From an uncultured bacterium (GTDB taxonomy: Bacteria > UBP6 > UBA1177): a DNA stretch of 35,862 nucleotides. Location: contig CAMZDX010000009.1 of assembly GCA_947305505.1 (NCBI GenBank), positions 1 to 35,862 on the forward strand, given 5' to 3'. The notes beneath the pieces are model-generated. The model saw nothing but the letters and a program-made list of their open reading frames with translations, did not search any database and was not told where the DNA came from. A program made the translations under genes and the position numbers. Position 1 is the first letter of the stretch. Every line of letters starts with the position of its first letter. Positions 1-35,862 of this stretch are shown one piece after another.

Positions 1-68
1 GCGCTCTTCCAGAAAAGCCAGAGCAGAAATTCCGAACCCAAGTATCCGATACCGCTTTCTTTTGTCAT
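1..68 (-). CDS. RdgC-like protein, second part (5' end only, runs off the window)
   Basis: Reading leftwards from an ATG at 68-66, the visible 22 codons give a start MTKESGIGYLGSEF followed by a tryptophan-rich LLWLFWK stretch. This matches the G-x-E-F-L-x-W-L-W segment that lies in the second half of RdgC-family recombination-associated proteins. The ATG overlaps the TGA stop of the preceding minus-strand gene in an ATGA arrangement, which suggests translational coupling. In ordinary RdgC both parts are one ~300-residue DNA-binding ring protein that limits RecA activity. The family call rests on one short motif and on the partner gene, and the rest lies outside the window. Confidence 0.5.
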   Translation of the reverse strand, partial: MTKESGIGYLGSEFLLWLFWKS

Positions 69-664
69 TTTTCACCCCAGATTTTCGTAAAAACAGGTTC
101 CATTTTGTCCGCGCCGCCGAGCTCTTTCACCGAATCGAAAAGATGAACCTGATTGATTGAAATCTCAAAACTTTTTTCAAAAATATCGGTAAATTTTGCG
201 ATCGTCGCACCCGACTGTGAAAAAAGGTAGATGAGCTTCGAATCCATATCCCATGCGACTTCGGTGATCGTCGTTTTCGGGTAGGAATTCGTTCTCATGC
301 GTCTGATGACCTGCTCGCGGATCTCCTTCTTCTGCTGAGCCGCAATGTATTCGAGGTTGTTTTCACGTTTGAAAACGAACTCGGCCTCTTCGATATAAGG
401 TCTGAGCTGTGCCGCAGTGAAAGCGTATTTGTCCTCGCGGAGAGCAAAAACAAAAAAATTGTCATGCAGAAGAGAAGAAAAATTCTCGTTGTCAAATGAG
501 AGCACCGCATCGACCCAGCCTACCGATTCGTCTCTCAGATCTGTCGGATCTAGCCTCTGAAACGCACTTTCGGCCAGAGCCACGCGAGCTTTTTCAATGC
601 TATCGGGAGTTTTTTCAGGCATAAACACCGTGAAAGAAACATTTCCCTTCAACAATCTTGTCAT
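65..664 (-). CDS. RdgC-like N-terminal protein (199 aa)
   Basis: This 199-residue protein has no signal peptide or membrane segment. Its layout resembles the N-terminal two thirds of RdgC: an early RLLKGNVSFT strand, an E-S-V-G-W motif, a helix rich in Glu/Lys/Arg, then a D-x-x-x-x-L-I-Y-L-F-S-Q-S-G strand where RdgC has its second barrel half. RdgC binds double-stranded DNA as a ring and modulates RecA-dependent recombination. The start is an ATG at 664-662 behind GAGG on the minus strand. It stops in an ATGA overlap with the next gene, which carries the tryptophan-rich RdgC motif. The protein therefore appears split in two, either as a natural two-gene version or through an old frameshift. 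The assignment is by pattern only. Confidence 0.5.
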   Translation of the reverse strand: MTRLLKGNVSFTVFMPEKTPDSIEKARVALAESAFQRLDPTDLRDESVGWVDAVLSFDNENFSSLLHDNFFVFALREDKYAFTAAQLRPYIEEAEFVFKRENNLEYIAAQQKKEIREQVIRRMRTNSYPKTTITEVAWDMDSKLIYLFSQSGATIAKFTDIFEKSFEISINQVHLFDSVKELGGADKMEPVFTKIWGEK

Positions 665-699
665 ATTAAACCTCAGTATTTAACATAAATTTTCAAGAA

Positions 700-885
700 T
701 TAAGCCTTTTTGAAAGGGTCAGGCGGAAGCGGGGGCGGCGGATCGGGATTTCCGGGAGGGGAAGGCGGCGGATCGTAGGCTTCGGCAGTGAGCGGAGTCT
801 GCTGGGAAAAATGCAAACTCCCAAAATCACTGACCGGAAAAGCCGTTAAAAAAGCCGCTGAAACGACGATAAAAGCGAATTTCAT
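700..885 (-). CDS. small proline-rich putative exported peptide (61 aa)
   Basis: The N-terminus MKFAFIVVSAAFLTAF reads as a signal peptide or membrane anchor: one Lys, then about 14 hydrophobic residues. The second half is strongly proline-rich, with runs such as DPPPSPPGNPDPPPPLPPD, and ends in KKA. On the minus strand the ATG is preceded by GGGGTAATA, an acceptable ribosome binding site. It lies between the RdgC-like gene (35 bp beyond its stop) and the divergent fnl operon. I do not recognise a family. The Pro-rich tail could be an envelope-spanning linker. At 61 codons a chance ORF is possible, but the signal-like start and the binding site argue for a gene. Confidence 0.45.
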   Translation of the reverse strand: MKFAFIVVSAAFLTAFPVSDFGSLHFSQQTPLTAEAYDPPPSPPGNPDPPPPLPPDPFKKA

Positions 886-1030
886 TATTACCCCGACTAC
901 ACAAAACGAAACTATTTTAAAGGTTTCGCCGGTAAAGTCAACCTTTTTTCTGAAAACTAAGGCCGGTGTGCGTGAAGAAAAATAGTTTCATCGGATTTAC
1001 AAAAAATCTCGAAATTAGATAAAAATTCAA

Positions 1031-1036
1031 TATAAT
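1031..1036 (+). promoter_or_regulatory. -10 box of the fnl operon promoter
   Basis: A TATAAT hexamer lies 38 bp before the fnlA start, in an AT-rich stretch, and is followed by a T-rich segment. No convincing -35 box stands 17 bp upstream. The ribosome binding site GGGAGG at 1063-1068 precedes the ATG at 1074. Confidence 0.5.
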
Positions 1037-1073
1037 ATTTTGTTTTTTGGTTTTTAAATAATAGGGAGGTTTT

Positions 1074-2120
1074 ATGAGCGCATTCAGCGGAGCTACACTG
1101 ATGATAACCGGCGGCACCGGTTCTTTCGGTAACACGGTTTTGAAACATTTTTTGACTTCAGATATCGCGCAGATCCGTATTTTTTCGCGTGACGAAAAAA
1201 AGCAGGACGATATGCGCCACGACTTGCAGGCGAAATATCCCAATCATGCAAAAAAGGTTAAATTTTATGTTGGAGACGTCAGGGATCCGCGCTCTCTTGC
1301 CGATGCGATGCCGGGTGTCGACTATATTTTCCATGCGGCGGCGCTGAAACAGGTGCCGAGTTGCGAATTTTTTCCGATGCAGGCAGTTAAAACCAATGTC
1401 GAAGGAACCGACAATATGCTCCACGCTGCTATAAAAGCCGGTGTGAAGCGCATCGTCTGTCTCAGCACCGACAAGGCGGCTTACCCGATAAACGCTATGG
1501 GAATAAGCAAGGCGATGATGGAACGAGTCATCTATGCCAACGCAAGAGTCGCGGCAGAACAGGGCGGCACGGTTATCTGCTGCACACGTTACGGCAACGT
1601 AATGTGCTCGCGCGGCTCGGTAATCCCGCTTTTCATCGATCAGATCCATGCGGGAAATCCGATAACGATAACAGATCCGAACATGACCCGTTTTCTCATG
1701 AATCTTGACGAAGCGGTAGAGCTTGTCAGATTCGCTTTCGAGCACGCAAACCCCGGCGATCTTTTCATCCAGAAAGCTGACGCATCGACAATAGGCGACT
1801 TGGCTAAAGCTGTACAGAAACTTTTCGGTGACACCGGAACGAACATCATCGGAACAAGACACGGCGAAAAACTTTACGAAACTCTGATGACCCGCGAAGA
1901 AAGGCTCCGTTCCGAGGATATGGGCAAATACTTCCGTGTCGCAGCTGATAACAGAGATCTCAACTACGACAAATTTTTCGTAAAAGGCGAGGTTCACACG
2001 ATGGCTGACGAGGCTTACACGAGCCATAACACAAACAGACTCGATGTCGCAGGAACTGTCGAAAAGATAAAAACTGCCGACTATGTCAAAGAGGAACTTC
2101 AGGGAATCCGCCACAATTAA
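1074..2120 (+). CDS. fnlA: UDP-GlcNAc 4,6-dehydratase/5-epimerase (FnlA/CapE family)
   Basis: This cytoplasmic short-chain dehydrogenase/reductase starts UDP-L-FucNAc synthesis by dehydrating UDP-GlcNAc and inverting C5. The 348-residue length fits FnlA/CapE. The NAD(P)-binding GGTGSFG motif is at residues 13-19. The catalytic region has S131-T132-D133-K134 and, instead of the usual YxxxK, M142-G-I-S-K146, the Met-containing variant typical of this dehydratase subgroup. A strong GGGAGG site precedes the ATG. It is followed 10 bp later by fnlB and then fnlC, the standard three-gene order for UDP-L-FucNAc, which makes the assignment firm. PseB/WbjB relatives share the fold, but the fnlB/C context separates them. 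A long antisense reading frame across this gene is a shadow. Confidence 0.93.
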   Translation: MSAFSGATLMITGGTGSFGNTVLKHFLTSDIAQIRIFSRDEKKQDDMRHDLQAKYPNHAKKVKFYVGDVRDPRSLADAMPGVDYIFHAAALKQVPSCEFFPMQAVKTNVEGTDNMLHAAIKAGVKRIVCLSTDKAAYPINAMGISKAMMERVIYANARVAAEQGGTVICCTRYGNVMCSRGSVIPLFIDQIHAGNPITITDPNMTRFLMNLDEAVELVRFAFEHANPGDLFIQKADASTIGDLAKAVQKLFGDTGTNIIGTRHGEKLYETLMTREERLRSEDMGKYFRVAADNRDLNYDKFFVKGEVHTMADEAYTSHNTNRLDVAGTVEKIKTADYVKEELQGIRHN

Positions 2121-2130
2121 AGAGGCTTGA

Positions 2131-3387
2131 ATGAACATTCTGGTAACGGGCGCGGCTGGTTTCGTAGGCCGCAACTTAGTCGAAAATCTCAAAAATATCC
2201 GTGACGGCAAAAACAGAACGAGACCGAATCTTTCAATAGGTGATATTTTTGAATACGACCTTGGGAATACCGCATCAGAGCTTGACGAATGGTGCAAAAA
2301 AGCAGATTTTATTTTCAATCTCGCAGGAGTAAACCGGCCGAAAGATCCGAAAGAATTCAGAGAGGGAAATTTCGGTTTTGCTTCAACTCTTCTCGATACG
2401 CTGAAAAAACACAAAAACACTTCTCCCGTCATGCTTTCGAGCTCGCTGCAGGCAACTCTTGCAGGACGTTTCGGAACTTCGGAATACGGTCTCAGCAAAA
2501 AAGCGGGCGAAGAACTTTTCTTTGATTATGCAAAAGAAACCGGCGCAAAAGTTTTTGTCTACCGCTTCCCGAACTTAGTCGGAAAGTGGGTGAGACCCAA
2601 CTACAACAGCGCGGTCGGAACATTCTGCAACAATATCGCGAACGACCTTCCGATAACGGTGAACGACCCGTCTGTAGAACTCGAAATGCTTTTTATCGAC
2701 GACCTTATCGAAGAGATGCTTGACGCTATGGAAGGGCGTCCGCACAGATGCGACTATCCCGCGGTTGATGAAGTCGTTGACGGCGTGAAATTTGACGGGC
2801 TCACTCCGCTCTGGAATGAGCACGGAAGATACTGCGGAGCAAAAGTCACACACAAAGCGACACTTGGCTATATCGTCGAATGCCTTAAAAAATTCCACGA
2901 TCAGCCGGAAACGCTTATGATGCCTGAGATCGCACCGGGAAGTTTCGAGAAAAAACTCTATTCGATGTATCTCAGCTATCTCCCGAAAGAAAAGGTCGCG
3001 TTCGACCTCAAAATGAACTGTGACGAAAGGGGTTCTTTCACAGAACTTTTGAAAACTTTCGACCACGGGCAGTTTTCTGTAAATATCAGCAAGCCCGGTA
3101 TCACAAAAGGGGAACACTGGCACAACACAAAGTGGGAGTTCTTCATTGTAGTTAGCGGACACGGCCTCATTCAGGAGAGAAAGATCGGAACAGACGAAGT
3201 GATAGAATTTGAAGTGAGCGGCGAAAAAATCCAGGCAGTCCACATGCTTCCGGGTTACACTCACAACATAATAAACCTTTCCAAAACAGAGAATTTAGTC
3301 ACTTTGATGTGGGCGAACGAGACTTTCGACCCAGCGCATCCCGACACATTTTTTGAAAAAGTCGTCAATGGAGAAATAAATGGCTAA
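2131..3387 (+). CDS. fnlB: bifunctional UDP-6-deoxy-sugar reductase with cupin domain (FnlB/CapF)
   Basis: This is the second enzyme of the UDP-L-FucNAc pathway. It reduces the 4-keto intermediate from FnlA to a UDP-2-acetamido-2,6-dideoxy-L-talose-type product. The N-terminal SDR domain (about residues 1-250) has GAAGFVG at 7-13 and YxxxK at Y119-K123. The C-terminal domain (about 290-410) is a cupin: a KGEHWHNTKWEFF stretch supplies the metal-binding His/Glu ligands, and a later H-x-L-P-G-Y-T-H is a second histidine-bearing strand. In CapF the cupin acts as a C3 epimerase. At 418 aa the length is slightly above CapF. The gene overlaps fnlC by 8 bp, indicating translational coupling. Confidence 0.92.
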   Translation: MNILVTGAAGFVGRNLVENLKNIRDGKNRTRPNLSIGDIFEYDLGNTASELDEWCKKADFIFNLAGVNRPKDPKEFREGNFGFASTLLDTLKKHKNTSPVMLSSSLQATLAGRFGTSEYGLSKKAGEELFFDYAKETGAKVFVYRFPNLVGKWVRPNYNSAVGTFCNNIANDLPITVNDPSVELEMLFIDDLIEEMLDAMEGRPHRCDYPAVDEVVDGVKFDGLTPLWNEHGRYCGAKVTHKATLGYIVECLKKFHDQPETLMMPEIAPGSFEKKLYSMYLSYLPKEKVAFDLKMNCDERGSFTELLKTFDHGQFSVNISKPGITKGEHWHNTKWEFFIVVSGHGLIQERKIGTDEVIEFEVSGEKIQAVHMLPGYTHNIINLSKTENLVTLMWANETFDPAHPDTFFEKVVNGEING

Positions 3388-4546
3388 TTGGAAAAACAAC
3401 GGCAAACTTAAACTTCTGATCATCGTCGGCACTCGTCCTGAGATCATCCGCCTCGCCGCGGTGATAAAAAAATGCAGGAAGTATTTCGACACGATCCTCG
3501 CCCACACCGGACAGAATTATGACTACAATTTGAACGGTGTTTTCTTCCACGATTTAGAGCTTGAAGACCCGGAAGTTTACATGGACGCGGTAGGCGAAAA
3601 CCTCGGTCAGACGATGGGAAACATCATCTCAAAAAGTTACGAGCTCATGGTCGAACTTATGCCTGACGCAGTTTTAGTTCTCGGCGACACAAACAGCTGC
3701 CTTTCAGTTATCGGCGCAAAACGCCTGCACATCCCGATCTTCCACATGGAAGCGGGCAACCGCTGCAAGGACGAATGTCTTCCCGAAGAGACGAACCGCC
3801 GCATCGTTGACATAATTTCGGATGTCAATATCGCATATTCGGAACATGCGAGAAGATACCTTGCCGACTGCGGACTTCCCAAAGAACGCACCTACGTTTC
3901 AGGCTCCCCGATGGCTGAAGTTCTCCACGATAATCTGAAAAAGATCGAAGCCTCCGACATTCATGAAAAACTGGGCCTCAAAAAAGGAAAATACATCCTT
4001 CTCTCGGCTCACAGAGAGGAAAATATCGATACTGAAAAAAATTTCACGAGCCTTTTCAGTGCAATAAACGCTATGGCTGAAAAATACGACATGCCGATAC
4101 TTTACAGCTGCCACCCGAGAAGCCGCAAAAGACTTGAGGCAAGCGGATTCAAACTTGATTCGCGCGTTATTCAGCATGCGCCTCTCGGCTTCCACGACTA
4201 CAACTGTCTGCAGATGAACGCTTTCTGCGTCGTTTCCGATTCAGGTACATTGCCGGAAGAAAGCAGCTTCTTCACATCGGTCGGTCACCCGTTCCCCGCA
4301 GTCTGCATCAGGACTTCTACCGAGCGCCCCGAAGCACTTGACAAAGCGTGCTTCATCCTCTCCGGCATCGATACGCAGGGGCTTCTTCAGGCAGTCGACA
4401 CCGCAGTCGGAATGGTGAAAAACGAAAAAAACGGCGGCGCACTCCCAGTTCCGGACTACACCGATGAAAACGTCTCCGACAAAGTCGTGAAAATAATCCA
4501 GAGCTACACAGGCATAGTCAACAGAATGGTTTGGAGAAAAAGTTAG
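3380..4546 (+). CDS. fnlC: UDP-N-acetyl-L-talosamine 2-epimerase (FnlC/CapG; WecB-like)
   Basis: This 388-residue enzyme belongs to the UDP-GlcNAc 2-epimerase (WecB) superfamily and makes UDP-L-FucNAc in the last pathway step. The nucleotide-binding start is GTRPEIIRL at about residue 17. It has the family's H-x-E-A-G-N-R-C segment followed by P-E-E-T-N-R-R-I-V-D, a central SAHREEN strand, and S-D-S-G-T-L-P-E-E-S-S-F near the C-terminus, where the phosphates bind. The ATG overlaps the fnlB stop region by 8 bp, so start choice is secure. Alone it might be called WecB, but its position behind fnlA-fnlB fixes the role. A GGAGG site in the 9-bp gap links it to the next epimerase gene in the same operon. 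Confidence 0.92.
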   Translation: MANWKNNGKLKLLIIVGTRPEIIRLAAVIKKCRKYFDTILAHTGQNYDYNLNGVFFHDLELEDPEVYMDAVGENLGQTMGNIISKSYELMVELMPDAVLVLGDTNSCLSVIGAKRLHIPIFHMEAGNRCKDECLPEETNRRIVDIISDVNIAYSEHARRYLADCGLPKERTYVSGSPMAEVLHDNLKKIEASDIHEKLGLKKGKYILLSAHREENIDTEKNFTSLFSAINAMAEKYDMPILYSCHPRSRKRLEASGFKLDSRVIQHAPLGFHDYNCLQMNAFCVVSDSGTLPEESSFFTSVGHPFPAVCIRTSTERPEALDKACFILSGIDTQGLLQAVDTAVGMVKNEKNGGALPVPDYTDENVSDKVVKIIQSYTGIVNRMVWRKS

Positions 4547-4555
4547 GAGGGGAAT

Positions 4556-5638
4556 ATGAAAATCACTGTTATCGGCGGTTCGGGATTCCTTGGAACGCGC
4601 CTTGTCAAAAGGCTTCTTGCCGCAGGGCATCAGGTGAAGATCGCCGACAAAAGAAAAAGTAAAACTTATCCCGATCTTTGGGTGAGGTGCGATATCCGAA
4701 ACAAAGGCGATGAAAAAAACGAATTCCCCGAATCGCTGACTGATGCCGCAGCCGCGCCTGGACAAGCCGAAGAAGCTGCGAAAGCGATGCCTATGAAATC
4801 TTTGGTCGAAATTCTCGAAGGCAGTGATGTCGTCATAAATCTTGCCGCAGAGCACCGCGATGATGTGTCACCGAAATGGCTTTACGATGAAGTCAACGTC
4901 GAAGGCAGCAGAAATGTCTGCGACGCGTGCACAAAACTCGGAATCCGAAAAATAATCTTCACAAGTTCTGTCGCAGTTTACGGCTTTGCTCCTGCGGGAA
5001 CGGATGAAAGCGGTGAAATAAATTACTTTAACGACTACGGCCGTACGAAATATCTGGCTGAAGGAAAATACAGAGAGTGGCTGAAAAACGATCCCGCGAA
5101 CAATGCCGTTATCATCCGCCCGACCGTTATTTTCGGCGAACAGAACAGAGGCAATGTCTACAATCTTTTGCGCCAGATTGCAAACGGAAAATTCCCGATG
5201 GTCGGCAAAGGAACTAACCGCAAGAGCATGAACTATGTTGAAAATGTAGCAGCTTTCATCGAATACGAGATTTCGCATGACATCGAACCCGGAGAGCACC
5301 TTTACAACTACTGCGACGAACCGGCTTATGACATGAACAGCCTCGTTCTCGACTGCTACAAAGCGCTCGGAAAAAACAAAACGACGCTTTTCCACTGGCC
5401 TTACTCATTGGCTTACTGCGGCGGGCTCTGTTTCGATATTTTAGCAAAGATCCTGCATAAAAAACTGGTCATAAGTTCGATTCGCGTCAAAAAATTCACG
5501 CAGGACACATATTTTGTCGGCAAAAACATCAAAAAAACCGATTTCGTTCCGCCTGTAACTCTGGCAGAAGGACTCAAAAAGACGATCGAATACGAATTCG
5601 TGAATAAAGTCAAAGGTCATACCTTCAGCTGTGAATAA
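4556..5638 (+). CDS. NAD-dependent epimerase/dehydratase (extended SDR)
   Basis: This 360-residue extended SDR acts on an unidentified nucleotide sugar. The Rossmann motif GGSGFLG is at residues 7-13, an N-L-A-A strand at 95-98, the Ser pair S137-S138, and YxxxK at Y161-K165. Residues 49-82 form a Glu/Ala-rich insert not usual in UDP-glucose 4-epimerases. A hydrophobic stretch near 282-300 (WPYSLAYCGGLCFDI) is reminiscent of membrane-leaning reductases in the GalE/WbpV group. AGGAGG stands before the ATG, 9 bp after fnlC. It probably adjusts the FucNAc branch, for example by C4 reduction or epimerisation, but the substrate cannot be read from sequence. It is the last gene of the GC-richer left block. 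Confidence 0.8.
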   Translation: MKITVIGGSGFLGTRLVKRLLAAGHQVKIADKRKSKTYPDLWVRCDIRNKGDEKNEFPESLTDAAAAPGQAEEAAKAMPMKSLVEILEGSDVVINLAAEHRDDVSPKWLYDEVNVEGSRNVCDACTKLGIRKIIFTSSVAVYGFAPAGTDESGEINYFNDYGRTKYLAEGKYREWLKNDPANNAVIIRPTVIFGEQNRGNVYNLLRQIANGKFPMVGKGTNRKSMNYVENVAAFIEYEISHDIEPGEHLYNYCDEPAYDMNSLVLDCYKALGKNKTTLFHWPYSLAYCGGLCFDILAKILHKKLVISSIRVKKFTQDTYFVGKNIKKTDFVPPVTLAEGLKKTIEYEFVNKVKGHTFSCE

Positions 5639-5832
5639 CCCCTTTTTTCTTAATTTATGTGTTTTCGCGCTAAATTTATAGATTTTTTAATAAAATTAAA
5701 TATAATGCTGTGGTTTTATCGTTGAGGCGTCATTTTATGGTGTCTCCAATTATGGCATCTTCGTGGGCGTATGTGGTGAGAGGGATTTTGAAGTATAGGA
5801 AGTTTGAGATTTTTTTATAAAAGAGACTGCCA
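5639..5832 (+). promoter_or_regulatory. intergenic promoter and leader at the composition boundary
   Basis: This 194-bp AT-rich stretch has TATAAT at 5701-5706 followed by GCTGTGGTTTTA, a context shared with other promoters in the window. The leader then holds a 27-codon reading frame at 5737-5820 (MVSPIMASSWAYV...) without a clear ribosome binding site. It could be a leader peptide or nothing. No convincing terminator hairpin follows the upstream gene. Genes to the right are visibly AT-richer than those to the left. Confidence 0.4.
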
Positions 5833-6984
5833 ATGTTGAGACAAAGGATCATTTATTTGCTAAAACACAATGCGGTATTTCAAAAGATTTATAGAATTGT
5901 TTTCAGTGCATTGTTCAAGTTTGTTGGTGTTTTTGTGAAAACAGATTCTGATTTGGTGGTTTTTATTTCCTATATGGGCAAAGCTTTCAACGATAGTCCC
6001 AAAGCTGTTTATGAATATATGAAGTCGCATAATGACTATCAGCGTTATAAGTGTGTCTGGGCTTTTGAGCATCCTGAGAATTTTCCTGATCTAAATACCG
6101 TCAAGATTGATACTCCAAAATATTTTATCCTTCTTCTTAAAGCGGGATATTGGGTGTCAAATACTAATATTCAACGCGGACTTTCTTTTAAAAAGAAAAA
6201 CACAAAATGGATTTACAACTGTCATGGAACTGCAATAAAATTATGCGGAAATGATTGCCCTGGTCGTAAGGATTTTGATTATAGTAATGCTGATATCATT
6301 TGCGTTCAGAGCAAGTTCGATGAAATGGTTATGAAGCGAGGATTTAATGCACGGGAGGAAACTTTCTTAGAATGCGGAAGACCGTGTAGTGATGAATTGT
6401 TTCATGCTACAAAGGCTGATTATGTTGCAATGAGAGCAAAATTGAATATCCCTGAAGGGAAAAAAGTGATTCTTTATGCGCCGACATGGAGAGACAGTTC
6501 GGATGGAGGTGCTTCTTACGAGATTAAACCTCCAATAAACCTTAAAATGTGGGAAAAACGCTTGGGAGATTATTTTATAGTTCTCGTTAGGGCACATCAC
6601 ATCACCACAAAAATACTCAATGTGGAATTTAATGATTTTGTAAGGGATTTTTCTGATTATCCTGAAATAAATGATCTGCTCGTAGCCTCTGATATATTGA
6701 TTTCAGATTATTCAGCAGTTTTAACGGATTTTGCGATACTGAACAGACCGGTTATTTGTTTTGCTTACGATTATGATGATTATTTAAAAAAACGTGGCAC
6801 TTATTTTGAATTGGACAATGTGTTACCAAATAAATCATGTCGTAGTGAAACAGAAGTCTTAGAGCAAATTTTAAATCTCGATTATGAAGTCGAGGGTCGC
6901 AAAACGGAGGAATTCAGAAAAAAGTTTATCGAGTTTGGTGGAAACGCAACTCAACAAGCAGTTTGTGCTTTATTTCAGGAATGA
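5833..6984 (+). CDS. CDP-alditol phosphotransferase, TagB/TagF (glycerophosphotransferase) family
   Basis: Enzymes of this family move an alditol phosphate (glycerol-P, ribitol-P or similar) from its CDP derivative to a glycan at the inner membrane face. This 383-residue protein lacks the extra N-terminal GT domain of long TagF enzymes. Visible family motifs are an HGTAIK segment (usually W-H-G-T, here C-H-G-T), YAPTWRD near residue 215, a central R-A-H-H, and SDYSAVLTDF then PVICFAYDYDDY near 293-320, which bind the CDP-alditol. The N-terminus is basic and hydrophobic, fitting peripheral membrane attachment. A fused cytidylyltransferase encoded at 10455 probably supplies its CDP donor. The ribosome binding site is weak (AGAG before the ATG). 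The exact alditol is unknown. Confidence 0.82.
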   Translation: MLRQRIIYLLKHNAVFQKIYRIVFSALFKFVGVFVKTDSDLVVFISYMGKAFNDSPKAVYEYMKSHNDYQRYKCVWAFEHPENFPDLNTVKIDTPKYFILLLKAGYWVSNTNIQRGLSFKKKNTKWIYNCHGTAIKLCGNDCPGRKDFDYSNADIICVQSKFDEMVMKRGFNAREETFLECGRPCSDELFHATKADYVAMRAKLNIPEGKKVILYAPTWRDSSDGGASYEIKPPINLKMWEKRLGDYFIVLVRAHHITTKILNVEFNDFVRDFSDYPEINDLLVASDILISDYSAVLTDFAILNRPVICFAYDYDDYLKKRGTYFELDNVLPNKSCRSETEVLEQILNLDYEVEGRKTEEFRKKFIEFGGNATQQAVCALFQE

Positions 6985-7009
6985 TATCTGTGGAGATGTA
7001 ATAAATATT

Positions 7010-8119
7010 ATGAAGCATTTTGGAATAGTTTCCTACAATATCTACTGCAATTTTACGAATTACGGTTCAGCACTTCAGTCTTGGGCGCTCCATCAGGCGA
7101 TTAAGAAGCTTGGGCACACCCCGGTTTTGGTGGATTATTGTCCTGATATTCTTGCAGACAAAGACCCTTTGAATCCGTTCGGCAATATGTGGGATAAGGA
7201 TGAAGAATCCAGAAGAATGGTTGAGTTGACGATGCCGGCAATCAGAGAAAATTTTTATAAGTTCGATAAGTTTTATCGTGAGCGGTTCGACAGAACCAAA
7301 AAGAAATATACGTCTGCAAATTTTAACGAAATAGCAGCTGATGAGCATCTCGACGGTTTTGTCTGCGGTAGCGACACTATTTTTTGTCCTGACGAGTTCG
7401 GCTTTGATGACGGTTATTATGCAAAATACAATGCCATGAAAGGTCGTTCAGTATCGTATGCGGCAAGTTTCGGTGATCCCCATTTTACTGAAGAAACATA
7501 TAAAATTCTGAATGAAAGATTGAAAAACTTCAAAGCGCTTGGAATTCGTGAAAATCAGATGATACCATACCTTAAGCAGCATGTTGCCGTGCCGGTTCAG
7601 AGAGTTCTTGATCCGACATTGCTGCTGCCAGCGCAAGAGTATGAGCAGATTACGGCAATGTCTCAAGAAAAAGAAAAATACCTTCTGCTCTATGCCAGAC
7701 GCTATTCCCCGAAAATGGAGGCTTACGCTGAGCGCATCGCGAAAGAGAACGGCTGGAAGATCGTAGACATAAGTCTTCGGGCGACAAATGCCGAACGCGG
7801 GCACAAGATGGCTTACGAAGCAGGGGTCGAAGAATTCTTGGCATTAGTCAAAAATGCCGAGTATGTGGTCACGAATTCATTTCATGGTATGATTTTCAGT
7901 GTGAATTTCAGACGACCTTTTGTTATTTTTTCACGTGAACAGTGCGATAATAAAATAGATGAACTTTTGCAGTTGTTTGGTTTGAGAGACAGAATGCTGG
8001 TTTCAGGAGAAGAAAAATTCGCAGATATCGATTATGATGATGTTCATGAACGAATTAATTCAGTAAGGCAGAGTTCTATCGAGTTTCTGACAATGGAATT
8101 AGGATTGTTCGAAGTATAG
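7010..8119 (+). CDS. polysaccharide pyruvyl transferase family protein (first copy)
   Basis: Pyruvyltransferases of the WcaK/CsaB type add pyruvate ketals from phosphoenolpyruvate to sugars of surface glycans, giving negative charge. The N-terminus MKHFGIVSYNIYCNFTNYGS, then ALQSWAL, carries the family's N-Y-G-S-x-L-Q motif. A mid G-S-D-x-I-x-x-P/D segment and the C-terminal VTNSFHGMIFS, with the conserved His, complete the pattern. I chose ATG 7010 rather than the longer open frame from 6884, because the family begins here and the upstream part overlaps the preceding gene. This gives 369 residues. It is followed at once by an FrhB-like Fe-S protein, a pairing repeated in the same locus (17235 and 19814). 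The acceptor sugar is unknown. Confidence 0.85.
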   Translation: MKHFGIVSYNIYCNFTNYGSALQSWALHQAIKKLGHTPVLVDYCPDILADKDPLNPFGNMWDKDEESRRMVELTMPAIRENFYKFDKFYRERFDRTKKKYTSANFNEIAADEHLDGFVCGSDTIFCPDEFGFDDGYYAKYNAMKGRSVSYAASFGDPHFTEETYKILNERLKNFKALGIRENQMIPYLKQHVAVPVQRVLDPTLLLPAQEYEQITAMSQEKEKYLLLYARRYSPKMEAYAERIAKENGWKIVDISLRATNAERGHKMAYEAGVEEFLALVKNAEYVVTNSFHGMIFSVNFRRPFVIFSREQCDNKIDELLQLFGLRDRMLVSGEEKFADIDYDDVHERINSVRQSSIEFLTMELGLFEV

Positions 8120-8121
8120 CT

Positions 8122-9354
8122 ATGTTTCTTGAAACAAAAGACAAACCTGAGTGCTTCGGATGCGATGCATGCGCTCAAATCTGTGCAAAGCAGGCAATTT
8201 CAATGAAGGAAGATGCAGAGGGATTCCGCTATCCGGTTATTGATGAGTCTTTGTGCATCAACTGCGGTATGTGCAAGAATGTTTGTCCTTTTGAACATAT
8301 GCCGGAAAAACATGAAAAGGATAAATATGTTTTCGGAGGATACCATTTGAATCCGGAAACGCGTTTTGAGAGCACTTCAGGCGGAGCCTTTTCAGCTGTC
8401 GTGGATGCTTTTTGTGATGAAAATTATGTCGTTTTCGGAGCAGAAGCGAAAGGTCTCGTTGTCAGTCATGGTTATATCACAGACAAGTGTGATTTAGGCA
8501 GATTCAGAAAGTCAAAATACTCTCAAAGTGTGATCGGTTCATCATATAAGGATGCTCGTAAGTTTTTACTTGAAGGAAAAAAAGTGCTTTTTTCCGGAAC
8601 GCCATGCCAAATCGCAGGACTTCTTTCATTTGTTGGGAATATTAAACGCGAAAATCTTCTGACAGTTGAAGTTATATGCGAAGGTGTTCCAAGTCCTTTG
8701 TATGTGAGAAAGCTCGATCAACATATCCAAAAAAAATACGGTGAACCTATTGAATCGATAGACTACAGATTTACCGGTAAAAGTTTCCTGTCTCATGGGA
8801 AATGGGATTTTGAGGGTATGAAGATAATATTGGCTAACAATAAAAAAGTGATGATTAAAGACCGCTGGTTTAATCCTTTCTGGTCGGTGTGGCTTAATCA
8901 TTTGATGAGCAGACTGTCGTGTTATCACTGCAAGTTCACCACAACCGGACGCACGGCTGATATTACGCTTGGCGATCTTTGGGGTGTGCATCTTTATTGC
9001 CCTGAATTGTATGGAAACAACGGTGGTTCCTCGCTTGTTGTCTGCAATACGGAAAAAGGTAAAAGAATCTTTCAAAAAGCACAAATCAATATGTTCGGTC
9101 ATGAACTAAAATTCGAAGATGCGCTGAAATACCAGGGTCCGATGCGAAAAACCATCAGTGAAAATTCTGAGAGAGCAGCTTTTATGGCTGATTTGGAAAG
9201 CAACATGGATTATCAGGCCATAAATAAAAAATGGGCTAAGAAACCGACAATTAAGCTGCTTTTTCAAAAATACGTTTGGGGTAACCGACAGAAAATTTTT
9301 ATGTGGAATCTAAAGCGGAAAATAATGAAAAAAGAGGTCAATAAACATGCTTAA
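8122..9354 (+). CDS. FrhB-like Fe-S flavoprotein (coenzyme F420 hydrogenase/dehydrogenase beta subunit family), first copy
   Basis: The protein opens with two [4Fe-4S] ferredoxin motifs, C11-x2-C14-x2-C17-x3-C21 and C45-x2-C48-x2-C51-x3-C55. An FrhB-like body follows with [11 protein letters not shown] near residue 160, where the family binds flavin, and a further Cys pair near residue 270 (SCYHCKF) before [11 protein letters not shown]. Members encoded in glycan loci are often annotated as coenzyme F420 hydrogenase subunits, but most such bacteria lack F420, so the name reflects homology only. It begins 2 bp after the pyruvyltransferase stop and overlaps the next aminotransferase by 8 bp, so all three are co-translated. 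A redox modification of a glycan precursor is plausible but unproven. Confidence 0.83.
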
Positions 9355-10435
9355 TTTTACAGTAGGACCGGTAATGTCCAGTGAAGTCGTTCGTACGATA
9401 GGTGCAGAGCAAACACCTTATTTCCGCACTCCGGAATTCTCGGAATTGATGTTTGAGAATGAAAGGCTTGTCAAAAAATTCGCGAAAGCTGACGATAATG
9501 CAAGGGTATGCTTCATGACGGGCTCGGGAACGGCTTCAATGGAAGCTGCAGTAATGAATATTTTTACTGAAAACGATAATGTGCTTGTTGTCGATCCAGG
9601 CAATTACAGCTTTGGTCATCGTTTTGTTGAAATGCTTGAGATCCACGGTATTCCTCACGCTATCATTAAACCGGAATTCGGCTGCGGTGTGACATCAGAA
9701 CAGCTTGCTGAATATGACGGAAAAGATTTCACCGGATTTTTGGTAAATCTTGATGAAACATCGGTTGGAGTGCTGTATGACATCGAGCTGATAAGTGATT
9801 TCTGCAAACGCAACAATGTTTTTCTGGTCGTTGATTCCATCAGTTCCTTTCTTTGCGATCCGTTCAATATGAAGGAATTGAATGTTCAGGCTATGATCAC
9901 TGGTTCGCAGAAAGCGCTTGCGTGTCCTCCCGGAATATCGCTGATAGTTCTTTCACCAGCTGCTGTTGAGCGTGTTTATCAAAATAAACCTAAAACAATG
10001 TATCTCGATCTGAAACTTGCACTGAAAAATGGAGAGCGCGGTCAGACTCCGTTCACTTGCGCGGTAGGTATTCTGCGTCAGATCAACGCCAGGCTTAAAG
10101 AGATCGATGCAGCCGGTGGTGTTGAATCAGAAAATGCGAGAATAGGCGGCTTGGCTGAATATTTCCGTAACAAACTTAAAGAACTCGATCTGCCGTTTAA
10201 AATCATATCGCACAGTCTTCCGAATGCGGTGACTCCGCTTTCTCCGAGAGAAGGCGTTTCAGCGCACGAGATTTTCAACATCCTCAAAGACGAATACGGA
10301 ATATGGATCTGTCCTAACGGCGGTGAATTTAAAGATACTCTTTTTCGTGTAGGTCACATCGGTGCGCTTGAGAAAAAGGATTTTGATACATTGCTCGAAG
10401 CATTGCTGGATATGAAAAAGAGAAATTTAATTTGA
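9347..10435 (+). CDS. PLP-dependent class V aminotransferase (PhnW / alanine-glyoxylate type)
   Basis: This 362-residue fold-type I enzyme should move an amino group to a small keto or aldehyde compound. The PLP lysine is K189 in [12 protein letters not shown]163 in VVDSISSF contacts the pyridine nitrogen, and G-S-G-T-A-S-M-E (59-66) forms the phosphate-binding turn. It starts with the class signature NFTVGPV. It overlaps the FrhB-like gene by 8 bp and is followed 19 bp later by a cytidylyltransferase/oxidoreductase fusion. That order suggests it makes an amino-alcohol or aminoalkyl precursor that is then activated with CTP. 2-Aminoethylphosphonate transaminase is the closest named function I can suggest, but no phosphonate-forming mutase gene is in the window, so the substrate stays open. 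Confidence 0.8.
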
Positions 10436-10454
10436 TTCCGAGAGGTTTAAAAGC

Positions 10455-11792
10455 ATGACAAAAGTTATAACTTACGGAACTTACGATCTGCTTCATTACG
10501 GTCACATCAGGCTTCTGGAAAGGGCAAAAGCTTTGGGAGATTATCTTATCGTCGGTATAACAAGCGATGATTACGATAAGACCAGAGGTAAAATAAATAA
10601 CCAACAGTCTTTGATGGAGCGTGTCGCGGCGGTAAAGGCGACAGGACTTGCTGACGAGATCGTAGTCGAAGAATACGAAGGTCAGAAAATAGATGATATC
10701 CGCAGACTCGGTGTTGATATTTTTACAGTTGGTTCCGATTGGGAGGGCAAGTTCGATTACCTTAACGAATACTGCAAAGTCGTTTATCTGCCGAGAACTG
10801 AAGGAGTTTCAAGTTCAGAGGTAAGAGCCGAGAAAAGAAAACTTAGAATCGGTTTGGTCGGAACAGCGGTTTTTCGGACAAAATTTGTTAAAGAAGCCAA
10901 ATATGTAAATGGTGTCGAAGTTGTCGGCGTATGTGCTTCGCGTTCCAGTGATGAATCGGAATTAAAGGATTTGTTTTACACTGATAATTATGACGAACTT
11001 TTAGAAAAAGTTGATGCTGTTTATATTATTTCAATGCCCGAAAAGCATTATGAACACGCAAAAAAAGCGTTGTTGGCTGGGAAGCATGTTCTTTGTGAAT
11101 CTCCAGTGGCATTGACTAAGGCAGAGTGCAAGGAACTGTTTACTATTGCAAAAGAACGAAATTTGATTTTGATGGATGCCATTAAAACGGCATATTCCAC
11201 AGCATACGAAAGGCTTGTTCTCATGGCAAAGGGAGGCAGAATTGGAAAAGTTGTTTCTGTGGATGCAGTTTGCACAAGCTTGAGAGACGGTATTTCCATC
11301 GAAAGAACCGATCTTTCAAAAAAATGGAATAGTATGTGCGGATGGGCACCTGCTGCGATGCTTCCGATATTCCAGATATTCGGAACAAGATATGATAGCA
11401 AAGTCTTTTATACGATGTTCCAAAGCAAAAAAGACAACATTGATGCTTTTACAAAAATAGATTTTGTCTATCCGTCCGGAGTAGCAACAGTGAAAGTTGC
11501 CAAAGGTGCAAAATCAGAAGGCGAATTGGTAATTTCCGGAACCAAAGGTTATATCTATGTTCCCGCACCATGGTGGAAAACAGATTATTTCGAAGTCAGA
11601 TATGAAAATCAGGAAGAGAACAAAAGATTCTTTTATCAACTCGATGGTGAAGGAATAAGGTATGAAATCGTTGCTTTTGCAAAAGCAGTCGAATCAAAAC
11701 GGAATATGAGCTATGTTTCTCAAGATATTTCTGAAGCAATCTCCGGCGTAATTGAAGACTTTGACAAACGAAAAGATTTAATTGAAATTTGA
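10455..11792 (+). CDS. cytidylyltransferase / Gfo-Idh-MocA oxidoreductase fusion
   Basis: This is a two-domain protein of 445 residues. Residues 1 to about 128 are a TagD-like nucleotidyltransferase: the HxGH catalytic motif is H14-Y-G-H17, R57-V-A-A-V follows, and TEGVSSSEVR (115-124) takes the place of the I-S-T-T-x-I-K signature. Residues from about 130 form a Gfo/Idh/MocA dehydrogenase with the Rossmann strand IGLVGTAV at 132-139. In the second domain the usual E-K-P motif reads E215-S216-P217, so the lysine important for catalysis is missing. The family may have a variant mechanism, or this domain may have lost activity. A GAGAGG site precedes the ATG. The protein probably makes the CDP-activated donor used by the TagF-like transferase at 5833. 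Confidence 0.82.
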   Translation: MTKVITYGTYDLLHYGHIRLLERAKALGDYLIVGITSDDYDKTRGKINNQQSLMERVAAVKATGLADEIVVEEYEGQKIDDIRRLGVDIFTVGSDWEGKFDYLNEYCKVVYLPRTEGVSSSEVRAEKRKLRIGLVGTAVFRTKFVKEAKYVNGVEVVGVCASRSSDESELKDLFYTDNYDELLEKVDAVYIISMPEKHYEHAKKALLAGKHVLCESPVALTKAECKELFTIAKERNLILMDAIKTAYSTAYERLVLMAKGGRIGKVVSVDAVCTSLRDGISIERTDLSKKWNSMCGWAPAAMLPIFQIFGTRYDSKVFYTMFQSKKDNIDAFTKIDFVYPSGVATVKVAKGAKSEGELVISGTKGYIYVPAPWWKTDYFEVRYENQEENKRFFYQLDGEGIRYEIVAFAKAVESKRNMSYVSQDISEAISGVIEDFDKRKDLIEI

Positions 11793-11826
11793 TGGGTTTT
11801 GCTGTTTCGGAGGAGAAAATATAGGG

Positions 11827-13011
11827 GTGAAAGTGCTTTTTTGGATGAATACCGGATTTGGTTCTCATTCTACATCAGGACATCTGCTCAGCGCAATGAT
11901 TAAGCAACTTGCATTAAAAGAGAATAAAGTCCATGTTATCCAAAGCAATCAAAACAGAAATCCTGTGATTCTTCCTCAGAAACTGATTGATTTAGGTGTC
12001 ACAACAGATGGCATTTCTACTGAAACTCCTAACAAAAATAACTTGTTGGGACGTTATTTCGGTGCTGTAAAGTTTTATTGGAATTGTCGCCATGTATTAA
12101 AAGAACATAGGGATGCCGATGCCGTTTTTCTTCAATCGACCAATGTTGCCGGAATTGCAGTTTGGCTTGTCCGCAAATACATAAAGAAAGCAATCGTCAC
12201 CTTCAATGTTCAGGATGTCTTTCCCTATAACGCGGTTTTTAGCGGCAAACTCAAGAAAAACAGCCTTGTCTTCAAGGTTCTTGCTGCTGTTCAGAGATAT
12301 GCCTACAAACACGCTGACCACATAATCACGATTTCAGAGGATATGAAAGAGACTCTTGTGGCTGACGGAACGGATGCATCGAAGATCGAAGTGATTTACA
12401 ACTGGTCATATCAGGATGAACTTTATGAAAATGTCGATTTGACCAGCGTTTCGCACATGTTCAGCAAGGACTTTTTCAATGTGGTATATGCCGGAAACAT
12501 CGGTGTGATGCAGAATGTCGACATTCTAATTGAAGCGGCAAAACTGATGAAAGGTGAAAACAAAATCTGGTTTCACATCATCGGCATCGGTGTCCACAAG
12601 GAAAAACTTGAAGCAAGAGCCAAAGAATACGGTATCACAAACATTTCTTTCTGGCCAATGCAGCCGCCGGAACTCGCCCCGGCAATATACAGCGCGGCAG
12701 ACGTGAATGTCATTCCGCTTGTGAAAGATGTTTACAGAACCGCATTGCCGAGCAAAACAGCGACCTGCCTCGCATGTCAGAAACCGATAATTTTCGCTAT
12801 CGGAAAGGGGAGCAGGTTCGGGCAGAAAATTGCAAAAGAAGCAGAATGCCAGATCGTTGAAGCAGATGATCCGGAAGAACTGGTTGAAGCGATCCGTAAA
12901 GTTCAAAGCGGCGGAACTGCCAATAAAGAAGGAGAGTTTTTCCTGAATTATTGCGGAATTACAGAAAATAGCAGAAAATATGCGGAGATTATTGGGAAGA
13001 TTGTGAAGTGA
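11827..13011 (+). CDS. GT4-family glycosyltransferase
   Basis: This is a GT-B fold retaining glycosyltransferase of the WbuB-like GT4 group. The early motif GSHSTSGHLLSAM is the acceptor-side glycine loop, followed by FNVQDVFPYNAVFSG in the middle, an A-G-N-I-G strand, and a C-terminal nucleotide-sugar site around LPSKTATCLACQKPIIF. GTG 11827 is the preferred start: GGAGGAG lies at 11809-11815, and the only start further upstream is a TTG overlapping the previous gene. This gives 395 residues. WbuB-like enzymes often transfer L-FucNAc, which would match the fnlABC genes, but that is inference. The last 86 bp of the gene region are duplicated 1.9 kb downstream at 14834. Confidence 0.8.
   Translation: MKVLFWMNTGFGSHSTSGHLLSAMIKQLALKENKVHVIQSNQNRNPVILPQKLIDLGVTTDGISTETPNKNNLLGRYFGAVKFYWNCRHVLKEHRDADAVFLQSTNVAGIAVWLVRKYIKKAIVTFNVQDVFPYNAVFSGKLKKNSLVFKVLAAVQRYAYKHADHIITISEDMKETLVADGTDASKIEVIYNWSYQDELYENVDLTSVSHMFSKDFFNVVYAGNIGVMQNVDILIEAAKLMKGENKIWFHIIGIGVHKEKLEARAKEYGITNISFWPMQPPELAPAIYSAADVNVIPLVKDVYRTALPSKTATCLACQKPIIFAIGKGSRFGQKIAKEAECQIVEADDPEELVEAIRKVQSGGTANKEGEFFLNYCGITENSRKYAEIIGKIVK
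12911..12996 (+). repeat. 86-bp direct repeat, left copy (inside the GT4 gene's 3' end)
   Basis: By my alignment this segment matches 14834-14919 at 84 of 86 positions. It encodes the glycosyltransferase C-terminus (from the GTANKEGEFF stretch to AEIIG). The two copies bracket the AlbA-like gene and the 89-bp tandem repeats, so that block looks inserted or recombined into this site. Confidence 0.9.
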
Positions 13012-13041
13012 AAATCGCTTATGGAAAACAAAGGAGTTAAA

Positions 13042-14652
13042 ATGAATCTTGACATCAATCAGAAGTTGACAGAGCTTCTTTCTATGAAATACGAAACAGA
13101 GATTGTTGAATTTAAAGAAGCTAAAGAGACTTTTGCTTTCGATGATCTCGGGAAATATTTTTCGGCTTTAAGCAACGAAGCAAACCTTCATAATGAAAAA
13201 TATGCGTGGCTCATTTTTGGTGTTGAAGATAAGAAGCATGATATCGTTGGAACAAATTACAGAAATGACGCAAGGTCTTTGAACAGCCTGAAAGAAGAGA
13301 TAGGAAAACAGACGACAGGAAACTTAACTTTTGTCGAAATTCATGAATTCTTTAGAAAAAATAAAAATAATGAGGATAAACGGGTTCTTGTTTTTCAAAT
13401 TCCGGCTGCGCCGTGCGGAATGCCGGTTGCATTCAAAAGAGTGTATTACGGGCGTGACGGCGAGGCTCTTGTCGGGCTGAGTATAGAAAAAATCGAGAGG
13501 ATCCGCGCTCAGAATGTTACGAATGACTGGAGTGCGCAGATCATTCCAAACGCTACAATCGAACATCTTTCAAAAGAGGCGATTTCGCTTGCGCGAAAAA
13601 TGTATGCCGAAAAGAATCCTCATCTTGCTTCTGATATTGAGCGTTGGAGCGATTCGACTTTTTTGAATAATGCACGGCTTACACGCGAAGGCAAGATCAC
13701 CAATACGACGATCCTGCTTTTGGGAAAGCCTGAATCGGCAGATTTGATTATTCCCGCTCTTAGTCAAATTACTTGGATTCTGAAAGACCGTGACGGCATG
13801 GTAAGGGATTATGAACATTTTTACTGCCCGCTCATTGTTTCGGCAGAGAAAGTTAAGGCAAAAATACGAAATCTAACATACCGTTACATGACCGGCGATT
13901 CGATTTTCCCGAAAGAAACTTTGCAGTACGATCCTTATATTATTCGCGAGGCGTTGAACAACGCTATCGCTCATCAGGATTATTCAAAAGCGGGAAGAAT
14001 CACCGTGCAGGAGCACGAAGACGACTATCTGATCTTCTGCAACTGCGGTGATTTTATTCCGGGAAGCATAGAAAATGTTCTGAAAGCCGAATATTCCGCG
14101 AGCAATTACCGCAATCCGTTCCTTGCGACTGCGATGGTCAATCTGAACATGATCGATACCGTAGGAAGCGGTATCCTGAAGATGTTTCTTGCTCAAAAGA
14201 AGAGATGTTTCCCGTTGCCCGATTACGATTTCTCAAATCACGAAGTGCGCATGAAACTTTATGGCAAAATCCTGGATATAAACTATACCAGGCGGCTCCT
14301 GAATGAAGATTTACCGCTTTCTGAAGTCTTCGAATTGGATAGAAAACAGAAAGAAGAATTCATTTTGCATAGAAACGACCCTGTAAAGGAACAAGTAAAG
14401 GAACAAGTAAAGGAACAAGTAAAGGAACAAGTAAAATCGCTGATTTTTGTCTTAGAAGGGGAAAAAAGTAAGAAAGAATTAGTGGAATTGCTAAACTTAA
14501 AAGGTTTGAGAAATTTTTCAGAAAATTATATTTCTCCTGCTCTGGAAGGTGGTTTTGTGGAATTGACGCAACCTGATTCTCCAAATAGTCCGACGCAGAA
14601 GTATCGCTTAACAGCGAAAGGATTTGCTTTAAAAAAGGAAATTACGAGATAA
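13042..14652 (+). CDS. AlbA_2 (Schlafen-like) domain / ATP-binding regulator-like protein with KEQV repeats
   Basis: Proteins of this architecture have an N-terminal AlbA_2 (Schlafen-related) domain, seen here as ETEIVEFKEAKETF and GVEDKKHDIVG, then a GHKL-like ATP-binding segment (EALNNAIAHQDYS, and later GSGILKMFLAQ), and a C-terminal winged helix. They are usually annotated as putative transcriptional regulators, but some Schlafen-like proteins serve in nucleic-acid defence. Between ATPase and winged helix lies a perfect four-fold KEQV repeat, probably a flexible or coiled linker. ATG 13042 is preferred over 13021 because AAGGAG lies 6-7 bp before it, giving 536 residues. The gene stands out among glycan genes and is bracketed by an 86-bp duplication, so it is probably a late arrival. 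Confidence 0.75.
   Translation: MNLDINQKLTELLSMKYETEIVEFKEAKETFAFDDLGKYFSALSNEANLHNEKYAWLIFGVEDKKHDIVGTNYRNDARSLNSLKEEIGKQTTGNLTFVEIHEFFRKNKNNEDKRVLVFQIPAAPCGMPVAFKRVYYGRDGEALVGLSIEKIERIRAQNVTNDWSAQIIPNATIEHLSKEAISLARKMYAEKNPHLASDIERWSDSTFLNNARLTREGKITNTTILLLGKPESADLIIPALSQITWILKDRDGMVRDYEHFYCPLIVSAEKVKAKIRNLTYRYMTGDSIFPKETLQYDPYIIREALNNAIAHQDYSKAGRITVQEHEDDYLIFCNCGDFIPGSIENVLKAEYSASNYRNPFLATAMVNLNMIDTVGSGILKMFLAQKKRCFPLPDYDFSNHEVRMKLYGKILDINYTRRLLNEDLPLSEVFELDRKQKEEFILHRNDPVKEQVKEQVKEQVKEQVKSLIFVLEGEKSKKELVELLNLKGLRNFSENYISPALEGGFVELTQPDSPNSPTQKYRLTAKGFALKKEITR
14383..14430 (+). repeat. 12-bp tandem repeat, 4 copies, in frame
   Basis: Four perfect copies of GTAAAGGAACAA encode V-K-E-Q units in the linker of the AlbA-like protein. 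Unit length is a multiple of three, so copy number can change without breaking the frame. Identity at DNA level suggests recent slippage expansion. Confidence 0.95.
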
Positions 14653-14828
14653 AAACGAGTGAATTACGAAAGGAAATAAATGCAAGTGATGAAAAATATT
14701 GCTGTTTTTATAAGTTTTTTACGAGAAGAATTACGAGATAAAAACGAGTAAATTACGAAAGGAAATAAATGCAAGTGCTGAAGAATATTGTTGTTTTCAT
14801 AAGTTTTTTACGAGAAGAATTACGAGAT
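14641..14828 (+). repeat. 89-bp tandem duplication with a partial third unit
   Basis: Units at 14641-14729 and 14730-14818, with a third start at 14819, repeat the tail of the AlbA-like gene (ATTACGAGAT) and the following leader. Each full unit holds a ribosome-binding-like AAAGGAAATAA and an ATG opening a near-identical micro-ORF (14680-14751 and 14769-14834; MQVMKNIAVFISFLREELRD and its variant). The second micro-ORF overlaps the ATG at 14827. Whether the peptides are made is unknown. Confidence 0.85.
14680..14751 (+). CDS. possible micro-ORF, 23 aa, copy 1
   Basis: An ATG preceded by AAAGGAAATA opens 23 codons: MQVMKNIAVFISFLREELRD, then KNE. The peptide is a hydrophobic start with a charged amphipathic end. 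A second version follows 89 bp on. No family is recognised. The variation between copies includes synonymous and conservative changes, but this is too short to prove coding. Confidence 0.2.
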   Translation: MQVMKNIAVFISFLREELRDKNE

Positions 14829-14834
14829 GAATAG
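14769..14834 (+). CDS. possible micro-ORF, 21 aa, copy 2
   Basis: This is the second tandem version, MQVLKNIVVFISFLREELRD then E, with the same AAAGGAAATA before the ATG. Its TAG stop lies just beyond the ATG (14827) of the duplicated glycosyltransferase tail. It may be only a by-product of the tandem duplication. Confidence 0.2.
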   Translation: MQVLKNIVVFISFLREELRDE

Positions 14835-14928
14835 CGAAACTGCCAATAAAGAAGGAGAGTTTTTCCTGAATTATTGCGGAATTACAGATAATAGCAGAAA
14901 ATATGCGGAGATTATTGGGGGAATATAA
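14827..14928 (+). pseudogene. duplicated C-terminal fragment of the upstream GT4 gene
   Basis: An ATG at 14827 opens a 33-codon frame whose sequence after four codons repeats the end of the glycosyltransferase encoded at 11827-13011 (ETANKEGEFF through KYAEIIGG). The frame is preserved and the stop lies directly before the next ATG. It is a fragment produced by the duplication, not an enzyme. It may still serve as the translational lead-in to the next gene. Confidence 0.75.
14834..14919 (+). repeat. 86-bp direct repeat, right copy
   Basis: This is the partner of 12911-12996, with two mismatches in 86 positions (12914/14837 and 12966/14889). It ends 9 bp before the next glycosyltransferase start. 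Confidence 0.9.
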
Positions 14929-15948
14929 ATGAAAATCATTGTTTATGACATAGCGGTCAGCAAAGGTGGCGGCGGAGAAAGTATTCTTGATCAATATTTT
15001 AATCAGGCCATATCTGACACTAAAAACGAATGGTGGTTTTTGGTATCTTTGTATAAATATAATAATGCTGAAAACGACCATGTTCATGTGGTTTATGTCG
15101 ATGTTAAAAGGTCGTCAAAGATCAAAAGTTATTTTTTAAGAAAGAAATATGAAATTTTTGAGTTGAAGAAAGCGATAAAAGCCATTGAACCTGATGAAGT
15201 AATATCTTTGCAGAATATGGTTGTTCCATGGGCAAAATGCAAACAAACGGTTTATATGCACCAGCCACTACAATTTGCCCCTGTCAAGTATAGTTTTTTT
15301 CGTAAAGAAGAACGCGATTTTGCTTTCAGACAGCATATAGTCTGTAGAATTATCAGAAGAAATTTACGCAAAGCTGACAAAATTATCGTACAGACTTTCT
15401 GGATGAAAAAAGGCGTGGCTGAATGGCTCCCCTATCCTGAAGAACAAATAGTTGTTGAAAGACCTGTTTTTACACTACCTGTCTTGGAATCAAAGAATTT
15501 GAAACTTGATAACATATTCTTCTTTCCGGCAAATGCTTATCTTCACAAAAATCATCAGGTAATAGTCGAAGCATGTAAGTTACTGAAAAAGAAAGGGGTT
15601 AATGATTATCATGTTCAATTTACACTCTCTCCTGATAGCGGGATTTTGGCGAAAAAACTATTTGATGAAATACAGAAAGAGGAGCTTCCTATAGAATTTA
15701 TCGGTCATTTGGACAAAAAAACATTGTTCCCGAAGTATCAAACATCAATAATGCTGTTCCCAAGTTATGTGGAAACTTTCGGTTTGCCTTTGCTGGAAGC
15801 CAAGACTCTTGGTGGAAGAATTATTGCAAGCAATCTTCCGTTTGCACATGAAATTCTTGACGGTTATGATTCGGTTAAATTTGTAGACTGGAACGATGCT
15901 TCTGCCTGGGCGGATGCAATTGAAAAATATATAGCGAAAACAGAGTAG
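14929..15948 (+). CDS. glycosyltransferase, GT4-like
   Basis: This 339-residue GT-B glycosyltransferase begins MKIIVYDIAVSKGGGGESIL, where the glycine-rich loop marks the family's acceptor domain. The central F-F-P-A-N-A-Y-L-H-K-N-H-Q stretch and the C-terminal FPSYVETFGLPLLEAKTLG contain the E-x-F-G-L-P-x-x-E-A motif that binds the nucleotide sugar in GT4 enzymes. It should add one sugar of the repeat unit at the inner membrane face. The immediate upstream sequence is the duplicated tail of another glycosyltransferase, so its present promoter and leader are recombinant. Donor and acceptor are not predictable. Confidence 0.82.
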   Translation: MKIIVYDIAVSKGGGGESILDQYFNQAISDTKNEWWFLVSLYKYNNAENDHVHVVYVDVKRSSKIKSYFLRKKYEIFELKKAIKAIEPDEVISLQNMVVPWAKCKQTVYMHQPLQFAPVKYSFFRKEERDFAFRQHIVCRIIRRNLRKADKIIVQTFWMKKGVAEWLPYPEEQIVVERPVFTLPVLESKNLKLDNIFFFPANAYLHKNHQVIVEACKLLKKKGVNDYHVQFTLSPDSGILAKKLFDEIQKEELPIEFIGHLDKKTLFPKYQTSIMLFPSYVETFGLPLLEAKTLGGRIIASNLPFAHEILDGYDSVKFVDWNDASAWADAIEKYIAKTE

Positions 15949-15957
15949 TTGGGCGGA

Positions 15958-17238
15958 ATGCAAGAAACTGGAAATGCCAAAATAGAAAAGATTCTTTTTT
16001 ATCTTGTGCTGATATTCTCATGTTTGGCATATATTGGTTATTATTTTTATGCAAGACGAAACGGAATTCCGTTATTAATATCTTATAGTAGAAGCAACCA
16101 GGCAATGATGGAATATAATCCTCCATTTGTTATGTTTTTCCGATTTGGTAAGGATGTATGCGTGGCGTTGCTATTGTTTGTTGAAATGTTTACTATGAAC
16201 AGAACTGTGCGAGTAAAAATTTTTATAGCCATGTTGTTTTTGGCAATATATGGTACGGCGATTTCGCTTTTAAATGATGCACCGCTCAATACTATTATCT
16301 CTGGCTACAGAATGATTTTGTTCTTTTCGGCTTTTGCGATGTTCTTTAATTCAAAGTATAAGCTATATATTTCGCTAAAAACTTTTTTGAGATTAATTAC
16401 TGTTCTGCTTTTAATAAATACAATAATTGCAGCAATTCAGGCTTTTGATGTGCTTGGTTTTGATTTTATGCGTATAGGGCAGGAATCATACAGGTTTATG
16501 GGTTTGTTTCCCGCAGGGGCGGCGTTTGCTTTTTATAGCTTCGGCGTTGCTCTATTTGCCTATATAATAGATGAGCATACAAAAGTTTATCATAAGAATT
16601 GTATGATGATATTTATTATATCCTTTATTGGCTGTTATTTATCTGGAACACGAAGTTCTATGATTAACTTATTGATAGTTTTATTCATTTACCTTGTTAA
16701 CCGATCTGGCATAAAAAGGCTTCAAAAGATTTTTGTCTTAATGTTTCTAGCCTTTCCAGTAGTTGTTTACATTATTCAATTCGCTACTAATTGGGCAAAC
16801 AGAGGATCAATATTCGAAAATGCCCTCGAGGGGGGACGATTTTCAATTTTTATGAATTCTATATTTGGGCAATCGACGGTGAATATTGTGCTGGGAAATG
16901 GAATTGGTGCTGGAAGTAATTCTGCAACGGAATTTAATAGACTTGTATCTGGTGATTTGTTGTTTCTTGATGGAACATTTACAACATTGCTTTATCAATT
17001 CGGCGTTCTGGGTCTTATTTTGTCCTTGATTTTTATATGGCGGATTACGAAAAAAGTTTATTTTAGAAAAGGATTGCTTGATACAACATTGTTTACAGGA
17101 ACCATACTTCTTCAGTGTTTGACTACCAATGTGTTGGAGGCTTTCGCATTACTTGCGATGTTGTTTGTTTGCTATTATGCGTTGATAGAAGGAGACAAGA
17201 TTTTTTGCGAACTTAGAGCGGAGAATGTGAACTCGTGA
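15958..17238 (+). CDS. wzy: O-antigen polymerase (Wzy-like)
   Basis: This integral membrane protein has about ten or more hydrophobic segments separated by short loops. It includes LFYLVLIFSCLAYIGYYFYA at the N-terminus and a large loop before the last helices that contains SGTRSSMINL and later LGNGIGAGSNS. These arginine- and glycine-bearing periplasmic loops match the Wzy/O-antigen ligase fold, and one Wzy is expected beside Wzx. It would link lipid-carried repeat units in the periplasm. I start at ATG 15958 rather than the TTG at 15949. The TGA overlaps the GTG of the next gene (GTGA). An O-antigen ligase (WaaL) would look similar, but locus position favours polymerase. Confidence 0.75.
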   Translation: MQETGNAKIEKILFYLVLIFSCLAYIGYYFYARRNGIPLLISYSRSNQAMMEYNPPFVMFFRFGKDVCVALLLFVEMFTMNRTVRVKIFIAMLFLAIYGTAISLLNDAPLNTIISGYRMILFFSAFAMFFNSKYKLYISLKTFLRLITVLLLINTIIAAIQAFDVLGFDFMRIGQESYRFMGLFPAGAAFAFYSFGVALFAYIIDEHTKVYHKNCMMIFIISFIGCYLSGTRSSMINLLIVLFIYLVNRSGIKRLQKIFVLMFLAFPVVVYIIQFATNWANRGSIFENALEGGRFSIFMNSIFGQSTVNIVLGNGIGAGSNSATEFNRLVSGDLLFLDGTFTTLLYQFGVLGLILSLIFIWRITKKVYFRKGLLDTTLFTGTILLQCLTTNVLEAFALLAMLFVCYYALIEGDKIFCELRAENVNS

Positions 17239-18278
17239 AAGTAGGAACAATAACTTTTCATTGGGTAAATAATTATGGTGCGGTTTTACAAGCCTATGCT
17301 TTGCAACAATATTTGTTAAGTAAAGGCTTTGACACTCAAATTATAGATTACCGTCCAAGATTAGTGATTTTAAGACAATATTTTCTTGCTTTGAAAAGTA
17401 GGGAGTTTCCCTTTTTTAAACAAGAAAAACAATTGAAAAATTTTAGAAAAAAATATCTTAATCTTACAAAAAAAAGTTATCCGACAAACAATAGTCTCAA
17501 GAAGGAGCATTTTTCATTTGATGCCATAATTGCCGGAAGTGATCAGATATGGAACGAGAGTTTTTCTCTTAGAGCTGAAGGGAGACCTACTCTTAGTTAT
17601 TTTCTAAATTTTGCATCATCGAGTGTTAAGCGCATAAGTTATGCTGTAAGTTTTGGTTTTCATAAGCCTATTGAACGTTATATTGAGGTCGTAAAAGACG
17701 AGATAAAAAAGTTCCGTGCGATCAGTGTGAGAGAAGAGGATGGAAAAGACATTGTGGCGGCATTTTCTCTTCTTAGTGAAGTCGTATGCGACCCTACAGC
17801 TTTGCTGAAAAAAGAAGATTATGAAAAAATAGCGAACAAGGACTTGTTTAAACCCATGAAAGTTTTTGCATATATACTTCGCAAAAATCAGACTGATGCG
17901 TGGAAAACTGCACAATATGTCGGAAACATTTATGGTGAGAAAATTTCCGAGAATAAGTTCTGCGACTCGATGGAAAATTGGCTTGCGAGCATATTGAATT
18001 CTGAAATAGTTGTGACAAACTCATTTCATGGATTAATGCTTTCAATAATAATGAATAAGCCTTTTGTGGCTGTGACCATACAGGGCTCAGGAATGAATAG
18101 CCGCATTACAACGCTACTCTCCAAAGTTGGTTTGATGCCAAGGATTGTTGAACAATTTTCGGAAGACAGGGTTAAATCTATATTGTCTGAAAAGATAGAT
18201 TGGGATGTCGTTAATGATAGAATGAGTCAACTCAGAGCTACCGGTGTGGATTTTTTAAACAGAGCTCTTGAACAATAA
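17235..18278 (+). CDS. polysaccharide pyruvyl transferase family protein (second copy)
   Basis: This 347-residue member of the same family as the gene at 7010 starts VGTITFHWVNNYGAVLQAYA (with the NYGxxLQ motif). It has AGSDQIWNE and later VTNSFHGLMLS with the conserved histidine. The two copies are clearly diverged, so they probably treat different sugars. Translation starts at GTG, overlapping the Wzy stop by 4 bp. The flippase follows 3 bp later. Its matching FrhB-like partner is two genes downstream at 19814 instead of adjacent. Product and acceptor remain unknown. Confidence 0.83.
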   Translation: MKVGTITFHWVNNYGAVLQAYALQQYLLSKGFDTQIIDYRPRLVILRQYFLALKSREFPFFKQEKQLKNFRKKYLNLTKKSYPTNNSLKKEHFSFDAIIAGSDQIWNESFSLRAEGRPTLSYFLNFASSSVKRISYAVSFGFHKPIERYIEVVKDEIKKFRAISVREEDGKDIVAAFSLLSEVVCDPTALLKKEDYEKIANKDLFKPMKVFAYILRKNQTDAWKTAQYVGNIYGEKISENKFCDSMENWLASILNSEIVVTNSFHGLMLSIIMNKPFVAVTIQGSGMNSRITTLLSKVGLMPRIVEQFSEDRVKSILSEKIDWDVVNDRMSQLRATGVDFLNRALEQ

Positions 18279-18281
18279 GTC

Positions 18282-19817
18282 ATGAATCAGAGAAAGCTGG
18301 GATCAATCATATCTTATTTGCAAATGATTTTGACTATGATTGTCAGCATTCTCTATACTCCTTACATGATTCAAAAACTCGGACAAAGTGAGTATGGATT
18401 ATACAACACTGCAGCGTCCACAATATCCATGCTATCAATTTTGAGTCTTGGTTTTGGTAGCGGATATATCAGATATTATGCGATCTATAATCAGAAAGAC
18501 GATAAGGAATCAATCTACAGACTGAATGGTCTGTTCCTTAAAATATTTACGGTAATAGGTCTTGTCAGCTTGTTATGCGGACTGTATATCGCAAATAATC
18601 TCGAAATGGTTTTCAAAGATGGATTGACGGTTGATGAATATGGTTTGGCGAAGATTTTGATGATTTTGCTGACCGTTAATTTGGCAACTTCATTCCCCAT
18701 GAGTGTTTTTTCCCATATCATAGGTGCTCATGAAAGATTCGTGGTCCTTAAACTGATCGGGATCATGAAAACTGTTTGCGGTCCGTTGGTTACTATTCCC
18801 TTACTTTTTGCCGGATTCCGCTCTATTGCAATAGTCAGCGTAACACTTGGTTTTTCATTGACGGCTGATGCCATATATTTCTATTATGTTTTGTTAGTAC
18901 TTAAACAGCGTTTCTGGTTTTCCGGCGGCGAGAAGGGCTTGCTGAAAGAACTTGCGATTTATACATCGTTTATAGCGGTTAACATAATCATAGATCAGAT
19001 AAACTGGAATATAGGAAAGTTGTTGCTGGCAAGGTATAAAGGTACAATTGCTGTTGCTATATATTCAGTAGGTTATACTCTGAACACATATTACAACATG
19101 GTTTCAACGGCTGTTTCTAATGTTTTCACTCCGATGGTCCATGGGATAGTTAATAAATATAAAAATGAAAAGGAAGAACAAAAAAAAGAACTTACAGGAC
19201 TTTTTACGCGAGTCGGACGTGTTCAGTTGTTAATACTCGGACTCTTTGCGACTGGTTTGGTATTGTTTGGAAAACCCTTCATTGCCGTGTGGGCAGGCAA
19301 AGGTTTTGATGATGCATATTATGTTGTTCTGCTTTTGGCTCTCCCTGCAACAATTCCTTTAATTCAGAATGTGGGAATAGAAATTCAGCGTGCAATGAAC
19401 AGGCATCAGTTCCGCGCTATTGCTTATTTTATAATGGCTTTATTAAATCTGGCGGTTTCTATCTATCTGTGTCAGCTGTGGGGTCCGGTTGGAAGCGCAA
19501 TCGGCACAGGTGCTTCCATGATTATTGCAAACGGTATAGCCATGAATATTTATTATTCCAAAAGATGCAATCTTGATATTCCTTATTTCTGGAAAAACAT
19601 CATGCGAGTTCTTCCCGGTATGCTTATTCCATCGGTGCTTTTTGCTTTGTTGACAAATTGGATGCCGGTTTCAAATTCTTTAAAAACAATAGCGCTGTGG
19701 ATATCGGGTTATACGCTGGTTTATTGTGCGAGTGTTTGGTTCCTGAGTATGAATTTATATGAAAAGGATCTTGTTCTTCGCATTTTTAAACGCATTAAAA
19801 ATAGAGGGAATCAATGA
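18282..19817 (+). CDS. wzx: Wzx-type polysaccharide flippase
   Basis: This 511-residue membrane transporter of the MOP superfamily has about 12-14 predicted helices. It begins MNQRKLGSIISYLQMILTMI, then has the typical TPYMIQKLGQSEYGLYN segment of PST/RfbX flippases. Repeated hydrophobic blocks continue to the end, with a charged loop near residue 290 (NKYKNEKEEQKKELTG). It should move undecaprenyl-linked repeat units across the inner membrane for Wzy. It lies 3 bp after the pyruvyltransferase and its stop overlaps the next ATG by 4 bp (ATGA). A distant relation to other MATE-like exporters is excluded by context. Confidence 0.88.
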   Translation: MNQRKLGSIISYLQMILTMIVSILYTPYMIQKLGQSEYGLYNTAASTISMLSILSLGFGSGYIRYYAIYNQKDDKESIYRLNGLFLKIFTVIGLVSLLCGLYIANNLEMVFKDGLTVDEYGLAKILMILLTVNLATSFPMSVFSHIIGAHERFVVLKLIGIMKTVCGPLVTIPLLFAGFRSIAIVSVTLGFSLTADAIYFYYVLLVLKQRFWFSGGEKGLLKELAIYTSFIAVNIIIDQINWNIGKLLLARYKGTIAVAIYSVGYTLNTYYNMVSTAVSNVFTPMVHGIVNKYKNEKEEQKKELTGLFTRVGRVQLLILGLFATGLVLFGKPFIAVWAGKGFDDAYYVVLLLALPATIPLIQNVGIEIQRAMNRHQFRAIAYFIMALLNLAVSIYLCQLWGPVGSAIGTGASMIIANGIAMNIYYSKRCNLDIPYFWKNIMRVLPGMLIPSVLFALLTNWMPVSNSLKTIALWISGYTLVYCASVWFLSMNLYEKDLVLRIFKRIKNRGNQ

Positions 19818-20971
19818 TTCAAATAACAGATAAAGCTCAATGCTCTGGCTGTGCTGCTTGTGCTAATGTGTGCCCGAAAGATTGTATAGCGATGCAACCG
19901 GACGATCTTGGTTTTTTGTATCCTCAAGTTGATTCAAGTATTTGTGTTAATTGTAATCGTTGCACGAAAGTGTGTCCCGTTCTGAATAAAAGCACGTTGA
20001 AAGCAGATTGCGAAGAAAGAACATACGCTGTTAAGAACAAAAATCACAACATCAGAATGAGCAGTTCATCGGGTGGAGTTTTTTCTCTTCTGGCTCAAAA
20101 AATTATTGCTGAAAATGGGGTGGTTTTCGGTGCAAAATTTAATGGAAAGATGGAAGTAGTTCACGATTTTGCTGAAACAATCGAAGATCTTGCCGATTTC
20201 CGCGGTTCAAAATATTTACAGAGCAAAGTAGGTGATTCTTATTCGAAAGCCAAAGAATTCCTTGATTCCGGCCGACCGGTGCTTTTTACTGGAACACCGT
20301 GCCAAGTTTACGGTTTGCGCAATTATTTAGGACAACAATATGAAAATCTGCTTGCTCTTGATATTGTTTGTCATGGAGTGCCTTCCGCAGCGGTATTTGA
20401 AAAATACATCTTATACAGAGAAGAAAAAAAAGGCTCCAAAGCTAAATCAATGACATTTCGCAATAAGGCGAACGGATGGAAAAACTACGCGATAGTTATA
20501 GATTTTGAGGATGGCTCAAAGTATGTTATGCCCCATGGGAAAGATGAGATGATGAGAGTCTATTTGAGTAATTACGCAATGAGACTATCTTGCCATGAAT
20601 GCCATTTTAAAGGAAAAAATAGAGCAAGTGACATTACTTTGGCAGATTTTTGGGGCGCGAAACAGGTGGTGCCGCAATTAGATGATGACAAAGGGCTTTC
20701 TTGGGTTATATGCCGTTCTCAGAAAGGATTTGAGTATTTGCAAAGCATACTTGCTGAGACAGAAAATCAGCCGGTTAATTATGATGAAGTTGTAAAATAT
20801 AATATGTCTGCTGAAATTTCATCGCCAAAACCTAAAAATGATGACAAATTCTGTGAAGAAATATTGAGAGAACCTTTTGATAAAGTTGTCGAAAAATACT
20901 GCAGAATCTCGTTCGCAAGCAGAGTTAAACGAAAAATCAAATCAATTGTTAAAAGGATGTTGGGAAAGTGA
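19814..20971 (+). CDS. FrhB-like Fe-S flavoprotein, second copy
   Basis: This 385-residue protein has the same plan as the product of 8122: two [4Fe-4S] motifs at C10-x2-C13-x2-C16-x3-C20 and C44-x2-C47-x2-C50-x3-C54, then F-T-G-T-P-C-Q near residue 154, and a CHECHFKGKNRASDITLADF segment further on. The C-terminus is basic (RVKRKIKSIVKRML), suggesting membrane or glycolipid contact. It overlaps wzx by 4 bp and is the last glycan gene before the defence islet. Its enzymatic role in glycan loci is not established. Association with pyruvyltransferases suggests related substrate handling. Confidence 0.83.
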   Translation: MIQITDKAQCSGCAACANVCPKDCIAMQPDDLGFLYPQVDSSICVNCNRCTKVCPVLNKSTLKADCEERTYAVKNKNHNIRMSSSSGGVFSLLAQKIIAENGVVFGAKFNGKMEVVHDFAETIEDLADFRGSKYLQSKVGDSYSKAKEFLDSGRPVLFTGTPCQVYGLRNYLGQQYENLLALDIVCHGVPSAAVFEKYILYREEKKGSKAKSMTFRNKANGWKNYAIVIDFEDGSKYVMPHGKDEMMRVYLSNYAMRLSCHECHFKGKNRASDITLADFWGAKQVVPQLDDDKGLSWVICRSQKGFEYLQSILAETENQPVNYDEVVKYNMSAEISSPKPKNDDKFCEEILREPFDKVVEKYCRISFASRVKRKIKSIVKRMLGK

Positions 20972-20996
20972 GTGTAGGGGTGGGGAAGGAAACTAA

Positions 20997-21062
20997 ATGA
21001 TTGATGTCGGGGAATTTGTGAAAAAGATTCTTGAAATAGAAAGGACAGGAGGGGAAAGATGA
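20997..21062 (+). CDS. possible short ORF (21 aa) ahead of the SIR2 gene
   Basis: AAGGA precedes an ATG opening MIDVGEFVKKILEIERTGGE, then R and TGA. The TGA overlaps the ATG of the SIR2-like gene (ATGA), and its last codons carry that gene's AGGAGGGG ribosome binding site. It looks like either a coupling leader or the surviving 5' end of a gene cut by the islet's arrival. No family is recognised. Confidence 0.3.
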   Translation: MIDVGEFVKKILEIERTGGER

Positions 21063-22525
21063 AAAAGTATGGTTTTCTTTTCGGAGCGGGTGCTGAATTG
21101 GCATATAATATGCCTTCTGGAGGTCAATTTGCGCTTGATATTTTTAGATACGACACATATGAGGCAAAACAGAATTTCAAAAAGATGAGGGATACGGTAG
21201 ACTCAAAAACTTTATATGCTAATCACTGGCTTCCGGGAAATTATAAGACAAAGAATATAAGTGTATTTGGGAAATCTATCTTTCAAAATATCATAATGAG
21301 TACAATAGAGCATAGAAAAAATCAGATTATAGAGAAAATAAATGCCTTCGATGATATTGCTCGTGAGTTTTCGAACGACAAGGTAGAGTCTGCCTTTAAT
21401 AATATTTTGGGAGAGTCTGTGTCAAATGTTTGTTTGGCGCAAGATGTCGCATATAATGATGTCTTTAAAAATGGAAACAAGCTTTTTGAAAGCAATTACT
21501 TTTCCGCATTGCTTATGCTTTACAAGAAAATTTCTAATAAGCAAAAGTTGGGAAGTGTATTATTTTCTATTATGCAGTTGCAACTTGGTGCATTAAGTGA
21601 GGAGGTGACAAGCAATATAAACGATAATCTGTTTGCTAAAAAGGATGATGAAATTGATTTCTTTGATGATTTCGGAGAACTGATAAAACTTAATTATAAT
21701 GCTGCAGGAGCCTCGGGTTTGGAACTTTTATTTGATATGCATAAAGATGCAAATCCAACATCTGATGAAGATATTGTTATTCACTTCGCACAGACAATTC
21801 TTGAAGATATATATGCTGCGGTTTTAGATTATAAGACTTTGATTGATGCAAATTGGCATTATCTTTACAATCCATCATCTGATTGGGCAAAATTCTGCAA
21901 GATAGCGATTTTTCTTTTGACGGTTCACGATTATATTACAAAAAAAGGAACTGACGTGAATAAAAACAATGCAGCAGGATATTATGATATGCTGCAAATG
22001 GCATTGAAAAACGGACAGTATGAGGCATCTGTTATCGCTACAACGAACTACAATAATATTATCGAAGAAATTCTTAAACCAACAGCACCTATTGTTTATC
22101 TTAACGGGTCTGTTTCGATGTGGTATGATCCTTATTTAAACAAGATGGGAACTAAGAAAAGTTTGGATGATGTCGAACACCATATAATTGTTCCGCTACT
22201 TTTCACACAAAGTGGAACAAAGCCCATGACTTCTATAAGTATGTCGGAAAAATACGTTGATATGTATCGAGCGTGGAAAGAATCTGATGCGGTAGTTGTT
22301 GTGGGCTTTGGTTTCGGTGCAGATGATGAACACATTAACGGCATACTTAGGACACTTGTTAATGATGAAAATATAAGACTGAAGGTTGTTACTCTTGAAG
22401 GAAAAAATAACTCTAGACGAGATATAGCTAATAAACTTAAAGTAAAGGATGAGAGCAAAATAGATGTGATTTTAGTCGACCAGAATGGAAAGTGTAAAGG
22501 CAAGTCGTGGACTGAGTGTATTTAA
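21059..22525 (+). CDS. SIR2-like domain protein, probable defence effector
   Basis: This 488-residue protein has the outline of a bacterial SIR2-like NAD-processing effector. A glycine-rich FGAGAELAYNMPSGGQFA segment (8-25) binds NAD. ATTNYNNIIE (327-336) matches the T-T-N-Y-D-x-L-L-E motif. YLNGSVSMW (347-355) stands where most relatives have H-G. VVVGFGFGADDEHIN (near 412-426) is the last nucleotide-binding motif. N349 replaces the usual catalytic histidine, which may mean altered or lost NADase activity. The middle (about 60-300) is helical and unassigned. AGGAGGGG precedes the ATG, and 15 bp separate it from the nuclease-STAND gene, so they form one transcription unit. Depletion of NAD on infection is the usual role of this class. 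Confidence 0.8.
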   Translation: MKKYGFLFGAGAELAYNMPSGGQFALDIFRYDTYEAKQNFKKMRDTVDSKTLYANHWLPGNYKTKNISVFGKSIFQNIIMSTIEHRKNQIIEKINAFDDIAREFSNDKVESAFNNILGESVSNVCLAQDVAYNDVFKNGNKLFESNYFSALLMLYKKISNKQKLGSVLFSIMQLQLGALSEEVTSNINDNLFAKKDDEIDFFDDFGELIKLNYNAAGASGLELLFDMHKDANPTSDEDIVIHFAQTILEDIYAAVLDYKTLIDANWHYLYNPSSDWAKFCKIAIFLLTVHDYITKKGTDVNKNNAAGYYDMLQMALKNGQYEASVIATTNYNNIIEEILKPTAPIVYLNGSVSMWYDPYLNKMGTKKSLDDVEHHIIVPLLFTQSGTKPMTSISMSEKYVDMYRAWKESDAVVVVGFGFGADDEHINGILRTLVNDENIRLKVVTLEGKNNSRRDIANKLKVKDESKIDVILVDQNGKCKGKSWTECI

Positions 22526-22540
22526 GAAGTTCGAGGTTAA

Positions 22541-25500
22541 GTGAAGACAGCTAGAAATTCATATAAAGGTTATACCTACCAGCATTATATTTTTACTCTG
22601 CTTCTTGCGAAGATGGATACAGAGAGGAAAATTGCCAGGATTATCCCTGAACCGACGGATACAAGGAATAATTTTGATGATGCATACGTTGAACTCTTGT
22701 CAGGCGAACGATACCGTCTCCAGGTAAAAAACTATAAAGACGTTAAGTTCACAGATATTCAGGTTGATACTGCGGCTCATGTTGTGAAAATCAAGAGCAA
22801 CCGGGATGAGTATGATCCGGCTGATAATAACATATTTGTTTTGAATGCGGATTTTGAGGTTCCATGTGACAATAAATTTCTTGATATCCCGGCGATGCAG
22901 AAGGATGGCATAATGATTGTCCCGCTTTCAGAAGATAATGTTGCTGATACGATAGATGGGCTGTATCAGCATGTAAGCCGGGAACTTCAGATAATTCAAT
23001 TCGGGTATAAATTAATATCATCAGGCAAGTTCGATGTGACCACAACTGATCTTCCTCCGATAAAAACTATTTCTACAGACTTGGATCGGGAGACCGTTGT
23101 TGTTCGCGGTGTGCCCGAAGATTTTCCTGTTGGTATTACACACTTTGAAGGAAAGCCGGGAGTAGGAAAGAGCCACTATGTAAATGAAATTATTGATGAG
23201 CATCCGGATTCCATCATTTATAGATTTTGGATCGGCACACAGGATCCAGAATTAAATGAACGATTGCGATATGATGTGTTTTTAGAACAGTTAGGTTTGT
23301 TAGCGTTCCAATCTCCGAAGTCCTTTACCGATGATGAACTCATAGAACAGTTATGCCGTATTAACAAGCTCGTTATTATTGATGGTTTGGATCATGTGGA
23401 AAACTATAATCCAAAGGAGCTTAGTAAGTTTATTGAATTCTTTGATAAGTTAAATAGACGACCTGCAAAAGTAGTAATATTGTCAAGACCGATGAAAGCT
23501 TCTCTTGCGTGGAAGAAAACGGAACAACTAACCGACTGGACTTACGATGAAACAGCTCTGTATCTTGCTGTTGCCCATTCAATTACAGATCTTAAAATAC
23601 AGAGAGCGATATATGATATTTCAAAAGGATATCCGATAGTTACATGTTTCGTTGCTGAGTACTACTTAAAATATCATGAACTCCGTGTAGACAAACCGAT
23701 TAATAGCATCTCTGACTACTATAACGAACTAATTTCTGATGTCGGAACGAAATCAGTATTAGGCATTTTTGCAGTTAATAATAGCTTCTTTACCTTCAAA
23801 GAAATAAAAGGTTTTTGTGATTCGTTTTCGTATAAGGTAATAAGAGAATTTATAAACGAATACTCGTATCTATTTGAAATTATAGCAAACAGGATATCCT
23901 TGATTCACGATAGTTTTAATACCTTCCTCAAACAACAAGAAGAAGAAAATGAGTGGATAACAACAATAAATCAGAAGGTCTACGAAAAGCTTTTGGCAGG
24001 TGATGTTGAGTACATGGCAAGGCTGTCCTCTTTCCATTTAGATGAGTCACAAATATGTAATATCATAAAGCAGTATTCTAACTTTGATGTTTTCGAAAAG
24101 CTGATGCTTAGTACTGTGGATTATAACTCAATAGCCACATTTTATGAGCAGTTGAGGCGTCTGCTTGATACACGGCCGGATATTCTCGATATATACCAAT
24201 ATTATTCATTTGCTCTTATTTTTCAGATTGTGACAAGAAATGACCTTGTTGGTTATGAAGATCTCGTTTTTCAAATTCTCGAATATCTTAAAAATCATGG
24301 AGGTGTCGAGAATCAGATATTCAGCTCAGGAATCATTTGGCAGGTATATCTCGCATGTGAAAAAGATCAGCCGGAAAGTATTAAGAGATACTTGGAAAAT
24401 ACCATGTATGGTAATGGACAAGTCAGATTAGCATATAAGTCTATAAATGATGAGATAGAGTTCTTTGACTGTCTGGATAATGAAACAGATGCATTAGAGT
24501 TGTTCCATCAAATAAATTCGATTGAGAATTACAGTCTGAAAAAATCAGAATTGTTGCAAAAATACCTTGTTGCAGCATGGATTCAGCAGAATCCCAAGTT
24601 GCCTTTTTTTAATGAGTTTAGGAGTTTCGTGGAAAATGACAATGCGGATCAAATCTATATTGCACTTCAGTCAGCATATCATTTTGATAAATACGATATT
24701 CAGAATGTTTGTTATTCTGTAAGATACAGGTTGCATGAATTGGGTTTTTTCGGGGAAAAGAATATTTGCCGGCAAGGGAGCATACTTAGTATTGTTAAAG
24801 AAAAAGCACCAGAAGGATCGTTTGAAGTTGTACCGGCGGTTTTGTCTTTTCTGCGATTGGCAAATCATGAAAATAGAACAGCGGATATTTACAACATCAA
24901 TTATGTATGGAGTATGTATTCTCAGCGTAAGGATTACAGTGTTTGTACGATAGATTCAGCTTTGTGTGCCTATGAACGAGCAGGTCTGATAGATGAATCA
25001 GATTCCTTCGAGATAATATGCAGATTGATGGAACAGTCGGAAAAGGGAATCCGGCATTTGCTCTCATCATATATTGATTTGAAAGGACCGGAGTATGTGA
25101 AACGCTTAGTAAAATCAGAAAAGATATTTGATATAAAATCTCAAGTGGATTTTTTTGAAATAGATCCTGAAAATATAAATTGCCTTCCAGAAAACATAAT
25201 AAGAAAGCGTTTGACAAATTTGATTGATCATTACAGTTGGAGCGAGGAGATAGATGGTAGTGAAGTCAGGAATGTTTTGAGATCTGACTATGCGAAGCTG
25301 ATTTGTAATGTTTTGAGTTCCTTGGACAAGAAGGTTAAGGGCGGACTTGATGATGAAGAAATAAGTATTCTTGATAAATACGTGGTAGAGTATATTCGTG
25401 AGAATAATACGGATATTGAGACGGAGTATTTGCCCTTCAGAGACGGATGCATAAGCAGAGAGGATTTTGATTATATCAAAGAAAATCATATATCCGTCAT

Positions 25501-25867
25501 TGAATGTTCTCGCTATGCAGGTGGCTGGTATGACTGTCTGCCTTATGTGGATTTGTATGAGCTCTTTGATATTCAAGAGGTCAAAGAACTATATCTTTCG
25601 ATTATCCACAATTCGCTATTTGCAAAAGTGATCCGTGGCGAGCATATCGGCAGCTGGATGAACATTATAGGGAACATCCCGGCTTTCCTAGAAAAATACG
25701 AAGTGGCAGACATTGACTGGGAACGATTGTTTCAACAGATGCTTCGATTTATGGATCTGTCAGTTATTTACTATCCTGCAAACTATAGTGCCAAACAAAA
25801 CCCGGACAGAAAGGAAAGAGTGGAAACCCCGCCTCTTTTCTCCAGGAACGACCTGATATTTTTCTGA
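22541..25867 (+). CDS. STAND NTPase with N-terminal DUF4297/Cap4-like nuclease domain
   Basis: This 1108-residue protein resembles Avs-type immune sensors. Residues 1 to about 150 match a DUF4297/Cap4-like PD-(D/E)xK nuclease: GYTYQHYIFTLLL (10-22), D46-D47, E51 and Q61-V62-K63. A STAND NTPase follows with Walker A GKPGVGKS (204-211), Walker B LVIIDGLDH (277-285) and an arginine-bearing VVILSRPMKAS strand. From about 400 on it is helical without obvious repeats, the usual target-sensing part. The start is GTG behind GAGG. The last ~24 residues (after YYPANYS) are translated from an insertion-sequence-end-like segment, so the native C-terminus seems lost. Expected action: recognise a phage product, oligomerise, cut DNA, perhaps with SIR2 as second effector. 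Confidence 0.78.
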   Translation: MKTARNSYKGYTYQHYIFTLLLAKMDTERKIARIIPEPTDTRNNFDDAYVELLSGERYRLQVKNYKDVKFTDIQVDTAAHVVKIKSNRDEYDPADNNIFVLNADFEVPCDNKFLDIPAMQKDGIMIVPLSEDNVADTIDGLYQHVSRELQIIQFGYKLISSGKFDVTTTDLPPIKTISTDLDRETVVVRGVPEDFPVGITHFEGKPGVGKSHYVNEIIDEHPDSIIYRFWIGTQDPELNERLRYDVFLEQLGLLAFQSPKSFTDDELIEQLCRINKLVIIDGLDHVENYNPKELSKFIEFFDKLNRRPAKVVILSRPMKASLAWKKTEQLTDWTYDETALYLAVAHSITDLKIQRAIYDISKGYPIVTCFVAEYYLKYHELRVDKPINSISDYYNELISDVGTKSVLGIFAVNNSFFTFKEIKGFCDSFSYKVIREFINEYSYLFEIIANRISLIHDSFNTFLKQQEEENEWITTINQKVYEKLLAGDVEYMARLSSFHLDESQICNIIKQYSNFDVFEKLMLSTVDYNSIATFYEQLRRLLDTRPDILDIYQYYSFALIFQIVTRNDLVGYEDLVFQILEYLKNHGGVENQIFSSGIIWQVYLACEKDQPESIKRYLENTMYGNGQVRLAYKSINDEIEFFDCLDNETDALELFHQINSIENYSLKKSELLQKYLVAAWIQQNPKLPFFNEFRSFVENDNADQIYIALQSAYHFDKYDIQNVCYSVRYRLHELGFFGEKNICRQGSILSIVKEKAPEGSFEVVPAVLSFLRLANHENRTADIYNINYVWSMYSQRKDYSVCTIDSALCAYERAGLIDESDSFEIICRLMEQSEKGIRHLLSSYIDLKGPEYVKRLVKSEKIFDIKSQVDFFEIDPENINCLPENIIRKRLTNLIDHYSWSEEIDGSEVRNVLRSDYAKLICNVLSSLDKKVKGGLDDEEISILDKYVVEYIRENNTDIETEYLPFRDGCISREDFDYIKENHISVIECSRYAGGWYDCLPYVDLYELFDIQEVKELYLSIIHNSLFAKVIRGEHIGSWMNIIGNIPAFLEKYEVADIDWERLFQQMLRFMDLSVIYYPANYSAKQNPDRKERVETPPLFSRNDLIFF
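25784..25808 (+). mobile_element. insertion-sequence-end-like fragment 1
   Basis: TATAGTGCCAAACAAAAC, then CCGGACA, resembles the fragment at 31703-31727 (19 of 25 positions by my alignment). Its first 17 bases recur exactly at 27546-27562. Read inward from TG it looks like an IS3-family-type terminus. No transposase gene is present. It lies inside the 3' end of the STAND gene. Confidence 0.4.
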
Positions 25868-26138
25868 CCTTTCTTTGTTTAAAAAAATCTTAATTTTTTT
25901 CAGAAGTGACCCTTGAAACTGGGGAAAGTGTTGTTTTTACTTGGAAAATTGGTCTCAAAAAAGAGAAGGATGATGTGAAATTTCACAAAAAATTTCTTTT
26001 TTAATCGAAAAATAGAAAAATATAGAAAAATTTTTTTTATAGACATCTTGACTTTGAGATAAGGTGCTTATTAACAAGCGCGGAGTTCCTGCGGGTGCAG
26101 GAATAGTTTAGGTCTTTAAAATTTGAAGGAGAGAAAAA
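25868..26138 (+). promoter_or_regulatory. intergenic region with promoter and leader hairpin of the Thoeris pair
   Basis: An AT-only inverted repeat at 25881-25900 (AAAAAAAT-CTTA-ATTTTTTT) may act as a weak terminator for the STAND gene. A promoter candidate is TTGACT at 26048-26053 with TATTAA at 26069-26074 (15-bp spacing, short). A perfect 7-bp hairpin, TTCCTGC-GGGT-GCAGGAA, sits at 26086-26103 in the leader. AAGGAGAG precedes the thsB ATG. Confidence 0.4.
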
Positions 26139-26639
26139 ATGGCTTACAAAACAAAGGTTTATGTGTCTTTTGATGCGGACAATGACATGAAGTATTATCG
26201 AACATTACAAATGTGGGATGCAAATGACAAGTTCGAATTTGAGTTCAACGATGCTCACGAAACAAATACGATCCTTGACAAAAGCGAAGCTTCCATAAAA
26301 GCAGGACTTCAGGAACGATTTAGAAGTACTAAGATTTTTGTCCTTCTTATTGGAGAACACACGAAATACTTGCATAAATATGTGCGCTGGGAAATAGAAC
26401 AGGCCATTAAACGTGAAATCCCTATAATTGCAGTAAATATCAACGGGGAAAAACAACTCGATTATGATTTGTGCCCACCAATTCTGAAATCTGAACTGGC
26501 TATCCACATTCCATTTAAAGAAAAAATTATCACTTATGCTTTGGATCACTGGCCTCAACAAGATGCTGAATGCAGGAAGAATGAAGAAAGGGAAGCGTTT
26601 GTTTATAAAGATAGTGTTTACAAAAAATTAGGGTGTTAA
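26139..26639 (+). CDS. thsB: TIR-like protein, Thoeris ThsB
   Basis: This 166-residue single-domain TIR protein is of the ThsB (DUF1863-like) type. It starts with the strand KVYVSFDADND, has the characteristic F-N-D-A-H-E-T loop (37-42), a TKIFVLLIG strand (64-72), and V-R-W-E85-I-E near the active site, where TIR enzymes carry their catalytic glutamate. In Thoeris, ThsB senses phage infection and turns NAD into a signal nucleotide. In type II systems this is described as histidine-ADP-ribose. It stands directly before a membrane/macro-domain protein, the type II partner. The start is an ATG behind AAGGAGAG. A TIR effector that simply destroys NAD is the alternative, made unlikely by the macro-domain neighbour. 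Confidence 0.83.
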   Translation: MAYKTKVYVSFDADNDMKYYRTLQMWDANDKFEFEFNDAHETNTILDKSEASIKAGLQERFRSTKIFVLLIGEHTKYLHKYVRWEIEQAIKREIPIIAVNINGEKQLDYDLCPPILKSELAIHIPFKEKIITYALDHWPQQDAECRKNEEREAFVYKDSVYKKLGC

Positions 26640-26640
26640 A

Positions 26641-27540
26641 TTGGTTGATAGGTTTAGAGTTTTTTGGAAATCTCTTTCCAGGGAAAAAAATACATTTCTG
26701 GCACTCTGGCAATTGACATACACGGCTATAGGTTTTATTTCGACTGCTTTTTCATTTGCTGTGTTAGTTAAAAACTTGATTGGATATACCGGATTCGAAA
26801 GCTGGTGTAAAGATTATTGGTGGGCCTTGCTTTCTTCGGGAATCCTTGCTTCTGTAGTAAAAAACAAAGAGCAGACATCTTTCGAAGGTGCGTTGGAAAA
26901 TGATGATTTCAGAGTCAATGTTAGAGTGTCAAATTTGTTTTCTGTTGGAGCGTCGAGTTTTGTCATTCCGACAAACACATTCTTTCGGACAAAAATGGAC
27001 GGGGAGTATATTAGTCCTGATAGTGTTCAAGGAGATTTTCAGCTGAAGTATTTTAAAAATAGATTTGATGAACTTGACAGACTGATAGAGGCAAGTTTGC
27101 AGGAACAAAACATTGCCTACGAAAATGCTCACGATAAATTTGGTGCGGTCAAAAAGTATCCGATAGGATCTGTAGCCAAGGTCGATTTTGGAGGTAAGCA
27201 TTATTATTTTGTGGCGATTAATGATGTCAATGAGTTTGGCAAGCCTGAAGGACAAGGGTATTCTAATGTTGAAGCCGCTTTAAAAGGATTGCGCAAAACC
27301 ATTGAGAAAATCGGGCATTGTGATGAACTTGCCATGCCTTTGATTGGAACAGGGCGAGCTACGATTCGAGAAGCCACTAAAGATAAGGTCTTTCAAGATA
27401 TTGTTGACTGTTTCCTCAATGCCGAAAACAAGATCTCTAGGAAATTAATTGTTTGCATAAGCCCTAAAGATTATCTAGAAGGAATGATTAACTTGAAAAG
27501 AGTAAGAAAATATCTCGATTATAAGGGCGAATTTAAATAA
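26641..27540 (+). CDS. thsA: membrane-anchored macro-domain protein, Thoeris type II ThsA
   Basis: This 299-residue protein has two N-terminal transmembrane helices (about 17-45 and 59-78; FLALWQLTYTAIGFISTAFS and WWALLSSGILASVV) followed by a macro-like domain. Recognisable parts are V-I-P-T-N-T-F-F (where macro domains have a N-x-N-x-x-L loop) and ELAMPLIGTGRATI, the phosphate-binding loop. In type II Thoeris the macro domain binds the ThsB product and the membrane part then damages the inner membrane. Translation seems to start at TTG one base after the thsB stop, because the frame is closed upstream by TAG and the next ATG is far inside. An IS-end-like repeat begins 5 bp after its stop. 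Confidence 0.8.
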   Translation: MVDRFRVFWKSLSREKNTFLALWQLTYTAIGFISTAFSFAVLVKNLIGYTGFESWCKDYWWALLSSGILASVVKNKEQTSFEGALENDDFRVNVRVSNLFSVGASSFVIPTNTFFRTKMDGEYISPDSVQGDFQLKYFKNRFDELDRLIEASLQEQNIAYENAHDKFGAVKKYPIGSVAKVDFGGKHYYFVAINDVNEFGKPEGQGYSNVEAALKGLRKTIEKIGHCDELAMPLIGTGRATIREATKDKVFQDIVDCFLNAENKISRKLIVCISPKDYLEGMINLKRVRKYLDYKGEFK

Positions 27541-27545
27541 TAAAG

Positions 27546-27562
27546 TATAGTGCCAAACAAAA
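27546..27562 (+). mobile_element. insertion-sequence-end-like fragment 2 (17-bp direct repeat of 25784-25800)
   Basis: TATAGTGCCAAACAAAA is identical to 25784-25800 and in the same orientation. Together the two copies bracket the Thoeris pair exactly, ending one side inside the STAND gene and the other just after thsA. No transposase is nearby. Confidence 0.45.
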
Positions 27563-27651
27563 ACTCACAGATTTTTGCCGCTTCGCGATATTTACGGTCT
27601 GCACTTTAATCGACATTCTGAGAATAAACTGTCTGGAAAAGCCATTTTTCA

Positions 27652-27676
27652 GGTTGCTTCGACAGGCTCAGCAACC
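27652..27676 (+). repeat. hairpin repeat GGTTGCT...AGCAACC
   Basis: A 7-bp stem with an 11-base loop (TCGACAGGCTC). Hairpins with this TTCGACAGGCTCAG core are familiar to me as scattered intergenic repeats in varied bacteria, but I cannot check copy number here. It lies in the gene-free stretch after thsA. Confidence 0.55.
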
Positions 27677-27749
27677 GGTGCCGCCGCAGGATTAGAGTGT
27701 ATAGGGAATTTAGGGAGCGGCGGAGGGAATGATTCTACCGATTCAAGCC

Positions 27750-27847
27750 TCCCCTGTAGGCTCCCCTGAAGCAGGGGAGCTGGCTGCGAAGCAGACTGAG
27801 GGGTTGGAGATGCCGTAAAACGGCGGAGAGGTCTGAAACGTCTCTAC
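27750..27847 (+). repeat. palindromic intergenic repeat A (left of RhuM-Doc)
   Basis: This is a string of hairpins: GCTCCCCT-GAAGC-AGGGGAGC (27760-27780), CTGC-GAA-GCAG (27784-27794), GCCG-TAAAA-CGGC (27812-27824), then GAGAGGTCT and GTCTCTAC. Much of it is matched in inverted orientation at 29489-29541. The remainder of the 27541-27968 gap holds AT-rich sequence and the promoter at 27902; I see no gene in it. Confidence 0.75.
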
Positions 27848-27901
27848 GAATCAATAAATGAAAAAAATAAAATCCTGCTAAAATAAAAATCTAAAAATAA
27901 T

Positions 27902-27930
27902 TTGACTTTCATTTATTCTTTGGATATGTT
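27902..27930 (+). promoter_or_regulatory. sigma70-type promoter of the RhuM-Doc pair
   Basis: TTGACT (27902-27907) and TATGTT (27925-27930) are spaced by 17 bp, the best-formed promoter in the window. It lies 39 bp before the RhuM-like start. Autoregulation by the downstream DNA-binding protein is likely by analogy with toxin-antitoxin operons. Confidence 0.6.
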
Positions 27931-27968
27931 TCTTTTTCAGTGATCATTTTGAGGAATGGGGGCGGGAT

Positions 27969-28988
27969 ATGAATAAAGACCTGACTGCTTCAAGGATAGA
28001 TCGGCAGAATATTTTGAATAATGAAATGGCTATTGAAGAAATTCAAGATAAGTCCGGTATCGTTGGAATTGAGTGGGACGGCAAGACTTATCTGACAAAG
28101 GAAGCTGTTGCATCGTTTTTTGAGGTGGATATCAGAACGATTAGCCGATATATTGAACAGAATAATAATGAGTTGACAGAAAACGGATACGTTGTTCTTC
28201 GAGGAAAGCAATTGAAGAGTTTTCTTGCTACAGCTTCAGAATACTATGCTAAGGACATTAATGTCCCTAGCAAAATTAGTCAGCTGGGTCTTTTTGATTT
28301 CAAAGCATTTCTAAATATGGCGATGCTTTTGTCTGAAAGTGAAAAAGCCAGGGCTTTACGGCAACTTATGCTGGATATTGTTATTGATTTGATAAATCGG
28401 CGGACTGGCGGAGGTACAAAATATATTAATCAGCGCGATAAAGATTTTATCGGGTCGTATTTGCAGGAAGAAAACTATAGAAGAGAATTTACGGATGCTC
28501 TTAAACAATGCGTCGCAGAAGATCGTTACAAATACGCACATTTTACAGATATGATTTATGTGAGTATTTTTAAAGAAAAAGCACGTGAATATAAAAAGAT
28601 ACTTGATCTCAAAGCAAGTGAGAAGGTGAGAGATACTTTCTATAGTGAAATCCTTGATATTATTGCTGCGTATGAAAGCGGATTGGCAGATGCTATAAAG
28701 AATGAATATAAAAATGCAGGACATGTTCTTAGCATAGAAGAAACAGAGGCTTTGTTTCATCGTTTTGAAACTATGGCTCTTTGGAAACCGTTGATTCACA
28801 GAGGTCGAACAAAGATGGCAAGTCGCGATATGGCATTGCGAGATGCATTTCATTACCAGCTTTCAGAATATATTCAGCCTCTTGATCAGGGAGAATATCA
28901 AAAGTTTCTTGGTGTTACAGGTGATGAATTAGAACGTTTGATGGCTGAAAATAAAGATGTGTTGAAACGATTGAAGGAGCGTGACTAA
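27969..28988 (+). CDS. RhuM-like DNA-binding protein, probable antitoxin of the Doc toxin
   Basis: This 339-residue protein has an N-terminal helix-turn-helix region (about 40-73: YLTKEAVASFFEVDIRTISR) and a RhuM-like body (RYKYAHFTDMIYVSIFKEKA near 192-211, and later a conserved RDMALRDA). RhuM-family proteins often precede Fic/Doc genes and probably serve as antitoxin and repressor, although direct proof is limited. The ATG follows GGGGGCGGGAT, a G-rich binding site, and its stop is 3 bp before the Doc start. Virulence protein is a historic label for this family and says little. No classic Phd antitoxin is present, so this protein is the natural candidate for neutralising the toxin. Confidence 0.75.
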   Translation: MNKDLTASRIDRQNILNNEMAIEEIQDKSGIVGIEWDGKTYLTKEAVASFFEVDIRTISRYIEQNNNELTENGYVVLRGKQLKSFLATASEYYAKDINVPSKISQLGLFDFKAFLNMAMLLSESEKARALRQLMLDIVIDLINRRTGGGTKYINQRDKDFIGSYLQEENYRREFTDALKQCVAEDRYKYAHFTDMIYVSIFKEKAREYKKILDLKASEKVRDTFYSEILDIIAAYESGLADAIKNEYKNAGHVLSIEETEALFHRFETMALWKPLIHRGRTKMASRDMALRDAFHYQLSEYIQPLDQGEYQKFLGVTGDELERLMAENKDVLKRLKERD

Positions 28989-28991
28989 AAG

Positions 28992-29429
28992 ATGGACGGC
29001 ATAGTTTATATCACGCTCGAACAGGCGAAAGATATTCATCGCAAGACAATTCAGTATAGCGGCGGTGGAATCTATGAACATTTCGATCTTGGTAGGCTTG
29101 ATAGTGTTTTACAAAATATTAAAAACGATGATTATTATCCCACTTTCGAGGATAAGATTACACACTTGTTTTATTGTACTTGTGAATTTCATTGTTTCGC
29201 AGACGGAAACAAACGCCTTGCAATTACATTAAGTGCACAGTTCCTGTTGCTTAACGGCTATATGGCGGTTGCAAAGCATTTCTTCGAGGTTATGGAAAAT
29301 ATCAGCTATCATGTTGCAGCAGGGAAAATTGATAAGGAATTGCTTCATCGGATTATGGTCGCTGTCATGGATGGAACATATGATTCAGATGAAGAATTGA
29401 AATTGGCAATTATTAAAGCAATTCAATAA
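28992..29429 (+). CDS. doc: Fic/Doc-family toxin, Doc type
   Basis: This 145-residue all-helical Fic-fold protein carries the catalytic motif H67-C-F-A-D-G-N-K74-R75. The lysine in place of the second Fic glycine (H-x-F-x-x-G-N-G-R in true Fic enzymes) marks the Doc subgroup. Doc from phage P1 phosphorylates elongation factor EF-Tu and stops translation. The Fic flap region is short, as in Doc. It is translated right after the RhuM-like gene (3-bp gap) and so is probably the toxin of a toxin-antitoxin pair. Whether it acts as a kinase or an AMP-transferase here needs assay. Inverted hairpin repeats flank the pair. Confidence 0.85.
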   Translation: MDGIVYITLEQAKDIHRKTIQYSGGGIYEHFDLGRLDSVLQNIKNDDYYPTFEDKITHLFYCTCEFHCFADGNKRLAITLSAQFLLLNGYMAVAKHFFEVMENISYHVAAGKIDKELLHRIMVAVMDGTYDSDEELKLAIIKAIQ

Positions 29430-29470
29430 ATAACGTTTTTAACCTTTTTCGCATTTCCTAAAAAAATCAG

Positions 29471-29476
29471 TATAAT
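29471..29476 (+). promoter_or_regulatory. -10 box of the vioA-rmlA operon
   Basis: TATAAT is followed by GCGGCGGTTTTT, nearly the same context as at 5701. No clear -35 box is visible. Repeat B lies between this promoter and the first gene, so the transcript would begin with several strong hairpins. Confidence 0.45.
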
Positions 29477-29488
29477 GCGGCGGTTTTT

Positions 29489-29600
29489 GTAGAGACCTCT
29501 CAGACAACCTGCGGTTGCCAGCTCCCCTACTTCAGGGGAGCCTTTCTACCTCTTCAAGCCTCCACTGAGGCAGGGGAGGTGCCGCGAGCGGCGGAGGGGT
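29489..29600 (-). repeat. palindromic intergenic repeat B (right of RhuM-Doc, inverted relative to A)
   Basis: Hairpins are CAACC-TGC-GGTTG (29505-29517), GCTCCCCT-ACTTC-AGGGGAGC (29521-29541), GCCTC-CACT-GAGGC (29558-29571) and GCCGC-GA-GCGGC (29581-29592). The last is followed by GGAGGGG and eight T, which could also terminate transcription. Its left half is the reverse complement of the right half of repeat A. Confidence 0.75.
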
Positions 29601-29619
29601 TTTTTTTAGGAGAAACACC

Positions 29620-30726
29620 ATGACGATAAATGTTACCCGTTCCTCGATGCCAAATTTTGAGGAGTATTGCGAGGAGATAAAAGAGCTTTGGGAGAGCCGC
29701 TGGCTCACGAATTCGGGGGCTAAGCACCAGAAATTTCAGGCAGAACTTGAAAAGATGCTGGGTGTGCCGCATGTTGTGCTTTTTACGAACGGACATCTTG
29801 CGCTTGAAAACATAATTGCGGCGTTCGGATTTCCGAAAGGGGCTGAAGTCATTACGACGCCTTTCACTTTCGCTTCGACTACTCATGCTATCGTGCGGAA
29901 CGGTCTGACTCCTGTTTTCTGCGATGTAAATCCTGAAAATTACACGATGGATGCAAGCAAAATCGAGGCTCTGATAACCGAAAAAACGGTTGCGATAGTG
30001 CCTGTTCACGTTTACGGGAATATGTGCGACGTGGAAAAAATCGCCGGTATTGCGAAAAAGCACGATTTGAAAGTGATTTACGATGCGGCGCATGCTTTTG
30101 CAGTAAAATACAAAGGCGTTTCATCTGCCTGTTTCGGCGACGCTTCGATGTTCAGCTTTCATGCGACCAAGGTGTTCAACACGATCGAAGGGGGCGCGGT
30201 CTGTTTTTCGGAAGATCAGCTTGTCGACAAACTCAACAGCATGAAAAATTTCGGCATAACTAGCCCCGAAAGTGTCGGATTTGTCGGCGGGAATGCGAAA
30301 ATGAGCGAATTTCAGGCGGCTATGGGGATTTGCAATCTGCGTCATCTTGACGGCGAAATTGCGAAGCGCAAAGCTGTTGTAGAGCGCTACTTCAGTCACC
30401 TCGACGGAGTAAAGGGTATAAAACTCTGCAAACCTGACGGATTTGTCACGCCGAATTACGCGTATTTCCCTGTTGTTTTTGACGGTTTCACGGCTTCAAG
30501 AGATGAGATCTTCGCAAAACTTGCCGAACACGGGATCATCGCGAGAAAATATTTCTATCCGCTCACAAACACATTCGAGTGCTACAAAAATCTTCCTGGT
30601 TCAGGCGCGGAAAAAACGCCGGTCGCCGCATATTTTGCCGACAGAGTGCTGACTCTTCCGCTTTATGCCGACCTTTCTTTGGAAGACATTGACAGGATCT
30701 GCGGAATAATTTTGGAAAGGAGATAA
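29620..30726 (+). CDS. DegT/DnrJ/EryC1 sugar aminotransferase, VioA-like
   Basis: This 368-residue PLP enzyme aminates a 4-keto or 3-keto nucleotide sugar. The PLP lysine is K184 in [17 protein letters not shown]155 in IYDAAHAF pairs with the cofactor ring, and [11 protein letters not shown] (80-90) is the substrate loop typical of the family. The [10 protein letters not shown] wording resembles VioA, which makes dTDP-4-amino-4,6-dideoxyglucose from the RmlA/RmlB product. rmlA follows 2 bp later and an rmlB remnant after it, supporting that pathway. FdtB- or ArnB-like functions are the alternatives. Because rmlB is broken, its substrate must come from another gene copy or the enzyme is idle. 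Confidence 0.82.
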
Positions 30727-30728
30727 AC

Positions 30729-31598
30729 ATGAAGGGAATCATTCTTGCCGGCGGCAAAGGAACGAGGCTTTATCCGATGACGAAGGCTGTTTCGAAGCAG
30801 CTTCTGCCGGTTTACGACAAGCCGCTGATCTACTATCCGCTCTCGATACTTATGCTTGCCGGGATCCGCGAAGTGCTGATCATTTCGACACCTGACGATA
30901 CACCGCTTTATGAAAGGCTGCTTGGAACAGGCGAAAAACTCGGAATGAAGTTCGTGTACAAAGTGCAGGATACTCCGCGCGGACTTGCCGACGCTTTTAT
31001 TCTTGGCGAGGATTTCATCGGGGACGACAGCGTATGCCTGATCCTTGGTGACAATGTTTTTTACGGGCAGGACATGACGAGAATGCTGCGAAAAGCGATG
31101 GAAAACAAGATCGGAGCGACTATTTTCGGCTATCCGGTAAAAGATGCTCGCTCATTCGGTGTCGTTGAGTTTGATAACAACCACAAGGTTATTTCCATTG
31201 AAGAAAAACCTGAGCATCCGAAGAGCAGCTATGCTGTGCCGGGGCTTTATTTCTACGATAACCGTGTTGTTAACATCGCGAAAAACGTAAAACCTTCGGC
31301 CCGCGGAGAGATCGAGATCACCGCAGTGAACAACGCATATCTTGAAATGGGTGAACTCAATGTCACCCTGCTCGGACGCGGCATGGCGTGGCTCGATACA
31401 GGAACGCCTGCAAATATGCTTAAAGCCGCTGAATTTGTCGAGGCGGTGCAGGACAGACAAGGATTTTACGTTTCCTGCATTGAAGAAATTGCATGGCGGC
31501 GCGGATTTATAACGAGGGAAGAACTTCGTAAAATCGGCGAAGAACTTGCAATGACCGATTATGGCCAGTACCTGCTTTCGATTGCAGGGGGGAAATAA
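30729..31598 (+). CDS. rmlA: glucose-1-phosphate thymidylyltransferase
   Basis: RmlA makes dTDP-glucose from dTTP and glucose-1-phosphate, the entry to dTDP-sugars. The 289-residue length is typical. The nucleotide-binding start [20 protein letters not shown] (residues 5-24) and the following [15 protein letters not shown] are almost diagnostic. I-L-G-D-N-V-F-Y-G (near 100-108) and [12 protein letters not shown] (near 196-207) are also family features. AAGGAGAT lies before the ATG, 2 bp after the aminotransferase stop. The TAA of rmlA overlaps the ATG that once began rmlB. All catalytic parts appear intact. Confidence 0.95.
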
Positions 31599-31703
31599 AT
31601 GAGGATCATTGTTACAGGCTGAGAAGGGTCCATATGGGCAAATTGCGTATTTCACATGCTTGAGGCGCATCCAGATTACAGGATTATATGCCTTGACAAA
31701 CTT
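31599..31703 (+). pseudogene. rmlB: rmlB (dTDP-glucose 4,6-dehydratase) 5' remnant, nonsense-mutated and truncated
   Basis: From the ATG overlapping the rmlA stop, the frame reads MRIIVTG, stop (TGA), EGSIWANCVFHMLEAHPDYR, then IICLDKL. This is the RmlB start, where one expects a G-G-x-G-F-I-G-S-N-F-V-F-H-M-L series and then D-K-L-T-Y-A-G-N. The nucleotide-binding glycine is a stop codon, other motif residues have drifted, and homology ends exactly after D-K-L where an IS-end-like sequence begins. More than 300 codons of the enzyme are missing. Confidence 0.88.
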
Positions 31704-31727
31704 ATAGTGCCCCAAGAAAACTGGACA
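31703..31727 (+). mobile_element. insertion-sequence-end-like fragment 3
   Basis: TATAGTGCCCCAAGAAAACT, then GGACA, begins at the exact point where rmlB homology stops. It resembles the fragments at 25784 and 27546 and, read inward from TG, an IS3-family-type inverted-repeat end. The rest of the element is gone. Confidence 0.5.
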
Positions 31728-31828
31728 CTTTCAATCATTTAAAATCCTGAAAATCGGCGGTTTTAACCGAAAAACACGTGATTTTTCTAAAAAACTAAGT
31801 ATTATAGCGCGTTTTTGAGGAGGTATAG
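31728..31828 (+). promoter_or_regulatory. promoter region of the UDP-uronic acid operon
   Basis: A TATTAT box at 31800-31805 is followed by AGCGCGTTTTTG. A small palindrome CGGTT-TT-AACCG lies at 31758-31769. GAGGAGG stands before the ATG at 31829. The promoter may have been brought close by loss of rmlB and the inserted element. Confidence 0.45.
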
Positions 31829-32905
31829 ATGTCCAAACAGCAAATCGATCTCAACAACAAAACGATCTTAGTGACCGGCTGCCCGGGTTTCATCGGGGCG
31901 TATCTTGTGATGAAACTGAGCAGGGAGCTTTTAGGCGGTCATGTTGTTAGTCTTGACAATATGAACGACTATTATGATCCGGCTTTGAAGGAATACCGCC
32001 TTTCAATTATCAATGATGTTGTAGAGGCCTGCGGTAACATCAAACACACTTTTATCCGCGGAAATATTGCGGACAAGGTTTTGATCGACCGTGTTTTCGA
32101 AGAATATAAGCCGGCTGTGGTGGTTCATCTTGCGGCTCAGGCGGGTGTCCGTTATTCGATCGATCATCCAGATGCTTACATTGAATCGAATATCATCGGG
32201 TTCTACAACATTCTGGAGGCTTGCCGGAAATATCCTGTTGAGCACTTGGTCTATGCTTCGAGTTCTTCGGTTTACGGCGGAAACCAAAAGGTGCCGTTTT
32301 CCACTGACGACAAGGTGGATAATCCTGTAAGTCTCTATGCCGCGACGAAAAAGAGTGACGAGCTTTTGGCACACGCATACAGCAAACTTTACAATATTCC
32401 TTCTACGGGGCTTCGTTTTTTCACGGTTTACGGACCTGCTGGAAGACCGGATATGTTCTACTTTAGTGCCACGAAAAAACTGGCGGCTGGTGAGAAGATA
32501 CAGATTTTCAACTATGGCGATATGAAGCGCGATTTCACTTATATTGATGATATTGTCGAAGGTGTTTACCGCGTTATGCAGGGGGCTCCTGAGAAAAAGA
32601 CTGGTGCTGACGGTCTTCCGCTTCCACCTTATGCGCTCTACAATATCGGCGGCGGTAAGCCTGAAAATCTGCTGGATTTTGTTTCCGTTCTTCAGGAAGA
32701 ACTGGTGAGAGCCGCTGTTCTGCCGGAAGATTACGATTTTGAAGGGCATCGTGAGCTTGTCGGTATGCAGCAGGGTGATGTTCCGGTCACTTACGCAGAT
32801 TCTGAAGATCTTGAACGGGATTACGGTTTTACGCCGAAAATCGGGATCCGCGAGGGTCTGAGACGGTTTGCCGAGTGGTATGAAATATACTCTAGAGATA
32901 AATAG
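31829..32905 (+). CDS. UDP-glucuronate 4-epimerase-like SDR
   Basis: This 358-residue extended SDR probably interconverts UDP-glucuronate and UDP-galacturonate. GCPGFIG is at residues 17-23, the Ser run SSSSVYG near 145-150, and the YxxxK pair at Y170-K174. RFFTVYGPAGRPDMFYF is the substrate-specificity segment typical of UDP-GlcA epimerases, with the Arg that meets the uronate carboxyl. R-D-F-T-Y-I-D-D-I-V-E-G follows as in this group. UDP-glucose dehydrogenase is encoded 9 bp downstream and supplies its substrate, so the pair forms a complete UDP-GalA branch. GAGGAGG before the ATG gives a firm start. Confidence 0.9.
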   Translation: MSKQQIDLNNKTILVTGCPGFIGAYLVMKLSRELLGGHVVSLDNMNDYYDPALKEYRLSIINDVVEACGNIKHTFIRGNIADKVLIDRVFEEYKPAVVVHLAAQAGVRYSIDHPDAYIESNIIGFYNILEACRKYPVEHLVYASSSSVYGGNQKVPFSTDDKVDNPVSLYAATKKSDELLAHAYSKLYNIPSTGLRFFTVYGPAGRPDMFYFSATKKLAAGEKIQIFNYGDMKRDFTYIDDIVEGVYRVMQGAPEKKTGADGLPLPPYALYNIGGGKPENLLDFVSVLQEELVRAAVLPEDYDFEGHRELVGMQQGDVPVTYADSEDLERDYGFTPKIGIREGLRRFAEWYEIYSRDK

Positions 32906-32914
32906 GAGATGTAA

Positions 32915-34156
32915 ATGAGAAAGTTCGAAGATTTGAAAATAGCGGTGGCCGGCACGGGTTATGTAGGTTTGTCGATGGCTGTGCTGCTTTCTCAGCATCA
33001 TGATGTCACGGCGGTCGATATCGTTCCTGAAAAGGTGGAGCTTATCAATGCGAAAAAATCGCCGATCCAGGATGAATACATTGAAAAATACTTGGCTGAG
33101 AAAAATTTGAAACTCGTTGCGACGACTGACGGAGCGGCGGCTTATTCCGATGCGGATATAGTGATCATTGCGGCTCCCACGAACTACGATCCGCAGAAAA
33201 ACTTTTTCGATACGAGTGCGGTCGAAGCGGTCATTGACCTTGTCAGAAGTGTCAATCCAGTAGCTTTCATGGTGATAAAATCGACGATACCTGTAGGTTT
33301 TACACGGCATGTACGCGAAAAAACGGGTTGCGAAAATATTCTTTTCAGCCCTGAATTTCTGCGTGAATCGAAGGCGCTCTATGACAACCTTTATCCGAGC
33401 AGAATTATTGTCGGATGCGATGAAAAAACGCGTGCTGCGGCTGAAACTTTTGCTCATCTGCTTCAGGAAGGAGCAGAAAAGGAGGATGTTCCGACACTTT
33501 TCATGGATTTCACCGAAGCTGAGGCTGTAAAACTTTTTGCAAACACGTACCTTGCGCTGCGTGTCAGCTACTTCAACGAGCTTGACACCTATGCTGAGAT
33601 GAAAGGGCTCGATACGGCCAATATCATCAAAGGTGTATGCCTTGATCCAAGGATAGGTGACCAGTATAACAACCCGTCGTTCGGATACGGCGGCTACTGT
33701 CTGCCGAAAGACACGAAACAGCTTCTAGCAAACTTCGCCGATGTTCCTGAAAACCTGATTCAGGCGATAGTTGACAGTAACCGCACCAGGAAGGATTTTA
33801 TCGCCGACAGAGTGCTTGCGAAAGCGGGATATTACACCGAATCTTCGATGTGGAATGCCGCTAAGGAGCGTCCTATCACAGTGGGAGTCTACCGACTGAC
33901 GATGAAGGCAAACAGCGACAACTTCCGCCAGAGTTCCATTCAGGGCGTTATGAAGCGCATCAAGGCTAAAGGTGCGACGGTTATAATTTACGAACCGGCA
34001 CTTGCAGACGGTTCTACTTTTTTCGGATCTCTCATTGTCAATGATCTTGAGCGGTTTAAAAAGAATTGCGACGCGATAATAGCAAACCGTTACGACAAAG
34101 TCCTTGATGATGTCGAAGATAAAGTCTATACGCGGGATCTTTTCAGGAGAGACTGA
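32915..34156 (+). CDS. ugd: UDP-glucose 6-dehydrogenase
   Basis: Ugd oxidises UDP-glucose twice with NAD to UDP-glucuronate. The 413-residue protein has a GTGYVGLS Rossmann start (13-20), SPEFLRE near 145-151, [11 protein letters not shown] in the dimer helix, and GYGGYC262LPKDTKQL with the catalytic cysteine C262. A second nucleotide-binding domain occupies the C-terminal third. Length and motifs fit the short, bacterial Ugd subgroup. AGGAGAT precedes the ATG, 9 bp after the epimerase. A UDP-ManNAc dehydrogenase (WecC) would share most motifs, but the neighbouring uronate epimerase favours Ugd. It is the last recognisable glycan gene on this side. Confidence 0.92.
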
Positions 34157-34189
34157 AATCAGTTTTTATTCCAAATAACGGCATTTTAA

Positions 34190-35206
34190 TTGCGGAAATA
34201 CCGGCGGAAAAATGTCGTAGCGAAATCTCTTGAAATTGAAATCGCGGTCGGTAAACTTGCTGAGGTCGTTTTTTTTGAGTTGGGAATGGCGAATTTTCTG
34301 AACAACAGCTGGACGGTTTGCGAAGAGCCTGAATTTTTAGGGCTGATGCAGGGAACGAAAGTTCACCTTTCGCAGTGCATTTCGTGCCGCTGCGAGTTTT
34401 GTCCGGTGAAGCCTCAGCTTTTTACGGCGTTTTTCCCGGAGTGGATCGAACTTCGGGAAAGTCCGCTTAATATGAAAATTATCGAACTCAACAAGTCGCT
34501 TGCAAAAAGAAGAAAACTGGCGCAGCTCTACTGCCCTAAGAAAAAACAGGCATCGTCGGACTGCGGCGCATATTCGACTTTCTGCAGATATAATCTGATC
34601 TGCGGAGTTTTCAGTGAACGGAAAGGAAAGAATTTCATAAAATCTTTGAGATGGAGGAAAGAAATGGTTTATTTCGTGATGTATCTTGACGGCACGACCG
34701 AAGTTGTCGGCAAAAACGATCTCGGCACGGTAGATATCGACAAAGTCGACCGTGTTTATCCTGGAAACTACGAGGTCAGAATCGTGTCGGAACTTGTTCC
34801 GCTCGGTGAAGAGAAGGAAAAACTGGAAGAGACTGTTGCTGCTTTCAAGGAAAAGTACAGCGGCAGCGTCGTGTCGGGCGAAGGACTTGTCGATTTTGAG
34901 TCGTGGTTTGAAAATGCCTCCAACGGCGACAGCGCGATAATTCCGGAAAAAGTTCTCGTTCCGCAGAAAACCTACAAAGTCGTAAAAATCAAAGATGTTG
35001 TAGAGCCTGCTGATATTAAAATTGAAAAAACTGCCGAGCCGGAAATTATTCCCGAAGTAAAACCGGAAATAAAAACCGAACCGAAAAAGGAAAGTGCAAA
35101 ACCTGCCCCGTCAGAAGAAGTTCAGGGTTCACTTTTTGACAGTGCCGAAAATCAGCCGGGCGAAGAACCTAAAAAAAGAGGCAGAAAAAAGAAAACGGCT
35201 GAATAG
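34190..35206 (+). CDS. ORF of unknown function, possibly two units (Cys-rich front, RGRKKK tail)
   Basis: The frame runs for 338 codons from a TTG right after a stop codon, with no ribosome binding site there. The first ~158 residues are Cys-rich (CISCRCEFC near 75-83; YC, DC and FCRYNLIC near 115-140), suggesting a metal-binding remnant or domain. An ATG at 34664 (residue 159) follows GGAGG at a good distance and is the best-supported start. From it a 180-residue protein begins MVYFVMYLDGTTEVVGKND, has a short coiled segment (EEKEKLEETVAAFKEKY), then a long Glu/Pro/Lys-rich tail ending KKRGRKKKTAE, like a nucleic-acid-binding tail. I recognise neither part. The gene abuts the acetyltransferase start. 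Confidence 0.55.
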   Translation: MRKYRRKNVVAKSLEIEIAVGKLAEVVFFELGMANFLNNSWTVCEEPEFLGLMQGTKVHLSQCISCRCEFCPVKPQLFTAFFPEWIELRESPLNMKIIELNKSLAKRRKLAQLYCPKKKQASSDCGAYSTFCRYNLICGVFSERKGKNFIKSLRWRKEMVYFVMYLDGTTEVVGKNDLGTVDIDKVDRVYPGNYEVRIVSELVPLGEEKEKLEETVAAFKEKYSGSVVSGEGLVDFESWFENASNGDSAIIPEKVLVPQKTYKVVKIKDVVEPADIKIEKTAEPEIIPEVKPEIKTEPKKESAKPAPSEEVQGSLFDSAENQPGEEPKKRGRKKKTAE

Positions 35207-35647
35207 ATGCTCCTCGATTTTTCTTCACTTTCAAAATTCAGGACTGAAATTTCCGCTCTCGGAGATTTCTTTTTTCACGGCGAAACTTCTCTATTCATAG
35301 AAGATATCATCAATAAAAAAAATCAGCACAAAGTTTTTGCCGTTTTTCGTGATGAAAAAGTTGCCGGATTTTTAATTCTTTCGACCGTTTTAGATGAGTC
35401 TGAAATCCTTGAAGTTGCCGTTTCGGAAAATATGAGAAGATGCGGATTGGGTTCGGAACTCATGGAGGAAGTTTTCGGCTGGTGTGCAAAAAATGAGATT
35501 TCACAGATTTTTCTCGAAGTGCGGGAATCGAATTTTCCGGCGCTGGCGTATTATAAAAAGTACGGTTTTGCCGAAAACGGTCTCAGGAAAAATTACTACC
35601 GCGATCCTTTAGAAAATGCCGTTCTGATGTCAAAAAAACTCTTTTAA
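35207..35647 (+). CDS. GNAT acetyltransferase, RimI-like
   Basis: This 146-residue GNAT enzyme has the acetyl-CoA site in EVAVSENMRRCGLGSELM (R-x-x-G-x-G/S pattern near 80-90), followed by EVRESNFPALAYYKKYGFAE and NYYRDPLENAVLMSK. The last is the wording of RimI, which acetylates the N-terminus of ribosomal protein S18 and sometimes other proteins. The usual RimI start is shifted: here the first ~35 residues are less conserved. The ATG comes directly after the TAG of the preceding gene, so they are coupled. No link with the glycan locus is evident. Another small-molecule GNAT is possible. Confidence 0.8.
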   Translation: MLLDFSSLSKFRTEISALGDFFFHGETSLFIEDIINKKNQHKVFAVFRDEKVAGFLILSTVLDESEILEVAVSENMRRCGLGSELMEEVFGWCAKNEISQIFLEVRESNFPALAYYKKYGFAENGLRKNYYRDPLENAVLMSKKLF

Positions 35648-35862
35648 AATTTTTCTCGATTTATGCGTTTTTATTAAATTTTTTGTGAAGGCAAAAATTG
35701 CCGAAAAACGAGAAAAAAGAAAAAAACAAAAAAACTTGCTATTCGTAAAATTCAAATAAAATCCCGTGGTTATGTCAAAAAATCGTCAAATCTTTGACAA
35801 TGTGGCATCCCTCCATACAATGCCTGCGGTTTTTTGGTAATGGTAATATTAGGAGTAGTTTA
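35648..35862 (+). promoter_or_regulatory. intergenic promoter region leading out of the window
   Basis: No gene is seen in these 215 bp. A TTGCTA/TAAAAT pair (35736-35741 and 35757-35762, 15-bp spacing) is followed by CCCGTGGTTATG, like the other promoters here. AGGAG at 35851-35855 ends 7 bp before the window edge, so a start codon is probably just outside. Confidence 0.45.

Follow-up and report, generated by a model that had tools for sequence, protein, structure and literature searches.

The window that we analysed, a stretch of 35,862 nucleotides, is contig C9 of a 1.63-Mb metagenome-assembled genome in 125 contigs, with an estimated completeness of 59%, from the candidate phylum UBP6 (rumen and related sources). 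The list of open reading frames and the Pfam matches identify the operon of interest as a surface-polysaccharide (exopolysaccharide) cluster, in which a direct repeat encloses one intact ORF, an AlbA_2/HATPase_c_4 gene. The features are as follows.

11782..13011, + strand: GT1, a full-length group-1 glycosyltransferase (Pfam Glyco_trans_1_4/4_4)
12911..12996, + strand: left repeat copy, the 3' end of GT1; upstream context identical to that of the single copy in the relative G012
12997..14833, + strand: segment of about 1.84 kb taken as inserted; bounds from the repeat edges and the G012 single-copy junction
13004..13024, + strand: relic of the interior of a glycosyltransferase gene, GT2' (codons 32-38, EVKIAYG); 95% over 21 nt to G012:C49
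13042..14652, + strand: intact AlbA_2 (Schlafen) gene with HATPase_c_4 and a Fic-like C-terminal winged helix (Pfam)
14640..14828, + strand: 89-bp tandem duplication from the AlbA 3' end (14640-14728 and 14729-14817, 94%, plus 11 nt of a third copy)
14834..14919, + strand: right repeat copy, a truncated GT1 tail; homology to G012 runs 27 nt further, into the next start codon
14929..15948, + strand: GT2, a group-1 glycosyltransferase and the native neighbour 3' of the insert (Pfam; a 31% homologue lies directly after the GT1 orthologue of the relative G008)

The two copies of the repeat (12911-12996 and 14834-14919) are identical at 84 of 86 bases; direct comparison bore out this count, given in a preliminary description of the locus, together with the enclosure of the AlbA_2/ATPase gene. 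The copies differ at 12914 (G) versus 14837 (A) and at 12966 (A) versus 14889 (T), and at both sites the right copy alone departs from G012, the one relative that carries the 86-mer. Queried against its own genome, the repeat scored E about 1e-36, and no third copy was found. The segment 12997-14833 contains neither terminal inverted repeats nor a transposase ORF and, given also the length of the duplication (86 bp), a transposon or insertion-sequence origin was rejected. The search for a phage origin gave no exact match to a 20-mer of the repeat among viral contigs, and that for plasmid carriage gave only distant relatives, at less than 60% identity. The junction at 14833/14834 is non-homologous, and the stretch 14644-14833 had no convincing match in the genus. 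The 89-bp tandem duplication, which lies between the AlbA stop codon and the right repeat copy, had been overlooked in the preliminary description.

The enclosed ORF is open from an ATG at 13021 (13021-14652), the better start being the ATG at 13042, behind AAGGAG. Its product exceeds the Pfam cut-offs for SLFN_AlbA_2 (PF04326; 46.0 bits against 25.3), for HATPase_c_4 (PF13749; 38.6 bits against 26) and for the Fic-like_C domain; these three were the only domains that Pfam found in the insert, and no restriction-modification gene was among them. By sequence, the protein has a single relative in the PDB, a Fic-protein C-terminal domain, and its PADLOC matches were only weak. Judged by these domains (a GHKL-type ATPase, a Schlafen-type domain and a winged helix), the product probably serves as an accessory factor of a defence- or toxin-like kind. 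Orthologues in the congeners G011 and G013, with DNA identities of 92% and 90%, respectively, lie at other, unrelated genomic sites, which suggests that the AlbA gene moves on its own.

In order to describe the site before insertion, we compared the locus with those of its relatives. GT1 is 92% identical at the DNA level to its orthologue in G012 (contig G012:C49) across 880 bp ending at 12996 (blastn), and the G012 gene carries one copy of the 86-mer. The upstream side of this single copy matches the context of the left copy in the window, and its downstream side, GGGGAAATATAAATGAA, matches that of the right copy; this downstream homology extends for 27 nt past the repeat, beyond which the downstream gene differs. 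In G008, a GT2-family gene (31%, E 5e-53) begins within the GT1 orthologue (66% at the amino-acid level), with no AlbA gene between the two families; the GT2-family gene is followed by one in the position of Wzy, with no detectable similarity, and then by a pyruvyl transferase (29%). The single-copy junction of G012 and the GT1-GT2 adjacency of G008 together speak for 12997-14833 as an addition that separated these two genes, and the insertion of the AlbA_2 segment with an 86-bp duplication of the GT1 tail is well supported. The preliminary description had offered insertion with a long duplication as one of its two options, and both relatives agree with it. It had also looked to relatives in which adjacent glycosyltransferase genes would carry one 86-mer: the single copy is present in G012 and the adjacent families in G008. 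With G012 and G008 both differing from the window, the arrangement is not common to all relatives.

The sequence directly 3' of the left repeat copy, GAAGTGAAAATCGCTTATGG, holds a fragment of a further gene. In G012, GT1 is followed immediately by GT2', a glycosyltransferase of an unrelated family, and the frame after the left copy reads EVKIAYGKQRS-stop, of which EVKIAYG corresponds to GT2' codons 32-38; the same 21 nt also match the GT2' genes of G009, G001 and G002. The GTG at 13008 and its overlap with the GT1 stop codon (13009-13011) are as previously described. The proposal that M-K-I-A-Y is the interrupted start of a downstream gene was not borne out and an interrupted GT2 start was rejected, because the frame matches the middle, rather than the start, of a lost GT2' gene. 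This relic suggests that the incoming DNA originated in a G012-type cluster or at some stage resided in one.

Two parallel cases show differences of allele between the flanking copies. On contig G009:C12 (locus L188), the opening 154 bp of GT2' occur twice, 93% identical, on either side of a YhcG gene (DUF1016/PDDEXK). The left copy is fused at AGGAAATATGC to roughly the final 35 bp of a GT1 tail. The left copy has the variants of G002 (GGGCGT..GCATTCGTTCC) and the right copy those of G012 (CGCAACGGTTATGTTCC), a contrast that, by 77-nt blocks, is seen only in the latter half of the duplication, and the two copies are therefore not simple duplicates of one target. In Anoxybacillus sp. J5B (L051), which belongs to another phylum, an AlbA_2 gene is flanked by prkA and yhbH and accompanied by a 240-bp duplicate of the prkA tail; a later insert of about 250 bp has split the right copy. 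In relatives, prkA and yhbH are contiguous and this tail is present once, which gives an empty site. In its 5' part the left copy closely resembles one relative, and at its 3' end it is divergent and has a different terminator. Neither locus agrees with an origin of both copies from one target allele, and both agree with donor and recipient alleles in the two copies. Copies that carry the alleles of different relatives suggest recombination with incoming DNA rather than transposition.

We then asked how often genes are bracketed by such repeats. The AlbA_2 survey covered 95 sequences, of which 80 surrounded AlbA_2 homologues; the rest were the window and 14 other loci of its genus. At a threshold of at least 80 bits, 5/75 AlbA_2 genes (window included) were bracketed, versus 3/455 other ORFs (p=0.002, or 0.009 without the window); the three others were a Fic gene, the YhcG gene of G009:C12 and the yhbH beside the Anoxybacillus case. 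At 5/75, the bracket was rejected as a universal property of AlbA_2 genes. In the genus of the window, at a threshold of at least 45 bits, brackets surrounded 25/59 YhcG genes, 4/24 ORF6N genes and 7/192 other ORFs, counts that treat orthologous insertions separately, rather than collapsed on a tree, and to whose excess dispersed intergenic repeats contribute. When the repeats were restricted to those found in few contexts, the values were 17/59 for YhcG versus 3/192 for the others (p=2e-9), and the contrast between YhcG and other genes persisted with matched flanks and gene lengths. When each family was sampled at its roughly 30 best-scoring loci, 14/28 YhcG genes were bracketed versus 2/28 for ORF6N, whose members are equally abundant accessory genes. 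Outside the genus, 3/26 YhcG genes were bracketed, one of them a G012 locus counted twice, and E. coli K-12 yhcG, which is not bracketed, was rejected as a model of the scar.

The brackets L272, L284, L280 and L222, among others, hold dispersed intergenic repeats and were excluded as clean cases. A joined-flank query was run on the sites before L219, namely L193, L203, L205 and L215, and of these only L215 yielded a two-sided empty site. In the genome that contains the window, the empty site of the YhcG bracket on G004:C35 is two-sided and contiguous over 308 bp at 92%; the bracket on G004:C29 has single-copy homologues in at least 10 genomes, both of its copies keeping the gene-end context, so that its edge is inexact. 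No conserved insert ends were found among related YhcG units, the similarity of which reaches a variable 0-200 bp past the ORF. Given that the scar recurs around single-gene YhcG nucleases as well as further AlbA_2 genes, genes of this sort seem to share a general way of moving.

The duplication, the G012 junction, the G008 adjacency and the GT2' relic are direct observations, from which we infer a donor, a direction and a route. The balance tips a little towards recombination with incoming DNA as the process that placed the AlbA_2 segment between GT1 and GT2; this route is moderately supported, being favoured by the allele differences in the two parallel cases and by the GT2' relic. The most likely donor would be a polysaccharide cluster of a related kind, with AlbA already located behind GT1 and a decayed GT2'. 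The incoming piece would have paired with the resident GT1 tail, and might have entered either as an end-joined circle, by one crossover, or as a linear piece with homology on one side and an illegitimate join on the other (14833/14834); both would leave a second, truncated GT1 tail adjoining GT2. As between the two options of the preliminary description, the recombination-driven exchange thus fits better and a transposon's target-site duplication less well, in view of the missing inverted repeats, the GT2' relic and the allele differences.

The main rival to this route is that nuclease-type AlbA_2 and YhcG genes mobilise themselves, making or exploiting staggered breaks and duplicating the target over 30-240 bp as they are copied in, which we regard as doubtful. 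The preference for YhcG genes does favour target duplication, or else selection added to recombination: the excess of YhcG brackets in the genus, also among few-context repeats, is robust to matched flanks and gene length, ORF6N genes, at 2/28, show brackets less often, and one bracket has its empty site in the window's own genome. Generic recombination leaves this enrichment unexplained unless some gene-specific selection or activity is invoked. Likewise, some brackets are 100% identical, as expected of a fresh target duplication, the private differences of the right copy in the window would also fit a simple duplication followed by decay, and insertion with variable target duplications of about 100 bp is on record for restriction-modification systems (review, PMC3874152). 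Against self-mobilisation, however, the two best-resolved cases have different alleles rather than copies of one target, the inserts are flanked by relics of other glycosyltransferase genes and lack conserved ends, E. coli K-12 yhcG and most YhcG genes outside the genus are unbracketed, and dispersed intergenic repeats account for part of the excess within it. Still more tentative is the general form of the idea, in which YhcG (DUF1016/PDDEXK) and AlbA_2/GHKL genes would be mobile genes that promote themselves and need no transposase, their products causing breaks whose repair copies the gene in and leaves target duplications of 30-240 bp at gene edges.

It is also conceivable, though unlikely, that AlbA was resident behind GT1 and that the incoming DNA was instead the truncated GT1 tail with GT2, Wzy and the following genes, joined illegitimately, so that the duplication would mark a replaced downstream half of the operon. 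On its left side the window does resemble G012 in its GT1-GT2' context, on its right side G008 in its GT1-GT2 order, and just one junction (14833/14834) is clearly non-homologous; yet both copies are the same G012-like GT1 allele, the right one remaining G012-like up to the next start codon, and the AlbA orthologues sit at unrelated sites in congeners. That the structure is an assembly artefact, a metagenome bin having merged strain variants, seems very improbable: the genome is indeed a fragmented and incomplete bin, but the copies differ at two sites, their flanks differ on both sides, and the scar recurs in several genomes, including the 240-bp Anoxybacillus case, for which relatives have clean empty sites.

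Small defence-like genes (YhcG, AlbA_2, Fic and RhuM) are scattered across bacterial genomes with no obvious vehicle, and long flanking duplications with verified empty sites provide a footprint by which the arrival of a gene can be dated and located. The enrichment around YhcG, of which about 42% are bracketed compared with about 4% of other genes, is the part most worth following, and it makes testable whether such genes drive their own insertion or simply make good passengers. If YhcG and AlbA_2 genes do promote themselves, they would extend the principle proposed for restriction-modification genes to candidate phage-defence nucleases. The literature that we searched contained no report of long target duplication or of insertion by recombination for either family.

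Insertion with long target duplication (ILTD) of restriction-modification genes was reportedly described by Nobusato et al. in 2000 (Gene 259:99) and by Furuta et al. in 2010, and PMC3874152 summarises it. The present locus resembles ILTD in its small gene unit, in its long target repeats of variable length (of the order of 100 bp), in having no classical transposase and in that the single copy in a relative (G012:C49, with 27 nt on the right side) joins both target contexts. It differs in that the gene is AlbA_2/HATPase_c_4 (YhcG in the parallels) rather than a restriction-modification system, and in that two parallel cases carry different alleles, which suggests recombination over target duplication. 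Homology-facilitated illegitimate recombination (HFIR) is said to have been described by de Vries and Wackernagel in 2002. In E. coli, single crossovers by end-joined circular DNA left duplications of 109-950 bp of the homologous locus (PMC3240628). The scar is like HFIR and single-crossover insertion in that foreign DNA would have been anchored by homology on one side, as its anatomy suggests, whereas strict HFIR predicts a deletion and here there is a duplication. With respect to the operon as a whole, glycosyltransferase genes are exchanged among bacterial surface-polysaccharide clusters. Although the gene gained here is not a polysaccharide gene, and the scar also occurs outside such clusters, the mosaic operon, the truncated gene tails and the relics at the junctions are all features that the locus shares with exchange of this kind.

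Similarity between the window's AlbA gene and its orthologues in G011 and G013, two genomes of the same genus in which the gene lies at other genomic sites (90-92% at the DNA level), ends at the VKEQ repeat (window 14365-14435), and the C-terminal winged-helix part of AlbA is exchanged at this repeat in G011 and G013 versus the window. In G006, G009 and G014, also of this genus, YhcG (DUF1016/PDDEXK nuclease) genes are followed by a sequence that closely matches the C-terminal part of AlbA in the window. Both YhcG and the accessory ORF6N genes are strongly expanded in the genus, with about 85 and about 130 matches, respectively (15 genomes; loci L193-L292).

A dispersed intergenic repeat of ~140 bp, ATCTAATTTTATTGAAT...TTGAGTCTGAGAATGAGGAAATGCGA, adjoins YhcG and ORF6N genes, and other repeats contain GTCGGAGCTTAGGTCTGC; all look like small non-coding repeat families.

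Dispersed intergenic repeats, by locus of the genus
L194 728-867
L217 536-606
L193 1333-1381

Within the window itself, the polysaccharide operon includes a cluster of defence-type genes (21059-29429), around which no long direct repeats were found. The intergenic stretch 5' of the aminotransferase gene resembles, in both orientations, the sequence that lies upstream of the operon's first gene in G001, another genome of the genus.

Window features
within 21059-29429, SIR2-like gene and large ATPase gene
within 21059-29429, Thoeris pair (ThsB TIR, ThsA macro)
within 21059-29429, PDC-M59A/B pair, the second gene Fic/Doc-like
29446-29600 and 27733-27804, both orientations, intergenic sequence resembling G001 (L189 14579-14748)

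In Anoxybacillus sp. J5B (L051), where an AlbA_2 gene lies in a duplication of the prkA tail, the right tail copy is split by a second, ~250-bp insert, of which 112-123 bp is found again at the contig end.

L051 features
7898-8145, second insert
10102-10224, recurrence at the contig end

In Idiomarina fontislapidosi, a Fic gene (L089 8190-9293) lies between the two copies of a 194-bp direct repeat, which are 87% identical.
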